Source: SAR324 cluster bacterium (GTDB taxonomy: Bacteria; SAR324; NAC60-12). From it: DNA of 64,000 nucleotides. Position 1 is the stretch's first letter. Each line of letters opens with the position of its first letter. The stretch spans positions 1-64,000 of the forward strand of contig JADFZZ010000028.1 of NCBI GenBank assembly GCA_015232315.1, given 5' to 3'. Positions 1-64,000 of the stretch are shown here, piece by piece. Made by a program: the position numbers and the translations under genes. The notes beneath the pieces are model-generated. The model did not search any database and was not told the DNA's origin. It was given only the letters and a program-made list of their open reading frames with translations.

Positions 1-55
1 GTTCCGCGCTGGTGCGATAGAAATCTTTGGAGGGGGATTTAAATGGTATTTTCAT
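1..55 (-). CDS. 5' end of an unidentified gene (partial, runs off window)
   Basis: An ATG at 53-55 on the minus strand is preceded by a strong Shine-Dalgarno (AGGAG, on the minus strand of about 62-66). Eighteen codons are readable before the window ends (it begins MKIPFKSPSK). It lies downstream of the acetyl-CoA carboxylase fusion and a small ORF, in the same direction, and so may belong to that transcript. Too little is visible to name a product. The call rests only on the ribosome binding site and the open frame. Confidence 0.5.
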   Translation of the reverse strand, partial: MKIPFKSPSKDFYRTSAE

Positions 56-126
56 AAGTAGCTCCTTTCTACGCCACCCTATAACTTTTAGTTTTTACAT
101 TGTCAGGTTTATTCTCGGACAGCCTC

Positions 127-372
127 CTAGGCACGGACAACCGGAGATTCCAGCGGACTGAACCACCAGAGCATTCCTTGCAAAATGAATACTTCAATGA
201 ACAACTTCGCAACATTACCGGTAAGAACAATCCATGAAATGCTCATGCGGGCCAATTCTATGAGGACATCCTCAATCACCCCCAGGACTTTGGTATTATG
301 CATTTTCCGGTAAAGTTTAAGACCGCATTGTGCCTGCTCATAACATTTTTCCAGAATATTCTCTATATCCAT
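127..372 (-). CDS. Small hypothetical protein, possibly membrane-associated
   Basis: An 81-residue open frame begins 22 bases after the stop of the acetyl-CoA carboxylase fusion, with GAGGG just before its ATG. The spacing suggests co-transcription. The N-terminal half looks helical and charged (ENILEKCYEQAQ). The C-terminal half is hydrophobic and aromatic (ISWIVLTG, FILQGMLWWF), so one membrane-associated or buried segment is possible. I recognise no family. A real small gene is more likely than chance because of its position and ribosome binding site, but this is not certain. Confidence 0.5.
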   Translation of the reverse strand: MDIENILEKCYEQAQCGLKLYRKMHNTKVLGVIEDVLIELARMSISWIVLTGNVAKLFIEVFILQGMLWWFSPLESPVVRA

Positions 373-394
373 ATACCCTCATGTGATTGGAAGT

Positions 395-3300
395 TCAGGC
401 AGTGACTGGTTCAATCACAAACAGCAAATCGCCACGACTCACAGTCTGTCCGTTATCTGCCATGATTTTTTTAACCGTGAACTGTTCAAAACCATGATAC
501 AAAGATTCACCATCAAGCCCCTTGTACATTTGCAAAGTCAATTCCGAGAAAACTTTCATGGATTCCATCAGACACATGACCTTGTCTCGATTAATCACTT
601 CGCCTTCCTTGATAAAAGGCGGATCCTCCGGAGAGTTTGCCCGATAAAAAGTTCCCATACGTGGAGAAATAACTTTGAGTTCATTGCTACCGGGCAAAGC
701 CAGAGATTCCTGTTCCGTGGAAGTTGATGCCGAACCGGAATACTCAATGGTTTGGCGAATCAGTTCATGTTCATCAATACGTTTCAGAAATTCTGGCAGA
801 AAATGGGTGTCATAATCACCGGAAGCAAAAACCTGGTCTTCAAGAATGTTCTGAACCAGCGCCTGATTGGTGGAAATCCCATGTACCTGAACCCGTTTGA
901 GGTATCCCAACAACCGCTTGATCGCGCTTTCACGATCTTTCCCCCAAACAACAATCTGCACAATCATGCTATCATAATACGGAGGAACCACCGAACCTTT
1001 TTCTACCGCGGTGATGACGCGAACATGCTGTTCCGCAGGTAAAAACAATTCTGAGAGATACCCGGGATCAGGAAGAAAAACGATAGACCCGCTTGTATTT
1101 TTTTCCACCCGTTCCGCATTGATTCGCCATTCAATCGAATGACCATCCTGCCGAACATCAAGATCCTCGATGCTTTCACCGGAAGCGATACGGAACTGCT
1201 GATGCACCAGGTCAATGCCTGAAGTCATTTCTGAAACAGGATGTTCCACTTGCAAGCGGGTATTCATTTCCATGAAATACACCTTTTTTTCTTTCCGATC
1301 ATAAATAAACTCCACAGTTCCGGCACCAATATAGTCAATCCCATTGATTAACGTATTGGTGTATTTGTAAAGCTGTTTGAGAATTTTATCAGGGACATTG
1401 CTGGCACTTTCCTCAATGATTTTCTGAAATTTCCGTTGAACAGAACAATCCCGAACACCAAGAATTTTTGAATTCCCATGGGTATCGCGCAAGATCTGAA
1501 CTTCCAGATGTCTCATCGAGCGAATGTAACGTTCCAGATATAAATCCCCATTGCCGAAAGCGCTGAGGGCTTCCTGAGACATGCGTGAATAGAGCGGGAT
1601 GAATTGCGCGGGATCCTCCACCACCATGATGCCTTTCCCGCCGCCGCCATGCGCGGCTTTGATCAATACAGGAAAACCAATATCTTCCGCCACAGCCTTG
1701 GCATGCACTGGATCACTCAAAACACCGTCACTGCCTGGAACCACTGGAACCTTGAGCTTTTTTGCTGTTTCAATCGCATTCGTTTTATTCCCCATCAGAT
1801 GCATCGTCATTGCGTGAGGACCAATAAAATTGAAACCATGCGTCCTGCATATTTTGGCATACGCCGGATTTTCCGATAAAAATCCGATTCCGGGATGAAT
1901 GGACTGGGCATTTTCCTGTTCTGCCACCCGGATCACACTCATGGCATTCAAATAACTTTCCTGCGGAGTATTGCCGCCAATACACACCAGCCTGTCATTG
2001 GCGGTGAGTAACCTGGTGGGATAACTTTCAATATCGGCATCAGACTGAACAAGAATCACAGTCAACCCTGAATCATGAGCCCCCTGAATCAGGCGTGCGG
2101 CAGTGCATCCCCTGGCGTGAATCAACACATTTTCCAGTTTTTTGACATGGAGTTGTTCACTGATTTCGTCCTGGGTTTCATCAATGTGTGATTCAGCGGA
2201 GGGCCGATATTCTCCGGTCAGAATGCTGGAAATCACCTTTTTTACCGTTAATTCCGCTTTAGGGATTTCGGGATCAATTTCATGCAAACGCTCATCAATA
2301 TTCTGATCAAAAGGGTTTTGAACCAGGCCATTCATGCTACCTTGACGAACAGACAAATAATTGGAGAGAATCGCACTGGCCTGCAAATGACTCTCAACCA
2401 CCAACTGCCCGGCAAAGGGCATGACAGAACCTGACAGATAATAGGTTCTGACCAGAATATGCGTGACAAAACTGGCTTGTGAACCACCCGTACAATCGCG
2501 AAAACCAAAACAAATCACAGGCAGATCATGGTCTTTCACAAAACGAGTGATACGGTCATTCACCACCGCCATGGAAAACAATGATCCCGGTCCTTCTTTA
2601 GTTTGCATTCCGCCTGAAGAAATAAACATGACAACAGGCAGTTTTTGTTCCGCGCAATCCACCAGCAATTTACACACTTTTTCTCCGCTGGCCATATCAA
2701 AGGCCCCAGCCTGAAACAATGAGTTGCTGACGACCAGGCCTACTTTACGTTTGAGATTTCCATCTTCGTAAGTCGCCATCCCGGTAATCACGCCACAGGG
2801 ACGAATCTGGTTATCAATCGCCTTTTCAATGGATTTACGGAATCCGGGAAAACGAACAGGGTCGCTGGTCATCAGATCCTGATAGGTTTCTTTGAAATCG
2901 GTAAAAAATTCCTGAATGATGGTATCAGGCGCAAGGGCTGTCTTTTTGTATTCACGGAGCAGATTAAAAATCAGCAGATCTTTATAGGCTCGATCCAGCC
3001 GATTCCAGAAATCGCGGATACCAATATTTTTCGGAGTGATTCGACCGTCAAACGGAACATTTTCAGACTGACTTCTGTGCAATCCGGGCAACAGATTGGA
3101 AAAATAATAACTGACCAGCGCAAACAAAGGTGGACTGAGGCGAGGAAACACCATGCGCTTCCAATCACTCACAGTTTTCATTATCTGATCACAATTTTTC
3201 TGACGGATAAAAACCACCAGCCATTTGAAAAAACTGTCCCTGATCACATCACTCTTGTAATTGAGCGATTGTTTTTCAAAAGCCTGCATTGCCAGGTCAA

Positions 3301-4933
3301 ATGCCCGTTCAAATAACATTGCGACGGAATTCTGGGAAATCTGGTTGGTACCTTTGAGTTCTCCCGCAATCATCGACAGACTTTCCATCACATTGTCATA
3401 CAAGAGATCAAACAAAATGATGTTCTGGAAAGAATTCTGAAATCCCAGGAGAATATCTTTGTCCTGCAGAATCTGGAGAATATTGTAGGCATGAGTCACT
3501 GGACGATTTTCAATTTGCTTCAGATATTCATGCAACTGAATCAGATTTTCTGAAGCATCCTCTTTCCAGTAATTATAAAGATAGACCAGAATTTCCATGG
3601 TCATTTTATCCACGGCCTGCCCAAAATTTTCCTTGGGATCTCCCATGAAAAATGTCGCGATCTTTCCACGCTCTTTGCCACGGTTATCACGGGCATCCCG
3701 ATATTCCTGAAAGCTTCTGTTCAAATTTTCATTATAGCGAATTTCCAGCGGGGTCTTTACCCATTTCTGGAACTTTTCCTGGCGTTCACTGGCCAAACGT
3801 TCATTAAGACGGCCTTCCGGAATTTTCAGGTGGCTCAGGCGGGAATAATTAAGAATGGATTGACTTGAAATGCGATTACGCAACTTCAGATAACGCATGA
3901 AACGGTACACACTGCCAAACACGTTCAGAATCCCTGTGGGTGATCTGTCAGCAATCCGGTTTTCTTCGACCAGCAGTTCAGAAGGATCCAGATAGTGTTT
4001 GATGCTTTCCTTGTAATGATCAAAAAACAATTCGTGCGTTCGCAAAAACACTTTCGCGTTTTTTTCGATACATTCAATAGAACTCAATATCGCGGCACGC
4101 AAATTGGGCAGCAAGTGATGTTCATTGGGGCTATAGTTGATGATGCCATCGAGATAGCCTCCGGCAAACAGTTCATAGGAAGAAATCCCCACGTATTTTG
4201 CGCATTCCTGCCAAGACAAATTGTAGTTCCGGGAAATACTGCTCAAGCCCTTGGGATGGATGGTATTAAACACCCCGTCCTTGACAGACAACAGAATATT
4301 GGTGGTTGCCAACGGAATGGCCCCGCCACTGTAGCCATGTCCATAAACAATGCCGACAGAGGGAAGCTGTAAATTGGCCATTTCCGCAATCAGAAAAGAA
4401 ATGCTATGGGCCTGATTATCCAGGTTTGCCTCAAGATCCGCCGCCGCACCGGGAGTGTCCATAAACGTCACAATAGGCATGCCATGCGATGCGAAAAACC
4501 GGGCTTTTTCAGCAGCCAGCCGATGATGATGAGGATACCAGATTCCCTGACGAAATCGACGGTCCTGCGCAATGAATCCCAAACGCCGGATTCTTCCCTC
4601 ATGTGAAAACTCCATCTCCGCAAAATACAATGGACCATGAGTGGATTCATCTATGATTTTTCCGCCCAGTTGCCTGATAAGTTCAGGCGCGCTCAAGCGT
4701 TTCTGATTTTCGGAAGGCATGACTGTCTGCTGAATGTAGGCATCCACCTCCAGGGTTTCAAGGTGTTTGATGCGACTTTCGATATGGTCGCGATTCAACA
4801 AGCCTTCAATTCCACTTTCATTGAAGTAGGGGGGACATTTCCCGGGAACCAGTGACAGATCACTGGAAATCCGTTCCGCTTCCAGAAATACTGAAAGAGA
4901 AGACGGCTCAACACGTTTTTTTTTCTGTGCCAT
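395..4933 (-). CDS. Multidomain acetyl-/acyl-CoA carboxylase (CT-CT-BC-BCCP fusion)
   Basis: A 1512-residue protein joining all parts of a biotin-dependent acyl-CoA carboxylase. Residues ~85-300 resemble a carboxyltransferase half (AccA-like; PGAAAD, GHGYSGGAIP). Residues ~300-700 are a long helical region of unknown role. Residues ~710-870 resemble the other carboxyltransferase half (AccD-like; SSGGMQTKEG, TGGSQASF). Residues ~935-1390 are biotin carboxylase (AAHGGGGKGI near 1093-1102, EMNTRLQVEHPVSE near 1222). Residues ~1420-1512 are the biotin carrier with MESMKV, predicted biotinyl-lysine K1460. It would make malonyl-CoA (or a related acyl product) for fatty acid synthesis in the cytoplasm. 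The start is ATG with AGGAG upstream. The domain order differs from eukaryotic ACC (BC-BCCP-CT). Substrate specificity cannot be read from sequence; acetyl-CoA is the default assumption. Confidence 0.9.
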   Translation of the reverse strand: MAQKKKRVEPSSLSVFLEAERISSDLSLVPGKCPPYFNESGIEGLLNRDHIESRIKHLETLEVDAYIQQTVMPSENQKRLSAPELIRQLGGKIIDESTHGPLYFAEMEFSHEGRIRRLGFIAQDRRFRQGIWYPHHHRLAAEKARFFASHGMPIVTFMDTPGAAADLEANLDNQAHSISFLIAEMANLQLPSVGIVYGHGYSGGAIPLATTNILLSVKDGVFNTIHPKGLSSISRNYNLSWQECAKYVGISSYELFAGGYLDGIINYSPNEHHLLPNLRAAILSSIECIEKNAKVFLRTHELFFDHYKESIKHYLDPSELLVEENRIADRSPTGILNVFGSVYRFMRYLKLRNRISSQSILNYSRLSHLKIPEGRLNERLASERQEKFQKWVKTPLEIRYNENLNRSFQEYRDARDNRGKERGKIATFFMGDPKENFGQAVDKMTMEILVYLYNYWKEDASENLIQLHEYLKQIENRPVTHAYNILQILQDKDILLGFQNSFQNIILFDLLYDNVMESLSMIAGELKGTNQISQNSVAMLFERAFDLAMQAFEKQSLNYKSDVIRDSFFKWLVVFIRQKNCDQIMKTVSDWKRMVFPRLSPPLFALVSYYFSNLLPGLHRSQSENVPFDGRITPKNIGIRDFWNRLDRAYKDLLIFNLLREYKKTALAPDTIIQEFFTDFKETYQDLMTSDPVRFPGFRKSIEKAIDNQIRPCGVITGMATYEDGNLKRKVGLVVSNSLFQAGAFDMASGEKVCKLLVDCAEQKLPVVMFISSGGMQTKEGPGSLFSMAVVNDRITRFVKDHDLPVICFGFRDCTGGSQASFVTHILVRTYYLSGSVMPFAGQLVVESHLQASAILSNYLSVRQGSMNGLVQNPFDQNIDERLHEIDPEIPKAELTVKKVISSILTGEYRPSAESHIDETQDEISEQLHVKKLENVLIHARGCTAARLIQGAHDSGLTVILVQSDADIESYPTRLLTANDRLVCIGGNTPQESYLNAMSVIRVAEQENAQSIHPGIGFLSENPAYAKICRTHGFNFIGPHAMTMHLMGNKTNAIETAKKLKVPVVPGSDGVLSDPVHAKAVAEDIGFPVLIKAAHGGGGKGIMVVEDPAQFIPLYSRMSQEALSAFGNGDLYLERYIRSMRHLEVQILRDTHGNSKILGVRDCSVQRKFQKIIEESASNVPDKILKQLYKYTNTLINGIDYIGAGTVEFIYDRKEKKVYFMEMNTRLQVEHPVSEMTSGIDLVHQQFRIASGESIEDLDVRQDGHSIEWRINAERVEKNTSGSIVFLPDPGYLSELFLPAEQHVRVITAVEKGSVVPPYYDSMIVQIVVWGKDRESAIKRLLGYLKRVQVHGISTNQALVQNILEDQVFASGDYDTHFLPEFLKRIDEHELIRQTIEYSGSASTSTEQESLALPGSNELKVISPRMGTFYRANSPEDPPFIKEGEVINRDKVMCLMESMKVFSELTLQMYKGLDGESLYHGFEQFTVKKIMADNGQTVSRGDLLFVIEPVTA

Positions 4934-5148
4934 AAAACTCCTGATTGTTATTGAAATATTTGTTCAAAAATATACTTGATTTGTAGTCTTCTCCGGTATT
5001 CCATTTCCGGAAACTTTATATTTTCAGGGTCTATGAAAATAGAAGGCAGATAACCGCTTCATGTGATCCTCTCAGGGTAGTGGGATCAACCCCCGGTTCC
5101 TTCCATTTTCAGTCAACATTAACCTCACTCTGGAGTGATATATCTGAA

Positions 5149-5703
5149 TTAAAACGATAATACCAGCATGGGTGTCGCAACAATTTCGGCCTTTTGCCGC
5201 CCAAAGAGTAACTCCACCAGTTTCAACGCAAACTCCAGGGCTGTGCCCGGTGCCTGACTGGTCACACATGTTCCATCGACAACCACACGGTCCGGCTTCA
5301 AATTAACCAGTTTTTCATTGAATGCCGGATGACAGGTGGCCTGCATGTTTTCAAGCAACCCATGTGTCTGCAACACCACTGCGGGCGATGCGCACATCGC
5401 ACCATATAATCGACCTGAAGCCTTCTGTGCGCGCAACAATGAAATGAGTTCCGGATTATCCCTTAGATGTTCCGCACCGGGCATCCCGCCTGGCAGAACA
5501 ATCAAATCATAGACTGTCTTCTGACAATCGCTGATATGTTGATCCGCAACCATTCTGACGCCCCGCGAAGCAGTAATCTGGAGTGACTCTCCAACAGAAG
5601 CAACCGTCACATCGGCACCAGCCCGACGCAACACATCAATCAGGCAAACCGCTTCAATTTCTTCAGTACCGTCCGCAACCGGAATCAAGATTTTTTTTCC
5701 CAT
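5149..5703 (-). CDS. DJ-1/PfpI family protein (YajL/ThiJ-like)
   Basis: 184 residues, the usual length for the DJ-1 clade. The catalytic-type cysteine is C104 in GAMCASPA, and the conserved glutamate near the N-terminus is in DGTEEIEA (E17, matching E18 of human DJ-1). LIVLPGGMPGAEHL is the family signature. Known members act as cytoplasmic redox-sensitive chaperones or deglycase/glyoxalase-like enzymes; the exact activity is debated in the literature and cannot be set here. It lies upstream of the carboxylase gene on the same strand, with a ~215-base gap, so linkage is loose. Confidence 0.88.
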   Translation of the reverse strand: MGKKILIPVADGTEEIEAVCLIDVLRRAGADVTVASVGESLQITASRGVRMVADQHISDCQKTVYDLIVLPGGMPGAEHLRDNPELISLLRAQKASGRLYGAMCASPAVVLQTHGLLENMQATCHPAFNEKLVNLKPDRVVVDGTCVTSQAPGTALEFALKLVELLFGRQKAEIVATPMLVLSF

Positions 5704-5832
5704 TCACACCGTTCCCTTCAAGTTATTCTTCAATAAATCATAATTTCTCATTCATCACACACATCTCCAATTAACAAGATTTTTATCCTGTGACAAAGAC
5801 GGGAATCAGAGAAGTCTTGCTTAATAAAACTG

Positions 5833-7755
5833 TCAGATAGCATCCTTTGCGTTCTGAAGAAATAGCAGGAAGGCTTCAGGAGAGTAAATACCGGCATGTT
5901 TTCCAAGGACGGCATTATCCGGCGAAAGGATCACGTAAAAGGGAAGTGCAATCGTATTAAACCGATTCATTTGCAACTGCTGATTTTCTTCATAGCCCTC
6001 ACCGCCATCCGTATAGAGCTGGACCAGAATAAAATTCTCTCTGAGCATTTCGAAGACCCGCGGTGCGGCAAATACATTTTTTTCCATCCACCGACAATTG
6101 ACACAGGTATAGCCCGTAAAATCAATGAATACCGGTTTATGTTGTTCGTTAGCTTTGATCAAGGCCATGTCCAGATTTCTTTCCCACGGCAATTCATGGA
6201 CTCGTTCCACAGCCATCGGTTTCCCTAATGTCAGCGCGGCAATAGGCGGAGGTAGATAGGACTCCGTCCAGGTATCCAGAATACGCCCGCTGGCACCGGC
6301 CAGAAGATAACATGAAAAAGCGGTGAATGACACAGCGACAGCAATGGCTGAGGGTTCTGGAATTAACTTTTCACGAAGCGCCTGGATTCCGCCCAAGGAA
6401 ACCATCGCCATGAGCAGTGCAATGATCCCCCAGCAAGCCAACACCACCTCGCGATCCAGTATCCCCCATTGCCAGATCAGATCGGAATTGCTGAGAAATT
6501 TGAAAGCTGCCCCAATTTCAACCAACCCCAACAGGATTTTCACTCGCACCATCCATGGCCCCCTGGCTTGCATCATCATTGGGATCCAACGTGGAAATAA
6601 TGCCAGAAGCATAAATGGTAGCGCAAACATAAAAGAAAAGACCAGCATCCCCAGAACCGGCCAGAACCATTGTCCCTGAGCCGCCGCAATCAGCAAGGTT
6701 CCAACAAATTGCACCGTGCAGGTAAACGCTGTCATGGTAAACGCCACCCCCATCAACAGCACACTGATCCACCCCTTGAGATGACGAGAGAGAGAATCCA
6801 CTGACTGAAGCCAGGCACCTGGCAACTGAAGCTCAAAGAAGCCCATAAAACTCAGACCGAACACAATAAACAGCAACGCGATTGCCAGATTAACCCATGG
6901 ATTTGAGGCAATCTGCAAGGTTCCCGCTGCGCCCAAAACAGAGGTAAGTATCAATCCTGTGGCCGTATACGTCACCATAATTCCCGCACCAAAAGTCAAC
7001 GCCAGACGCAACAATTCGCGATGCGATTTTTGAGATTGTCTGGAAAAAAACGACATGGTGATCGGTATCATCGGAAACACACATGGTGTGAACCAGGCCA
7101 GCATCCCCATGACGCCGGCAAGAATTATGAATCTGAATATTCCCTGTGACGTTGCTTGTTCAATCGATCCAGCATCAGGCAACCATTGACCTTCTGTGGG
7201 AAGAGAGTCGATAGTCCTGTCCATGAACGCAAAAGGAGAACGAATTTCTCCGGTTGAAACTTTGAGCGGAATTTCCAATGTTTCTTTTTTGGGAGGAAGA
7301 CAAATTTTATCACTGCATGTCTGATAGAAAATTGTGGCGGACAAGATCATGTTCTCAGGCGACATGCTGGAAGGAACCTGAAAATTCTGATAAAACCTGA
7401 CCTTGTGTTCATGAAACGCCAGAACCAATCCAATTGCGGGATCTTCCTGCACAATGGGGTTGGTTTCATAAACCGGTCCTTTGGTGATCAGGGAGTTTGC
7501 CTTCCATTCAATCTTTGTAGGCGGTGGGGCCAATTCTTCTTCAGAGGGGACCAGGGAGTAGATATGCCATCCTGTGGCCACAGTCACTTCAATCACACCC
7601 CGTAATTCTTCCCCCGGATGTGATTCTTCAGGGACCATATAACCACTGAAAGTCACGAGTGTCGCAGGTATAGATTCATCAAATTGTGCCCATATCCGTT
7701 GCTCAGCACATGGTAACAACATCAATAATATTTGCCCAATTATCAACCATCGCAT
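5833..7755 (-). CDS. dsbD: Thiol:disulfide interchange protein DsbD
   Basis: 640 residues with the full three-part DsbD plan. The signal peptide is at 1-23. The periplasmic alpha domain carries the cysteine pair C147/C152 in TCSDKICLPP. The multi-spanning core has C225 in WFTPCVFPMIP and C346 in FTCTVQFVG. The C-terminal thioredoxin-like gamma domain has CVNC at 551-554. DsbD passes electrons from cytoplasmic thioredoxin across the inner membrane to periplasmic reductases (DsbC and cytochrome c maturation partners). All six catalytic cysteines are present, so it should work. The Shine-Dalgarno before the ATG is weak. The gene is flanked by the DJ-1 gene and by divergent fliG. Confidence 0.93.
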   Translation of the reverse strand: MRWLIIGQILLMLLPCAEQRIWAQFDESIPATLVTFSGYMVPEESHPGEELRGVIEVTVATGWHIYSLVPSEEELAPPPTKIEWKANSLITKGPVYETNPIVQEDPAIGLVLAFHEHKVRFYQNFQVPSSMSPENMILSATIFYQTCSDKICLPPKKETLEIPLKVSTGEIRSPFAFMDRTIDSLPTEGQWLPDAGSIEQATSQGIFRFIILAGVMGMLAWFTPCVFPMIPITMSFFSRQSQKSHRELLRLALTFGAGIMVTYTATGLILTSVLGAAGTLQIASNPWVNLAIALLFIVFGLSFMGFFELQLPGAWLQSVDSLSRHLKGWISVLLMGVAFTMTAFTCTVQFVGTLLIAAAQGQWFWPVLGMLVFSFMFALPFMLLALFPRWIPMMMQARGPWMVRVKILLGLVEIGAAFKFLSNSDLIWQWGILDREVVLACWGIIALLMAMVSLGGIQALREKLIPEPSAIAVAVSFTAFSCYLLAGASGRILDTWTESYLPPPIAALTLGKPMAVERVHELPWERNLDMALIKANEQHKPVFIDFTGYTCVNCRWMEKNVFAAPRVFEMLRENFILVQLYTDGGEGYEENQQLQMNRFNTIALPFYVILSPDNAVLGKHAGIYSPEAFLLFLQNAKDAI

Positions 7756-7889
7756 ATTTACCCAAATTTATTCTTGATTTCACAATATCAAATATCTATC
7801 TTCGCCCTGAGACATCAGGTATGTGGCGATTGTATAAACACTCAACAAAATAACAAGGTGCATATTCCTGATCAAACTGAACATTATGA

Positions 7890-7918
7890 TTGTTGAAACC
7901 AGCAAACTGGTTTACAAT
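7890..7918 (+). promoter_or_regulatory. Candidate fliG promoter with palindrome in the spacer
   Basis: A -35-like TTGTTG (7890-7895) and a -10-like TACAAT (7913-7918) are 17 bases apart. The spacer holds a perfect inverted repeat, AAACCAG-CAAA-CTGGTTT (7896-7913), the size of a dimeric repressor site. It sits about 75 bases before the fliG ATG. The -35 is poor (3 of 6), so the site may need an activator or may not be used. Confidence 0.35.
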
Positions 7919-7991
7919 CTGCGTAATTGTTCATTGGTATGACTTCTAAAAAATTACAGCTCACTATTTCAGAATACACAGGGAGACCGAT

Positions 7992-9005
7992 ATGAGTGTT
8001 GGGAAAATGACCGGACCCAAAAAAGCCGCAATTCTGTTGCTGGCCATGGGAGAAGAAGGCGCTTCGGAGATCATGAAAAATCTGGAGGAATCTGAAATCC
8101 AGCAAGTTGGTTATTACATGACACGTTTCACAGACGTCTCTCCTGAAGAGCTCGATATCGTGCTTGAAGAATATTACAGAAAATCCGTCATTCAGGAAGA
8201 AGGTGTCAATATCAGCGCATCCGGCGATTTTGTGCGCAATGCCTTGACCAAGGCTCTTGGAACAGAACGTGCCAGAGATCTGGTGGATAACCTCAAAGCA
8301 CATCAGGAAGAAGGCGCTCTTGATTCACTTAAGTGGATGGACCCCAAAATCATTGCCAGTTACATTGTCAACGAGCATCCCCAAACAATCGCGTTGATCA
8401 TGGCTCACCTTACCGACATGGAACAGGCCTCCACCGTGTTGCGAGAACTGCCAGAAAACCTTCAGGCAGATGTCGTGTATCGTATGGCGGTTCTGGAAAG
8501 TATTCCTCCTGGTGTTATCGCTGAAATGGACGAAGTGCTTTCTGAAGAAATGAAAACCGCTGGCGGTATTGGAACCAAGGTTGGAGGTGTGGAATCTGTG
8601 GCTGAAATTCTCAATACCCTGGATAAAGCCTCCGAAACCCGGATTCTGGCCACCATCGAGGAAAGTAATCCCGACCTGGCAGAACAAATTCGGGAATTGA
8701 TGTTTACCTTTGATGATTTGGTACTCATCGACAGTCGACAGATGCAGATGGTACTCAAAGAAATCGATCAGTCAGAACTTATTCTGGCATTGAAAACTGC
8801 CAGCGAATCAGTCAAGGAATTGATTTTCAGCAGCATGTCTTCTCGTGCGGCTGAAATGATCAAAGAAGATCTTGAAGTGATGGGACCTGTAAAAGTTTCG
8901 GATGTTGAAGGTGCCCAACAAAAAATTATTCAGATCGTTCGAAAGATGGAAGACGAAGGAAAAATTGTGGTCAGTGGGCGAGGAGGTGGCTCCGAAGTGG
9001 TTTAA
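7992..9005 (+). CDS. fliG: Flagellar motor switch protein FliG
   Basis: 337 residues, the typical FliG length. The N-terminal domain (1-100) binds the MS ring. The middle domain carries EHPQT at 128-132. A Gly-Gly linker lies at 191-199. The C-terminal domain starts with MFTF (237-240, the MFxF motif) and contains the charged residues that face the MotA stator (ESNPDLAEQIRELMF, FDDLVLIDSRQMQ). FliG converts ion flow into torque and sets rotation direction. ATG with GGGAG upstream. No other flagellar gene lies next to it; both neighbours are on the other strand. The main motility cluster must be elsewhere, and this may be a second fliG copy. Confidence 0.95.
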   Translation: MSVGKMTGPKKAAILLLAMGEEGASEIMKNLEESEIQQVGYYMTRFTDVSPEELDIVLEEYYRKSVIQEEGVNISASGDFVRNALTKALGTERARDLVDNLKAHQEEGALDSLKWMDPKIIASYIVNEHPQTIALIMAHLTDMEQASTVLRELPENLQADVVYRMAVLESIPPGVIAEMDEVLSEEMKTAGGIGTKVGGVESVAEILNTLDKASETRILATIEESNPDLAEQIRELMFTFDDLVLIDSRQMQMVLKEIDQSELILALKTASESVKELIFSSMSSRAAEMIKEDLEVMGPVKVSDVEGAQQKIIQIVRKMEDEGKIVVSGRGGGSEVV

Positions 9006-9014
9006 GCCTCAATA

Positions 9015-9049
9015 TTTAACAGGCAGCGATCTGATTGCGGCCTGTTAAA
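9015..9049. terminator. Hairpin between convergent fliG and the ParA-like gene
   Basis: A perfect 10-bp inverted repeat (TTTAACAGGC at 9015-9024, GCCTGTTAAA at 9040-9049) with a 15-base loop. It lies exactly between two convergent stop codons and overlaps the stop of the minus-strand gene. There is no long T tract on either side, so it is at best a modest bidirectional terminator or an mRNA 3'-end stabiliser. Confidence 0.45.
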
Positions 9050-11159
9050 ACTGCCATATTTTAGTGTTTTGCTCCACAATCGTATTCAATTTTGCTTTTG
9101 CATCATCAGACCAGTCATCCGTTAAATAAATTTCCGTGAACAAGTCCATGAATGACTTAAACCAGCTTGCCCCCGGATGATTGCCAATGGGGTTCATGGC
9201 TTTTTGAAAATTTTCTTTCACTTTTTCATTCCATGCCAGCGTTCCCAGATGTGACAATTTCCAACGTTCAGCTAAATGAGTGACAATGGCATCTTCCGGG
9301 AGAGTGTTTTTGTTGATAACAAATCCCAGTTCATGGAAATGATGATCCAATTGTGGCGCCGCTTCTCTCAAGGTCACAAGCAGTTGATCATTCATATTCC
9401 AGGAAGGCCGGTCTGACTCTGTAACAACAACATAGGAATCCGCGGCCAGAGCAGAACTCACACTCAAAACATCTACACCACTTTCCGGATCCACAATCAC
9501 ATAATCAAAGCCATATTGGCTTCTGATATCCGTCAATATTTTCCTCAAATATGCAGTCAAGTTTGTTTGGTCATTCAATGTTTTATCAAGATTCCACCTT
9601 TGCTTTTCCTTCAATGTCGCACTTGGTAAAATAAAGAGGTTGTTTTCAATTTGATCTGAGACCATCAATGGAACAATATTTAAATCCGATCGCTTTGCTA
9701 CCATCCTGGACATGGTATTTGGTATTTGTGTATCTGGATTTGTGAGGATCAAATAAGTCAATCCATGCGTCAAAATATCCATATCCACCAGCAAGGTCTT
9801 AAAGCCACATGAGGCAAGCATGTGAGCAAAAGAGGCGACCAGACTGGTTCTACCTGAACCGCCACGACTACTGACAATCGTCAATATTTCAAGATGTTGT
9901 GGAATAATGGTTGTGTCCCGATTGGTGGAAATAAAGGCTTCTTTAGGCACCTCTATTTCAGGTTCTGATTCTTCCTGCATTCTTTGCGTAGTATTTGTCA
10001 GAGTGTGAGTTTGAGAGTGGGATGTAAAAGATCCTGTTCGTCTGTCATATTCAGGAATACCATCCAGCGAATACACTATATTTTTCTGAAACACTCCTTT
10101 TTTGTATAACAGCCAAACAATTCCGCTCAAAACCAAAACAACAAAGACAAATACGATTGTTTTGACAATTGGTAAATCTGAATCATCTGATTCACTCCGG
10201 TCAGTGGCTGGATTTTCCTCCATCACTGGATTGTCTGACTCCGATATTTGAGGCTGGAGACCTTCAGTCAAACCAATCTCTGGTAGCGTAGCATCAGGAA
10301 TGAGTGCTTCTGTATTTGCTTGAGTTGTATTATCTACAGCAGATCCTATTGGTGCGACATTCGTTGATTGTGGTATCTGAATTTGGGGTTGATCTTTTTT
10401 TCCAGATTCACCTTGAGAAACAGATTCTGTCTTATTTGATACTTCAGGAAGAGCAACCGGAACAACCGGTGATGATGGTGCTGTGACACTGCTGATTTTT
10501 TCATAACAGAGTCGAATCTCAACCCGCTTTTTGGAATCCATAATTGATTTAAGCGTATCCAGTCCCTCAATATCCGCAGCTTGCCCATCATTGTATCGTC
10601 TCAGCAAGTTATAGATTTGTTGAAGATCAGGCGTTGACGTTTCATCATTTCCCGCAATTTTGTTTAAGGCGATCAAATCATCTTTTGTAAATTGTTTTTC
10701 ATTTCCCAAAATAGTGATGTTATCTGAGTTCACGCCCATTTGAGTCAGCATATCAAGACTTGCTTCTTTGAACACCAATGCTCGTTGAACACCAAAATTC
10801 TTATTGATCTCACTGACATTTTCCGGAAGAATTGATAAACTTTCCAGGTCCCTTGATTCAGGTGATGAATATCCGCTAACTTCAACCACTAAAATTTTTA
10901 AATTTCCCTTAATTTGATTTAAATTTTTATGACCAGTGATCTCACCCAGTTTTTTTAGAATATTAGATTCTACAGTTTCCTTGATGCGTTGTTTTTCTCT
11001 GGTAGAAGGAACCAGTCGATAAGTATAGGGAAATTCAATGATTGTCGATTCTTGACAGTCCTGACCATAGGCTTCATTAATCTGTCCGCCCGCTGACATA
11101 AAACATATCAAAAACAACAATATACTGACTGTGGATTGGAATAAGTTTTTGAGGTTCAT
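9045..11159 (-). CDS. Membrane-spanning ParA/MinD-like ATPase with periplasmic domain
   Basis: 704 residues from the ATG at 11159. A TTG 12 codons earlier is open but gives no signal peptide at its start. Order: signal peptide (1-33); periplasmic domain ~40-220 with an OmpA-like look (VVEVSGYSSPESRDLE, then VQRALVFKEAS, ending KKRVEIRLCYEK); Pro/Ser/Asn-rich linker ~225-330; one transmembrane helix at 331-352; cytoplasmic SIMIBI ATPase ~420-700. The P-loop is SRGGSGRTS (431-439). Arginine replaces both lysines of the usual KGGxGKT, which resembles BcsQ/CpaE-type ParA relatives. Later motifs LLVDMD and YVIVDPESG fit the fold. It is the last gene of the T6SS locus on the minus strand. A role in placing or anchoring the secretion machine at the envelope is an inference. 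Confidence 0.72.
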   Translation of the reverse strand: MNLKNLFQSTVSILLFLICFMSAGGQINEAYGQDCQESTIIEFPYTYRLVPSTREKQRIKETVESNILKKLGEITGHKNLNQIKGNLKILVVEVSGYSSPESRDLESLSILPENVSEINKNFGVQRALVFKEASLDMLTQMGVNSDNITILGNEKQFTKDDLIALNKIAGNDETSTPDLQQIYNLLRRYNDGQAADIEGLDTLKSIMDSKKRVEIRLCYEKISSVTAPSSPVVPVALPEVSNKTESVSQGESGKKDQPQIQIPQSTNVAPIGSAVDNTTQANTEALIPDATLPEIGLTEGLQPQISESDNPVMEENPATDRSESDDSDLPIVKTIVFVFVVLVLSGIVWLLYKKGVFQKNIVYSLDGIPEYDRRTGSFTSHSQTHTLTNTTQRMQEESEPEIEVPKEAFISTNRDTTIIPQHLEILTIVSSRGGSGRTSLVASFAHMLASCGFKTLLVDMDILTHGLTYLILTNPDTQIPNTMSRMVAKRSDLNIVPLMVSDQIENNLFILPSATLKEKQRWNLDKTLNDQTNLTAYLRKILTDIRSQYGFDYVIVDPESGVDVLSVSSALAADSYVVVTESDRPSWNMNDQLLVTLREAAPQLDHHFHELGFVINKNTLPEDAIVTHLAERWKLSHLGTLAWNEKVKENFQKAMNPIGNHPGASWFKSFMDLFTEIYLTDDWSDDAKAKLNTIVEQNTKIWQF

Positions 11160-11254
11160 ATCATGGCTGATTGATCTGGGGTTTCTGAAAATCAAGGTTT
11201 TCCGACCGTTAATCAGGAAAAAACCTGTAGCTTACGAAAACAAGAAGCGCACGA

Positions 11255-11278
11255 CAGGGGAATAGCAGTCGCCCCCTG
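11255..11278 (-). terminator. Hairpin after the second T6SS lipoprotein gene
   Basis: CAGGGG (11255-11260) pairs with CCCCTG (11273-11278) across a 12-base loop. It begins 18 bases past the stop of the lipoprotein gene. Read on the minus strand, the stem is followed by a loosely U-rich stretch (CTTCTTGTTTT). It may end or weaken the T6SS transcript before the ParA-like gene. Confidence 0.35.
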
Positions 11279-11295
11279 CGGAGTATAGGGAGGGA

Positions 11296-12468
11296 TTATA
11301 AATTAAAAATGTGGGCTAATCGTTGTGAAAGCAACGTGATTGTTTTTGAAATCGCAAAATTATTTTGAGGTTCAATATTTACAAATTTCACGCTGGCTTC
11401 AAGAATGGCCTCTTCATGATAAAGATGATAGTCGAAAACTGAATTTGCCAAGGCACCTCGTGTATTAAGAAATGACTTGTCGCCAACGGCATCAGCCGGC
11501 GAAGCCACTTCTCCGCCACCACCTGCAGCAGGTGCGGCTTCTTCTTTTTTTTCACCGCCAGCTTGGGCAGTTGCCGCTGCGGCTGGATCTGTCGCTTCCT
11601 CTTTTTTAGCTTCTTCCGGTTTTTCTGCGGCTTTGTCATCCTCAACATAACCCAACAACACCAGCAAACCCGGAGATTGTGGTGCCTCTGCCGGGGGCAG
11701 CGGTTCCGGGGTATCAATTAATTCATCTCTTTCAAAAACGTTTTGCTTTCCATCCATTGGATAACTTTCCTGCTTGAAGGAAATATTATCCGGATCTGTG
11801 GTTTTAAAAGCGTATTTTTCTTCTACTATCGTTTTTCCCTTCAGACGTTGTTCAATATTGATTTTGAATTTATATTTATTGATGGTGAATTCATTAACGC
11901 CTTTAACTTCTTTTGCAGAGGCAAAATCCACCAGATTGATGGTTACAAAGATCTCGGTATTTTTATCCGGTTTCGAGGCAATCACATAACCTAATCTAAG
12001 CAGGTGTTCTTCAATTTGCTCTTTTAGCAACAGATTTTGTCCAATATAGTCACTATAAGACAAATAAACTATTTTCTGCTTTTCAGTTTTATTAATTGGA
12101 TTGAATTTGAACTCTCGATTAGAGCGTAAACGAATAAATTCAACATCGGGATCCTCCATTTCAATATTAAATTCCAGAAATTTATCTGAATCTTTTTCAA
12201 CCCGAATTGTTTTTTCGATCATTTTGCCGTTATCAACTTTCACGCTCACTGCAACATCCGTATTCTCTGGGAAACGGGTCACAAAAAGACCTTTTTCTCC
12301 CTCTGGCAACATATCGCGCTTCATGTATGGCTTTTCCATATCATAGGCGCGTACATAAACCAGATTTTCCAGGTCCGGGTTCACTCGAACTCTCAATGTT
12401 CCAGGTCCTGAACAAGCAGTCAATATCGATGCCAATGCAATGGCTGAAATCCCCAGTTTACGTGTCAT
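11296..12468 (-). CDS. T6SS-locus lipoprotein of unknown function
   Basis: 390 residues from the ATG at 12468; an ATG at 12486 is also open and overlaps the previous gene. The 12468 start has GGGAG 11 bases upstream and gives a compact lipoprotein signal (ALASILTAC lipobox). The mature protein begins with a beta-rich domain (LRVRVNPDLENLVYVRAYDME). A second domain around residues 130-230 contains YLSYSDYIGQNLLLKEQIEEHLLRLGY. An Ala/Glu/Lys/Pro/Gly-rich low-complexity segment (~260-330) follows, then a short C-terminal domain ending in ITLLSQRLAHIFNL. It sits where a TssJ lipoprotein might be expected, but I cannot show TssJ homology and it is far longer than TssJ. Confidence 0.65.
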   Translation of the reverse strand: MTRKLGISAIALASILTACSGPGTLRVRVNPDLENLVYVRAYDMEKPYMKRDMLPEGEKGLFVTRFPENTDVAVSVKVDNGKMIEKTIRVEKDSDKFLEFNIEMEDPDVEFIRLRSNREFKFNPINKTEKQKIVYLSYSDYIGQNLLLKEQIEEHLLRLGYVIASKPDKNTEIFVTINLVDFASAKEVKGVNEFTINKYKFKINIEQRLKGKTIVEEKYAFKTTDPDNISFKQESYPMDGKQNVFERDELIDTPEPLPPAEAPQSPGLLVLLGYVEDDKAAEKPEEAKKEEATDPAAAATAQAGGEKKEEAAPAAGGGGEVASPADAVGDKSFLNTRGALANSVFDYHLYHEEAILEASVKFVNIEPQNNFAISKTITLLSQRLAHIFNL

Positions 12469-12476
12469 GGTGTGTT

Positions 12477-13835
12477 TCACTCCCATCCAAGATTAATGTT
12501 TTCAATCGTTTTTCTAACTTTTTTTGAATATCGACCATTGGGAAAATCGTTTAGATATTCCTCATACGCTTTGACCGTGTGCGCCTTTTTGGATCGCTGA
12601 TAAATCAATTCCTCCCGAATTCCTCTAATCTCATCGGTCTTGGTTCCTTCAGGGAACTCCTGAATATAAAGAGTATATGCGGGAATTGAATTTTTCTTTT
12701 TAGCATAAGCTTCCAGTCGGGTCTGATATTCTTCTGGTGTTAACTCCTGCTTATCCTTGGCCAGCACCAGAATTTCCCGCTGGTCCTGGGCCTGAACAAT
12801 ATATTCACCCTGAGGATACTCTGTGATGTATGTATCGTAATCCTCAATCGTGTTGGTTTTTTTAGCTTTCTGATACAATAACAAATCTCTGATACGATGA
12901 ATCTGTGCCAGATAATTGCCTTTTGGATACTCCAGAAGATAATTATCCATGGATTCTTTGGTATTGTCGTTTTTGGCTTTTTGGTACATCAATTCTTCTT
13001 TGGAACGATCCGCTTTGGCTCTGAATTTTCCATTCGGGAATTCATTGAGATAGCTGTTGTATCCATCAATTGAATTCTGATCGGTTACCCGTTTAATCCA
13101 CAAATTTTCCCGGTCGGTCTGAGCCTTCTCAACATATTTTCCCTGAGGATATTGATTGAGGTAGCTGGAATAACTTTCCACAGTGTTATCTTTTGCAGTC
13201 TTTCTAAACCATAAATCTTCTTTAATTTTAATAACGCTATCCACAAATTTTCCATCCGGGAAGTTATTGAGATAACTATCCATCGCCTCAACCGTATTCA
13301 GATCTTTTGCTCGTTGGTAGATCAGATTTTCTCTGACAGATTGAACCGAGTCGATGTAACGTCCCACCGGAAATTCGTCCAGATACTTGTCATAAGCATC
13401 AAGACTGTTTTCTTTTTTAGCCCAACGAAATAGCAGATCCTCTCGATTTGTTTTTGCCTCATGAGCATGCCTGCCTCCCGGATAAAGTTTCAGATAATCA
13501 GCATACGCTTCAATGGTATGGTTCAGTTCTGTTTTGCGATATAAAATGTGGTCCTTTTCCTGATTGGCAAGCTTCACAAAAAATCCTTGGGGATATGCCG
13601 CCAAATACTGATTGAAAGATTCATCCGTGTAAGTTTCCATCGCTGAATTAAAAACTGCGGCTTCTTTCAAAAAGATGGCTTCATCCTTATAAACACTATC
13701 AGGATGTTCATTAACGAATGCATGATAGGCATCAACCGTATTGATTCTTTTCGATCGCATAAATGCCGAATCCGCTGAACAGCCTGATAACAATGTGATT
13801 AAGATGATGCCGCTAGTAACGCTAATAATTTTCAT
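12477..13835 (-). CDS. Lipoprotein with eleven ~33-residue tandem repeats
   Basis: 452 residues from the ATG at 13835, chosen because it yields a clean lipoprotein signal (LITLLSGC) and has AAGAG just upstream; upstream in-frame ATGs at 13856 and 13892 lack a ribosome binding site. After the lipobox the protein is almost entirely repeats with the pattern NTxEAYxxYLxxFPxGxYxxxAxxxRExLxxxxA. I count eleven copies, from VDAYHAFVNEHPDS to VKAYEEYLNDFPNG. They look like TPR/Sel1-type helical hairpins with an unusual consensus. It lies in the T6SS operon after the TssB-TssC fusion, so an outer-membrane-anchored periplasmic scaffold for the secretion machine is a reasonable inference. The same repeat type occurs in the protein at 46494-47480. 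Confidence 0.75.
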   Translation of the reverse strand: MKIISVTSGIILITLLSGCSADSAFMRSKRINTVDAYHAFVNEHPDSVYKDEAIFLKEAAVFNSAMETYTDESFNQYLAAYPQGFFVKLANQEKDHILYRKTELNHTIEAYADYLKLYPGGRHAHEAKTNREDLLFRWAKKENSLDAYDKYLDEFPVGRYIDSVQSVRENLIYQRAKDLNTVEAMDSYLNNFPDGKFVDSVIKIKEDLWFRKTAKDNTVESYSSYLNQYPQGKYVEKAQTDRENLWIKRVTDQNSIDGYNSYLNEFPNGKFRAKADRSKEELMYQKAKNDNTKESMDNYLLEYPKGNYLAQIHRIRDLLLYQKAKKTNTIEDYDTYITEYPQGEYIVQAQDQREILVLAKDKQELTPEEYQTRLEAYAKKKNSIPAYTLYIQEFPEGTKTDEIRGIREELIYQRSKKAHTVKAYEEYLNDFPNGRYSKKVRKTIENINLGWE

Positions 13836-13891
13836 AGCTCTTTTTCTGTTATACATTAACAAAAAGTTGAAACTGAAACAGGAGTGATCCA

Positions 13892-13916
13892 TGGATGTTT
13901 CTTACAAAAACATCCA
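13892..13916 (-). other. Intercistronic hairpin after the TssB-TssC fusion gene
   Basis: A perfect 9-bp inverted repeat (TGGATGTTT at 13892-13900, AAACATCCA at 13908-13916) with a 7-base loop, starting 20 bases beyond the stop of the TssB-TssC fusion gene. It is not followed by a U tract on the minus strand. It could act as a partial terminator, an RNase block or a processing site. Confidence 0.5.
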
Positions 13917-13935
13917 CAGTCGCCACTGCCAACCA

Positions 13936-15642
13936 TTATAGTTTACCAAGTAATGATAAGGAAAACGCAGCTCCCATATAGCGAAAATGCGGGATCACTG
14001 TGAGTTCCATTTTATATTGAGATGGATTTTCCTCATCGGCTGCCACGCTTAATCGGGCACGCCGTAAAGGCCTGCGTGCTCGAACCTCTGCTGATGGATT
14101 TTCCATGTCTGAAACATATTGAATCAACCAGCTATTGAGTTCGTCTTCCAGTTGTTGGCGATTTTTCGAAGAACCAATATTATCACGTTGTATGACTTTG
14201 ATGTAATGAGACAAACGGCAAACTATCAGTAAATAGGGAATTTGCACCGCAAGTCGTTGATCCAGTGAGTGTGAATTTTCACTACCTGAATCTACCAATG
14301 CTGCCTGAATTGAATTGCCTGATTCAAATGAAACAATCTGGTTTCCTTTCTGATACGTCAGTGGGATGAACCCCAACTTGGTCAATTCCCCCTCCACCCT
14401 GTCCGTCATCAGAATTTTTAATGGAATAATCACCTGGTCTTTTGAAATCGCATTCTCTCTGGGCCAAATCAAATCATCAACACGGCCCCCATCCGAGCCT
14501 ATGATATCCAGAGGCCAGCGGTACTTTATAAAACTTCTGATCATGCAGGATGCCAGTGCAAATGAGGCATTTCCCCAAAGATATTCTGAACTTTCTACGT
14601 AGGGGAAACTTCGAATGTACGCCGATTTGTAATCATAAGGTTTTCGTAGCAGAAACTCCGGGAGTGTCAAACCGATGAATCTGGAAGATTGATGACTTCT
14701 TACAGACCGCCATTTTGCGAACCTCAGATTTTTTTCAATGTTGTCTGCCAGATTTTTTGCCGTGATTAATTCAGAAAAGTCTTCCAAACCTAATAACGTT
14801 GGCTGTGCACCTGCAATGAATGGGGCATAACAGGCACTTGCAACTTCGCCACAACAACGAAGCAGATATAAATCTTCTGCCTCCAGACCAAATTGATAAT
14901 TGGCAACTATCACACCATACGGATGCCCGCCAAAAGACCCCAACTCATCTGTGTAGGTGATCTTGTAAAGAAATGAATCCAGAATCTCAGAACTACTTTC
15001 AAAATCCTGTAATAATGAATTTTGATCCAGGTCCATCACCAGAATTTCGCAGTTTTCACCACCCTTAATCTGTTTGACCAAAAAAAACAAGGATCGCCAG
15101 GCAGACTCCAGTTTCTGAAATTCTTCCTGATGCAGGATTTCATCCATCTGAAGAGTCAGTCTGTGATCGATTTCCGCTAAAATCAGATCAATATTTTCTT
15201 TTGTGACTTCATTATGTCCTAAAATCAGACTTGCCCAGAATCCTTCTGGTAAATTGTCCAGACTTTTTTCATCCGGAGTATCAACAGCAGAAGCTTGCTT
15301 CGATCTGATCAGATTTTGCTGTAACCGTACAATTTGTCTTAAAACCGGATTTGCCTGAATCACACCATCAGGACTGAATGAATCAAGACTTCTCAAGGGA
15401 AGAATGATATCAATTGAAGAGTTTTCCTGTTGGGTCAAATAGTCAGTGACTCTTAACCGCAAGGTAATATCCATTGATGTGAGAATTTCATCAAAATTCA
15501 TCAAATCAATCATAACCGGCTTAATGCCGTCTAAATCTTCCCCCTGGCATTTCAGGGAAAAATCGCCCAAAACCAAAACACGGTATGGAAGTTCAACATC
15601 ATCCGATTCGTCTTTGGAATAAACTAGCCTGATACGTTCCAT
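13936..15642 (-). CDS. Natural TssB-TssC sheath fusion protein (T6SS)
   Basis: 568 residues from the ATG at 15642, which has CAGGAA just upstream; a TTG at 15672 would overlap tssM. Residues ~1-120 match TssB/VipA (VELPYRVLVLGDFS beside VELPLKVLVMGDFS in the locus's own TssB). Residues ~140-568 match TssC/VipB (MDEILHQEEFQKLESAWRSL, YLWGNASFALA, QYVSDMENPSAEVRARRPLRRA, HFRYMGAAFSLSL). The two parts are joined by a short Ser/Asp/Glu-containing linker. Normal tssB and tssC lie 7-9 kb upstream in the operon, so this is an extra, covalently joined sheath-like unit. Possible roles are sheath nucleation, end capping or a special layer near the baseplate; these are inferences. It directly follows tssM. 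Confidence 0.88.
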   Translation of the reverse strand: MERIRLVYSKDESDDVELPYRVLVLGDFSLKCQGEDLDGIKPVMIDLMNFDEILTSMDITLRLRVTDYLTQQENSSIDIILPLRSLDSFSPDGVIQANPVLRQIVRLQQNLIRSKQASAVDTPDEKSLDNLPEGFWASLILGHNEVTKENIDLILAEIDHRLTLQMDEILHQEEFQKLESAWRSLFFLVKQIKGGENCEILVMDLDQNSLLQDFESSSEILDSFLYKITYTDELGSFGGHPYGVIVANYQFGLEAEDLYLLRCCGEVASACYAPFIAGAQPTLLGLEDFSELITAKNLADNIEKNLRFAKWRSVRSHQSSRFIGLTLPEFLLRKPYDYKSAYIRSFPYVESSEYLWGNASFALASCMIRSFIKYRWPLDIIGSDGGRVDDLIWPRENAISKDQVIIPLKILMTDRVEGELTKLGFIPLTYQKGNQIVSFESGNSIQAALVDSGSENSHSLDQRLAVQIPYLLIVCRLSHYIKVIQRDNIGSSKNRQQLEDELNSWLIQYVSDMENPSAEVRARRPLRRARLSVAADEENPSQYKMELTVIPHFRYMGAAFSLSLLGKL

Positions 15643-15659
15643 GATTCCTGCAGATCTGT

Positions 15660-18600
15660 CTATTTCCAGCAATGAGTAATATTTCTAGGGACATCAAATT
15701 TTCGATTAGCTGCTGACTGACGTTCTTCCAGACCAATAGATACAAAATTTACAAACTCATTGGTAAATGGAATTTTTCTTTCTCTCACTACGGCTGGAAC
15801 ATATCCTTTTCCATATTGGCGTACAATAAACATTGTTCCATTTTCCGTGATGAAATTCCAAAGTTGTCCGCCCTCACCAAACATCAATCCACCTAATTTG
15901 AATTTGGGAACACCTTCTATTTCAACCAGAAATGCATTTCGCCACTGGGTTTGCAGCATACAGGCAGCTTCATTCAGCATGTATTCATAAACAATTTCCA
16001 TGGGTCCAATATATAGTTTCCAAAAGGCTCGTGAGGCTCTGGTTTCTTTACCAATCAGAGTTTGGAGCTTCAGAATAGTCTTATAGGCTGTCGCGTCTGG
16101 ACCATCGCCAACTCCCGGCTCATCTGGATTTGCAAAATAAGCCTGCATCGATCGGAAAGATACCGCTGGTTTGCTGGAATTGAAGGAAACATCCATCAAG
16201 GCTTTCTTATAATCGGTCAACAAGCCACCGGCCTGTTCAAGGACAACATCCAGTTCTTCACCAGATTTTGAACCTTTAGCCAGTTTTTTCTGTGTTTTCA
16301 TTCCTGATTTTCCACCTTTGGCAATAGCTTTTCCAACCGGGCCTAAAGCGCCCACAGCCTTCATAGCCAGTTTTGCCAGGGCTTTGTTGTTTCCGCCTTC
16401 TTCTTCTGGACCATAAACTTTCATCTGCTGATAATAATCCATCAAGGTCAGCCATTCCGGAGCGTTTTCATCCAAAAATGGTTCCAGTTGTTCAGTAAAA
16501 ACATCCAGAGCCTTGAAATAGGGATTATGACGGGTTGAAATGACATCAATTGTATCAATATACTCTCCACGTCCAGCCAGCATTTTCATCCCGGAATCAA
16601 ACTGGAGAGAGAAGTTTTCCCATGCATCCAGATATGCTTTTCGATAGGATTCCGTAAACAATGCCTGCATTTCCTTAAAGACTTCTGAATCTGGATCTGT
16701 CTGAACCAAGCGGTTAATGAACCCTTCAACAAATTCTTTTCCTTCGAGGGTATAAGCACTTGGAATAAAAATATCCTGCTCCATTTCCTTGGTACCACCC
16801 CAGTAAAACTTGAGGTGAAGTTGATCTGCTGAGCGAACCTCATCATTTGCGAGAGGAATAATCCATTGTAAATCTTTGGATACTTTTTCAAGTTTGCTTG
16901 TCAGACTTTGTCTCAACCATTCCCGCTCTTCTTTCAGTAAGCCCTCATCTTTTGACCAACTTAGAGAATGCAGATACAATGCGTTGAATGTGGCGAGAAA
17001 ATCCACATTTGTTCCACTTGGAAAATATAAACCGCCTTCGGCAAATGGTGCTGGCAATTCTTGTAATGCTTCAAAACTATTTCCTTTAAAATATGCGTCC
17101 ATCGTATTCAACCGACGCACAAAAGTATCAACCTGCCGTGCTGTGTTTCTTAAAATATCCGCTTCTGAAATTTTGCCTTCCGCCATTTCAACTTCAGATT
17201 TAATCAGTGCGGTGTTTAGACTTTCGTTCAATGGATTCATCAGGTTCTGTCTGAATCGTTCCGCATAGATGGTTTTCATTTTTTCTATAAATCCAGGTTG
17301 CTCAAATACACCAAACCAGGGAACCCACCATGTGCTTACCTCGTAATCAATTGTTTTGATCATTTTTTCCATACTGGCCATTGATTTTACTTTTTCATCA
17401 ATGCTGTCTTTCATCACAAAGGCTCCAGCATATTCTGAAGTCATTTGCTGGATAAAACCCAGATTGCCCGAATTGACCAGATACAAGACCCCAATCAAGG
17501 CTCCAATTCCCAGACTCCAAGCCCCCATGTACAACCGTCGCATGATAATCCCGGCACGTTCAACGGCTGTTAAACTGCCAAGCATACTTCTGTCGCCAGG
17601 GAGAATTCTGGTAAAAAAGTCCTGAATAAATATTCCCTTGCCAGCCTGGTCGTTTGCGGTTCCACCTTCGAGACCTGAAAGAAATATACCTCGTAAAAAG
17701 GGATTTTCCTGAAATGGATTTTCCTGAAATGCGCCATTACAAAAAATCATCAATTTACTTTCAAGATTTTGAAGATTTTTGGGCAGTCTTAATAATTTAT
17801 GTGAAACTCCCGATTGATTGATTTCATTCAATAACAGGTCTTTTACCCTTTCGGTGATTTTTTCCATGGACTTCGGAATCAATTGGCTCGCATTGAATTC
17901 ATCTTTTTCCTGAGTATAACCCATTACCTGGTTACGTTCTTCATGAGACAAGGCCTGAGCATAATCTTCAAACCCTTCAACTTTGTTACATTTGGTAACC
18001 ATCAAATAAATTGGAATCTTGATTTTGAGTTTTTTCATCAATTCATCAATTCGTGCCTGATGCTGACGTCCCTCCTCAAATAATTCTGTCTCATCACTTT
18101 CCAGCAAATGATTGGCATTGATCGTTAGAACCACGCCATTGAGAGGTTCTTTCTTCCTGTTTTTGTCCAATACTTTTAATAAATCATTCCATTCATCAGA
18201 GGCGCTTTTATCCTTTGAAATGTAGTTTTTGACAGGATCAATGATGATTGCATGGTTATACGGCCACCAGGTGCAACTGTCGTTGGACAATTCCTCAGTA
18301 TTGAACAATGGGGCGGGTAATCGTGCATGTGAGAGCATACTGGTTTTCCCTGAACCTTCAGATCCCAGCATCAAAAACCATGGCAGAACATACATGGGAT
18401 CGCCCTGATTTTTTAATGCGGATTGGGCCAGTATTTTTTGAAATTTTCCAAAATGCTGCGCCATATGGGATTTTTCAGTGCGCATGCTCATCACTTGAGA
18501 CATGATACTTTCTTTCCCATTCTCGCTCTCTTCCTGAGTGATCAGTCCCTCTACCTGTTTTTTAGCTTTCTGACGGGCAATAACTCGTCTGATCACCATA

Positions 18601-18749
18601 AACACAACCCATACTCCAAACAGGCCTCCGGCAATTTTCAGTGCCGTCTCCAGGGGTTGTTCCAGTAATGAAGTCACTGTAAAAATAATCACGCCAGTAA
18701 TTAATAACCAAACTAATGTATAAATGAGTATTTTGAAAAACGTCTTCAC
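15660..18749 (-). CDS. tssM: T6SS membrane complex protein TssM (IcmF)
   Basis: 1029 residues. Two N-terminal membrane helices (~8-28 and ~38-54) precede a cytoplasmic domain with Walker A GSEGSGKTS at 129-137. A third membrane helix lies near 430-450 (LGIGALIGVLYLV). A large periplasmic region follows (IcmF and TssM C-terminal domains). TssM spans the inner membrane and, with TssL and TssJ, forms the channel that anchors the contractile machine. The start codon is GTG (18747-18749) without a good Shine-Dalgarno; the next gene upstream, tssL, ends ~50 bases before. The P-loop is intact, whereas many TssM proteins have lost it. Confidence 0.92.
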   Translation of the reverse strand: MKTFFKILIYTLVWLLITGVIIFTVTSLLEQPLETALKIAGGLFGVWVVFMVIRRVIARQKAKKQVEGLITQEESENGKESIMSQVMSMRTEKSHMAQHFGKFQKILAQSALKNQGDPMYVLPWFLMLGSEGSGKTSMLSHARLPAPLFNTEELSNDSCTWWPYNHAIIIDPVKNYISKDKSASDEWNDLLKVLDKNRKKEPLNGVVLTINANHLLESDETELFEEGRQHQARIDELMKKLKIKIPIYLMVTKCNKVEGFEDYAQALSHEERNQVMGYTQEKDEFNASQLIPKSMEKITERVKDLLLNEINQSGVSHKLLRLPKNLQNLESKLMIFCNGAFQENPFQENPFLRGIFLSGLEGGTANDQAGKGIFIQDFFTRILPGDRSMLGSLTAVERAGIIMRRLYMGAWSLGIGALIGVLYLVNSGNLGFIQQMTSEYAGAFVMKDSIDEKVKSMASMEKMIKTIDYEVSTWWVPWFGVFEQPGFIEKMKTIYAERFRQNLMNPLNESLNTALIKSEVEMAEGKISEADILRNTARQVDTFVRRLNTMDAYFKGNSFEALQELPAPFAEGGLYFPSGTNVDFLATFNALYLHSLSWSKDEGLLKEEREWLRQSLTSKLEKVSKDLQWIIPLANDEVRSADQLHLKFYWGGTKEMEQDIFIPSAYTLEGKEFVEGFINRLVQTDPDSEVFKEMQALFTESYRKAYLDAWENFSLQFDSGMKMLAGRGEYIDTIDVISTRHNPYFKALDVFTEQLEPFLDENAPEWLTLMDYYQQMKVYGPEEEGGNNKALAKLAMKAVGALGPVGKAIAKGGKSGMKTQKKLAKGSKSGEELDVVLEQAGGLLTDYKKALMDVSFNSSKPAVSFRSMQAYFANPDEPGVGDGPDATAYKTILKLQTLIGKETRASRAFWKLYIGPMEIVYEYMLNEAACMLQTQWRNAFLVEIEGVPKFKLGGLMFGEGGQLWNFITENGTMFIVRQYGKGYVPAVVRERKIPFTNEFVNFVSIGLEERQSAANRKFDVPRNITHCWK

Positions 18750-18797
18750 TGGTACTTTATCAAGAGAGGATTAATCATCAATTTCGATACGATACGA

Positions 18798-19475
18798 TCA
18801 GATCGTTGTGATCAGATAACTGGCTGCATCGAAGATTTTAACTTTCAACATGTAAAACACTATAATGAAGATAATAACAGGAATGCCATATGCGAACGGC
18901 CGGTAATCAATATGGAGATCAATCCCGCTACCTTCCTGTCCTGTAATGTACGCTTCAGGAAATAAATGTTTGTCTCTATCATATCCTGATGAACGTTCTT
19001 CAACGCCCTTCAGTAAGGTGAGATTTTCTGCTTTGAGTTTATCCAGATAGGACTGATCCTCGTCTGTATAATATTTCCCGCGGTACCCTAACGTCAGACA
19101 GTAGTAATAGACTTCTCTGATATCTTTTTCCGCAGGGTCAAAGGGACTCAACTTATTGAGCTGAGTATAAAATTCTTCTCCAGCATGAACACTTTTAAAG
19201 TATTTAGCCTGCAGCAATTCTTTTTTCCACTCTTTTTTGTGCTTCCATGCTGATAGCATGATCGACTCGTCAATAAAAGCCACTACCGCATACAAAGCCA
19301 TTTGATACTGTTCATCTGAATACCCACCATCTATATAAATCCCTGACTGTTCTGAAATGACCCGTTCCAGCATCAATCGAACTTCTTCATATTCTCGAGA
19401 CTGTCCCTGATTAAACTCATCCACCAAGTCAATCGTCAGATACAGCACTTCATAAAAACAATCCATCATGCGCAT
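18798..19475 (-). CDS. tssL: T6SS membrane complex protein TssL (DotU)
   Basis: 225 residues. The cytoplasmic DotU domain occupies 1-190, with FIDESIMLSAWKHKKEWKKELLQAKYF and PFDPAEKDIREVYYYCLTLGYRGKY typical of the family. One C-terminal membrane helix (~194-214) anchors it. There is no peptidoglycan-binding OmpA extension, unlike extended TssL proteins. It works with TssM and contacts TssK. ATG with AAGGAG upstream; it starts 12 bases after the tssK stop. Confidence 0.92.
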   Translation of the reverse strand: MRMMDCFYEVLYLTIDLVDEFNQGQSREYEEVRLMLERVISEQSGIYIDGGYSDEQYQMALYAVVAFIDESIMLSAWKHKKEWKKELLQAKYFKSVHAGEEFYTQLNKLSPFDPAEKDIREVYYYCLTLGYRGKYYTDEDQSYLDKLKAENLTLLKGVEERSSGYDRDKHLFPEAYITGQEGSGIDLHIDYRPFAYGIPVIIFIIVFYMLKVKIFDAASYLITTI

Positions 19476-19486
19476 AGCAGCACTCC

Positions 19487-20893
19487 TTAAACCGCGATAA
19501 AATCAACTTTGAGATCTTCAGGTGCGTCATCCCAAATCAGCTTGATATTCCCCTGATTGACAATCCCTTCCCATGCGGGATGTTGTCTGTCTACACGTAG
19601 GTAAGAAGCGTTGGGTCGACGCGGAACCCCTTCAGGCTGAGCAGTCAAATATTTAACTTCCAATCCTGCCAGAGACCGTTCCACATATATTTTCACCTGT
19701 TCCTCTGAACCAATTTTTGCGTATTTCGCAAATTGTTCAAACATTTGTTCAAAGTTCTCGGATGTGATCATTGAAATATAAATATTTGAAGCACCAAACA
19801 ATGCTTTGGAAAGATCAGCCCTGAATTGTCCTGTACCAACCTGTTCCAGTCGGACAATAGTTTCTGAACTGATGGTGATCTCATTGAGCACTTGAATGAT
19901 CAGTTTTTGAGCACTTTGAAAACAGGATTCAAGCCTGTTGTGCATATAAGGTGGAAGCAGTCGGTCCCCCTGTGTGGTTTCTCCCAGAAAATTGATTTTA
20001 TCTGAAAGTGTACTGATCCCCCCAATCAACTGACGTAACAATCCATAAATTACCCAGGGATGAACGGATGGAGTGTCCACATAGTGAAACAATATGGGTA
20101 CGTACTGGCTTAATAACTGAATCGTCATCTTAAAATTAACGGTGCGTCCATCAACTTGAGTTGAGGCTCCGGCTGGAGTTTTATAATCCTCAAGTTGGCG
20201 AATCCGCCCTGCTAATTCATCTCGTATCTCCTTCAGTGTTTTAACCAGAAGCTGGGAACTTGCGATATGCACACATGGGGGCACATAGGTAGGGGACATT
20301 TTCGTTGTACCGCCGTCACTCACAATCTGGGCAATTTCCAGCAAATCATAATTTTTTGCGGCTTCTTCAATCTCATTTTCCCAGAACAATCGTACGACAT
20401 AACTCAAATGCTGTAACTTGGCAACAGGACCATCCACATGATAACTGGGAACGGTGGTCGGTTCTGCCGGTGTCAAATAACGTGTACTCACTTTTGCAAT
20501 CAATTCCTGGTCATTAGGATCTGTGATCACTGTCACATTCCCCCCTGCAGGATTCATTTTTCGAATGCCCACGTATATTTTAAGCGGCTGGTGTCTGTCT
20601 ATCCAGGCAGACGTGAACGATCTTGGCAATAATACCGCGTCATCAGGACAATCTACAAAAGTTCCGTCTTTCAACAGAATTTCACCATTTTCCACTTCAA
20701 AAACATCACTTTCAAGGGCACCTTCATTCACATCGAGTAGAACAACCCCATAGAAAAATGGATTGGCGATTCTCAACAATGTTGATAAATGCGATTCATG
20801 ATACAAATCCGTATGTTGCAAATGTTGAGGCTGTAAGAACTGCCCCTGATGCCAAAAAATTGGTTTTAGCGACGCTGTATTTTCTACTTCCAT
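19487..20893 (-). CDS. tssK: T6SS baseplate protein TssK
   Basis: 468 residues from the ATG at 20893, chosen because the family begins close to the motif IFWHQGQFLQPQHLQ and GGAG lies upstream; the longer frame to 20977 runs into a hairpin. The TssK hallmarks are the N-terminal WHQGQFLQPQH and the C-terminal receptor-like domain (RPNASYLRVDRQHPAWEGI). TssK is the trimeric adaptor joining the baseplate wedge to TssL/TssM. It lies directly before tssL, the usual order (tssK-tssL-tssM). Confidence 0.93.
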   Translation of the reverse strand: MEVENTASLKPIFWHQGQFLQPQHLQHTDLYHESHLSTLLRIANPFFYGVVLLDVNEGALESDVFEVENGEILLKDGTFVDCPDDAVLLPRSFTSAWIDRHQPLKIYVGIRKMNPAGGNVTVITDPNDQELIAKVSTRYLTPAEPTTVPSYHVDGPVAKLQHLSYVVRLFWENEIEEAAKNYDLLEIAQIVSDGGTTKMSPTYVPPCVHIASSQLLVKTLKEIRDELAGRIRQLEDYKTPAGASTQVDGRTVNFKMTIQLLSQYVPILFHYVDTPSVHPWVIYGLLRQLIGGISTLSDKINFLGETTQGDRLLPPYMHNRLESCFQSAQKLIIQVLNEITISSETIVRLEQVGTGQFRADLSKALFGASNIYISMITSENFEQMFEQFAKYAKIGSEEQVKIYVERSLAGLEVKYLTAQPEGVPRRPNASYLRVDRQHPAWEGIVNQGNIKLIWDDAPEDLKVDFIAV

Positions 20894-20961
20894 TTGTTTC
20901 AATTCTCCGTTGCAGGCACTCCTGTGTTTTTCAGCAAACCCTAAATTCTGTACAACCAGTT

Positions 20962-20991
20962 GGGGTAAAAGAGTCAAAACTCTTTTACCCC
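20962..20991 (-). other. Strong intercistronic hairpin between hcp and tssK
   Basis: GGGGTAAAAGAGT (20962-20974) and ACTCTTTTACCCC (20979-20991) form a perfect 13-bp stem with a 4-base loop. It starts 6 bases past the hcp stop codon on the minus strand. There is no U tract. It is well placed to protect the upstream hcp mRNA from 3' decay and to reduce read-through into tssK. Confidence 0.7.
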
Positions 20992-20997
20992 GATAAC

Positions 20998-21522
20998 TTA
21001 TTCTTCTTCACCACCCCATTCATCGGCGCCTTCTACTCCGGCGACTTCATGAGATACAGTGATTGCTTTATAATTGATCCACACATCTTCCAACTGGGTT
21101 AATGCTTCATTTCTCCAGTCCAGACAGTTTGGCATGTATGACTCAATTTTTGTAATGATCGCATCGTTCAGAGTGATGGTATAATAATTTTCTGCTTCAC
21201 CATCAGTGATCCGGTAGAATTGCAATTCCAAGTTAGTAATCTGCTGACCATCACAAAGAGCCTGAAACAAAAGTGGTGATGTTTTATCCCACACTTTTGT
21301 GAATTTCATGCCTTTATGAATTCGAGTGCCTGTCGGAACACCTGAATTCGGATTGGTAGGAACATGGATTAAACCTTCAAATCCCACCACCTGAATGGTA
21401 TTCTGCATTTCCTCATCAACAATTTCCTCGGCCATAATTCCGATACTTTCGGTCGTACAGGCCCCTTCGCATAGTTCTTCTTCTTCTACAAGACTGATCG
21501 TCATATAGGCTGGTATTGGCAT
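20998..21522 (-). CDS. hcp: Hcp-type T6SS tube protein, copy 1
   Basis: 174 residues, the normal Hcp length. It begins MPIPAYMTISLV, almost identical to the start of Hcp copy 3. Family features are HVPTNPNSGVPTGTRIHKGMKFTKVWDKTSPLLFQAL and NAIITKIESYMPN-type strands ending with an acidic tail (DEWGGEEE). Hcp forms the hexameric inner tube and carries small effectors. ATG after a good AGGAG. It lies between hcp copy 2 and tssK. Confidence 0.9.
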   Translation of the reverse strand: MPIPAYMTISLVEEEELCEGACTTESIGIMAEEIVDEEMQNTIQVVGFEGLIHVPTNPNSGVPTGTRIHKGMKFTKVWDKTSPLLFQALCDGQQITNLELQFYRITDGEAENYYTITLNDAIITKIESYMPNCLDWRNEALTQLEDVWINYKAITVSHEVAGVEGADEWGGEEE

Positions 21523-21562
21523 AACACTCTCCTGGTATTAGATGAAAATTAATGAATAATTT

Positions 21563-22078
21563 TTATTCCTCAGACTGGAAAATGCCGACATTGAAGATGC
21601 CGATGGTCTCCGCTATCGCATGTTCCCACACTGTCTTGATATATCGGAATGTGACTTTTTCCATGTGAGTGTAACCTTCATTTTCAGAAACCAGCGTATT
21701 CGGAATATATGGGCGGATATCTGTGACAGTGACTTTTTCCATGGATTTCGAAAAATATTCTTCCTCTTCACCCGAGGGATTAATCCACAAATAGGTCAAT
21801 TCCGCTTCTTCAAACACCTCTCCCTGCACCATCGCCTGAAACAACAATGGGGAGCTTTGATCCACATACTTGAGCACTGTCAATCCTTCGCTGATTGGAG
21901 CACCTGATTGTTGACCCGTTTCAGGGTCAGTGGGAAGATAATAATTTTCCTCAACACCAAGAATCTGGATTTCATCCTCATGAGAGGCAATCCCCAAAGC
22001 GCCCACACTATCTTCCGAGTTCGCTCCGGCGGCCACATCTTCTTCGCCTGTAATTGTTAAATATACGGTAACAGCCAT
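21563..22078 (-). CDS. hcp: Hcp-type T6SS tube protein, copy 2 (divergent)
   Basis: 171 residues. It shares the Hcp core (PTDPETGQQSGAPISEGLTVLKYVDQSSPLLFQAM, VTVTDIRPYIPN) but starts MAVTVYLTITGE and lacks the MPIPAYMT start of the other two copies. The C-terminus ends ETIGIFNVGIFQSEE instead of the acidic GxEGxDxWxGEE tail. It is the most different of the three paralogues and may form a specialised ring or carry a different cargo; that is inference. ATG preceded by GGAGGG. Confidence 0.87.
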   Translation of the reverse strand: MAVTVYLTITGEEDVAAGANSEDSVGALGIASHEDEIQILGVEENYYLPTDPETGQQSGAPISEGLTVLKYVDQSSPLLFQAMVQGEVFEEAELTYLWINPSGEEEEYFSKSMEKVTVTDIRPYIPNTLVSENEGYTHMEKVTFRYIKTVWEHAIAETIGIFNVGIFQSEE

Positions 22079-22118
22079 AGTCCCTCCATTATTTAGTTAA
22101 TCTAAATCAATCAAACTT

Positions 22119-22721
22119 TTATTCCTCACCATCCCAACTGTCAGTACCTTCTGTTCCTGCGATTTCGTGTGTCCAGGTAATGGCTTTATACCGGATTGTG
22201 ATTTCTTCCATATGGATCTGAGGAGAAAAAGTTCCCGGATTCTCTTCATCTTTCACCAGTTTGAGTCCCAAGGCTTTAGCGGCACCTTCCGCCTGCCGTT
22301 TCAAGGCTTCCCGATTTGCCTCTGCAGATTTATTATCAGGCATATAGGAACGAATCCGGGTTACAATGGCATTTTCGATGGTGGTCGAATAAAAATGTTC
22401 AGCTTTTCCACCTTCGCCAGGACGATACCACTCAATGGTCGCTTCCTCAATATTTTCACCGGTACTCAGCGCCTGCAAAAAGAGTGGGGATGATTTGTCC
22501 TGTATTTTAGTAATGATCATTTCTTCATGAATTCTTGGACCAACCGGTTGTCCGCTTTGAGGATCAACAGGTCTCCGGACACTATGTCGGAAAGACTGAA
22601 TTTGGATCTCATCAGCATGCGCCTCATTGGATTTGGTCCCGATACTCGACTCGTCGCTTGCACCTTCCGAGATTTCACCCTGATTCACCAGGGATATCGT
22701 CATATAAGCTGGTATTGGCAT
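22119..22721 (-). CDS. hcp: Hcp-type T6SS tube protein, copy 3 (with insertion)
   Basis: 200 residues from the ATG at 22721, which has a near-perfect AGGAGG; the frame open to 22763 is an artefact running through a hairpin. The start MPIPAYMTISLV and the end HEIAGTEGTDSWDGEE match copy 1. About 25 extra residues (AEANREALKRQAEGAAKALGLKLVKDEE) are inserted before the last strands, predicted helical and charged. It is the first hcp after tssC and has the best ribosome binding site, so it may be the main tube subunit. Confidence 0.88.
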   Translation of the reverse strand: MPIPAYMTISLVNQGEISEGASDESSIGTKSNEAHADEIQIQSFRHSVRRPVDPQSGQPVGPRIHEEMIITKIQDKSSPLFLQALSTGENIEEATIEWYRPGEGGKAEHFYSTTIENAIVTRIRSYMPDNKSAEANREALKRQAEGAAKALGLKLVKDEENPGTFSPQIHMEEITIRYKAITWTHEIAGTEGTDSWDGEE

Positions 22722-22739
22722 GTTCCTCCTGCTGTTGTC

Positions 22740-22761
22740 GAGACAGTCCTCGGACTGTCTC
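22740..22761 (-). other. Intercistronic hairpin between tssC and hcp copy 3
   Basis: GAGACAGTC (22740-22748) and GACTGTCTC (22753-22761) form a perfect 9-bp stem closed by a 4-base loop. It lies just upstream of the hcp AGGAGG site on the minus strand. There is no U tract; an RNA processing or stabilising element is more likely than a full terminator. Confidence 0.6.
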
Positions 22762-22816
22762 ATTGATTAAATGGGTTCAACTATCGGATTTACAGAAATT
22801 ACATCCTGTCAGTGCA

Positions 22817-24292
22817 TCAAGTCATGTCCAGTCGGCCACTCAAGGAGAGTGTAAAATTTGCGCCCATGAATTTGAAATGCGGCGTCACAGTGATATCAAC
22901 ACGATACCATCCTGCTTCACCTTCAACTTCATTGACCTGAACATTAGCTCTTCTCAAAGGACGTCGTCCTCTAATTTCTGCAGAGGGGTTTTCCTGATCT
23001 GAAACATATTGGCGGAGCCATCGATTCAGTTCTGTTTCCAATTCCGCCCGGCTTTTCCAACTGCCCAGTTTTTCACGCTGCAACACCTTGATGTAATGCG
23101 CCAGACGGTTCACCACAAACAAATACGGCAACTGGGTTCCCAAACGATAATTCATTTCAGCCTGACGTTGCTCAGGCTCTGTTCCAAAAAATTTGGGTTT
23201 CTGCACAGAATTGACCGAGAAGAATGTCGCGTTGTCTGAATCTTTTCGCATGGTCAATGGCACAAATCCTTCTTCTGATAATTCATATTCCCTGCGATCA
23301 GAGAATCGAACTTCTGTAGGACCAACAACAACGTTTTTACCATCTCGCTCAAACACATGCAGTGGCAAATCGGTCACACCACCACCACTTTGAGGTCCAA
23401 CAATGTTTGGACACCAGCGGTATTTTTCAAAACTTTCCGTAATTCTGGTACACAACGCAAACGCCGCATTTCCCCAGAGATAGTTTGTTGACACACCGTT
23501 GGTTTCTTCTTTGTAATTGAAGGCTTTTGCCGGATTGTCTTCGTTGTATGGATTCCTCAACAAAAAGTTGGGCAATGCCAAACCGACGTTGCGTGAATCA
23601 TCCGCTTCACGGAATGACTGCCATTTGGCGTATTGTGGGCCTGTAAACACTGATTCCAGGTCTTTAAGATTGGGCAGTTCGTCAAATGAGTTGATATTAA
23701 AAAACGCTGGACCTGCTGCCGCAATAAATGGGGCGTGCGCCATAGCCGCAACACTGGCAACGTGTCTGAGCAGTTTGATATCCTGCGCACCAGGGCCAAA
23801 CGTATAGTTTCCAACCAGAACGCCCACTGGCTTACCACCAAATTGACCATATTCATTGGTATAAATGTGTTGATACAGTCCTGATTTTGTTTCATCACCG
23901 GCATCCTCAAAATCTTCCAGAAGATCATCCTTGGAGACATTGATAATCTGAATCTGGATGTTTTCACGGAAGTTGGTTCGCTCAGCCATCACTTTCAAGG
24001 ATTTCCAGGCTGCTTCTTTCTTTTGAAATTCCGGGTGATGAAGAATTTCATCCATCTGACTGCTCAATTTCGCATCCAGAGCGTCCAACATGGCATCCAC
24101 GCGTTTCTTTTCCACACGCACTTGGGAAGAATCCTTCAACATTTCTTTCAAAAATTCTTCCAATCCTGTTTTTGCCGTTGCGTAACTTTCTTCACCTTCC
24201 CCAATTCTGGTTTGCTCCATTACTTGCTGAAGCAATGATCGATCTGTACTGATTTGTTTTTCTTTTGCTTTTGATGCTTTTTTCTCAGCCAT
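22817..24292 (-). CDS. tssC: T6SS contractile sheath large subunit TssC (VipB)
   Basis: 491 residues from the ATG at 24292 (AGGAGAGG upstream; the longer TTG start at 24313 lacks support). Full TssC plan: N-terminal helical region contacting TssB, MDEILHHPEFQKKEAAWKSLK, GQFGGKPVGVLVGNYTFGPG, YLWGNAAFALCTRI, and the C-terminal SDQENPSAEIRGRRPLRRA and HFKFMGANFTLSLSGRL. With TssB it forms the contractile sheath around the Hcp tube. It lies directly after tssB, with a ~77-base gap. Confidence 0.95.
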   Translation of the reverse strand: MAEKKASKAKEKQISTDRSLLQQVMEQTRIGEGEESYATAKTGLEEFLKEMLKDSSQVRVEKKRVDAMLDALDAKLSSQMDEILHHPEFQKKEAAWKSLKVMAERTNFRENIQIQIINVSKDDLLEDFEDAGDETKSGLYQHIYTNEYGQFGGKPVGVLVGNYTFGPGAQDIKLLRHVASVAAMAHAPFIAAAGPAFFNINSFDELPNLKDLESVFTGPQYAKWQSFREADDSRNVGLALPNFLLRNPYNEDNPAKAFNYKEETNGVSTNYLWGNAAFALCTRITESFEKYRWCPNIVGPQSGGGVTDLPLHVFERDGKNVVVGPTEVRFSDRREYELSEEGFVPLTMRKDSDNATFFSVNSVQKPKFFGTEPEQRQAEMNYRLGTQLPYLFVVNRLAHYIKVLQREKLGSWKSRAELETELNRWLRQYVSDQENPSAEIRGRRPLRRANVQVNEVEGEAGWYRVDITVTPHFKFMGANFTLSLSGRLDMT

Positions 24293-24369
24293 GTTTTTTC
24301 CTCTCCTGAACAATTTTAATAAAGGATCATTTCACCTGATTGATTGAATACAGTCCAAACCTGAAACTA

Positions 24370-24849
24370 TTAGATTCCCAACTCTTGAATCAATTGATTT
24401 CTCAGCCCTTCGTTGTCCAGAATTTCCTGGATTTGACGACGAAATGCCGGAATATTCCCTAATGGTCCCTTCAGTGCTGTCACGGCCTTGCGTAACTCAA
24501 TCACTTTTTTCAATTCAGGGACTTGTTCAATAATACTGTCAGGATTAAAATCCTTGATGGACTTGAATTCAAGATGCATGGAAATACTGGCATCTTTATT
24601 TCCGGATAATTTATCTGCCACATCCATATCAATACTCAGATTATGTGAGGCCAGAATATCATCAAAATTATCATTGTTCAGATCCATCACTTCTCTGTCT
24701 TCCAGAGGCGTTGCATCTGCCTGGAAACTGAAATCACCCATGACCAGAACTTTTAAGGGCAATTCCACTTCCTGATTTATGTCGCCAATTTCTGTTTTGT
24801 ATACAATATTCACTCTCTCTTTTGGGGATACCGATGCTTTTTGACTCAT
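24370..24849 (-). CDS. tssB: T6SS contractile sheath small subunit TssB (VipA)
   Basis: 159 residues, the normal length. Signature VELPLKVLVMGDFSFQADATPLEDREV, then NFDDILASHNLSIDMDVADKL and the C-terminal helix ending LRNQLIQELGI. It pairs with TssC to build the sheath. It is the first gene of the tss block; a 156-base gap with a palindrome separates it from the TAXI gene upstream, so a promoter there is likely. Confidence 0.95.
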   Translation of the reverse strand: MSQKASVSPKERVNIVYKTEIGDINQEVELPLKVLVMGDFSFQADATPLEDREVMDLNNDNFDDILASHNLSIDMDVADKLSGNKDASISMHLEFKSIKDFNPDSIIEQVPELKKVIELRKAVTALKGPLGNIPAFRRQIQEILDNEGLRNQLIQELGI

Positions 24850-24883
24850 TGTGAATCCTTTATTAAGATGGTTTTATAATAAT

Positions 24884-24906
24884 TGATCAAAAACTACTTT
24901 TGATCA
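24884..24906 (-). promoter_or_regulatory. Palindrome upstream of tssB, possible operator/promoter
   Basis: TGATCAAAA (24884-24892) and TTTTGATCA (24898-24906) form a 9-bp inverted repeat with a 5-base centre. On the minus strand its second arm contains TTGATC, and 17 bases later comes CTTAAT, a passable sigma-70 pair. A regulator bound here could control the tss operon. No sigma-54 GG-N10-GC site was seen. Confidence 0.35.
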
Positions 24907-25005
24907 TTTTCTTTCCAAACAGTCCTTCACCGCCTGGACTGCGGGCATCGAAGGATGGGAACTTGAAATTTTCTCTGACAAATAAAATCAGGGAAAGCAA
25001 TCTTT

Positions 25006-26316
25006 TTATGTTCTGAATCCTGAAATTTTGAATTCAATTTCATGAATCACATGCACACACTCCTGAAGAAATGTCTGAAAGAAATTGGAATCCTGAATGT
25101 TTTTGCCTACCATATCCTTGATCGCATGCTCCTTGATCATCAACGCATCGTAATGGTATTGCTTCAACAAACGAATATCCTTGGCTTTCTTCTGTTCCTG
25201 TTCGATATGCATGATTTCCAACAACCAGGATTCCAGCTTTTTAGTTTCCTCCAGAAATTCTTTTTCTACCGCATTCTGTCGTCGGCGGAGAATTTCAAAA
25301 ATAACCGCAATCATCAGGATGATACTGAACAGAATGATTTCCTTAAATTTGTAGAGGAACGAAATGGTATCAGACAACATCTCAAGTCCCGCATAAGTTT
25401 TGTAATACTGACTTGACGCGGGATGTATCGGCAACGCTGTCCACCTGTCACTTTCAGTCCATTCTTTGCCCAGCAATACGGTTGAAGCTTCATACATTGA
25501 GAACCTATGCAACGCCGGCATTATCTTCTTGATCACTTCACTCGGTATACTTTCTTTGGCAGCCAGAACTGCCGTGGTGGCAACCGTCTTCTGAGAACTG
25601 GAGGGTACTGGTGTTGTGATCGTGGGAAAAGATCCTTCAGGAAGCGTTGCTGAGAAAAAAAATGGAAAATAATACGGCAATCCATCGACAGCACCCAGAT
25701 TCATCCAGTCAAACTGACCACTCATGATCACATCCTGAAATTCAGGACTGAGTATGCTATCAACAACAATCCCGCCAACATAAGTTGAATCTTTACGCAA
25801 TCGGGCAATGGTGGCATCGGTGTCATCCAGATCTTCAACTTTCAGGGCATAATGTTTCAAAACGCTGGTTGCGATCTCCCTGTTCTTACTCCCCTCACTA
25901 CCCAATGCCACGCTTCGTTTCTTAAGTTTGGACATATCCGTAATATCGGCGTTTTTCCGCATGATGACATGGAGGTATTCCAACCACAGCGGTCTGACAG
26001 CGGCCAGATTTTCCATGGATACCATTCCGGTGTTCAGGATGGCCAGATCCACTTCTCCGGATAACAACAGTGAGCGATTTTCCGCAGACCCCTTGGTTGG
26101 CCGCACTTCCACTTCAAAGTTGGTATTCTTCTCAAGTTGTTTTTTTAGAATCTTGCCAAATTCATAGGAGTAGGTTCCTTCACGTCCTGAAGCAATCTTG
26201 AGTTGAGCTGGTGTGGTCAGGTCAGCTCCGCCATACATAATTCCGGCAATGGAAATTGCCATGATTCCCCAACTGATCCATCGGCCGTAACGATAAATGA
26301 AACCCTGTAGACGCAT
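25006..26316 (-). CDS. TAXI-family solute-binding protein with membrane anchor
   Basis: 436 residues from the ATG at 26316 (AGAGGAAAG upstream; the extension to 26355 is unsupported). An N-terminal hydrophobic segment (ISWGIMAISIAGIMYGG) leads into a TAXI solute-receptor domain (LKIASGREGTYSYEFGKILKKQLE, DLAILNTGMVS, SVALGSEGSKNREIATSVLKHYAL). A second membrane helix (~320-340, IILFSIILMIAVIFEIL) and a cytoplasmic charged helical tail of ~90 residues follow. TAXI proteins normally feed TRAP transporters, but no DctQ/DctM-type permease is nearby. The two-helix tether suggests a sensing or signalling role rather than transport. Its place between the two T6SS blocks may be chance. Confidence 0.8.
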   Translation of the reverse strand: MRLQGFIYRYGRWISWGIMAISIAGIMYGGADLTTPAQLKIASGREGTYSYEFGKILKKQLEKNTNFEVEVRPTKGSAENRSLLLSGEVDLAILNTGMVSMENLAAVRPLWLEYLHVIMRKNADITDMSKLKKRSVALGSEGSKNREIATSVLKHYALKVEDLDDTDATIARLRKDSTYVGGIVVDSILSPEFQDVIMSGQFDWMNLGAVDGLPYYFPFFFSATLPEGSFPTITTPVPSSSQKTVATTAVLAAKESIPSEVIKKIMPALHRFSMYEASTVLLGKEWTESDRWTALPIHPASSQYYKTYAGLEMLSDTISFLYKFKEIILFSIILMIAVIFEILRRRQNAVEKEFLEETKKLESWLLEIMHIEQEQKKAKDIRLLKQYHYDALMIKEHAIKDMVGKNIQDSNFFQTFLQECVHVIHEIEFKISGFRT

Positions 26317-26566
26317 GTTCTTTCCTCTATAAACGTACTTTGTGATTGTGGACAAATCGTTGTTTCCCTAACTTACCAAGCCTCTAACATTTCTCTTTCA
26401 AGCTTGGCAAGTGTTTTTTTAGAAATTATTTTTTTTATTATCTATGCGCTCACGAACAAATCATAGCAAGGCTGTCTTCTATAGTATACGATAATTTTTC
26501 ATGAAAATTATCACCTGAAAATAACACATGGTCATGCAAAATGTCCTTTTGCATATTTATAAAACT
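26317..26566. other. Intergenic region with three inverted repeats
   Basis: No gene. It holds CTTACCAAGC...GCTTGGCAAG followed by TGTTTTTTT on the plus strand (terminator-like in a direction with no gene), GATAATTTT-TCATG-AAAATTATC (26490-26512) and ATGCAAAA-TGTCC-TTTTGCAT (26534-26554). The last lies just past the stop of the DUF3467 gene and may end that operon. The region should also hold a promoter for the TAXI gene. Confidence 0.4.
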
Positions 26567-26926
26567 TTAACCCTTTTCTTTAGTTGATTGGCTATCAGAG
26601 GGATTATGTCCCTGAGTTTTTAGATGTCGCTTGATTTGTTCTTCTGCCACACGAAGGGTATGTTGCAACTGATTGATAAATTTATAGGCATTGGGCACTG
26701 ACATCACAATTCGATCAGAAATTGACACCCTATCTGGCACAAATCTGTTTTGATTCCCAAATTCAATCACAACATCACCAACACCCACAAAAATCCTGAA
26801 AACATCTTTGTAACGATATTCCATATCTGGTGGAAGATAGATCTGTACCTGGGGTTGCGCAGTTTTTTTTTCATTGGCTGAGAACTCATCAGACTGACTG
26901 GACGAGGTGTTGGGTTTATCTACCAT
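26567..26926 (-). CDS. DUF3467-like protein
   Basis: 119 residues. The core QIYLPPDMEYRYKDVFRIFVGVGDVVIEFGN followed by RIVMSVPNAYKFINQLQHTLRVAEEQI fits DUF3467, a small family of unknown function. Both ends are polar and low in complexity (Ser/Gln/Lys-rich), probably disordered. It starts two bases after the stop of the DUF3540 gene, so the two are co-translated. I know of no established T6SS role for this family; being last in the spike operon suggests an accessory or regulatory part. Confidence 0.7.
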   Translation of the reverse strand: MVDKPNTSSSQSDEFSANEKKTAQPQVQIYLPPDMEYRYKDVFRIFVGVGDVVIEFGNQNRFVPDRVSISDRIVMSVPNAYKFINQLQHTLRVAEEQIKRHLKTQGHNPSDSQSTKEKG

Positions 26927-26928
26927 AA

Positions 26929-27612
26929 TTATCCCATATGTATGCGTTCGCCATCAATACGGACATCGCCTTTGGCAGTCAGTGTAGCATGGCCTGATGA
27001 ATGAACAGAAAAAATTGTACGAATATGATGAATAACTTCGCCAGCCTTGAGTTGGTCCAACTCATCAACCCAGCGAAAACTGTTTTTGGCACGTAATACA
27101 AAACGATCAGCAAAGGTATCCAGTTTTTCAGCAAGAACACGAATCACTTTGGCTGTGGTCATGATCTCCTGTGAAGTGATTTGAGACCGTTCCGTATTAA
27201 GTGTTGCGTTCAGAGCGGTCACATTCAGTTGGGATGTACTCATCTCGATTTGATTCGTTGTCACCAATCCCAGTCGCTCTTTTGCAAGAACATCGATTTG
27301 TCCTTGAGGCGCACTGATTTGAACATTCCCGTGAAACACCAGCGATGCATTCTGCTTACCACTGCGCTCCATGATCGCCAGAATATAGCATTCCTCATCG
27401 GCATCGCGCGAGATCAGCACTTTATCTCCCACAATCGGATGAACCAGACAACTGAACGCTTTCCGTGCCTTAAACTTTCCATCAGAGCAATGTACATGCC
27501 AATAACCGTCGGCATAATCTCCTATCTCCGCATATTCTGAAATGATTTGTGGAAGTGGAATTGTCTGTTTTCCAGTCCTGGCCCTGGTTTTGATTGTGGT
27601 AGCGACTGACAT
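26929..27612 (-). CDS. DUF3540 protein, T6SS spike-associated
   Basis: 227 residues. Early part: GYWHVHCSDGKFKARKAFSCLVHPIVGDKVLISRD. Later part: beta-rich repeating strands (GNVQISAPQGQIDVLAKERLGLVTTNQIEMSTSQLNV), which look like a short beta-helix, then FSVHSSGHATLTAKGDVRIDGERIHMG. The DUF3540 family is regularly found between DUF4150 and DUF2169 genes in T6SS loci, as here. A structural or chaperone role at the spike tip is inferred. ATG with AGGAG upstream. Confidence 0.8.
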   Translation of the reverse strand: MSVATTIKTRARTGKQTIPLPQIISEYAEIGDYADGYWHVHCSDGKFKARKAFSCLVHPIVGDKVLISRDADEECYILAIMERSGKQNASLVFHGNVQISAPQGQIDVLAKERLGLVTTNQIEMSTSQLNVTALNATLNTERSQITSQEIMTTAKVIRVLAEKLDTFADRFVLRAKNSFRWVDELDQLKAGEVIHHIRTIFSVHSSGHATLTAKGDVRIDGERIHMG

Positions 27613-27669
27613 AGATACTCTCCTAAAAATGAGATTAGAATATTTGCTGACTATGACCGCTGTGAACAG

Positions 27670-28080
27670 TCATTTCATCACCAGCACTTTGAACTGTGCT
27701 GGAACAATAGTGACTCCCGGAGCGTTCAGAGCGAGACCATTCTGCCCCATCATGCTGGTCAACCGTGAGCAGGGCAACCCCCCCATCAAATTCGTGAACG
27801 CTGGAATCAGCGTGCGATGCGGTCCCATCATCATTCCTGACATCACGCCCATCATCACTCCGCCGAAATCCCCCATGCTAATAGTGCCCATGGTCATCAT
27901 GTTATGGGTCGGCATCCCCATAGAAAGCACATTCATCGCGCCTGTGGGCGGAACAGCCATTAGACCATTGGCCATGTTGGGATAGGGGATCGGTGCGGGG
28001 ATACCCAAGGGCGGCATCGGCGTCAGACAAACATCCGGAAATCCAAAATTCATTCCTCCCATTTGTGTACTTGCAAACAT
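27670..28080 (-). CDS. DUF4150 (PAAR-like) T6SS tip protein
   Basis: 136 residues, rich in Met, Gly and Pro. DVCLTPMPPLGIPAPIPYPNMA and the Cys/His-containing middle (PTHNMM, MGPHRTLIPA) fit DUF4150, a PAAR-like domain that caps the VgrG spike. It is a bare tip domain, without a C-terminal toxin extension. The methionine-rich middle (MGDFGGVMMGVMSGMMMG) is striking and may be metal-binding or just a hydrophobic core. It sits between the pentapeptide and DUF3540 genes. ATG with AAGGAGG upstream. Confidence 0.85.
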   Translation of the reverse strand: MFASTQMGGMNFGFPDVCLTPMPPLGIPAPIPYPNMANGLMAVPPTGAMNVLSMGMPTHNMMTMGTISMGDFGGVMMGVMSGMMMGPHRTLIPAFTNLMGGLPCSRLTSMMGQNGLALNAPGVTIVPAQFKVLVMK

Positions 28081-28096
28081 AAATCCTCCTTATATT

Positions 28097-29170
28097 TTAT
28101 TTTTCACTGGAACTCCATTGTTCCGCTTTCTGGAGTTGGGGGTCATTGCCTAATGCGATTGATCGGCTGGCACCATTCCATATTGTTTTTTCCTCAATGA
28201 TTTCATGAAGCTTGGTGCGGAACATACTGGCATTGGACAAATCGGCTTCGGTGAAATTCGCGTGGGTAAAGTCGGCATAAGTCATATCGCAACCGGCCAG
28301 TATGGCCTTTTCACAATTAGCTTTCTGGCCGATAAGCATGTACATGCGGCATCCGCTCAGATCCGATCCTGTCAGATTGGCTTCCTGCAAGGTCGCCTGC
28401 TCCAGATTAGCGTTTTTCATACTGACATTGGTCAGATTCGCCCCATAAAAAATGGCACCGAACGCATCCACGTTATCCAGAATCGACTGCGTCAGATCCG
28501 CTTCAAAAAAACTCACCTGCTTCAAATTACACCCTGTGAAATTGCAATTTTTGAGACTAGCTTTGCGGAATTGTGTCATGTTTAAATTCATTCCCGCAAA
28601 ATTTTGATTATTCAGCGTGGGTTTTTCCATGACCGCCAATTCAATATGCGTTTCGTGAAATTTCACATTTTCCATGTCGCACTCAATCAAAATGGTCTGT
28701 TTCATCCGTGCCTGGGTGAAATCAGCTTCTTTGAGAAAACTGTTGAGCAGACAGGTGATTTCCATGTCACATCCGGTAAACCTGGCATGCTCCAGTTGTG
28801 CGTTCACAAACCTGGTTTGCCGCAAATTAGCTCCGGCAAAATCAACGTGATTCAAACAGCAGTCCACCAGGCTGGTGTTGAGCATATTGGCTTTAAGAAA
28901 CCTGCCCTTCGTAAAATTGCCCTTGATGAAGGTCGCCAATTGCAGATCAGCGTGATCAAACACAGCGCCGGCCAGTTCGCATTCAATAAACGTACATTCC
29001 CTCAAACGGCATCCTGAAAAATCAACTCCCGCCAAACTGGTACTCAGAAATACACCTCCAGCCAGATCCGTGCCGCTCAGATCAATACCATCCAGATTCG
29101 CTTTTTCCAGTTCAATGAAGTCGCCGCCCTTGATCAGCTTGACGACTTCTTCTTTTGTGATGTTAGCCAT
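28097..29170 (-). CDS. Pentapeptide-repeat protein (T6SS accessory)
   Basis: 357 residues from the ATG at 29170, which has AAAGGA upstream; a GTG at 29194 is also open but lacks a ribosome binding site. Nearly the whole protein (~20-345) is A(D/N)LxX pentapeptide repeats forming a right-handed quadrilateral beta-helix (NLDGIDLSGTDLAG, ANLTGSDLSGCRM, ANFTEADLSNASM). No enzymatic domain is visible. It follows the DUF2169-pentapeptide gene by 33 bases. It may be a companion of the spike, an adaptor or an effector; sequence alone cannot decide. Confidence 0.87.
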   Translation of the reverse strand: MANITKEEVVKLIKGGDFIELEKANLDGIDLSGTDLAGGVFLSTSLAGVDFSGCRLRECTFIECELAGAVFDHADLQLATFIKGNFTKGRFLKANMLNTSLVDCCLNHVDFAGANLRQTRFVNAQLEHARFTGCDMEITCLLNSFLKEADFTQARMKQTILIECDMENVKFHETHIELAVMEKPTLNNQNFAGMNLNMTQFRKASLKNCNFTGCNLKQVSFFEADLTQSILDNVDAFGAIFYGANLTNVSMKNANLEQATLQEANLTGSDLSGCRMYMLIGQKANCEKAILAGCDMTYADFTHANFTEADLSNASMFRTKLHEIIEEKTIWNGASRSIALGNDPQLQKAEQWSSSEK

Positions 29171-29203
29171 TTGTCCTTTTTGGAGGTTGTTCACCAGACA
29201 TCA

Positions 29204-32185
29204 TCAGGGGTGCCAGTTTTTAAGAATGGTTCGATCCAGGTTGGCGTCGGTAAAATCCGTTTTACCATGAGTGATCCCCATCAGTTCACAGCCAAACAGA
29301 TTTGCTTCCCGTAAAATGGTTCTGACCAGATAGGCCTTCATCAACGAGCCTTCCATCAAATTCACCCCTCGCAGATTGGCCTGCTCCAGATTGGCTTTCA
29401 TAAAACAGGCTCGAATCGCTTGAGCGCCTTGCAGATTGGCGTTTTTCAGATTGGCTCGCTCCAGATAGGCCATGGTGAGATTTGCTCCGGTAAAATCAGC
29501 TTCCTCCAGATCAGTTTGCATGAGGTTTGCCCGTTCGAGATTTGTTTTGATAAATTTTCCTTTTTTCAGCGTCGAGCTTCCTACAAAACGGGCATTGGAC
29601 ATATTCGCCTCATTAAAAACGCTCTCATCCAGATCAGCCTCCAGCCATATGCATTCTGTAGCGGTAGCTCCGGTAAAATCGGATTTTCGCATGGAAACAC
29701 GAATAAACATGCATTTGGGAATTTTCGCGTTGTTCCATTTGCAGTCATTGATGTTCAGATCAAGAAAGATAGTTTGAAAAAATTCGGTCTCGCTGAAATC
29801 GACCCGCTCCATTTTGGTTTCCAGCATCTGCGCCCCGATCAGTTTTGCGCGGAGAAACCGGGCACCATTCAAATTGGAGCGGCTTAAAATGACGTTGGTC
29901 AGATTAGCGTCGGTCAAATCAGCGTCCATCAGGAACGCCGCGCCCACATTCGAGCCCTCCAAGTTTGCTCCGATCAGTTTTGCGCCTGAGAGATTCGCCC
30001 GAGCCAGAATAGTTCCTGAAAGATTGGCTCCTGTCAGATCACATCCTGAAAAATCCACATCCTCAAGAAAGCTTCCACTCAGATCAATCCCCTTCAGATC
30101 CTGCCCCGGCAATCGAATCGCCGCATAGTCACCATTGGCCAACGATTTTTTTGAGTTGTATCCCGCCAACATCATCGCGCCGACTTCAGTGACAGGAACC
30201 GTATGGGGCGGAGTCCCGGTGTCCATGTAATGTGCACCGAGTATATAGGCCCCCTTGAATTTTTCTGGAAATTCTTCCAGCATTTTTTCCAGCGGCGCCA
30301 GTTTATCTTCCAGATCTGACGGAATCTGTACATCCATTTTCTCCAGAGTGGATTGACGCACATCGTCCGGCGCAAAGGACAACTGTTCCGTGACATCTTT
30401 TTTAACGGTATCCATCTGTTCACGAGCGTCCTGCAACTGCTGACGGATCTGTTCCACAGTTTCCTTGCCCGGCGCTCTCACCAACGGCTGCGGTTCGTCA
30501 AACTTCCGCAGAATTCCGTCGATCTGTTCAAACATTGCCACTTTTTCCTGAGCCAGTTTTTCAAACGCCGCTTTTGCCTCAGGATTGTCAGGCATGTCTT
30601 CAGGAGGCGCGAAGTTCAGATCCTGTTTCATGGATTCAACGGCGGTTTGTACCTGTGCGATGCTTTCGGCTTTTTTATAGTTGGTGTATTCCTCGATTTG
30701 AGGCTTCAGATCCTGAAGACCTTTCATATCGATTTTGGAAATATCAATATTTCCCGCCTTAAATCCAGGCAATACTGTCTCCAGATAATCCATCAGTTTT
30801 TCAAACATGGGATCAGGAGGCGGCTCAGGAATCGCGAATTTTTCTTCAGGAATCCTGACCATGTAGGGCGCAGGATCCATGTTCTGCGCGACCAGCACCA
30901 TGGCTAACTGGGCATTGATTTTTTCCTGCTCGGCCACAGCCATTTGTTTCCCCTCTTCCAACTTGGCTTTCATCTGTTGCATGCCGTCATCCAGCATTTT
31001 TTGACGTTTCGCGTCCATGATCTTGAGCATCTCGTTCTGCGGCCCTTCTTTGGCGGCATCCTCAACCAGACGGGCGAATCCACACCTGATTCCAACCGGA
31101 ATCAAATCAGTGGTAGTCAGCAGATACCGTAGCTTTTCATCTGGATCAGTGCGTTTAATCAACTGGTCATGGTAGTGTTCAAAGGTACGGGGCGTATCAG
31201 CCAGATTCTCATAGGCGATCATGATGTCCTTGATATCTGTGCCGTCATCCGTGGAAATTTCAATCGCTCCCCGCCATAACAAAATTCCCATGTCCGCATG
31301 AGGAATAAAATACACTGTTTCCAGGCGGTTTTCCACTTCGCGCATGGTCAACCCTTCGGAAGTGCGCTGATGAATGAATGCCCTGGCGCGAAAACGGGGA
31401 ATGGTTCCCTTGATCATTGGTTTGGAAGGATGCATGTTCTGAATCACAAAGGCTTCTCCGCCCTGAAAATAGCCATCCAGCCATTGATCCCGCGGAGCCG
31501 TGTTGAAGAAACTCCAGTCCAGATCAGGTGCCAGACCGGGGGCATATTCCCTCTGCCATTTTTCATCATAGGTTCCGGTTTTTCCGGCTCTCGGCTGCCA
31601 GGTCAGGTCAATCGGGCCGAAACCGGCCGGGTCAGGCCTCACGCTCTTGGAAGTGACGGGATGTTTAGGATCTTCAAGATTGGGCAGAGGATGCAGTTCT
31701 GTGCCGTCAGGCGTTTGAACCGATTTGAATCCCTTGCCAGAAGGATTGCGGTCAAAGCCTTCACCGCCAAACGCATAGGCATATTGAATCGGCATTTGAG
31801 CAACAGGAAATGGACGACTTGGACCGCCGGTTTCCCAATAGCGATTGCCGTTCACCAGAATTGATTTATCAATATTTCCCAATTTGACGCGCACCGCGCC
31901 TGATGGAACCGGCTCGCCTCCCGGAGCGTAGAAATTTCCCAGCACCAGCAATTCGCCGTGAATCTTGGGCATGCCCTCGTCCAGCATCACGTCCTTGCCC
32001 AGCTCTTTTCCCAATATTTTCCAGAAATCGGTTTCCAGCAGAGGATCACCGCCTCCCAGCGGAAAACCCAGTAGCGTGCTGACCGCAAGATAGTTCTTTT
32101 TTTCCCATGCAAAATTTTTATAAAGCAGGCACAAGTCCAATGGTTTGATCCCCCTGAGTACTACATCTTCTTCATAGTCTTTCAT
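29204..32185 (-). CDS. DUF2169 and pentapeptide-repeat T6SS accessory protein
   Basis: 993 residues. The N-terminal ~350 residues are DUF2169 (MPIQYAYAFGGEGFDRNPSGKGF, PAGFGPIDLTWQPRAGKTGTYDEKWQREYAPGLAPDLD). A Lys/Glu/Gln-rich helical middle (~395-640) includes coiled-coil-like stretches. The last ~300 residues are pentapeptide repeats (LSGSFLEDVDFSGCDLTGANLSG onward). DUF2169 proteins are T6SS accessories coded beside vgrG and PAAR-like genes, thought to help load cargo on the spike. Here the domain is fused to a pentapeptide helix, and a separate pentapeptide gene follows. It starts 23 bases after the vgrG stop. Confidence 0.88.
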   Translation of the reverse strand: MKDYEEDVVLRGIKPLDLCLLYKNFAWEKKNYLAVSTLLGFPLGGGDPLLETDFWKILGKELGKDVMLDEGMPKIHGELLVLGNFYAPGGEPVPSGAVRVKLGNIDKSILVNGNRYWETGGPSRPFPVAQMPIQYAYAFGGEGFDRNPSGKGFKSVQTPDGTELHPLPNLEDPKHPVTSKSVRPDPAGFGPIDLTWQPRAGKTGTYDEKWQREYAPGLAPDLDWSFFNTAPRDQWLDGYFQGGEAFVIQNMHPSKPMIKGTIPRFRARAFIHQRTSEGLTMREVENRLETVYFIPHADMGILLWRGAIEISTDDGTDIKDIMIAYENLADTPRTFEHYHDQLIKRTDPDEKLRYLLTTTDLIPVGIRCGFARLVEDAAKEGPQNEMLKIMDAKRQKMLDDGMQQMKAKLEEGKQMAVAEQEKINAQLAMVLVAQNMDPAPYMVRIPEEKFAIPEPPPDPMFEKLMDYLETVLPGFKAGNIDISKIDMKGLQDLKPQIEEYTNYKKAESIAQVQTAVESMKQDLNFAPPEDMPDNPEAKAAFEKLAQEKVAMFEQIDGILRKFDEPQPLVRAPGKETVEQIRQQLQDAREQMDTVKKDVTEQLSFAPDDVRQSTLEKMDVQIPSDLEDKLAPLEKMLEEFPEKFKGAYILGAHYMDTGTPPHTVPVTEVGAMMLAGYNSKKSLANGDYAAIRLPGQDLKGIDLSGSFLEDVDFSGCDLTGANLSGTILARANLSGAKLIGANLEGSNVGAAFLMDADLTDANLTNVILSRSNLNGARFLRAKLIGAQMLETKMERVDFSETEFFQTIFLDLNINDCKWNNAKIPKCMFIRVSMRKSDFTGATATECIWLEADLDESVFNEANMSNARFVGSSTLKKGKFIKTNLERANLMQTDLEEADFTGANLTMAYLERANLKNANLQGAQAIRACFMKANLEQANLRGVNLMEGSLMKAYLVRTILREANLFGCELMGITHGKTDFTDANLDRTILKNWHP

Positions 32186-32208
32186 AATTTGTTTTTGTGT
32201 GTGAGTTT

Positions 32209-34851
32209 CTATACATTCAGATGAAGTGCTTTTGCCAGAATCTGCGGCCCGCCGGCCCCAATGAGCGTGCCGACACTATTGATCTGGGTTCCTTTGGATT
32301 CCACTTGTGTTCCCTGTGCCTTGACCTCAGTTCCCTGTGCCTTGACCTCAGTTCCTTCCGCTTGAACAGTGGTTGCTGTAGCCTCCACCTCAGTTGCTGT
32401 GGCGGCGGTTTTCATGGCCTCCAGGGTTGTTGTGCGCAATAGCAACGCATTCACTCCGGCCTTTAGCGAAATTTCCTCAATTTCGATTTCTGTTTTGGGG
32501 CCTATCATGATCTCCAGTTTAGGACCGATATACACCTCGGCGGAAGCCGCGATTTTCGCTTCATACGCGACACCGATAAAAATTTCGGCGGCGGCACCCA
32601 GCGTCAGTTCGGTCGTTACCGACAGATTCAGCGTGACTTCCGCGGACAGATTCATTTCGGATTTCCCCCCCATGAACATTTCATCATTCCTCCCCCAATG
32701 GGTTGACTTGTTATTGCCCTTGATGGTTTCTTCAGAATCGCCGGTTGTGACGGATTTGGTATTGCCGTCCATCTCTTCATCAACATCACCCTTCTGATAA
32801 GAGTAGCTGTTGCCTTCGGTATATTCATAACCATTGCCCTTCGTGTAGGCCCAGCTATTTCCCCAGACCTTTTCCACATCATCGCTATCCATATTCGGAC
32901 CGCCCCATTTCCAGCCGGTGAAGGTTTCACCACCAATATTAATGTCCTGGGCCATATGAGTTTCAGCGTAACCGCCGCCGAAGTTGAATTCATTGCCGCC
33001 GCCATAGTTGTACACATTTCCGGCAGTCCAGTTGTATTGATCTCCAGCCCTGCGTGACACCAGCCATTTTCCTGATAGCTCATCCGCTGTCGTCATGGCG
33101 GTCCCCCCATTCCCTTCGTCATCCAGAATATTGAAGGTGAACAGAGCCTGTTCATCAATCAGATCTTTTCCTTGTTCGGCGGCTTCCGCCTGTGTGATTT
33201 CCGCTTCCAGATCATCCTGCACAGCTACGATAGGTGCGTCCTCATTTTCGTAACCCTTGGCGACGACCGTTTCCAGTTCACCGCCAAGCACTTCGGTACG
33301 GCTTAATCCCTGCGTGAAGAATGCCACGCCTTCTCCCGGGAAATTGCCCGCGCCAAGGTGAAAATAGGTCTGGCTTTGAGGGGTGTAAAGCTTGATACGG
33401 TTGGTTTCTTCCTGATCTTCAAACTCAATGGTGTTGCCACTACTGGTTTTGAGGACATTCCGGGTAAGATTATCGCCATGAACAACGCTCTTATGCGTGG
33501 CATTGGGAATTGCGCCGCTGATCACCGGTTGATCCGTATCGCCATTGATGAAGCTGATCAGCACTTCTGTTCCCATACGCAAGGGAAAGTGCATGCCTTC
33601 TTTCTCGCCCACATAAGGTTGCATCATTCGCACCCACCAGGAGGCTTTCCCTTTTTGCCGCTCTGTTGTCCGGTCAAACAGAAAAATAACTTTGTATCGT
33701 CCCTGTTCATCCACTTCCGCGTATTTGCCATCCAGTTCGCCATCAATCCGGCCATTGACATTCCCATAGAATTTGGCGATCGGGGTATTGCGTGGCGCAC
33801 GATACTGGGTTGCGGCAGGAATCGCGGTGAAGGTGTTGAAATACGACACTTTGGAAGAATCCCCCGCCATGTGACTCGGAGAACTGCCTTCATGCTGAAT
33901 CTGGGTCACCAGATATTCCTGATTGAACGTGGACCGGAAATGTTTTTTCAACTCAAAGATAAAACCGGGAACCAGCCGTGCCACATGGCTTTCACCATAA
34001 AACATTTCCTTGGTGCAACGAATTTCTTCAGCCCGAACAGTAGCCAGAAGTTTTCCTTCTTCCGGCGTATCAAAATTATCCCCATACACAAACAGTTCCC
34101 CTTCGCCCTTGTCATCCACGGTGGCTTCACCGCTGTCATCCACCGATGGTTTTTCATAATTATAATCTTTCAGTATTATTTTTTTGGGCATGCGGTTCTG
34201 ACGACAGACCAGTGATTGAACATTGTCATAGGTCGTCGCCAATCCGGTTGAAGCGGCAAAGTTCAGGGTTGGCTTTGGCATTTTCTGATGGTTCTGTTTG
34301 TTATCTGTGATGACCAGTTTTTCTTTGTCTTCTTCCTGCACAAAATAATAATACAGCCCCCAGTGCTCCATAACGCGGGAAATATAATTCAGGTGTGTTT
34401 CGGAATATTGACAGCGGAAGGACCAGACCGGATAACTCCCATTCAACTGGATTTCATAATCCATGGAGGTGAGTCCGCCTTCTTCCAGCACCTGCTTGAG
34501 AATGTCCTCAATGTTCATGTCCAGAAAAATTTCATTGGCCCGATGCAATGACAACTGCCACAACCGCGGAACCAGCACCGCACGATACAGTGTGTATTCG
34601 CCCACCTGATGCAATTGTTCAAAATTCGAAAGAATACCATGGACGGGTGCCTCAGAATCGCCCACTTTCATGGTAAACGTGCAGGGATTGTGAAGCATGG
34701 CTTCCATATCAATCTCGGCACTTTTTGATTTCAGGTCAATGGTGTACTCATATGGTGTTGAAAGAGACTCCACACCCTTGAATGAGACAACAAACAGGGT
34801 TTCATCAGGCTTTACGGCCTTGCATGCAAATGTATAGGAAAATTCTGACAT
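32209..34851 (-). CDS. vgrG: T6SS spike protein VgrG (TssI)
   Basis: 880 residues from the ATG at 34851 with a near-perfect AGGAGG; the TTG 15 bases earlier is rejected. The gp27-like base occupies ~1-350 (ADETLF-type start, EDILKQVLEEGG, YSETHLNYISRVMEHWGLYYYF). The gp5 OB-fold follows (KGKASWWVRMMQPYVGEKEGMHFPLRMGTEVLISFINGDTDQPVISGAIPNA). A long C-terminal beta-helix needle continues (EYTEGNSYSYQKGD, then repeated GTEVKAQGTQVESKGT-type strands). It forms the puncturing tip with the DUF4150 protein. No clear effector domain is fused at the C-terminus. It is the first gene of the spike operon. Confidence 0.95.
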   Translation of the reverse strand: MSEFSYTFACKAVKPDETLFVVSFKGVESLSTPYEYTIDLKSKSAEIDMEAMLHNPCTFTMKVGDSEAPVHGILSNFEQLHQVGEYTLYRAVLVPRLWQLSLHRANEIFLDMNIEDILKQVLEEGGLTSMDYEIQLNGSYPVWSFRCQYSETHLNYISRVMEHWGLYYYFVQEEDKEKLVITDNKQNHQKMPKPTLNFAASTGLATTYDNVQSLVCRQNRMPKKIILKDYNYEKPSVDDSGEATVDDKGEGELFVYGDNFDTPEEGKLLATVRAEEIRCTKEMFYGESHVARLVPGFIFELKKHFRSTFNQEYLVTQIQHEGSSPSHMAGDSSKVSYFNTFTAIPAATQYRAPRNTPIAKFYGNVNGRIDGELDGKYAEVDEQGRYKVIFLFDRTTERQKGKASWWVRMMQPYVGEKEGMHFPLRMGTEVLISFINGDTDQPVISGAIPNATHKSVVHGDNLTRNVLKTSSGNTIEFEDQEETNRIKLYTPQSQTYFHLGAGNFPGEGVAFFTQGLSRTEVLGGELETVVAKGYENEDAPIVAVQDDLEAEITQAEAAEQGKDLIDEQALFTFNILDDEGNGGTAMTTADELSGKWLVSRRAGDQYNWTAGNVYNYGGGNEFNFGGGYAETHMAQDINIGGETFTGWKWGGPNMDSDDVEKVWGNSWAYTKGNGYEYTEGNSYSYQKGDVDEEMDGNTKSVTTGDSEETIKGNNKSTHWGRNDEMFMGGKSEMNLSAEVTLNLSVTTELTLGAAAEIFIGVAYEAKIAASAEVYIGPKLEIMIGPKTEIEIEEISLKAGVNALLLRTTTLEAMKTAATATEVEATATTVQAEGTEVKAQGTEVKAQGTQVESKGTQINSVGTLIGAGGPQILAKALHLNV

Positions 34852-34893
34852 GAAACCTCCTGACAAAATTAAAACATTAAGAAGTCATCCTTT

Positions 34894-34939
34894 GAACGCT
34901 CTCTAACGTTTTTAAGGATTCATTGTCAAATGGTTTATT
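34894..34939. repeat. Imperfect direct repeat, copy 1
   Basis: It shares GCTCTCTAACGTT (34898-34910) and CATTGTCAAAT (34921-34931) followed by a G-T-T-T-A run with the copy at 35181-35228, at nearly the same internal spacing. It lies ~45 bases upstream of the vgrG ATG, so it may carry promoter elements for the spike operon. Confidence 0.6.
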
Positions 34940-35044
34940 CATGTGTTGATGAGGAAATTCTGGTGAGGCATGTTTCAAAAAATTTGTATTTGACATTGTT
35001 GGACTTTGAATATTTGGGGTTGGTCATATTTTCGGCCACAAATT

Positions 35045-35103
35045 GTAGGGGCGAACCTGTGTGTTCGCCCTGATCCCGGGCAGACACGCGGGTCTGCCCC
35101 TAC
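35045..35103. repeat. REP-like double-hairpin element
   Basis: Outer arms GTAGGGGC (35045-35052) and GCCCCTAC (35096-35103) enclose two hairpins: GGGCGAA/TTCGCCC (35049-35055 and 35064-35070) and GGGCAGAC/GTCTGCCC (35078-35085 and 35092-35099). This TAGGGGC-type palindrome resembles dispersed extragenic repeats seen in many bacterial genomes; the exact family was not checked. Confidence 0.7.
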
Positions 35104-35180
35104 GGGACAAAACCCAAACCGGGTGGTAAATCAACGACCGTTTTTTTACACATGGCCGGGAATGAACCTGAAAACGACCT

Positions 35181-35228
35181 AAAATGCTCTCTAACGTTGT
35201 TGAGGGGCCATTGTCAAATCGTTTATCC
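35181..35228. repeat. Imperfect direct repeat, copy 2
   Basis: It matches copy 1 (34894-34939) through the exact GCTCTCTAACGTT (35186-35198) and CATTGTCAAAT (35209-35219) cores. With copy 1 it brackets the REP-like double hairpin, as if a segment had been duplicated around an insertion. Confidence 0.6.
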
Positions 35229-35487
35229 GATACGTACCCAATCAAAAGTTTTTTAACATTAATCTGGTTTCTGACGTCTCATCAGAAACAGTCCCATAAA
35301 GCACCTCTGGTGCCCTTCCACGGCGCTTTGACATGGAATCAACGATAACTTGAAGGATTTGATCTCCAAAGCTGTAAATCCTGAACAGAAACTTTTACGT
35401 TGAAAGGTTGGCTACCAACAGATAAAGATAAGGATGAATCACAGTTATTTGTAATAATTCTATTAACTCATAATTTAGGAGGTCAGA

Positions 35488-35724
35488 ATGGATCATGTCT
35501 TAACGTTACACGTTCCGGAAGAGACTTATATGAACCTTATAAGAATCGCTGATAAAACCGGGGAACCTCCTGAAAAATTGGCTATCCAATGGATTCATCA
35601 GGCAATCCGGCAACCCCTCACAGATCCATTGGAATCGTTTATTGGAGCTATACAAAGTAACGTTCCAGAGTGGGCTGACCATCACGACCAATATTTAGGG
35701 TCTGAATCCTTGAAATCTGAATGA
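35488..35724 (+). CDS. Antitoxin-like small protein (orphan, PIN-toxin partner type)
   Basis: 78 residues. ATG preceded by TAGGAGGTC. The N-terminus has a beta-strand/helix layout (LTLHVPEETYMNLIRIADKTGEPPEKLAIQWIHQAI). The C-terminal tail (DPLESFIGAIQSNVPEWADHHDQYLGSESL) resembles toxin-neutralising tails of antitoxins normally paired with PIN-domain toxins. The downstream frame starts by an ATGA overlap, as in toxin-antitoxin operons, but ends after 50 codons without PIN motifs. It therefore looks like an orphan antitoxin. Confidence 0.7.
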   Translation: MDHVLTLHVPEETYMNLIRIADKTGEPPEKLAIQWIHQAIRQPLTDPLESFIGAIQSNVPEWADHHDQYLGSESLKSE

Positions 35725-35873
35725 TCTTCCGCGTCGCATTGCCGCTGGATGACATCAATATGGCTAGTGTTTATGAAATACTTCCAGGAATTAGGGGCAC
35801 ATCCTCGTGGTATTCATCATTGATGGGCAAAGCGTCCTTTGACCGTAGCAAGAGCGTCGATGTCTCACAATAA
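35721..35873 (+). pseudogene. Possible remnant of the partner toxin gene
   Basis: A 50-codon frame overlaps the antitoxin stop by four bases (ATGA) and begins MIFRVALPLDD. PIN toxins often begin MIF followed by an aspartate-containing strand, but the catalytic acidic residues and normal length (~130) are missing. It may be a decayed toxin or simply a chance frame. The overlap is the only real evidence. Confidence 0.25.
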
Positions 35874-35905
35874 ATTGTTTCTGACTTACTGCAAAAAATT
35901 TGTAT

Positions 35906-35934
35906 TTGACATTGGGTACCTCGCATATTATAGC
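35906..35934 (+). promoter_or_regulatory. Candidate sigma-70 promoter for the DUF3015 gene
   Basis: TTGACA (35906-35911), a 17-base spacer and TATAGC (35929-35934). The -35 is a perfect match and the -10 matches 4 of 6. It lies ~110 bases before the DUF3015 ATG. The -35 is inside one copy of the 23-bp exact repeat (35892-35914) also present at 34976-34998. Confidence 0.5.
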
Positions 35935-36042
35935 CACCATTAAGAATTCTGCTGGATCCAAGTCTGGACGGCATGTTTTCGATTCAATTCATTCTCAAAG
36001 TGTTTGAGAATTGTTTGTTCATTAACAATCAGAGGAGTTGTT

Positions 36043-36534
36043 ATGTTTAAAAAATTGGTATTCGTTGCAATGGCCGCATCAATCATTCCTGTTTCTTCCC
36101 TGTTTGCTGATACAGGTGCTGGTTGTGGTTTATCCACTGTTGTCCCCTGGGTCAATGAGAACAAAACTGTTCTGCAAAAATTACTGGCCGGAACCACCAA
36201 TGGTATTTCCGGAAACCAGAGTTTTGCGATCACCACTGGAACACTTGGATGTACCAATGAGGGATTTGTCAAAAATGAAGAAAAAGCACGCATGTTTGTC
36301 GCTTCAAACTTTGACAGCCTGAAAACTGATATTGCTCAGGGACAAGGAGAATTTCTGTCCACACTGGCGCAAATCATTGAAGTTCCCGCATCACAACAGC
36401 AGGAATTTTATTCGTTCACACAATCCCATTACACTCAATTATTCCAATCCGCGCAAACATCTCCTCAGGAAATGATATCCCAGTTGAGTTCACAACTGCG
36501 AACCCATCAATCCCTGAACTCCATCGTGATGTAA
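36043..36534 (+). CDS. DUF3015 secreted protein
   Basis: 163 residues from the ATG at 36043 (AGAGGAG upstream); an earlier start at 36004 only adds residues before the signal peptide. The signal peptide is MFKKLVFVAMAASIIPVSSLFA. The mature part has the family signature GAGCGLSTVVPW, then LLAGTTNGISGNQSFAITTGTLGC, with conserved cysteines likely forming a disulfide. Function is unknown; DUF3015 proteins are periplasmic and often lie beside DUF4105 genes, as here. A hairpin follows the stop codon. Confidence 0.88.
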   Translation: MFKKLVFVAMAASIIPVSSLFADTGAGCGLSTVVPWVNENKTVLQKLLAGTTNGISGNQSFAITTGTLGCTNEGFVKNEEKARMFVASNFDSLKTDIAQGQGEFLSTLAQIIEVPASQQQEFYSFTQSHYTQLFQSAQTSPQEMISQLSSQLRTHQSLNSIVM

Positions 36535-36563
36535 TTGGCCGGTTCCCTCCGCCAATAACACAC

Positions 36564-36587
36564 AGGGACTGGCTTTGGTCAGTCCCT
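36564..36587 (+). terminator. Hairpin after the DUF3015 gene
   Basis: AGGGACTG (36564-36571) and CAGTCCCT (36580-36587) form an 8-bp stem with an 8-base loop, ending 16 bases before the DUF4105 ATG. The tail (TCTCCCTG) is not U-rich, so it may attenuate rather than stop transcription into DUF4105. Confidence 0.5.
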
Positions 36588-36603
36588 TCTCCCTGCCTGA
36601 TTG

Positions 36604-38520
36604 ATGCACAGATTCTTTGCTTTCATTTCTTTATTGCTGGTGTTTCAGGGCAGTTTATCCTCTGTTCATGCGATTCCCCCAGATCAGCAGACCTATCTGA
36701 TACAGCTTCAACATCACAGTCGGGAACTCAAACTGGCTGAAAAACGCTATTGGCACATTTTACTGCATTACAAATCAACCCTGACGGGTGAGTGGTTGAG
36801 CGAAGCCGATGGACCTGATTTTTTCTTTTCGCCAGAAGGCCAGACCAACCCTGAAGCAGAACTGGAAGCAACCCTTGCTTTTCTGTTTTCAGATATTGCC
36901 CGGGGACGGTTCAAGCAACCCCCGATCTGCGCATTCCCGGCCAGATACCAATGGATCAAGGAGCAACTGAATATTAACACGGAGTATCTCCCCCACGTTG
37001 AATGCCCGGATTATGAAAAGTTTCTCAAACTGGTAAATCCGCAAGCCATCACACTTGTGTTTGCATCGGCCTATATCAACAGTCCGTCTTCCATGTTTGG
37101 TCACACGTTTTTCCGTCTGGATCAAAAAACCGAGGGTCCCCCGACCCCCTTGCTGGATTATGTCATCAATTATGCGGCAAACACCTCCACCGATGGAGGT
37201 GTGATGTATGTGCTGAATGGTCTGGCAGGTGGTTTCAAGGGCACATTTTCCATCATGCCCTATTACATGAAAATTCAGGAATACAATGAGTGGGAAAGCC
37301 GGGATCTCTGGGAATATCGCCTCCAGCTTTCACCTGAGCAGATTCAACGGATCCTTCAGCATTTATGGGAACTCAGCAATACCTATTTCGACTATTTCTT
37401 TTTCAAGGAAAACTGTTCCTATCATTTACTGTCCCTGCTGGAAGTTGCTGACCCCGAGCTTGACTTTCAATCGCGGTTTCATGTGTGGGCCGCACCGGTT
37501 GAAACATTGAGGATGGTGGCCCGACAGCCGTCTCTTGTCAGAGACGTCGTTTTTCGGCCCGCTCGTAGCACGCATATCCGTTTCAAATACCAGCAACTGT
37601 CCGAACAGGAACAGCAATGGTTTCATCAAATCACGCAACAGATTGACAACGTGCGACTCCCTGAATTTGAACAACTGGATCCAGCCCGTAAAGCCGCCAT
37701 TCTGGATACGATCAGTGATTATCTGCGCTACCAGATGGCCGAAGACAAAAACAACCGTGCCTTATATCAGGAACAGCAACAAACTATTCTAAGCGCTCGA
37801 AGTCAATTAGGAATCCCAAGCCCTCCCCTCGAAATTCCACCTGTTACCCGTCCGCCTGACGAAAGTCATGAAACCTCAAGGATTATGCTGGGCACAGGCA
37901 TGAACGACGGCATTTCTTTTATGGAACTTGGCCTGCGAGCGTCCTACCATGAACTGATGGATAATACCTCCGGTTATTCACCGGGCGCTCAAATTGAATT
38001 TTTCAACCTTCGTCTGCGTTATATCCCGGCAAATTCACAGGTGCAGATGCCTCAATTTCTGTTGATCAACGTCCTGTCGCTGTTTCCCATGGATTCTGTT
38101 TTTCGGCAGATTTCCTGGAAAGCGTCTGTTGAATTGTATCAACCCACTTATGAGATTTGTGAAGATTGCCTGCTGTTTCGAGGCACTGGTGGAATTGGTC
38201 TGGCATCATCACAAGAATGGGATCATCGGACTTTTTACTATGGTTTGCTGGAAATGATGCTGGACTATGGACCGGCCCTTCCTGAAAACTATCGACTGGG
38301 CGGCGGACTAAGACTGGGCACGATGACAGACCTGACTCCACGCTGGAAATTGCACGGGTTTTTATACACGCAAGTATTCCAGAAATCGTCGGAAACAGTG
38401 ATTTCTGAAGGGGTGGTGCAACAACGTTACACGCTTGAGCAGAACCAGATGCTTCTGCTCGAAGGAAAATGGCAGGAAAAACATCAAGAGTGGAGCCTCA
38501 AGTTCGGTCTTAACTTTTAA
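36604..38520 (+). CDS. DUF4105 envelope protein
   Basis: 638 residues from the ATG at 36604 (an adjacent TTG at 36601 is less likely). The signal peptide ends near VHA. The DUF4105 core has SAYINSPSSMFGHTFFRLDQ, GGFKGTFSIMPYYMKIQEYN and YFFFKENCSYHLLSLLEVA, with the invariant His and Cys of this peptidase-like fold. After ~residue 420 the sequence turns into alternating amphipathic strands (ISFMELGLRASYHELMD, RLGGGLRLGTM, LKFGLNF), like an outer membrane beta-barrel. Function is unknown. It probably forms a unit with DUF3015. Its last ~55 bases are duplicated at 39495-39549. Confidence 0.87.
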   Translation: MHRFFAFISLLLVFQGSLSSVHAIPPDQQTYLIQLQHHSRELKLAEKRYWHILLHYKSTLTGEWLSEADGPDFFFSPEGQTNPEAELEATLAFLFSDIARGRFKQPPICAFPARYQWIKEQLNINTEYLPHVECPDYEKFLKLVNPQAITLVFASAYINSPSSMFGHTFFRLDQKTEGPPTPLLDYVINYAANTSTDGGVMYVLNGLAGGFKGTFSIMPYYMKIQEYNEWESRDLWEYRLQLSPEQIQRILQHLWELSNTYFDYFFFKENCSYHLLSLLEVADPELDFQSRFHVWAAPVETLRMVARQPSLVRDVVFRPARSTHIRFKYQQLSEQEQQWFHQITQQIDNVRLPEFEQLDPARKAAILDTISDYLRYQMAEDKNNRALYQEQQQTILSARSQLGIPSPPLEIPPVTRPPDESHETSRIMLGTGMNDGISFMELGLRASYHELMDNTSGYSPGAQIEFFNLRLRYIPANSQVQMPQFLLINVLSLFPMDSVFRQISWKASVELYQPTYEICEDCLLFRGTGGIGLASSQEWDHRTFYYGLLEMMLDYGPALPENYRLGGGLRLGTMTDLTPRWKLHGFLYTQVFQKSSETVISEGVVQQRYTLEQNQMLLLEGKWQEKHQEWSLKFGLNF

Positions 38521-38547
38521 GAACCGGAATTTTCAGGAGGTCTCTTT
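38466..38547. repeat. Direct repeat flanking higBA, left copy
   Basis: About 82 bases covering the last codons of the DUF4105 gene, its stop, and a short tail ending CAGGAGGTCTCTTT. They match 39495-39577 with a handful of substitutions and one extra base. The right end of this copy still encodes, on the minus strand, the last codons (KETS, stop) of the kinase found next to the right copy. Confidence 0.85.
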
Positions 38548-38580
38548 CCAAAAATCCGTTGTACCGCCTTGTTGGGGAAT

Positions 38581-39021
38581 TTATCCGTTGAGGGTAAGAA
38601 AAAACTGAGGTTTGATTTTGAATTTCTGACTCAAGGCTTTGATATGACGCAAATTTAACTCTCTCCTTTCATTCAAAATATCTGAAACATATCCTTGTGA
38701 ACCAAATATATCGGTCAAATCTTTTTGCTTTAAATCGTACTCTTGTATCAAATATTTCAATAACTCGATGGGTGATAAATCCGATGCCATTTTTTCGAGT
38801 TGCTGAACTTCAGAGAAATGTTCCATTTCATACTCGTCAATCACCTCTCCCAAGAGGTTAATCAACATGAAGACAGGATGATCATCAGGATAATCTTGTT
38901 CGAGAAGATCTTCCATCAATCTGACTTTTTGTTGATACTCTTCATCATTGGTGGGGTAGGTGAAAAAATCTGAAATACTTCTCCAATGATTTTCAATGCG
39001 TTCCAATATTTGTGCTTGCAT
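38581..39021 (-). CDS. higA: HigA-family antitoxin (HTH)
   Basis: 146 residues from the ATG at 39021 (AAGGAA upstream). The N-terminal acidic helical region is followed by a helix-turn-helix (LIQEYDLKQKDLTDIFGSQGYVSDILNERRELNLRHIKALSQKF) typical of HigA/XRE antitoxins. It neutralises HigB and represses the operon. The toxin gene lies immediately upstream, the inverted order characteristic of hig systems. The module lies between direct repeats, which suggests recent acquisition. Confidence 0.9.
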   Translation of the reverse strand: MQAQILERIENHWRSISDFFTYPTNDEEYQQKVRLMEDLLEQDYPDDHPVFMLINLLGEVIDEYEMEHFSEVQQLEKMASDLSPIELLKYLIQEYDLKQKDLTDIFGSQGYVSDILNERRELNLRHIKALSQKFKIKPQFFLTLNG

Positions 39022-39022
39022 T

Positions 39023-39310
39023 TTATTCCTTCCATTTTTCTTTATCATATTCAACGTGACTGAGAATATGAAGGATGAATACCTTCTTATGCAGAAAATT
39101 AATCCTGGCGATTAGACGATATTTGTTACCACCAATATTAAAAACGGTTCGTCTTCCAACCATGTCCGCACTGGGGAAAATCAATTTTAATTCCACATAA
39201 TTGCTAAATTCTCTGTTTCTGAGAATTTTGTACCAATCCAAAAGAGCATTTTTTGCATCCGCATGAATTTTTGAAAAATCTTCAATTTTTTTCTTGCTGA
39301 TAATGTGCAT
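39023..39310 (-). CDS. higB: HigB-family mRNA interferase toxin
   Basis: 95 residues. The RelE/HigB fold is seen in ALLDWYKILRNREFSNYVELKLIFPSAD, RRTVFNIGGNKYRLIARINFLHKKVFILHILSHVEYDKEKW. The conserved Arg/Lys and the C-terminal HxxYDKxxW of the HigB subfamily are present, so it should be active. It starts MHIISKKKIEDF. It cuts ribosome-bound mRNA when free of HigA. Its stop lies one base before the higA start codon. Confidence 0.92.
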   Translation of the reverse strand: MHIISKKKIEDFSKIHADAKNALLDWYKILRNREFSNYVELKLIFPSADMVGRRTVFNIGGNKYRLIARINFLHKKVFILHILSHVEYDKEKWKE

Positions 39311-39361
39311 ATTCTCTCTTCCTTTTGGATTTCTGCTTGAATACGCTGTTAGTTATCATTC

Positions 39362-39433
39362 TTTGCGATATACAACAAGCACAAAATCACTTTTTGCGAT
39401 ATACACATCCACAACACATTCCTGCCGATATAT
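39362..39433. promoter_or_regulatory. Spaced repeat cluster upstream of higBA, likely operator
   Basis: TTTGCGATATACA occurs twice exactly (39362-39374 and 39393-39405), 31 bases apart. A third related CCGATATAT lies at 39425-39433, ~29 bases further. The spacing of roughly three helical turns on one face suits a dimeric or oligomeric repressor such as HigA. It lies 50-120 bases upstream of higB. Confidence 0.5.
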
Positions 39434-39494
39434 TTGTTATCGGCCTTGGCCTTATCCAGTCGTGAATCGAAAATTCTTTAAAAAATCTTAAAGA

Positions 39495-39577
39495 AAAATG
39501 GCAGGAGAAACACCAAGAATGGAGCCTCAAGTTCGGTCTTAACTTTTAAGAGCTGGGATTTTTCAGGAGGTCTCTTT
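39495..39577. repeat. Direct repeat flanking higBA, right copy
   Basis: Counterpart of 38466-38547. It holds a copy of the DUF4105 3' end without its gene, and the genuine 3' end of the kinase gene. The ~0.95 kb between the copies carries only higBA and its upstream region. Confidence 0.85.
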
Positions 39578-42223
39578 AAGGTAATCGCCCAGAACTTTGA
39601 TAAACTCATTCACATTCAGCGGTTTGGTGAGATAGGTGTTGACTCCGGCATCAATCGCTTCGGCCATCTGCTCTCGCATTGCGTCTGCGGAAACCCCTAC
39701 GATAGGCAGGTTTTCACATCCCGGCATTTGCCGAATGATCCTGGTTGCGTCCAGACCATTCATCACCGGCATGAACATATCCATGAGGATCAAATGCGGT
39801 AACTGGTTTTCCTGCACCATCTGTTTCACAGCGGCGACAGTTTGCTCGCCATCACCGGTAAACACAGGTCTCACACCCCATTTATTCAATAAAATTTCAT
39901 ACATCCGCTGATTCATCGGTTCGTCCTCCGCCACCAGCACCCGACTGGCGGGATTGATATGGATAGCAGACCAATCCTGCTTTTGCGCTTCTGATGGATT
40001 GACTTCGAGAGATTCCACGGGAATCCGGACTGTGAAACAGGAACCTTTCCCGATTTCGCTCTGCAATTCAATCCGTCCACGCATCAGTTCTACCAATTGT
40101 TTGACCAGACTTAGCCCCAACCCGGTACCGCCATAGCGCCGTTCAATGCTCAAATCAGCCTGTTCAAACGCATTGAACAGACGCTCCTGGCGATCGTTGG
40201 CAATCCCGATGCCTTCATCAACCACCGCCATCACCAATTCACTGTAAACCACCCTGGCTTTCACCGTGATCTTTTTGCCAACCGGCGTGAATTTCACTGC
40301 GTTTGAGACCAGATTCATCAAAATTTGATTGATCTTTGTACGGTCAAGAAACATGGTTGCCGGCAATGAATGATCCAGGTCAGGAGACAGAGAGATATTT
40401 TTTTCCAGCACCTGGGATTTGTGAATCTGGATGATGCCTTCAATGAGTGTTTTTAAATCGACACGCTCCCGAACCAGTTCGACCTTACCTGCTTCAATTT
40501 TTGCCAGATCCAGAATGTTGTTGATCAGTTCCACCAAATGCTTTGCCCCGGCATGGATATAATTCACATATTCTTCCATCAGCGGCAGATTCGCGGGGTC
40601 TTTCGAATCCCGCACCAGCACATGGCTCAAACCGACAATGCTGTTGAGCGGATTTCTGATTTCATGACTCATATTGGCCAGAAACACACTCTTGGCACGG
40701 TTCGCCTGTTCGGCGTTTTCCTGCGCACGCTTGAGTTTCTGTTCCATCTCAACCATATCCGTTACATCCTGCACTGTTCCCAGCGAATGCAGTGGTTGCC
40801 CCTTGTCCTCATACGTTGTGGTGCAACGCTCACGCACATATTTCAAGGTACCATCCTTCAGCAATAACCGATGGACAATCTCATAGGGTTCCTGTTTTGC
40901 CAGGGAATTGGCATAAGCCTCATTCACCATTTCCCGGTCCTCAGGATGAATGTTTTCCAGAAAAGCTTCATAGGTTGCCCCGAAAGATTGGGGTTCCAGA
41001 CCGAATATGCGGTAGATCTGATCTGACCAGTAAAGACTGCCTGTCCGCAGATCCAGTTCCCAATGTCCAATCTGGGCAATCTGTTGAGCTTCCTTGAGAC
41101 GTTCCTGCTCATTGAGAATGCGCTTTTCCAGCGTTTTAAGTTCAGTCAGATCTGTTGCCACCCCGCAGACCGCATACAGTTTTCCCGACTCATCATACAT
41201 CGGAAATTTATAAGTCAGATAGGTATGCAGACCATCCTTATGAGACACCTGTTCTTCCGTTGAACACGGGCGCTGTTCCTGTTGTACCAACCGGTCCCTT
41301 TCCTCCAGTTTGCGAGCCACGTCATGAGGTAACAGATCAAAATCTGATTTTCCGATAATATCGGGTACGTCACGATGAAACTGTTCCGCAAACTTTCTAT
41401 TCACCAAAATAAAGTGTCCCTGTAAATCTTTCATAAAAATAGCATTGGGCGCGTTATCCACAATGGTCTGAAAATGTTCTTCAGTGCGTCGACGTTCCCT
41501 GATCAATCGTCCGACTTTTTGACCACTCCACCAAATCGCCAGCGCGCCAAGCAACCCGATCAGCAGATGAGATACAACAGCAGTCTGTTTAATATCCCTT
41601 TCAATCTTTAAGTAAGGCGCCATCGGCAGTGATAACCCAACCCCGCCCCTGACATCTCCCACCTGATACCCCTGGTGTTCATGACACTTGAGACAACCGG
41701 CCGTTGTGATCATGGCCCCCATCATCCGCAAATAAGGTTTCCCGTCAATCTCTGTGAATTCAATTTTCTCCTGTTTTCCCTGCTGAAATTCCCGCAGTGC
41801 CTGTTGTTCCCATTCATCCGGAAAGTTATCCGGATTCAATGGTCTGTCACTGACAATTCGCCCGGGAACCCCATACAGGGCACCAAAATCACGCATCATC
41901 TCTCTCAGCATATAGGCTGGATTCATGAGCGTCAGCTCTTTGCCCCCGGTGGTTACCACATCCCGCTCAGGCAGAAACTCCAGCCAGGGATTGGGTGGTG
42001 TCTTTTCGGTGGGCGGCACATAGACACCGCCATGCTTGTTCGCCCAGGCACGGAAGGCCTGATCCTTGGTGAAATGGGTGCGGGCACCATCCATTGCCAT
42101 CTGTTTGATCTGTGTTTGTGATTGATAGATATTCCACAGCATCAAGCCAAGAGTCATTCCCAGCCATAACAAAATCAACAGTCCTGTGTAATAACGCATC
42201 ATTTTGTCAGAGGTAGCTTTCAT
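39563..42223 (-). CDS. Hybrid sensor kinase with DUF3365 heme-type sensor and receiver
   Basis: 886 residues. TM helix 11-32; periplasmic DUF3365 (Tll0287-like) domain ~35-210 with heme-c motif CLKCH at 177-181; second TM ~213-233; PAS domain ~245-360; PAS/PAC ~380-490; HisKA with phospho-accepting H520 (NMSHEIRNPLN); HATPase with MNLVSNAVKF and GTGLGLSLVKQL; C-terminal receiver ~755-880 (VLVAEDEPMNQ, LILMDMFMPVMNG). It would sense redox state or a small ligand through heme in the periplasm. ATG with GAGGAT upstream. It lies convergent to the DUF4105 gene and 22 bases after ispG. Confidence 0.93.
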   Translation of the reverse strand: MKATSDKMMRYYTGLLILLWLGMTLGLMLWNIYQSQTQIKQMAMDGARTHFTKDQAFRAWANKHGGVYVPPTEKTPPNPWLEFLPERDVVTTGGKELTLMNPAYMLREMMRDFGALYGVPGRIVSDRPLNPDNFPDEWEQQALREFQQGKQEKIEFTEIDGKPYLRMMGAMITTAGCLKCHEHQGYQVGDVRGGVGLSLPMAPYLKIERDIKQTAVVSHLLIGLLGALAIWWSGQKVGRLIRERRRTEEHFQTIVDNAPNAIFMKDLQGHFILVNRKFAEQFHRDVPDIIGKSDFDLLPHDVARKLEERDRLVQQEQRPCSTEEQVSHKDGLHTYLTYKFPMYDESGKLYAVCGVATDLTELKTLEKRILNEQERLKEAQQIAQIGHWELDLRTGSLYWSDQIYRIFGLEPQSFGATYEAFLENIHPEDREMVNEAYANSLAKQEPYEIVHRLLLKDGTLKYVRERCTTTYEDKGQPLHSLGTVQDVTDMVEMEQKLKRAQENAEQANRAKSVFLANMSHEIRNPLNSIVGLSHVLVRDSKDPANLPLMEEYVNYIHAGAKHLVELINNILDLAKIEAGKVELVRERVDLKTLIEGIIQIHKSQVLEKNISLSPDLDHSLPATMFLDRTKINQILMNLVSNAVKFTPVGKKITVKARVVYSELVMAVVDEGIGIANDRQERLFNAFEQADLSIERRYGGTGLGLSLVKQLVELMRGRIELQSEIGKGSCFTVRIPVESLEVNPSEAQKQDWSAIHINPASRVLVAEDEPMNQRMYEILLNKWGVRPVFTGDGEQTVAAVKQMVQENQLPHLILMDMFMPVMNGLDATRIIRQMPGCENLPIVGVSADAMREQMAEAIDAGVNTYLTKPLNVNEFIKVLGDYLKETS

Positions 42224-42245
42224 GTATCCTCAGATTGTTGATTAT

Positions 42246-44009
42246 TCAGGGATCAACCCATTTTCCATGTTGTTTGATGAGCTCAATCAGATGCTCCACC
42301 GCTTCTTTTTCCGGGATGTTTCGCCGGACACATTCCTGCCCATGATACAAACTGATTCGCCCTTCACCGGAGCCGACATAGCCAAAGTCGGCATCGGCCA
42401 TTTCGCCCGGTCCATTGACCACGCACCCCATGATGCCGATTTTTACTCCTTTGAGGTGAGCTGTCCTGAGTTTGATTGCTTCAGTGGTTTGCTGGAGATC
42501 AAAAAAGGTTCGTCCGCAGGATGGACAGGAAATAAAATCTGCCTTGAACAACCGCACTCTGGTGGCCTGTAACACCACCCGGGCAAACAGTAACAGTTCT
42601 GCGGAACCGGATTCCGGGCATACCAGACAATCCAGTGTATTTTCTGAAATCAGGGCACCGAGTTCACCGGCCAAAGCCCAACGGAAAGCCGCGTTTTCCG
42701 GCAAAACAAAACCGACAGGCCAACGCGCTCCCGCGGAGTCCAGAATTCCGGTGAGGCGTCTGACCGGGTACAAGGGATGCTCTCCCTGAACAAGAATCAG
42801 ACGCGGCGACAAACTGTTTTTCCCTGATTTTATCCATCCTGCCAGATCGCCATCTCTCACTATCTGCTCTGATAAAACAATATTTTTTCCAAGGGAACAC
42901 GCCTGTTGCCATTCTTCAAGGGAAGTCACCTGCTGACACTGACCGACCGGGAGCAAGGCGTCGATGCCTTCTTCCATGACAGCGGATGTTCCTGAATCGA
43001 GTTTCAACAACCGAAAGGTTTGATCACCACCCACACCTGTTTCCGAAATCGTGACAGATTCTGTAACACGGCGTTCGGAGCGCAACGGGATTTGTTTGTA
43101 AACACCGGGCCAAAACACCGTGTTTTGCTGAAAACGCCGGAGCTGTTCCAGAATCTCCCGGGCCGCTGGAATTTCCTGCACTGAGGGTTCCGTCAGAGAA
43201 ACACGGATGGTATCCCCCAGGCCATCACACAGCAGGCTGGCAATTCCCGCGGCGCTTTTGATGCGGCCATCCAATCCATTACCGGCTTCAGTGACGCCCA
43301 GATGCAGCGGATAATCCATGCCCTCTTCATCCATTCTGAGTGCCAGCAGACGATAAGCCTGAGCCATCACCAGAGGATTGGAAGATTTCATGGAAATGAT
43401 GATGTCATGATAATCGTACTTCCGGAATATCCGTATAAATTCCAGTGCGGATTCCACCATTCCTTCCGGTGTGTCGCCATAGCGATTGATCACACGATCC
43501 GACAACGAACCATGGTTGGTGCCAATTCTTAGTGCACGTTGATATTTTTTGAGTTGTGTGATCAAGGGTTTGATTTTCTGTTCAATGCGGTTCAGTTCTT
43601 CCTGATACTGCTGTTCCGTGTATTCACGGATCATGAATCGTTTGGAATCGGCATAGTTGCCTGGATTGATCCTTATCTTTTCCACAAACTCACACGAATT
43701 CACCGCCAGTTGCGGATTAAAATGAATGTCCGCGATCAACGGAATTTCCAGTCCGGCATCACGCATCCGGTGGCGGATTTCCGGCAGGGCCTCCACAGCT
43801 TTATGGTTAGGCACGGTCAAACGGATCATTTCACAGGGTGTGCGTGACAACGCTTCAATTTCAGCCATCACGCTGACGAGATCGCACGTATCCGACGTCA
43901 GCATGGATTGAATCCGTAGGGGTTCAGTTCCACCCACACCGACATTCCCGACCTGCACGACCCGAGTTGAACGACGCTGATAAAACAATGGAATATTAAA
44001 CAGGCTCAT
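42246..44009 (-). CDS. ispG: 4-hydroxy-3-methylbut-2-enyl diphosphate synthase IspG
   Basis: 587 residues, much longer than the ~370 of E. coli IspG. The TIM-barrel start is STRVVQVGNVGVGGTEPLRIQSMLTSDT. A large domain of ~200 residues lies between the barrel and the iron-sulfur domain, as in plant, chlamydial and Bacteroidetes IspG. The [4Fe-4S] ligands are C495 and C498 (CPSCGRTFF) and C529 (GIMGCVVNGPGEM). It converts MEcPP to HMBPP in the MEP isoprenoid pathway. The insert (GVYKQIPLRSERRVTESVTISETGVGGDQ onward) is the family's A* domain type. It lies between two kinase genes on the same strand. Confidence 0.95.
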   Translation of the reverse strand: MSLFNIPLFYQRRSTRVVQVGNVGVGGTEPLRIQSMLTSDTCDLVSVMAEIEALSRTPCEMIRLTVPNHKAVEALPEIRHRMRDAGLEIPLIADIHFNPQLAVNSCEFVEKIRINPGNYADSKRFMIREYTEQQYQEELNRIEQKIKPLITQLKKYQRALRIGTNHGSLSDRVINRYGDTPEGMVESALEFIRIFRKYDYHDIIISMKSSNPLVMAQAYRLLALRMDEEGMDYPLHLGVTEAGNGLDGRIKSAAGIASLLCDGLGDTIRVSLTEPSVQEIPAAREILEQLRRFQQNTVFWPGVYKQIPLRSERRVTESVTISETGVGGDQTFRLLKLDSGTSAVMEEGIDALLPVGQCQQVTSLEEWQQACSLGKNIVLSEQIVRDGDLAGWIKSGKNSLSPRLILVQGEHPLYPVRRLTGILDSAGARWPVGFVLPENAAFRWALAGELGALISENTLDCLVCPESGSAELLLFARVVLQATRVRLFKADFISCPSCGRTFFDLQQTTEAIKLRTAHLKGVKIGIMGCVVNGPGEMADADFGYVGSGEGRISLYHGQECVRRNIPEKEAVEHLIELIKQHGKWVDP

Positions 44010-44025
44010 GGATTTTTCCGTTTCT

Positions 44026-46104
44026 TCAAAGATTTTTCATGATGAAGTCCGTTGGCTTCACCGGCAGAACAACGATAAAAAGGCTTCCCTTTTCCTTGAC
44101 ACTTTCTACAAAAATCCGGCCATGGAGGAGGTCCACGAGTTTTTTGGTAATTGTCAGGCCGAGACCTGTTCCTTCATAACTGCGATTGTAACCGGAACTT
44201 TCCTGTTTGAATTCATCAAAAACATGCGGCAGAAAATCCTGACTGATGCCAACCCCCGTATCTTCCACAATGATGACCGCCTCTTGTTGATCTTCCTGTT
44301 GTTTCATATTCAAATGAATCTGAATCTTGCCTGTTTTGGTGAACTTCAAGGCGTTTTCCATGAGTTTACGCAGTATTTTGGTCAGCATGGAAGGGTTTGT
44401 CATAATCATGAACCGTTTCAATTCAGTGTGGAATTCCAGCAAAATTCCTTTTTCACGAGCCAGACCTGCAAACGCATCCAGAAAAGACTGGCATTGAGCC
44501 ACCAGATCGCATTCAAGCCATTCCGTAACACCAGACATCGATTCCAACTGTGCGAGATCCATGATGTTGTTCATCGTGTCCAGCAGACGTTGACCATTTT
44601 TGCTGATGTAATTCACCATCGTCTGCCCATCCTCACTCTGAACCTGATCTTTCAGCAACGAAGCAAAGCCCAGCACACTGTTCAGCGGAGTCCTGATTTC
44701 ATGGCTCATGTTGGCCAGAAAGCTGGTTTTCAACCGGCTCATTTCTTCAGCTTCTTCCTTGGCACGAATGAGAGCCTGCTGAGACAGTTTTTGCGTGGTC
44801 ACATCCCGAATCACCAGCAGCAGTTCCTCTGCTGAAACATTCACGATACGCGACTCAAAAAACACCGGTTTTTCCTCACTCTTAAAAACATATTCAAAAT
44901 CCCTGACGGTTCCAGTATCCGGAGACGGACCTTTGAGCAGTTTGATCCATGACATATAATCATGAGGCATGATCTGTTCCAGTTTTTTCCCGACAAGATT
45001 CTGGGTCAGGAAAGGGAATGTTCCCTTGGAGGGTGGCGTGTATTGTAAAATCACACCTTCATTGTTGATCAGAAACAGCAGATCAGGAATGGAATCCAGC
45101 GTGGCCTTGTTGCGGAATTGGCTGATTTCAAGATGTTCCAGAGTTTTTTGCAGTTCAATATTTTTCCGCAGGTGAATCACGCCATACATCAGGTTATCCG
45201 CCAATTGTTTAAGCAACTGAACTTCATCCGGACGAAACGCATACGGTTCAGACGCATAAATGTTCAGACAGCCTAAAACTTTGCCCTCAGAAACCAGAGG
45301 AATTGCCATGGATGACGCATAACGGCGCTTGATCGCGTTTTCCCGCCAGCTCCGGTATTGAGGATTATACAGCATATCCTGAACGATCGAGGGTTTACCG
45401 GTTCGAACCGCTATTCCAGAAGGTCCTCGTCCATATTCATTATCCCCCCAGCTCAAACGAATTGTTTTCAAATAACCATCCGTAAATCCCGCTTCAGCCA
45501 CAGGAACAATCCGCTGTTCTTTATCGTCTGAAGCCCAGCCAATCCAGGCCATGCGGAAGCCCCCTTCATTGACCAGAATTTCACAAATCTGACGCAACAA
45601 AGGTTCCTCTTCCTCTGCGTATACAACGGCCTGATTGCCCTGACTCAAGACTTTTAGTGCCCGGTGGGCTTCTATCAAACTGATATTGGACAACTGATAT
45701 TCGGTGATATCCTTGCCATCTACCAAAAAACAATCCAGCGATTGATCCTGAAACGACAATCGCCGGAATCGCCATTCAATCCAGTGAATCCGACCTTCGC
45801 GTCCGATCCAGCGTTGCCTGTAAGACTCCGGTTCTACACCCGGCAACAGGCCCGAGAGGATTTTCATAATTTTGGCATGGTCCTCAGGAACAATGAGATT
45901 TAAAAAAGATTGCCCATGCAGTGTTCCATGTTTTGCGGAGAAACAGGCATCAAAAGCGGTATTGGAAAAGCACACATGCAGATTTTCAATACACAAACAG
46001 GCGACAAATTGAGCCTGTGTGTCCAGAATTTCTCTGAGAAAACTGTTGTTGAGCGGCCCCTCAATGTCCAACAGGGCACTCAATTTTCCGCAACAATCTG
46101 ACAT
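44026..46104 (-). CDS. PAS-GAF-PAS sensor histidine kinase
   Basis: 692 residues from the ATG at 46104 (GGAG 9 bases upstream). The frame stays open to 46263 only because it runs through a dispersed repeat. Order: PAS domain ~10-145 (ILDTQAQFVACLCIENLHVCFSNTAFDACF); GAF domain ~160-320 (MAWIGWASDDKEQRIVPVAEAGF, SSMAIPLVSEGKVLGCLNIY); PAS ~330-440; HisKA (NMSHEIRTPLNSVLGFASLL); HATPase (RSYEGTGLGLTITKKLVDLL). There is no membrane helix, so it is cytoplasmic, and no receiver domain or adjacent response regulator. It lies 16 bases before ispG. The signal is unknown. Confidence 0.9.
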   Translation of the reverse strand: MSDCCGKLSALLDIEGPLNNSFLREILDTQAQFVACLCIENLHVCFSNTAFDACFSAKHGTLHGQSFLNLIVPEDHAKIMKILSGLLPGVEPESYRQRWIGREGRIHWIEWRFRRLSFQDQSLDCFLVDGKDITEYQLSNISLIEAHRALKVLSQGNQAVVYAEEEEPLLRQICEILVNEGGFRMAWIGWASDDKEQRIVPVAEAGFTDGYLKTIRLSWGDNEYGRGPSGIAVRTGKPSIVQDMLYNPQYRSWRENAIKRRYASSMAIPLVSEGKVLGCLNIYASEPYAFRPDEVQLLKQLADNLMYGVIHLRKNIELQKTLEHLEISQFRNKATLDSIPDLLFLINNEGVILQYTPPSKGTFPFLTQNLVGKKLEQIMPHDYMSWIKLLKGPSPDTGTVRDFEYVFKSEEKPVFFESRIVNVSAEELLLVIRDVTTQKLSQQALIRAKEEAEEMSRLKTSFLANMSHEIRTPLNSVLGFASLLKDQVQSEDGQTMVNYISKNGQRLLDTMNNIMDLAQLESMSGVTEWLECDLVAQCQSFLDAFAGLAREKGILLEFHTELKRFMIMTNPSMLTKILRKLMENALKFTKTGKIQIHLNMKQQEDQQEAVIIVEDTGVGISQDFLPHVFDEFKQESSGYNRSYEGTGLGLTITKKLVDLLHGRIFVESVKEKGSLFIVVLPVKPTDFIMKNL

Positions 46105-46183
46105 AAATGGTTTCTCCAACCACTGAAATATGTGTTGCTGTAAATTTTCTGGTGACGGCAACCGATTCAAGCCCTCGCACGGT

Positions 46184-46248
46184 GTCATTCCGTGCTTGAC
46201 ACGGAATCCATCGGCGCACTCCTGGATCCCCGTTTTCACGGGGATGAC
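46184..46248. repeat. Dispersed palindromic repeat (GTCATTCC/GGATGAC family)
   Basis: Arms GTCATTCC (46184-46191) and GGGATGAC (46241-46248), one mismatch, enclose CCGTGC-TTGAC-ACGG and CCCCGTTTTCACGGGG hairpins and the ATCCA/TGGAT motif. It resembles the widely scattered GTCATTCCCGC...GGAATCCAG repeats of proteobacteria. It lies upstream of the kinase and creates a false N-terminal extension. Confidence 0.7.
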
Positions 46249-46493
46249 ATCGTGGCGGGCCACAGGATTTCATCACCAAATTATTTACAGCAGGAAATAT
46301 GTGAACAATGACAAAAACAGAAAATCACACCATACTCTTTATATGTCAGCTAACATAATCTCGCCGACTTTGTGAAGCTTATAATCCACTCATTGTATGA
46401 ATCCACATCAAAATTCTTGATCCTTTGTGGATTTAAACGCTAAATCAATTTTATACCATTTTTTATTTTTGCCCTGTCATCCGAATCGGTTTC
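46249..46493. other. Intergenic region between divergent kinase and SH3 genes
   Basis: No gene seen. The sequence is A+T-rich, especially 46300-46480, as expected for a divergent promoter region, but I could not assign clear -35/-10 pairs. Confidence 0.4.
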
Positions 46494-47480
46494 ATGATTG
46501 ATGCTCCTGTTTCTTTCCGGCTATTGTGTTCATACCTGTTGCTTCTGACGGTATCCACACAGACATTATGGGGTGCCCCCACTCCAGTTTCTGAAGCCAC
46601 TCCGCAGATACAGGCACCCACACGCCAGATCGCCCAAACCACGGATGACGAAGAAAGCAATTTTTCACTGAACAATGTCAAAGAACGGGTCTTGTATGAA
46701 CTGGCCAAACAACAGAACAGATCCAATCTGTATCAATATTATCTGGAAAAATTTCCCAAGGGAGTCTTTGCTGGAGATGTCGCGCAAAAATGGCTGGAAC
46801 GACTCAGACAGTCCCCTGACACCGTCTGGAATCAACCACCGATTCAAAGCAATTGCCCGGAAATTTTCCAGATTCTGGGAAAAAGTCTGAATATCCGTGA
46901 AAAACCAAATCTCAAAGCAGCTAAACTCGGCAGTTACTCCCCGGAGGATATGATCTGTGTGCTTGAAAAACAGCAGGACTGGAACCGAACCCCCAAAGGC
47001 TGGGTGTATGCGGCATACATGAAACCAGATCCACGGTTCAGTGGCGGGCTTGATCTGTTCCTAGTGTATCAGACGCTTGTCAAAAACCCTGAATATCTCG
47101 AACAGGCAAAAACCCTGCGAGAGTCAACCCTCAGACAATGGGCACTGAACCAACGAACGATTGAAGCCTACGACCGTTATCTGAAAAATTATGAGAGTGA
47201 CCCAAATGCTAAAGAACTGATCAATACACGAGAGGATCTGAGATTTGAACAGGCCCTGGCCCAACATACCGCGGCCGCCTATGATCTGTATCTGCAGGAA
47301 TATCCCAAAGGGAATTATCGTTCTGAGTGTGTAAAACTCCGGGAGCACGCATTGTTTCAATGGACACTGATGCAAAACACACAGGAAGCCTATGGAACAT
47401 TTCTGCAAGCCTATCCTTCCTCCTCCTACCGCAGTCATATCCGACAACTGTTGAGAAATCTTACAAGCTCAACACCTTGA
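46494..47480 (+). CDS. Secreted SH3-domain protein with Y-x-x-YL-x-x-YP repeats
   Basis: 328 residues. The signal peptide (LLCSYLLLLTVSTQTLWG) is followed by a Pro/Thr/Gln-rich stretch. One repeat unit (LYQYYLEKFPKGVFAGDVAQ) precedes a bacterial SH3 domain (~120-178, LNIREKPNLKAAKLGSY, GWVYAAYM). Three more repeats follow (IEAYDRYLKNYESD, AAAYDLYLQEYPKG, QEAYGTFLQAYPSS). The repeats match those of the T6SS-locus lipoprotein at 12477-13835, so both may bind the same kind of partner. The SH3 domain suggests peptidoglycan contact. The start codon has no strong ribosome binding site. Confidence 0.78.
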   Translation: MIDAPVSFRLLCSYLLLLTVSTQTLWGAPTPVSEATPQIQAPTRQIAQTTDDEESNFSLNNVKERVLYELAKQQNRSNLYQYYLEKFPKGVFAGDVAQKWLERLRQSPDTVWNQPPIQSNCPEIFQILGKSLNIREKPNLKAAKLGSYSPEDMICVLEKQQDWNRTPKGWVYAAYMKPDPRFSGGLDLFLVYQTLVKNPEYLEQAKTLRESTLRQWALNQRTIEAYDRYLKNYESDPNAKELINTREDLRFEQALAQHTAAAYDLYLQEYPKGNYRSECVKLREHALFQWTLMQNTQEAYGTFLQAYPSSSYRSHIRQLLRNLTSSTP

Positions 47481-47497
47481 GAATAATTGATTTTATT

Positions 47498-48988
47498 TCA
47501 CACAGACAGGCTGATTTTGCTGGAAACCTTTAACTTTTTCCGAACAATCTGAGACGTGGTGTCAATCGTCATATTGAGAATCGCCGTCACCAGAATCAAT
47601 AAAAACGCCTTGTCCAGCTTGTCATCAGAAATGGCACTGTCGATATAAAAGCCCAGGGTGTAAACTCCAAGAATTCCCAGAATGGCGGATTCCCGCATCA
47701 TGATTTCCCAACGATAAAACAGAAACGCCAGAAACTGTCCGTAAACTCTGGGAAGGACTTCAAAAAAGTAGCGGTTCAACTTCCCCGGAGGCGCATCAAA
47801 TCTCAATGCAATCAGGTTGGCATGATTGCCCGTCAGATACCCCAGAATTGCCCCGTTATGCAGTCCAATCGCTAGAAAAGCAGGCAACATGGAGGGTCCC
47901 CACAGATGCACAAACACATACGCCAGAATATACTCGGGCGTGGTTCGCATCACAATCAGCGTGTAATAAACCACTCGCTCCAGCCACTTGACCGAAAGAT
48001 GCCGGCAAATCCCCGGAAACGTGGTCAATGTCACGATCCCGGTTGTCACCAACGCAATTTGCGTCAACAGAAATGTGTTCCAAACGCCCTTCAAACCTTC
48101 AGTGCTGAGAATCCCCCAGGCCCAGTTCCACACGGGTTCCCACGCCCAGATCACGGTGCGTGTTCCATCGTAATAACCAGTTCTGCGCATCGGCCATGGC
48201 AGAATTTCATAAGTGAAAAACCGCACCACATTTTCCCAGCGAATGGAAATATCTCTGGATAAAAACGCGAATGCCACCATGACATACAACGGAACCAGGC
48301 GTGGTTTTAGCCAGTAACGCAAGGAGGCAATCAGCAGATAAAACAGATAGAGCAATGCGGAAACTTCAGAATATTGACTTTCCCGGAAAGCGGTTTCCAG
48401 GTGAAAACCAATAGTTGGCAGGCCGATGAAACCAAGAATGGCACTGGAACGTAACGCGCATTCAAACCGGTAGGTAGTGTAGTTTTTGATATCGGCATAA
48501 ATCACCGGCAGGATCGAAAAGAAAAACCGGCTCAACAGCGAACTGCCGTCAGGCACTCCCTGCAACGGCCGATGATCAGACTCCTGCAGAATTTCAGCGT
48601 AAACCTTGGCAAACACTCCCGCATAGGGAATACCAATGGCCAGCACACCGCATACAGGATTCAACCCGACAATCGGCAAAAAAATGAAGGCCCAGAAAAT
48701 TTCATGGATGGATCGCAGAAACGCACAGAAAAATCGCACTCCGGCACGATGAAAAAAGAAGGCCAGAAGGCTTCCCAAAACAACGCCGAGCGCAATCCCG
48801 CACAAGGCGAACACCAGTGTGTTTAGAAAGGCCTCACGGTAATCATACGCCACTCTGAAATCAGGGGTGACCGCCCCCAGCAGCATTCTGCCCAGTTCAT
48901 GCCAGGGATCAATCGTGGTGATGGCGATATCAGCAAACACCAGGCAGAACACCGCAATTCCCACAAAAATCAGACTGGTCTTTTTCAT
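47498..48988 (-). CDS. phnE: Phosphonate-type ABC transporter permease, double PhnE
   Basis: 496 residues containing two PhnE-like permease halves in one chain. The loops that contact the ATPase occur twice: RSSAILGFIGLPTIGFHLE (~180-200) and RESAILGILGVYTLGFYID (~445-465). The usual PhnE is ~260-280 residues and works as a dimer, so this looks like a fused pair. It overlaps the ATPase gene by four bases (ATGA). The substrate is likely an oxyanion or organophosphonate. No C-P lyase genes are nearby. Confidence 0.87.
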   Translation of the reverse strand: MKKTSLIFVGIAVFCLVFADIAITTIDPWHELGRMLLGAVTPDFRVAYDYREAFLNTLVFALCGIALGVVLGSLLAFFFHRAGVRFFCAFLRSIHEIFWAFIFLPIVGLNPVCGVLAIGIPYAGVFAKVYAEILQESDHRPLQGVPDGSSLLSRFFFSILPVIYADIKNYTTYRFECALRSSAILGFIGLPTIGFHLETAFRESQYSEVSALLYLFYLLIASLRYWLKPRLVPLYVMVAFAFLSRDISIRWENVVRFFTYEILPWPMRRTGYYDGTRTVIWAWEPVWNWAWGILSTEGLKGVWNTFLLTQIALVTTGIVTLTTFPGICRHLSVKWLERVVYYTLIVMRTTPEYILAYVFVHLWGPSMLPAFLAIGLHNGAILGYLTGNHANLIALRFDAPPGKLNRYFFEVLPRVYGQFLAFLFYRWEIMMRESAILGILGVYTLGFYIDSAISDDKLDKAFLLILVTAILNMTIDTTSQIVRKKLKVSSKISLSV

Positions 48989-49641
48989 GGCTGATACAAT
49001 GCGGAAAGCAGGTCTGACGAAACCTGACGGGACGGCTGATCAAACAGAATCACGCCCTCACGGATACCGATAATCCGCTGGGCATATTTCAAGGCCAAGT
49101 CAACCGCATGCAACGACATGATGAGGGTTTTGTCAATGTGGGTGAGCAGTTCCAGAACCGTTCCCGCCTGATGGGGATCAATGGACGAAACCGGTTCATC
49201 CGCCAGCAGGACAGGACTCCCCCGAAACAGGGCACGGGCAATGGACACCCGTTGTTGCTGTCCCCCTGAGAGAGCGCCTGTGCGTTCATGCATCTTTTCC
49301 CGCATTTGCAGAGACGTCAGAATGTCGCCAACTTCTTCCACATCCCGGGTCTGAGGCTTGAGCAGATTGAGCAGATTATACCAGGTGCTGTAACGGTCCA
49401 GGCGTCCCATGTAAACATTGTGATAGGCACTCAATTGCGGAACCAGCGCATAATGCTGATGCACAAACGCGCATGTTTTGGGCTGTCGTTCATACAAGGT
49501 TTGCAGCAACGTGGTTTTCCCGGCCCCGCTTGGACCAATCAAGGCGATTTTTTCGCCCTGCTCAATCCTCAGACTGATATTTTTGAGAGCCGGAGTGTTC
49601 TTGTAGGAAACCTGAACATTTTCCAAATGAAATACGGACAA
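48985..49641 (-). CDS. phnC: Phosphonate-type ABC transporter ATP-binding protein
   Basis: 218 residues. Walker A GPSGAGKTTLL, signature LSGGQQQRVSIARAL, Walker B VLLADEPVSSIDP and the switch histidine (LIMSLHAVDLAL) are all present. The start is TTG at 49639-49641, supported by GGGAG with good spacing and by the three-base gap after the phnD stop. It powers the PhnE permease. Assignment to the phosphonate group rests mainly on its neighbours. Confidence 0.88.
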   Translation of the reverse strand: MSVFHLENVQVSYKNTPALKNISLRIEQGEKIALIGPSGAGKTTLLQTLYERQPKTCAFVHQHYALVPQLSAYHNVYMGRLDRYSTWYNLLNLLKPQTRDVEEVGDILTSLQMREKMHERTGALSGGQQQRVSIARALFRGSPVLLADEPVSSIDPHQAGTVLELLTHIDKTLIMSLHAVDLALKYAQRIIGIREGVILFDQPSRQVSSDLLSALYQP

Positions 49642-49644
49642 AAC

Positions 49645-50520
49645 CTACTCCCTCAAAATGCCGATTTCCTGTGCGGTATCCAATATGGGCTGATACATGG
49701 TATTGTCCGCTTCAATAAAACGATCCCGTGGAAACGTGTCGAGCAATTCCCGATCTTTCATACCGATCAATGCTTTTTGGGTTTTCTGGATGAAGCCCTT
49801 GCCAAACACAGCATCAGCATCGCCTCTGATCGTCCAGTTATAATCAGGATACGTGGGTGTTTTCCAGAGCACCTGTACTTTGGTGGCATCGACATTTCCT
49901 GCTTTGACTTCATTTTCCCAGACTTTGAAATTCAGCACACCCACCTGATAACTTCCAGACTGCACCAAAGCCAACGTTTTGGAGTGATCACCACTGAATC
50001 CGACTCTGCTGAAAACATCTTCCGGAGATTTTTTGAAAAACTGACGGATGTAATATTCCGGCATCAGCCGACCGGAGGTGGAACCTTTGGACCCGAAAGA
50101 AAAGGTTTTCCCCTCGATTTTTTCGGGAAAGTCCTCGCCATAAGACAAGCCGGTGCTGGTATGCGCGATGATGTAGGAAATGAAGGTCGTGTCTTCTTCA
50201 CCCTGAGCAATCGCCAGTGACCCCGGAACGGCCAGACGTGCCTGCACACCGGACAAACCGCCAAACCATGCCAGTTGAACATCGTTGTTCTTGAAGGCCG
50301 CGATCGACGCGCTATAGGACTTGACAGGGATGTATTCCACCTTAACGTTCAATTCCTTGGACAAATATTGAGCCACCTTGTTGAAACGCTCTTGCAATCG
50401 GGCAGTGTCTTCATCAGGAATCGCAGTGAATTTGAAGGTTTGCGCCAGGCTAACAGCACTCATGAGTGCAATCATGGACAGCAATAGGCAGATTTTTTTT
50501 AAAGAAATTTGGAACAACAT
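49645..50520 (-). CDS. phnD: Phosphonate-type ABC substrate-binding protein
   Basis: 291 residues. The signal peptide (KKICLLLSMIALMSAVSLAQ) is followed by the PhnD fold: FTAIPDEDTARLQERFNKVAQYLSKELNVKVEYIPVKSYSASIAAFKNNDVQLAWFGGLSG, then FSFGSKGSTSGRLMPEYYI. These match periplasmic phosphate/phosphonate/phosphite-binding proteins. ATG with AAGGAG upstream. It starts 74 bases after the selD stop, in the same direction. The ligand is uncertain; linkage to selD allows a selenium oxyanion. Confidence 0.88.
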   Translation of the reverse strand: MLFQISLKKICLLLSMIALMSAVSLAQTFKFTAIPDEDTARLQERFNKVAQYLSKELNVKVEYIPVKSYSASIAAFKNNDVQLAWFGGLSGVQARLAVPGSLAIAQGEEDTTFISYIIAHTSTGLSYGEDFPEKIEGKTFSFGSKGSTSGRLMPEYYIRQFFKKSPEDVFSRVGFSGDHSKTLALVQSGSYQVGVLNFKVWENEVKAGNVDATKVQVLWKTPTYPDYNWTIRGDADAVFGKGFIQKTQKALIGMKDRELLDTFPRDRFIEADNTMYQPILDTAQEIGILRE

Positions 50521-50594
50521 ACACTCCTTGGGTTAATGGGAAAAAATCCTCTTTCATCACGAAAGAAGGGTGCCTGAAACGTCAATCGACAGAA

Positions 50595-51656
50595 TCAGGC
50601 AAAATGGAGGGCGATGTTTTCCATGGAAGGCAACACACTACCAATAATCTTTGCTGAAGTCACACCCGCGAGGTGCAGGGCCGTCAGCAAAGATTCCGCC
50701 TGAGTTCCAGCGACTGAAAACAGCAGGCCTCCACTGGTTTGAGGATCCAGTGTGAGTTCCTGCTGAAAACGGGTTAAGGTTTTTTCATAACGAGTATATT
50801 TTTCAACTTTTCTCCGGTTTGCGAGATTGGCACCGGTGGACATGCCTTTCACATACATTTCCAGAGCTTCACGCATAACCGGCAGATCGGCCACAGTGAT
50901 TTTCAGGGTCACACCACTGCCGCGTGCCATATTCAGACAATGCCCTGCCAGGCCAAACCCGGTGATGTCCGTTGCCGCATGAATTTCAAATCCGGAAGCC
51001 ACTTCCGCCGCGGTTTTGTTCAACACCACCAGGTGCTCCAGACATTCCTGAAGAGCTTCCTGAGAAACCCATTGTTTGAGATTGGCATTGAATAACACGC
51101 CACTTCCCAACGGTTTCGTCAAAATCAACTGGTCTCCGGGCTGAGCACCGACATTGCGCCAGATTTTTTCAGGATGCACCATCCCGGTGACTGACAACCC
51201 GAATTTGGGTTCTTCGTCCTCCACCGTATGCCCACCGACCAGCACGGCACCCGCTTCGGTGATTTTGTGCAGTGCTCCGGCAATGATACCATCCAGAATA
51301 TCCATCCCCAATTTATCAGATGGAAATCCGACCAGATTCATGCAGGCCAGTGGTTTGCCACCCATAGCGTACACGTCGCTCAGAGAATTTGCCGCGGCGA
51401 TCTGCCCGAACAAAAACGGGTCATCGACCGGTGGTGTGATGAAATCCACCGTCATGACCATCGCCTGCTCGTCATTCAGACGATACACGCCGGCATCATC
51501 GCTGGTTTCAATTCCCACCAGTACATTCGCATCCTTGACTGCGGGCAGTGTTGCCAGCAGGTGATCCAGTCCGACCGGACTGAGCTTGGCCGCTCAACCG
51601 CAGGTTTTGGCCAGACTCGTCAAGGTTGGTGTCTTGAATAAATCAATCAATCCCAT
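50595..51656 (-). CDS. selD: Selenide water dikinase SelD, itself a selenoprotein (TGA = Sec21)
   Basis: 353 residues from the ATG at 51656, reading through an in-frame TGA at 51594-51596 as selenocysteine 21. The context is KTCG-U-AAKLSPVGLDHLL: U21 aligns with catalytic Cys17 of E. coli SelD by its spacing to the conserved Lys-Leu/Ile-x-Pro. The rest is standard SelD (SDDAGVYRLNDEQAMVMTVDFITPPVDDP, LVGGHTVEDEEPKFGLSVTG, ATDITGFGLAGH, DPQTSGGLLF). SelD makes selenophosphate from selenide and ATP for Sec-tRNA synthesis. Standard gene calling would start it at an internal GTG (51518), losing the active site. A SECIS-like hairpin lies just downstream of the TGA. It heads a unit with phnD-phnC-phnE. 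Confidence 0.93.
51567..51582 (-). promoter_or_regulatory. SECIS-like hairpin for Sec insertion in selD
   Basis: On the minus strand, CAGTCC-GGTC-GGACTG forms a perfect 6-bp stem with loop GGUC. It begins 11 bases after the TGA, so the loop starts 17 bases past it. This fits bacterial SECIS rules (short stem, G at the start of the apical loop, close downstream of UGA), and E. coli fdhF has the same GGUC loop. SelB would bind it. Confidence 0.8.
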
Positions 51657-51784
51657 ATTGGCCCTGAAAGAGGAAACATATCAAAAAAAACGCTCACGAA
51701 GCGCGTAAAATATACATTTTGCGGCGATGCGCAAGAAAATATATCCGGACAGGAAAGACTCCGTGATTTTGTCGAACCATGTTT

Positions 51785-52246
51785 TCAAAGAAACCGTTGA
51801 TAATCCGCATGAATTCTCATCAAAACATCAACCTGAGTCGCGTCATCCTTCAGAAATGAAAAATCCGCAAAATCAAATCCCGGAGCCACGGTGCAACCCA
51901 CAAGACTGTATTCACCCGTAGTTTCAGAGGCCTGATACACCTTGGGCGGAACAATGGAGACATACGTTTCACATCCAGGTCCCAGCATGGTTTCAGCAAG
52001 TTGAACCCCATCAAACTGTATCAATCTGAGAGGAGATCCTTCATAAAAATTCCAGATTTCATCATGCAGAACTTTATGGAATCTACTGATTTGTCCCTTG
52101 ACCAGCAGAAAATAAATGTGCGTCACCGCACTGCGTGGTGCCATGGCCACAGGTGAAACCACCGATTGTCCTGAACGATAGATTTCAAGGTAGTACCCAC
52201 CTTCAGGATGTGGCGACAATCCGTATTTTTCAATTATTGTTTGCAT
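51785..52246 (-). CDS. Cupin_5 (DUF985) family protein
   Basis: 153 residues, the full length for the family. It starts IIEKYGLSPHPEGGYYLEIYRS, with TAIYF-type THIYFLLVKGQISRFHKVLHDEIWNFYEGSPLRLIQFDG and SLVGCTVAPGFDFADFSFL. These are the hallmarks of DUF985 single-domain cupins. The beta-barrel has a possible metal or sugar site (HKVLHDEIW). The biological role is not established. It ends ~130 bases before selD on the same strand and is otherwise unlinked. Confidence 0.88.
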   Translation of the reverse strand: MQTIIEKYGLSPHPEGGYYLEIYRSGQSVVSPVAMAPRSAVTHIYFLLVKGQISRFHKVLHDEIWNFYEGSPLRLIQFDGVQLAETMLGPGCETYVSIVPPKVYQASETTGEYSLVGCTVAPGFDFADFSFLKDDATQVDVLMRIHADYQRFL

Positions 52247-52280
52247 AGAATCTCTATCAGGTGAGCCATCGAATTTCGCG

Positions 52281-53549
52281 CTATTGAATAATGGGTGTCT
52301 GGACCACGACCTGCGATTGTTGAGAGGTCAGCCATGTCTGTTCAAGGTCGCGGTTGGAGGGAGCCGCCCAGAACATTAAATTCAGTCCGTCCAGGTCACG
52401 ACAATCATCCACAGTCACACCGCGGGAAGGGGTGGCCGCAAGACTGATCGGGCATTGAGGTGTGTCATCAAGGTCATCAAATAAATCACCATTCCGTTCA
52501 CTGGTATGAGACAACCCCAACCAGTGTCCCATCTCATGCGCCGCGGTTTCCCCCAGTAATTTGATATCCAGTGTTCCAGTGCTCAAACCACCGCGAACGT
52601 GTGCATTCAGACCGATCAACACGCCGCTGTACCGGCTTTTGATTCCATGAGGACCGGGAATTCCGCTGGAAATCCCCAACAAACTACCTCGTGAGGAAGA
52701 GCCTCCAATCAGATCTTCCACAAAAAACAAATTGGCCCGTGACAAACGGGACTGGCACACCATGCTGACGGTTGTGTCCTGATTGAAATCCGCTGTGATG
52801 GTTTCAAATGCTGAATCCGTGATCTGTGCGACCGGTTCATAAACAAGTTGAATGCCGACGTTGGCGTAAATAGCAACCACACGGTCCATGGCCTGCTGAA
52901 TCTGAGCGGTGGTGAATGATGTTCCTGTCAGATAGGGCTGAATCACGATGGTCCGGGTAACCGGCATCGAATTGTTTCGTAAGCCAAGAAAAACCTGCCC
53001 TGAAGACTTGCCGCTGATCACTTCAAACGTCCATACACCTGCTTTTGTCAACGTGTCTGGCAAAACAGGCTGACGGCCCATACCAAAAAACCAGAGCGAA
53101 CACTTCCCTGGAAGCAACTCGTCTCCCTCAGGATTGATCAACGAACAGATCTGAATACCATCAGGATCGGTGGAAGGTGGATCTTCAAACGCCATGACCT
53201 GAAAAGACAGGGTGTCTTCAGGAACTATAAACGCCTGTTTGGAAGAATAGTATCCTGATTTTTTTCTGGTGAAACCGTCCAGTTCAATTTCATGCAGGGA
53301 AAATGCGGGTAACGCCGTATCGCTGTCATTCCATGCGGTATTCACACAATCTTCCGGTGCGACAGATTCTCTGGAAGACAAGGCAGGATTGTTCACAATG
53401 GTTCGGTTTTCTGTGGCAGGCGTTGGTTTTTCATCAATGGCACAGCCCATTAAAATAATCCCTGTGAGCCACAATATCAGCCATGTTCCGCGGAAAATTG
53501 TACTCGCTGAGGTCAAGTCATCAAACAGTCTGGATCGCTTCATTGGCAC
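52281..53549 (-). CDS. Metzincin-like (M43-type) lipoprotein metalloprotease
   Basis: 422 residues. N-terminal lipoprotein signal (ILWLTGIILMGC). A beta-rich N-terminal domain (~80-200) resembles pre-peptidase or jelly-roll modules. The C-terminal catalytic domain has the zinc motif HEMGHWLGLSH (338-348), an acidic Asp-Asp-Thr-Pro segment (LFDDLDDTPQCP) as in pappalysins, and a likely Met-turn (LNLMFWA). It should be an active extracytoplasmic zinc protease. Starts: GTG at 53549 (GGAGAG closely upstream) or ATG at 53543. It overlaps the upstream Sel1 gene by ~29 bases, so the two are coupled. Confidence 0.82.
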   Translation of the reverse strand: MPMKRSRLFDDLTSASTIFRGTWLILWLTGIILMGCAIDEKPTPATENRTIVNNPALSSRESVAPEDCVNTAWNDSDTALPAFSLHEIELDGFTRKKSGYYSSKQAFIVPEDTLSFQVMAFEDPPSTDPDGIQICSLINPEGDELLPGKCSLWFFGMGRQPVLPDTLTKAGVWTFEVISGKSSGQVFLGLRNNSMPVTRTIVIQPYLTGTSFTTAQIQQAMDRVVAIYANVGIQLVYEPVAQITDSAFETITADFNQDTTVSMVCQSRLSRANLFFVEDLIGGSSSRGSLLGISSGIPGPHGIKSRYSGVLIGLNAHVRGGLSTGTLDIKLLGETAAHEMGHWLGLSHTSERNGDLFDDLDDTPQCPISLAATPSRGVTVDDCRDLDGLNLMFWAAPSNRDLEQTWLTSQQSQVVVQTPIIQ

Positions 53550-54231
53550 TTGACTCTCCAGGTGTCATCAGGTTTTTCTGTTCGATCAGTCGGTTTGCTT
53601 CCTGATGTTGTGATTTGTCCAGCATAAACGCCAGATCATAACGGTCGTTTTCCGCAGGCTTGAAGGATTTTGCGCTGAGTGACAACCATACATACGCCTG
53701 CACCAGATCCTTTGAGGTTCCCAGACCATGTTCATAGCACACGCCAAGACTCCATTGTGAGAGAGGATCGCGCAGATTGGCTGCTGTTTTCCAACATTCA
53801 ATGGCCTTACTCATATTGTGTTCAACACCCTTGCCGTCTTCATAGCAACGTCCCTGTTGATAGAAACCTTCGTTCAGGTTGTGTTGGGCCACCTTTGAAA
53901 CGAATTCAAACCATTCTTTCCCGAAAAAATCTGTGTCCGATGACGGATCTGGCTTTCCCGCAAAAAACTCAAGAGCCGGAGCAAAGCCCTGTTTAAACGC
54001 TCTGACTCTACATTGCTGAAGTTCATGCTCTGAGAAAACACCTGGTAATTTTTCCAAATGTTCTGCCAGGTTCCAGCAGGATTGGCCATCACATAATTGT
54101 TTTTTTGCCAGAATTCTTTTTTGTACGGCTTTTTTGTGGCGCATATAATTGAAGGTAAACAACAGGATCACAACGACCATGATCACGCCAACAAAGGCAA
54201 CCACAACCAGGATTTTTATGGCACCCAACAT
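53521..54231 (-). CDS. Membrane-anchored Sel1-repeat protein
   Basis: 236 residues. One N-terminal membrane helix (ILVVVAFVGVIMVVVILLFTF) and then a basic stretch. Two or three Sel1-like repeats follow (NLNEGFYQQGRCYEDGKGVEHNMSKAIECWKTAA, DPLSQWSLGVCYEHGLGTSKDLVQAYVWLSLSA). Sel1 repeats mediate protein contacts. Its gene overlaps that of the metzincin-like lipoprotein, suggesting joint function such as scaffold and protease. Conserved cysteines near residues 47-52 (CDGQSCW) may form a disulfide or bind metal. Confidence 0.85.
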   Translation of the reverse strand: MLGAIKILVVVAFVGVIMVVVILLFTFNYMRHKKAVQKRILAKKQLCDGQSCWNLAEHLEKLPGVFSEHELQQCRVRAFKQGFAPALEFFAGKPDPSSDTDFFGKEWFEFVSKVAQHNLNEGFYQQGRCYEDGKGVEHNMSKAIECWKTAANLRDPLSQWSLGVCYEHGLGTSKDLVQAYVWLSLSAKSFKPAENDRYDLAFMLDKSQHQEANRLIEQKNLMTPGESSANEAIQTV

Positions 54232-54272
54232 GACTGAATCCTTTCATGTGTTAAAAGAAGTGACCGAGTCAC

Positions 54273-54800
54273 TCAATCGTGTTTGTGTTCATCAAGACGT
54301 GGAATTAATTCCGCGAGATTACAGGGACGGTGGGTCGCGTTGAGTTGCTCTTTCAGAATTTTGTGCCATGCGGTGTAACATGCGCCCGCGGAACCCGGCA
54401 GACAAAACACATACGTTTTATTGGCCACTCCCGCAATCGCTCGTGACAGCATGCAGGATGTTTTAATTTCTTCATACGACAACCAGCGGAACAATTCACC
54501 AAAGCCTTCCAGTTCACGGTCAAGCAGAGGCAGAACAGCCTCTGGCGTACTGTCACGCCCGGTGACACCTGTTCCCCCCGTCGTCACAACCACCTGAACC
54601 CGAGGATCGGCGATCCATTGGGAAACAACAGCCCGAATCTGATAGATATTGTCCGGAACAATCCGTTTTTCAATCACATGATGTCCAGCCTCTGTCACCA
54701 TGGAAACCAGCAAAGCGCCTGATTTATCTGTCGTTTCATCCCGTGAATCTGAAATGGTCAGAATCGCGATTGTCAACACCTGAACAGCACCGGAATCCAT
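54273..54800 (-). CDS. moaB: Molybdenum cofactor biosynthesis protein MoaB
   Basis: 175 residues. [29 protein letters not shown] and [33 protein letters not shown] are the molybdopterin-binding MoaB/MogA fold with the GGTG and GRDxTPE motifs; the latter half has [13 protein letters not shown]. It adenylylates or otherwise activates molybdopterin before Mo insertion. It fits with selenium use in the same genome, since many Mo enzymes (formate dehydrogenases) are selenoproteins, though none is in the window. Confidence 0.92.
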
Positions 54801-54851
54801 ATTGATTACTCCTGAATTTTTTAGAAATTAATGAGGAACATGACTGAACCC

Positions 54852-55484
54852 TCAGGCCAGACGGGGAAACAACTCTTTGAGACCATTGGCAATAAATTCG
54901 ACACCAATCGCCGCCATGACAAGTCCCATCAACCGGAGCACAATATTGATGCCTGTTTTCCCCAGTAAACGGGAGATCGGTTCTGCAACCTTGAAAGATG
55001 CCCAGGTTGACAATCCTATGATAAAAATGATCCCTGCCAGCATCAGATGATGCTGAACAGTCTGATCTCTATGGGCATAAATGATGACGGTGCTGATCGC
55101 GCCTGGACCTGCAAGTAGAGGTGTTCCAAGTGGAACGATGGCAATTGCCTCACGTTCTTCGGCATCTGTCGCTTCTTCCTGAGTTTGTTTGACAGGACTG
55201 ATACGGGCCTGAACCATGGACAACGCAATCAATAAAATAAGAATCCCTCCTGCCACACGAAACGACGCGATGGTGATTCCAAAAAAATTGAGCAACGCCT
55301 CCCCCATGATCAGCGCACCAATCAGAAGTCCGCACACGGTCAATGCCGCAAGCCATGCTGTTTTTTCACGCTGAGTCCGAGTATAATGTGAAGTCATGTT
55401 GATGAAGATGGGAACCACACCCACCGGATCGACAATGGCAAACAAACCAATTCCAAATTTCAGATAATCGTTCCATTCACCCAT
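54852..55484 (-). CDS. MarC family integral membrane protein
   Basis: 210 residues from the ATG at 55484 (CGGAA upstream). The longer frame to 55658 is an artefact through a dispersed repeat. Six hydrophobic helices begin with LKFGIGLFAIVDPVGVVPIFINMT; the second half has VPLGTPLLAGPGAISTVIIYA. These are MarC (UPF0056) signatures. Proposed small-molecule exporter roles (including amino acids) are not settled. Acts in the inner membrane. Independent gene. Confidence 0.9.
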   Translation of the reverse strand: MGEWNDYLKFGIGLFAIVDPVGVVPIFINMTSHYTRTQREKTAWLAALTVCGLLIGALIMGEALLNFFGITIASFRVAGGILILLIALSMVQARISPVKQTQEEATDAEEREAIAIVPLGTPLLAGPGAISTVIIYAHRDQTVQHHLMLAGIIFIIGLSTWASFKVAEPISRLLGKTGINIVLRLMGLVMAAIGVEFIANGLKELFPRLA

Positions 55485-55570
55485 AATTTTCCGCGTAAGG
55501 GGGCATAAAGAAATAACTAGTACATAAGGATGATGTGATGCTCGCTGTTTGTCCTTCCGAACGAAAACCA

Positions 55571-55628
55571 GGAATCCAGTGGCATTGAACGTTTGGTGGA
55601 ATCTGGATACCGGATCAGGTCCGGTATG
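55571..55628. repeat. Dispersed palindromic repeat, second member
   Basis: It contains ATACCGGA-TCAGG-TCCGGTAT (55607-55627), preceded by GGAATCCAG and GGAATCTGGAT motifs. Read on the minus strand it has the order GTCATACCGGA...TCCGGTATCCAG, the same plan as the repeat at 46184-46248. It lies between vapC and the MarC gene. Confidence 0.65.
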
Positions 55629-55658
55629 ACACGGTGCCGAAAAAGAAAAGTGTACCAT

Positions 55659-56093
55659 TTATTTCTTGGCGGACCCTAACGCTGATTGGACAATCATTTC
55701 AAAACCAGCAATCGCAAAATGATGATCCAACGTACATACTTGCTGAAGTTTGTGAGTGCGCATCAATACAAATGACGTGCAATCTGTAAAGCTAAAATCA
55801 TGATCCTGGTATTGCTTCAGCAATTCCCATGCTTTCATTTCTATTTCTTCAGTCACTCTTAAAATTTGACAAATGCTTCCTGTCCACAGTTTTTCGACAA
55901 ATGTTTGAAACTGGTGGAGCCTCAAGCGGCGCATACGGAATAGCGTGATCAATTCATCCAGAACATAGTTGGACGTGACAAATGATGCAGTCGTCTGATA
56001 CAAAGCCTGAGAGACTTGGTCATGGTGCCGATCCTTCTTGTCAAAAAAGGCATAGAACGCACTGGTATCAATGAACACTGAATCACTTGCCAT
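55659..56093 (-). CDS. PIN-domain toxin (VapC-like)
   Basis: 144 residues. PIN active-site acids: SVFIDTSAFYAFFDKKDRHH (D near 9), YVLDELITLF (E), FSFTDCTSFVLM (D near 108) and CTLDHHFAIAGF. All four acidic positions are present, so it is likely an active ribonuclease toxin. It overlaps the upstream antitoxin gene by 11 bases. The ATG is inside the antitoxin's last codons, as usual for vapBC operons. Confidence 0.9.
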   Translation of the reverse strand: MASDSVFIDTSAFYAFFDKKDRHHDQVSQALYQTTASFVTSNYVLDELITLFRMRRLRLHQFQTFVEKLWTGSICQILRVTEEIEMKAWELLKQYQDHDFSFTDCTSFVLMRTHKLQQVCTLDHHFAIAGFEMIVQSALGSAKK

Positions 56094-56304
56094 AAATCAA
56101 CTCGTCCACATGTTCTGAAGTATCACAAAATTCCGTCTCTATCTGGCCTGCAAATTGAAAAAACACATCCTTATATTGAGGCGCAATTTTTCCTTCAGAC
56201 ACGGGTAAAACGATCACCTCGACTTCTTGACCGTTCCATTGTTCCAGACTGTGAAAGGCGATCATTCCATCTTTTATGGTTGTAATTTTTCTTATAGCCT
56301 CCAT
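56083..56304 (-). CDS. Antitoxin of the PIN-toxin pair
   Basis: 73 residues. A short beta-rich N-terminus (MIAFHSLEQWNGQEVEVIVLPV) and an acidic C-terminal tail (FAGQIETEFCDTSEHVDELIYGK), which likely wraps the toxin. No sure DNA-binding motif. ATG with AAGGAG upstream. Assignment comes mainly from the 11-base overlap with the PIN toxin gene and the characteristic HVDELIYGK ending. Confidence 0.82.
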   Translation of the reverse strand: MEAIRKITTIKDGMIAFHSLEQWNGQEVEVIVLPVSEGKIAPQYKDVFFQFAGQIETEFCDTSEHVDELIYGK

Positions 56305-56394
56305 AGGTTCTCCTTAGAAAAGCGTACCCGCATGTACGATAGTGTGGGAGGTGGCAGAGAAAAACCGCTACCTACCTGAAATGCACTTTAATCA

Positions 56395-56655
56395 TTAGAT
56401 CTGACCTCGATATAAATCACTCACCGGAAAACATAATTCATAATCATTCCAGTCAAGATTTCCATCAACTATTGAAAAGTTCTTAAATTCATTCAGATCG
56501 AGATATTTTCGAATATCAGGATGCCTTGATTTGTCTAAAAATGGTTTAAAATCAATAATTCGCTCCTTGCCATCACTAAACAGAAATTTGAGTTTATAAT
56601 CCGAAATGTACTGAATAGCATTGATATCAATTATTTTTTCAATTACCTCTGTCAT
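56395..56655 (-). CDS. DUF2442 protein (partner of DUF4160)
   Basis: 86 residues. YISDYKLKFLFSDGKERIIDFKPFLD and FKNFSIVDGNLDWNDYELCFPVSDLY are DUF2442 hallmarks. It overlaps the DUF4160 gene by four bases (ATGA type). DUF4160-DUF2442 pairs are commonly predicted toxin-antitoxin-like modules; experimental proof of activity is limited. It lies next to the PIN toxin-antitoxin pair. Confidence 0.88.
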   Translation of the reverse strand: MTEVIEKIIDINAIQYISDYKLKFLFSDGKERIIDFKPFLDKSRHPDIRKYLDLNEFKNFSIVDGNLDWNDYELCFPVSDLYRGQI

Positions 56656-56957
56656 TTAAGTCTCCCTGCAATCTTTTCTGTCATGACCTTTCGATGGAAT
56701 ACAAAATAATCAATCCATTTTTGTACGATATTATCAGCGTAATATTGAACAAATTTTCTAAAATCATTCAGTTGAACAGAATCCAATGGTCGCTTTCCCA
56801 TGACTTCTTCAATTCGAATCTCCAGGATCTCACCCTCCTGAATAATAATCTCAGCTTTGCTTTCTTTTCCCTGATAACGGCCATGCACATGTATGGGTTC
56901 ATGTTCATTGGAATAAAAGAAAATAATGATTCCAAAATACTCATACAATTTGGGCAT
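56652..56957 (-). CDS. DUF4160 protein
   Basis: 101 residues. FGIIIFFYSNEHEPIHVHGRYQGKESKAEI is the DUF4160 signature, with the conserved EPIHVH histidines. The C-terminal part (DFRKFVQYYADNIVQKWIDYF) is helical. It is upstream of and overlapping the DUF2442 gene. The pair is predicted to act as a toxin-antitoxin-like unit, this one being the possible toxin. Confidence 0.88.
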   Translation of the reverse strand: MPKLYEYFGIIIFFYSNEHEPIHVHGRYQGKESKAEIIIQEGEILEIRIEEVMGKRPLDSVQLNDFRKFVQYYADNIVQKWIDYFVFHRKVMTEKIAGRLK

Positions 56958-57058
56958 AAAATAGTCCTTCAGTACATTCCCCTTTTTGTTTTAATTGCTG
57001 GACCGATTGTGCCGAGGAGTGGATGCCATCAAACGCAACAATCCTGCATCCACATATT

Positions 57059-58360
57059 CTACTCCCTGGCCAGCATGGAATCCGGTTGACCGGTTGAGGC
57101 CAGAACAGCCTGCCACAGGGTGCTTCGTCCCGGATACAGAACCTTGCGTTCCTGAATAATCAGGCGGATGGGAATGTTGGTAAAATAATTATTCCAGATC
57201 CCAACCACCATGCCGGTTTTCCCTGCCATGCCCGCATGTACCGCAAATTGTGCCAGAAAGCCACTGAAGACAGAGTCCTCTTCATTGGCAGGAACGCTAC
57301 GAATGCTGTAACTTGGATCAAAATACCGGAGATTGACTTTAATGCCTTCGGTTTTAAAATAATCCGCAATGGCGTTTTTCATGAATACACCAATATCACC
57401 GAGTTTGAGATTGCCTGAGGCATCCCGTTCATTCTGTGCCTTGAAAAACTTCTGCCCTGCGCCTTCGGCCACAATAATGACCGCATGACCACGTTTGAGC
57501 AACCGCTGTTTCAATACGGAAAGAAACGCGCCTTCCCCTTCAAGATCAAAATCCTGTTCAGGAATCAGCACAAAATTGACATCTTTGGACGACAATGCCG
57601 CATTGACAGTGATAAAACCGGAATGGCGGCCCATGAGTTTGACCAGACCAATCCCGTTGCTGGCCCCCTTGGCTTCCACATGCGCACAGGAAATCACTTC
57701 CGAGGCTTTGGAAAACGCGGTGGAAAATCCAAATGTTTTTTGGATGAGATGGATGTCATTATCAATCGTTTTGGGAATACCGATCACAGCGATTTTTTCA
57801 TCACGCCGCATCACTTCCTGGTAAATGGCTTCAGCACCACGCAAGGTTCCATCACCGCCCACGCAAAACAATAGTTTGATCCCCTTTTCCACCAGATAAT
57901 CCACCATTTCCTTCGGATCCTGAGGACCACGGGAAGAGGCCAGATAGGAACCGCCTTCCTTGTGGATATTCGTGACCATTGATGGTGTGAGTTCGACAGG
58001 ACGATGCCCATATTTTTTGACCATCCCTTCAAAACCATACGGGAACCCGAGAATCCTGGGAACCCGGTAGCGATAATGCAGTTCCATCACGATGGACCGA
58101 ATCACATTATTGATTCCCGGACACAAGCCACCACAAGTGACGATGCCGGCAGAAACCCAGGTTGGATCAAAGTAAATTTTTTCATAAGGCCCGGCCTGTT
58201 CAAAAGAAAAAAAGTCCTTTTTATAATGCTCACGGGCTTCTTCCGGAGAATTGAAACATACTTTTTCCAGAACAACTGAGCCTTCTGGAACATATTTGGC
58301 GTAACCTGCGGGATTCTGAAATTTGGCAGGTCCAAGTGTGTCAATGCGTGTGTCCATCAT
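57059..58360 (-). CDS. pfkA: ATP-dependent 6-phosphofructokinase
   Basis: 433 residues. [21 protein letters not shown] (~71-91), GGDGTLRGA (168-176) and [10 protein letters not shown] (194-203) are PFK family motifs. Glycine in GGDGT points to ATP as donor; PPi-type enzymes have Asp. Lysine in PKTIDND and the ~430-residue length place it in the plant/spirochaete-like long PFK group. It phosphorylates fructose 6-phosphate. AGGGAGGA abuts ATG-ATG at 58355-58360; the second ATG has the better spacing. Confidence 0.93.
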
Positions 58361-58384
58361 TCCTCCCTGATCAAATTTTTAATT

Positions 58385-58789
58385 TCAGACGCTTTCAATA
58401 GCTCTGGTCAATTTTTCTCGAACCTGATTTGCGAAATCATCCATGTCCTTGCGTCCTGTCACCTGAACCATGGTTCCCGGATCAATTGCCGCAACTACGG
58501 TTTCACCTGTGCCCGGTTCTTCATAAACCACAACATTGCACGGCAACAGCAAGCCGATGTCGATTTCCTCGGTCAGCGCTTTGAAGGCCAACGGTGGATT
58601 GCAGGCGCCCAAAATGAGGTAACGGCTGAAATCCTTGTCCAGTTTCTTCTTGAGTGTCGCTTTGACATCAATTTCGGTCAAAATCCCGAAACCTTCCAGC
58701 TTCAGTGTTTCAGTGACTTTTTTGACTGCGTCATCATAAGACAAAGTGGTTTTTCTTTTTATTCCATAAGGGCTGTTGATCAAACTCAT
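58385..58789 (-). CDS. DUF302 family protein
   Basis: 134 residues. TLSYDDAVKKVTETLKLEGFGILTEIDVKATLKKKL, YLILGACNPPLAFKALTEEIDIGLLLPCNVVVYE and ETVVAAIDPGTMVQV match DUF302 throughout. Conserved cysteines in GACNPP and LPCNV are the likely functional site; the family's role is unproven (heavy-metal or redox stress is suggested). Strong AGGAG before ATG. It lies 24 bases before pfk on the same strand and so may be co-transcribed. Confidence 0.92.
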   Translation of the reverse strand: MSLINSPYGIKRKTTLSYDDAVKKVTETLKLEGFGILTEIDVKATLKKKLDKDFSRYLILGACNPPLAFKALTEEIDIGLLLPCNVVVYEEPGTGETVVAAIDPGTMVQVTGRKDMDDFANQVREKLTRAIESV

Positions 58790-58946
58790 AAGGGTCTCCT
58801 GGCTTGATTATAAAAATTAACGCGAAAATTCACGCCGCTGAATTTATGAAAGCAACCATTGATCTGGTTTTGCATAGGTTGATTTACCCTGAAATAATCA
58901 TATGAAACAAGTTTTCAGTGAAAGAAATACATAATTTCCCTAAAAG

Positions 58947-59555
58947 CTACTTCCCGATGAATCCTAGCACTGCAAACAGAATCGAACCGCTGATCGGAAC
59001 CATGAGCAATGTGACAAGACGCTTGAACTTATAAAATGGACGTCGATATACCATGAAAAATGAAGAACCCACCAGCATCAATAGTCCCAAAAAATGAATT
59101 ACTTCCATAGGCAACACAAATTGGAGAACATATAGAACGCCCAACCATAGAACACTCCAGAAAACGGGCATACCGAGATAGCCCAACTCCTGAGTTTCGC
59201 TTCGAATGTTTCCGATTTCGTTAAACACTGAAAGACGAACGACACCACTCATGACAAACACGTTGATGGCCAAGGTGTCATACCAGGTATCCATTCCCCA
59301 TAAATACAGAAACAACGAGGGTGCCACCAGATAATCCAGTACATCCACAAAACCATCCAGGTACCGACCGAAATCACGTTCCAAACCCAGCTTGCGAGCC
59401 AGCAGACCATCCAGACCATCCACCAGCAACGCCAGAAACATCAAGCTCAGCGCATAGGCAAACCGTTGATGAAGCATCAATCCCATGGATAGTGAAATCA
59501 ACAAAATTCCGGACAGTGTCAGGCAATCGACTTTGCTTAAACGGATGATAAACAT
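58947..59555 (-). CDS. CDP-alcohol phosphatidyltransferase
   Basis: 202 residues from the ATG at 59555 (GAGG 8 bases upstream). The frame open to 59885 runs into the divergent LolA-like gene and is rejected. The perfect catalytic motif D46-x2-D49-G-x2-A-R-x8-G63-x3-D67-x3-D71 is present. About six membrane helices. It swaps CMP of a CDP-diacylglycerol-type donor for an alcohol in phospholipid synthesis. Which alcohol (serine, glycerol phosphate, inositol) is not decidable here; phosphatidylserine synthase-like is a fair guess. Confidence 0.88.
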   Translation of the reverse strand: MFIIRLSKVDCLTLSGILLISLSMGLMLHQRFAYALSLMFLALLVDGLDGLLARKLGLERDFGRYLDGFVDVLDYLVAPSLFLYLWGMDTWYDTLAINVFVMSGVVRLSVFNEIGNIRSETQELGYLGMPVFWSVLWLGVLYVLQFVLPMEVIHFLGLLMLVGSSFFMVYRRPFYKFKRLVTLLMVPISGSILFAVLGFIGK

Positions 59556-59669
59556 TGGCAGGGCCTCATGCAAAACGATGGTTAAATTGCTATTGAGAAT
59601 TATGTATGCCCTTGTTAAGTCAAACACAAGAAGTGTTCTTTTCCTAACATTTAACAACGCAGGAGTCCT

Positions 59670-60503
59670 ATGTCTAAGCCTTTCACCAAATTGACTGTTC
59701 TCACAATATTGACCGTATTTTTTCAGACGATACTCATGTTCCAGCCTGACGCACAGATACTTATGGCGGCTGAACTGACAGCCCGACAGATCATGGAACA
59801 GGTTGATGCCAGAAACAACGGCGATAATGTCACCATGAACACACGCATGGTGTTGATTGATAAAAAAGGTGAACAGCGTGTGCATGAAATTCTATCCTAC
59901 AAAAAAGACAAGGGGCAGGACCACATGGCCTTGATGATGTTTGTGGACCCGCCCGGAGTCAAGGATGTGGGGTTTCTGACCTATGATTATGAGGATCAGG
60001 GCAAGGAAGATGACCAGTGGCTTTATATGCCGGCAGTACATAAGACCAACCGGATCGCCGGAGGAGACAAAAGTTCCAGCTTCATGGGGTCTGATTTCAA
60101 TTATTCCGATATGTCTTCCGTGGATGTGGATGATTACGACTATGAACTCATGGAAAACACTGAGGTCAATGGTGTGCCTGTCTGGCAGATCCGTTCAACC
60201 CCAAAGACACAGGACGTGATTGAGAAAACGGGCTATACCAAGTCCATTCTGTTTGTCAGAAAAGATAATTTTGTGGTGATACGCTCCGCCTTGTGGGTTC
60301 ATAAACGGAGCCAGATCAAATACATGGAAGTGAAAAATCTGGAATTGATTGACAAAATATGGGTTGCGACAGAAATCCACATGACCACCAAAAAAGGACA
60401 GGATCTGCTGCACAAGACCATCCTGAGTCAGTCGAATGTGAAGTTTGATCAGAATCTCAGCGATGATCTGTTTACTCTGCGCCGCCTCGAAAAAGGGACC
60501 TGA
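59670..60503 (+). CDS. Outer-membrane lipoprotein-sorting (LolA-like) protein
   Basis: 277 residues. Signal peptide (LTVLTILTVFFQTILMFQPDAQILMA), then TARQIMEQVDARNNGDNVTMNTRMVLIDKKGEQRVHEILSYKKD, DDQWLYMPAVHKTNRIAGGDKSSSFMGSDFNYSDM and KSILFVRKDNFVVIRSALW. This is the LolA-like half-barrel family often annotated outer membrane lipoprotein-sorting protein, linked with RND/MMPL exporters. Periplasmic, probably a lipid carrier. No exporter gene is next to it; it converges with a VWA gene. AGGAG upstream of the ATG. Confidence 0.9.
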   Translation: MSKPFTKLTVLTILTVFFQTILMFQPDAQILMAAELTARQIMEQVDARNNGDNVTMNTRMVLIDKKGEQRVHEILSYKKDKGQDHMALMMFVDPPGVKDVGFLTYDYEDQGKEDDQWLYMPAVHKTNRIAGGDKSSSFMGSDFNYSDMSSVDVDDYDYELMENTEVNGVPVWQIRSTPKTQDVIEKTGYTKSILFVRKDNFVVIRSALWVHKRSQIKYMEVKNLELIDKIWVATEIHMTTKKGQDLLHKTILSQSNVKFDQNLSDDLFTLRRLEKGT

Positions 60504-60520
60504 GACGGCCCTTGTCCTGA

Positions 60521-61708
60521 TTATTGGGCGTTGAGGTATTCCACCGCTTTTTTGATCCCGCGCAGGGTCAGATCTTCCATATGAATCACTTCCCTGATTT
60601 TCTGAAGCGTCCAGCTTCCATAGGTGATATCCCATTCATAGGACGGAATGGGATTGAGCCAGACGGAGTATTTGAAGCGTTTGCGGATACGCTGGAGCCA
60701 TGCGTAACTGGCTTCCGAATCATCACCGGCATCAAAATAAATAGACCCGTAACGTGACACGAGTTCTTCAGGAGCCATGCTGGCATCTCCCATAAAAATC
60801 ACCCGGGTTTCAGGATTTTCCTCCAGCAGTTTTTTGGTTGGAATCGCTTTGTAGCGTTGGGGATCTGAATAGACCGTCGCATACACTGTGTTGTGGAAAT
60901 AATAGGTTTTTAATTCTTTAATTCTGTCTCTGAATTTGGAAAACAGCATTCTGGTGACATCCACCCAGGGCATCATGGAAGTGCCACCATTGTCGATCAG
61001 CAGGATCACCCTGATTTTATCCCGAAGTTCTTTTTTGAAAATCAATTCAATCTCTCCGCCATTCCGGGATGTTTTATAAACTGTTTCACCAACATCAAGT
61101 TCACTTTCAGGTCCGGCGGGAATGATGTTTTTCAGCAAGGACAAGGCCTGACGGATGTTTTCTCCACTGAGTGTGTTGGACGCCGAATAATCAATATAAT
61201 TTCGCTCGCCAATCACTTTTACGGCTGAACGGTTTTGTCCGCCACCAAACGCACGGACTCCCGGTTGTGCCGCTCCGGAATTACCAAACGGAGAGGTTCC
61301 CCCGGTTCCGACCCAGCGATTGCCGCCATTATGGGCTTCCATCTGCTCACGCACCGTATCCCAGAAACGCTTCATCAATTCATCATACGACAAATTCCAG
61401 GGCTGAGCCGGCAATTCGCCTCGCTGGATCGCCTGCTGAAGCCACTCCCGGAACTGTTTTGTCTGGAACAAACCCATGTCGCCTTCAGCGATGGCCGGAA
61501 TATCCACTCCGAAAAAATACATGGCAAACGCACGTTCAAAGGCATCCATGTGTTCGACTTTTTTCACAAAGTTCAACCGTGCGAACAAAAACAGATCATC
61601 CAGCGTTTCCACCAGGCCTTTTTCCAGGCCTTTGTAGAAATCAATCACATAGGTCATGCTGACCGGAATGCCATAATCCTGAAGCATGTACACAAAATTG
61701 GTAAACAT
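60521..61708 (-). CDS. VWA (CoxE-like) protein with degenerate MIDAS
   Basis: 395 residues. N-terminal helical CoxE-type region (FVYMLQDYGIPVSMTYVIDFYKGLEKGLVETLDDLFLFAR), a Gly/Asn-rich linker (~125-160), and a VWA domain from ~230. The metal site usually reads DxSxS; here it is DNGGTS (from D239), so metal binding is doubtful. The end is SVWLNPIPSYEWDITYGSWTLQKI. Such proteins work with MoxR ATPases as chaperones for metalloenzyme or complex assembly; the MoxR gene lies 35 bases upstream. Strong GGAGGG before the ATG. Confidence 0.88.
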   Translation of the reverse strand: MFTNFVYMLQDYGIPVSMTYVIDFYKGLEKGLVETLDDLFLFARLNFVKKVEHMDAFERAFAMYFFGVDIPAIAEGDMGLFQTKQFREWLQQAIQRGELPAQPWNLSYDELMKRFWDTVREQMEAHNGGNRWVGTGGTSPFGNSGAAQPGVRAFGGGQNRSAVKVIGERNYIDYSASNTLSGENIRQALSLLKNIIPAGPESELDVGETVYKTSRNGGEIELIFKKELRDKIRVILLIDNGGTSMMPWVDVTRMLFSKFRDRIKELKTYYFHNTVYATVYSDPQRYKAIPTKKLLEENPETRVIFMGDASMAPEELVSRYGSIYFDAGDDSEASYAWLQRIRKRFKYSVWLNPIPSYEWDITYGSWTLQKIREVIHMEDLTLRGIKKAVEYLNAQ

Positions 61709-61743
61709 GGGGTTTCTCCCTCCAATGAACCGTGTTCTTGAGA

Positions 61744-62583
61744 TTACCAGCGTTGCCGGGTGTTGGATTTATTATGTTCGCCACCACGGAACGACAAAAT
61801 ATCATTGGTCCGTTTCAGCAGTGTTCCCAGAAATGGAATATCTTTGGAAGACGTCGGAGTGAGTCCTTCAATTTGGAGGGCTTGTAGCCAGTTCAGCAAT
61901 TCACTGGTTGCAGGAGGTTTTTCATAACCACGTTCTCGAAGTTCATAGAAGATTTTCAGGGCAGATTCCACCAGCCCCTTGTTCACGTCAGGAAAATGCA
62001 AGGCGACAATTTTACGCATTTCATCAGGATGAGGAAACGGGATATGGTGACAGAAACATCGACGCAGGAAGGGATCTGATAATTCCCGTTTGGCATTGGA
62101 AGTGATGATGATGAGGGGACGCTTGACGGCTTTGATGGTTTCATTGACTTCCCTGATCGTGAATTCGCAGTCTTCGAGTACATCCAGCAGATTGTCCTGC
62201 ACATCGGATTCCGTCTTGTCAATTTCATCCAGCAACAGAACCACTCGTTCCTCAGCTTTGAACGCCCGGCCAATGGGGCCCCAGATCACATAGTCATAAA
62301 ACCGGTTCACATCACGTCCTGTGGAACCTGAACCAAACCGTGCGTCATTCAGACGCAACACGGTGTCCTGCACATAACAGACTTCTTCTCCCTTGATGGT
62401 CGATTTTGCCCGAAGGATTTCAATGTTCATGTTCAACGCGCGGCTGATTTCAAAGGCCAGTTGTGTTTTACCCGTCCCCGGTTCACCCGTCAGCAACAAG
62501 GGCTTTTCCATGACAACAGCCATGTTCACAATTGCCTGAAGTTCCGGGTTGATATAATACTTGTCTGTTCCTTCAAATTTCAT
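61744..62583 (-). CDS. MoxR-family AAA+ ATPase
   Basis: 279 residues. Walker A GEPGTGKTQ (37-45), Walker B VVLLLDEIDK, sensor 1 PLIIITSNAKREL and arginine-finger region DPFLRRCFCHHIPFPHPDE. These fit the MoxR/CoxD branch. It is cytoplasmic and probably hexameric, and works with the VWA partner coded just downstream. The client is unknown; CoxD/E pairs mature CO-dehydrogenase-type centres, but no such enzyme is nearby. Confidence 0.92.
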   Translation of the reverse strand: MKFEGTDKYYINPELQAIVNMAVVMEKPLLLTGEPGTGKTQLAFEISRALNMNIEILRAKSTIKGEEVCYVQDTVLRLNDARFGSGSTGRDVNRFYDYVIWGPIGRAFKAEERVVLLLDEIDKTESDVQDNLLDVLEDCEFTIREVNETIKAVKRPLIIITSNAKRELSDPFLRRCFCHHIPFPHPDEMRKIVALHFPDVNKGLVESALKIFYELRERGYEKPPATSELLNWLQALQIEGLTPTSSKDIPFLGTLLKRTNDILSFRGGEHNKSNTRQRW

Positions 62584-62634
62584 AGAGACCCTACGTCTGG
62601 AAGGTTAAGAGAATGACATTTTATTGTATGGAAA

Positions 62635-63297
62635 TTAAAACAGTTTTCGCCCAAACCACACCACTTTCCCGATAATCCGGAATGATTGATGTTGGTCAAC
62701 CAATACCTGAAATGGCGCATAATCCGGATTGTCGCTGATCACGTCAAAGCCGTTTTTATTGTTACGCAGTCGTTTGGTCATGACCGCATCATCCAGTTCC
62801 AACAGATAAATTCCCTCACGTGCGTATTGAGTTTGGTTCAGATCTACCAAAATCTGATCGCCATCAGACAAAGTGGGAACCATGCTGTCTCCGGAAACCT
62901 GCACCATCGCCAGTTGATCAGAAGAGGTTCTGGCCGTTTTGGAGAGCCAGTTTTTATTGAACCCGACAAACTCCGTGATTTCCTCAGATCCTGAAAAAGA
63001 GCCATGCCCGGCGCTGGCTCTGACATCATAAACAGGCGCGAGAACCATATCACGCGCAGGTTTCATCATCCGGTTCTGATCGCCTTCAGCGTCACCTTTG
63101 ACCAGCCAGTTGAGATCAATGGAATATTCTTCACTCAATTCTTGAAGATAACGCATGGAGGGCACACTTTTCCCCTGACAGATCCTGTAGATATGCGAGG
63201 GACTCCTGCCGGTAAGACGGGCAAACTGACTGCGGTTTCCACCGGCAAGTTGTTCAACAATATTTCTGAATCTTGTAACAAACGATGTACTGCTCAT
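62635..63297 (-). CDS. XRE/S24 (LexA-like) repressor
   Basis: 220 residues from the ATG at 63297 (AGAGGGG upstream). N-terminal helix-turn-helix (NRSQFARLTGRSPSHIYRICQGKSVPSMRYLQELSEEYSIDLNWL) and C-terminal S24 peptidase (PVYDVRASAGHGSF, catalytic Ser in VSGDSMVPTLSDGD, catalytic Lys in DDAVMTKRLRNN). Similar to phage CI-type and stress repressors that self-cleave with RecA. No phage genes are in sight, so it may control a chromosomal stress response or be a relic of mobile DNA. Divergent from the next gene. Confidence 0.9.
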   Translation of the reverse strand: MSSTSFVTRFRNIVEQLAGGNRSQFARLTGRSPSHIYRICQGKSVPSMRYLQELSEEYSIDLNWLVKGDAEGDQNRMMKPARDMVLAPVYDVRASAGHGSFSGSEEITEFVGFNKNWLSKTARTSSDQLAMVQVSGDSMVPTLSDGDQILVDLNQTQYAREGIYLLELDDAVMTKRLRNNKNGFDVISDNPDYAPFQVLVDQHQSFRIIGKVVWFGRKLF

Positions 63298-63527
63298 AAC
63301 CCCTCTAAACAATTAATAGTGGCAAAGATTGATGTTCCCGCATCATAAAGATCCATACTGAAAACTCAACCAATAAAAATCCTGAATACAGGTGGATCTG
63401 TGGCAACGCTGATGATTTAGGACGTCCACCAAAAAACAGGCTTGAGAAAACAGACAGGGTTGGATACAGGTAGGGGCTAATGGCAATTTGCCAACTATGT
63501 GTTGAACAACCAGACATCGAATGTGAC
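63298..63527. other. Divergent promoter region
   Basis: 230 bases without a supported gene between the S24 repressor and a divergent lipoprotein gene. A small inverted repeat GGCAA-T-TTGCC (63483-63493) is present. No clear pair of operators for the repressor was found by eye. Confidence 0.35.
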
Positions 63528-64000
63528 ATGAGATTCCACCATACATCAGTATTGTTTATAAAAATCAACCTCAGTCTGTTTGTTTTCTGGCTGGCTGGAT
63601 GCTCTTATCACTATGATCAGGGCCAACTTCTTGAAGCTGAAAAACGCTGGGAGGAATCGGCCATTGAGTACCGACTCGCTTTTGTAGAAGATCCGGAAGA
63701 TTCGGATATTATTGAAGCTCTTGATCGCGTCAATCCCAAAGTTGCCGAAGAAAACATGACGCGTTATCGGGAATATCTGGCCAAACAGCAATACCATAAG
63801 GCCTTCCGGCGTCTGGAGGCCGCCGCGGCGTTGGCTCCTGAACTTCAGGAAGCACAGGATGAACTCAAGCAATGGACCCGTGTGCTGGTTGCCGGAAAAG
63901 TCCTGTTTACCTTTGAACGAGGCCATTCTGAAATTGGACTTGCCGAACAAATGCAGTTTCAAATATGGATCACCAACCCGGTGGGTGAAACACTGAAAGC
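63528..64000 (+). CDS. Lipoprotein with helical-repeat region (partial, runs off window)
   Basis: The ATG at 63528 opens a frame of 157 codons to the window end. It starts with a lipoprotein signal (INLSLFVFWLAGC, lipobox LAGC near residue 25). The mature part is helical and TPR-like (LLEAEKRWEESAIEYRLAF, YREYLAKQQYHKAFRRLEAAAALAPELQEAQDEL), then a strand-rich part (VLVAGKVLFTFERGHSEIGL). Outer-membrane-anchored, function unknown. The opposite-strand frames across this stretch are shadows. Confidence 0.75.
   Translation, partial: MRFHHTSVLFIKINLSLFVFWLAGCSYHYDQGQLLEAEKRWEESAIEYRLAFVEDPEDSDIIEALDRVNPKVAEENMTRYREYLAKQQYHKAFRRLEAAAALAPELQEAQDELKQWTRVLVAGKVLFTFERGHSEIGLAEQMQFQIWITNPVGETLK

Follow-up and report, generated by a model that had tools for sequence, protein, structure and literature searches.

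The window, which is the 64,000-nucleotide stretch of SAR324 cluster bacterium DNA analyzed here, contains a type VI secretion system (T6SS) cluster in which one gene joins both families of sheath protein in a single chain. By its sequence, this fusion (P0001) is a TssB core followed by a TssC that lacks the N-terminal region, and it is encoded in addition to canonical tssB and tssC genes. The fusion is confirmed as a real member of the TssB/TssC family, in an arrangement of which we found no description, as a natural TssB-TssC fusion, in the open-access literature searched. We tentatively favor an interpretation in which its product is a specialized accessory subunit, insensitive to ClpV, that builds or caps an end ring of the sheath, most likely at the baseplate. 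How a T6SS sheath starts, how it ends and how it is dismantled without destroying its base are not settled.

An intact fusion gene that looks native to its T6SS cluster

The fusion gene and its parts are listed below.

13936..15642, minus strand: tssB-tssC fusion gene (P0001), 568 aa, ATG at 15642, stop at 13936
15307..15642, minus strand: TssB-like part, residues 1-112 (PF05591 at 2-112; TssB HMM positions 16-129 of 172)
15211..15306, minus strand: junction, residues 113-144, in place of the C-terminal tail of TssB and the N-terminal region of TssC; contains the stub EKSLDNLP
13936..15210, minus strand: TssC-like part, residues 145-568, with the VipB domain and the gp25-like handshake domain (PF05943 at 154-446, PF18945 at 460-568)

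The frame from 15642 to 13936 (minus strand) has no internal stops, an AGGA resembling a Shine-Dalgarno sequence lies immediately 5' of the ATG, and the start lies 17 nt past the tssM stop. An earlier reading of the DNA made from the letters alone (hereafter the sequence-only reading) had given the same coordinates and length and had placed the gene directly after tssM, which agrees with these results. That reading also described a TssB-like part followed by a full TssC-like part. Both families are indeed present in one chain, as VipA/TssB (PF05591; residues 2-112, 79 bits, cut-off 24), VipB (PF05943; residues 154-446, 305 bits, above the curated cut-off) and the gp25-like handshake domain VipB_2 (PF18945; residues 460-568, 128 bits, cut-off 27), but neither part is full length. 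The TssB part is truncated to Pfam profile positions 7-121 of 155 and scores 75 bits against TIGR03358, below the cut-off of 97, with the C-terminal part absent; what remains comprises the arm at the N-terminus, two strands of domain 2 and the beginning of a helix. The TssC model TIGR03355 matches at 446 bits (cut-off 271.5) and begins only at profile position 43 of 473. Against profiles from canonical proteins, the fusion covers TssB positions 16-129 of 172 and TssC positions 54-492 of 495; the C-terminal tail of TssB and about the first 50 residues of TssC are absent.

These losses bear on whether the fusion is an artifact. We rejected the idea that a frameshift or misassembly had joined tssB and tssC because about 95 residues of both partners are absent, and a sequencing error that joined two complete genes is excluded because the junction of about 35 codons cannot encode the missing residues in any frame, which upholds the claim that the fusion is genuine and natural. 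At 0.39, the fusion has the same GC3 as tssK, tssL and tssM (0.38-0.42), and each half likewise matches these genes, which makes the fusion look native to the T6SS cluster.

The cluster spans 9045-34866 and comprises vgrG, a DUF2169/pentapeptide/DUF4150/DUF3540 module, tssB, tssC, three hcp genes, tssK, tssL, tssM and the fusion, with genes for a YfiO-like protein, a lipoprotein and a MinD-like membrane protein 3' of the fusion.

32209..34866, minus strand: vgrG, start of the cluster, named from the sequence of its ORF; when used as a search seed, it retrieves genes within other T6SS clusters
24370..24849, minus strand: canonical tssB, 159 aa, 22-residue arm (TIGR03358, 169 bits)
22817..24292, minus strand: canonical tssC, 491 aa, full N-terminal region (TIGR03355, 650 bits)
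20998..22763, minus strand: three hcp (tssD) genes (TIGR03344)
19487..20977, minus strand: tssK (TIGR03353, 277 bits)
18798..19475, minus strand: tssL (TIGR03349, 108 bits)
15660..18749, minus strand: tssM, directly upstream of the fusion (TIGR03348, 246 bits, below the cut-off of 388; PF14331)
12477..13892, minus strand: YfiO-like repeat protein, downstream of the fusion, with a relative in another T6SS cluster (L042)

Both separate sheath genes, tssB and tssC, which the sequence-only reading had called canonical, match their Pfam and TIGR profiles and are intact rather than degraded. The further claim that they share an operon with the fusion is plausible from sequence, with all genes on the same strand and short gaps from tssB at 24849 to 9045. 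The T6SS of this genome is split over two contigs, with B, C, three copies of D, K, L, M, the fusion and VgrG on C28 and with H, D, E, F and G on C1, where clpV, another hcp, tssE, tssF and tssG likewise lie beside a MinD-like gene. The genome yielded a single TssF locus, which leaves no second baseplate for the fusion, and a second complete T6SS with the fusion as its sheath was rejected on this basis as far as tested.

Several other features of the cluster were observed. A MinD/ParA-like ATPase domain follows an apparent membrane segment in proteins of both T6SS halves (window 9045-11195, minus strand, and L036:18298-19686), which are paralogs of each other (183 bits); a positioning ATPase of this type linked to a T6SS would be unusual. 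The VgrG and DUF2169/pentapeptide genes at 29204-34866 have a GC3 of 0.53, compared with 0.38-0.42 for tssB, tssC, tssK, tssL and tssM, as if this spike and cargo module had a different history. Between the cargo module and tssB lies a TAXI-type TRAP solute-binding protein (25006-26355, minus strand) that scores just under its family cut-off.

Sheath elements kept and lost in the predicted structure

An AlphaFold2 model of the fusion, generated from a 42-row alignment, showed high confidence (pLDDT 88.4, pTM 0.90), with pLDDT below 50 only at residues 1-13, which correspond to the arm and need a partner subunit. The best matches among solved structures are TssC/VipB chains, with TM-scores of 0.90-0.93 when normalized to chains without the N-terminal region. 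E values were about 1e-36 for TssC versus 1e-5 to 1e-3 for the sheaths of R-pyocins and injection systems; with T6SS TssC as its best match in sequence and structure and pyocin, phage and PVC sheaths weakly matched, the fusion lies outside the phage/pyocin/eCIS sheath family.

A T6SS sheath has three domains, of which domain 3 contains the TssC N-terminal helix recognized by ClpV, and R-pyocin sheaths, which are not recycled, have no domain 3 (PMC5807055). The model of the fusion contains the handshake domain 1 and the core domain 2, and its outer domain 3, together with the ClpV-recognition helix, has shrunk to a stub; what it keeps of domain 3 is a pair of basal helices and a shortened counterpart of the helix that follows them. 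The TssC part begins about where the structure of contracted VipB does, which was solved from residue 61 onward (PMC5048182). The sequence-only reading had asked whether the handshake strands and the ClpV-binding N-terminal helix of TssC are kept. The former are retained, with an arm that is three residues short, and the latter is not retained as such, with only 'EKSLDNLP' left and a proline within the helix position. This stub might still bind ClpV.

The retained handshake elements are the gp25-like domain, modeled with three strands, and the arm sequence ERIRLVYS; their pairing in an assembled sheath is putative. The arm, measured from the conserved 'KER' or its equivalent to the 'LP' that precedes the first core strand, spans 19 residues in the fusion; every one of the 19 canonical TssBs measured, drawn from several phyla and two subtypes, has 22. 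Arm length matters because, in Vibrio cholerae, arm insertions of two or more residues abolish contraction and killing (PMC5797969); those changes are insertions, whereas the change in the fusion is a shortening by three residues. The same study reports that VipB K223 is needed for sheath assembly and D333 for contraction (PMC5797969), and the fusion keeps the equivalents of both, as the K in FAKW and the D in MTDR. Among 82 near-invariant TssC residues, the fusion keeps 63, has changed 18 and leaves one, the start methionine, unaligned.

Divergent fusions in other T6SS-positive genomes

The possibility that the same fusion occurs in other T6SS loci, which the sequence-only reading had raised, was borne out in the form of divergent classes in other T6SS-positive genomes. 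An ortholog of the exact form in the window was not found among 98 relatives and about 570 other genomes. In another phylum, that of genome G074, 24 of the 247 genomes searched were T6SS-positive; in 12 of them a single ORF encodes the two halves of a short fusion, and in 2 more the fusion is cut by a contig end. Canonical tssB and tssC were detected in 12 of these 14 genomes, the exceptions being G274 and G341, where the contig with the fusion is short and broken.

The classes differ in what they have lost. Class II fusions (L075, L077, L079 and the fragment L094) have the arm, stop before the handshake domain and have lost K223; in L077 and L079, the gene lies between clpV and vgrG. Class III fusions, found in ten genomes, begin at the first core strand and have no arm, and an AlphaFold model (pLDDT 89, pTM 0.88) shows a complete gp25-like C-terminal fold. 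Classes II and III have thus lost opposite handshake elements, which are the acceptor domain and the arm, respectively. Class III genes adjoin an FHA protein, a divergent PP2C phosphatase and a Ser/Thr kinase in seven (L081, L083, L085, L087, L089, L090 and L091) of the nine loci with readable flanks, and the other two (L044 and L088) lie within the main T6SS cluster. Class V, another short version, is carried by two genomes from a further phylum, that of G060 (L153 and L154). A motif resembling the start of the ClpV helix is kept in classes II, III and V and only as the stub in the window.

Class IV differs from these short forms in that TssB and TssC are fused at full length, domain 3 included.

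L039:6914-8932 and L041:1559-3619: class IV fusions of 673 and 687 aa, in two genera of the family of the window's genome

No separate tssB or tssC occurs in the stretch retrieved around either gene, such that the fusion is the only sheath gene seen in the locus. Because the class IV fusion is seemingly the only sheath subunit of its locus, covalent linkage seems compatible with a working sheath.

Several candidates proved not to be fusions. Long open frames in G104, G122, G206 and G391 are separate tssB and tssC genes with a stop between them, a plasmid match that spanned tssB and tssC was checked and consists of two adjacent genes, and the matches with full cover in the contig scan are separate tssB/tssC pairs. 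No annotated short fusion occurs on plasmids among the 60 matches listed for P0001 or the 15 listed for class III, phage TssC-like matches in six records include no fusion, and viral contigs gave no match. No short fusion was recognized among the matches listed for the phylum of G079 (195 genomes, 76 with a match), and none was found in three genomes each of the phyla of G075 and G066. Separately, two genomes of the same taxonomic class encode a second complete TssC without a TssB part (L042:14600-16105 and L045:6908-8410); these proteins are divergent from the adjacent tssB-tssC and have S or N at the position equivalent to D333.

A tree built on the TssC core, with very long branches, places the window fusion next to canonical TssC from its own subtype; class II joins another subtype, and classes III and V group together. 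The approximately unbiased (AU) test rejected neither a single clade of all short fusions (p 0.105) nor a clade of P0001 with classes III and V (p 0.286). Because a single clade was not rejected, the fusions may have had one origin or several.

Possible roles of the fusion

We propose that the product of the fusion would be a single-chain, two-domain sheath subunit that works with the one T6SS of the cell, where it would form or cap a terminal ring of the canonical TssB/TssC sheath, most probably the one adjoining the baseplate. In a sheath, each subunit extends two strands to two subunits of the ring on its baseplate side, and TssE mimics the acceptor for the first ring (PMC5813253). The covalent link would fix a 1:1 stoichiometry in the end ring, the shortened arm would suit a special neighbor such as TssE, and the missing ClpV helix would prevent the ring from being pulled apart while ClpV recycles the contracted sheath. 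An end ring fits because the fusion is complete in its handshake parts, special in its arm length and devoid of the ClpV tag, and the loss of exactly the arm in class III or exactly the acceptor domain in class II is as expected of end subunits. We infer incorporation into the sheath, the end position, resistance to ClpV and placement at the base rather than the tip; the baseplate end appears the more likely of the two from the gene order after tssM and by analogy. Counting against this interpretation is the failure to find an ortholog of the exact form in the genomes searched, and the other classes keep the ClpV-helix motif and differ in their losses, such that one shared function is not certain. 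The sequence-only reading had suggested that a covalent pair could seed the sheath, cap it or form a non-contracting layer. The evidence leans toward an end ring beyond the reach of ClpV, and the retained K223 and D333 do not suggest a layer that is wholly non-contracting, although the shortened arm could produce one.

A broader version of the end-ring proposal, which we consider doubtful, is that the T6SSs of several phyla carry previously undescribed fused TssB-TssC sheath 'end subunits', each cut to its place. Class II, with an arm and no acceptor domain, would terminate the polymer; class III, with an acceptor and no arm, would be a TssE-like starter tied to the Fha/PpkA/PppA switch; and the window fusion, with no ClpV tag, would form a ring that survives recycling.

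Alternatively, the fusion could be a cap or length terminator that docks on the growing sheath tip at the distal end and replaces or joins TssA/TagA. The distal end in V. cholerae shows a topmost sheath-like ring and a cap, of which the protein composition was reported to be unclear (PMC5813253), and class II relatives without the acceptor domain are as fits a terminator. Moreover, TssA (PF06812) was found in 37 of the 39 T6SS-positive genomes searched and was not found in the genome of the window. This absence is a hint, and TssA may simply fall in the missing part of an assembly that is 95% complete. TssA loss was rejected as the reason for the fusion, since its absence is convincing in this genome only; the other genome without TssA (G274) has a T6SS cut at a contig end, and genomes with other fusions do have TssA. 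The window fusion also keeps its acceptor domain and can be built upon, and we consider a distal cap unlikely.

We consider it equally unlikely that the fusion regulates sheath assembly, as a decoy, chaperone or poison subunit that holds free TssB/TssC or the baseplate until a signal arrives. This idea draws on class III, which has no arm, an element needed for full handshake links, and which mostly adjoins the FHA, PP2C phosphatase and Ser/Thr kinase genes that make up the T6SS threonine-phosphorylation switch. The window fusion, however, keeps nearly all assembly elements and has no FHA, kinase or phosphatase gene of that kind nearby.

The retained handshake strands, K223 and D333, together with the full-length fusions that are the only sheath subunit seen in the loci of two genomes of the same family, would also suit an ordinary redundant subunit that copolymerizes randomly with TssB/TssC or is able to replace them. 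The short arm, the absent N-terminal TssC region, the 18 changed near-invariant residues and the long branch point instead to specialization, which makes redundancy quite improbable. Finally, it is very improbable that the fusion is a decaying relic of a duplicated tssBC pair, for although deletion from the TssB tail to the TssC N-terminus is an easy route and the branch is long with no close ortholog found, the 1.7 kb frame is intact with 63 of 82 near-invariant residues, a high-confidence fold, a ribosome-binding site and native codon use, and similar fusions are maintained in many other genomes.

On the sequences compared, fused extra sheath subunits look like a little-noticed accessory part of the T6SS. 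For the end-ring proposal, a joined, short-armed subunit without the ClpV tag, encoded beside normal ones, would be a natural tool for studying end-ring function and ClpV selectivity. That fusions recur, with one class mostly beside Fha, kinase and phosphatase genes, points to sheath paralogs as a structural or regulatory layer that has been overlooked.

Comparison with known sheath systems

Relative to canonical TssB/TssC (VipA/VipB), the fusion has the same two families, the core and handshake domains, and K223 and D333. It differs in being one chain that is additional to the canonical pair, in lacking the TssB tail and the ClpV-recognition region of TssC, and in its arm of 19 rather than 22 residues. 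The short fusions of classes II, III and V are likewise extra fused chains in T6SS-positive genomes, nearly always with canonical tssBC detected, but they are much more divergent; class II is without the handshake domain, class III is without the arm, and the ClpV-helix-like motif is kept.

Sheaths of R-pyocins and extracellular contractile injection systems resemble the fusion in having both halves on one chain, domains 1 and 2 only and no ClpV recycling, although the fusion is far nearer to TssB/TssC in sequence and fold and is part of a T6SS with ClpV. In the Afp and PVC extracellular injection systems, sheath paralogs serve different positions of one sheath. The likeness to the fusion lies in having several sheath proteins per machine, some kept for an end; the machine is a different one, and any such end position of P0001 is putative.

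Another parallel is TssC40 (ImpD, Atu4340) with its rhizobial counterparts. In Agrobacterium, which has two TssC homologues, Hcp secretion requires TssC40; this protein is not redundant with TssC41, and its absence still allows TssB and TssC41 to accumulate (PMC3702570). A rhizobial TssC40-like protein (L186:4007-5395, 462 aa), encoded in the same gene order as Agrobacterium TssC40, is missing the N-terminal 60 or so TssC residues and presumably the ClpV-recognition helix. Like the fusion, these proteins are a second TssC homologue beside canonical tssB and tssC, with the N-terminal region missing in the rhizobial one; unlike the fusion, they have no TssB part, are about 31% identical to P0001 and belong to a different T6SS subtype. 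Because TssC40 is needed and its rhizobial counterpart is without the N-terminal region, an extra sheath paralog that lacks the ClpV region has a precedent in vivo. A review describes the meaning of an additional tssC as unclear (PMC5813230), and the fusion is relevant to why some T6SSs have one (PMC5813230, PMC3702570).
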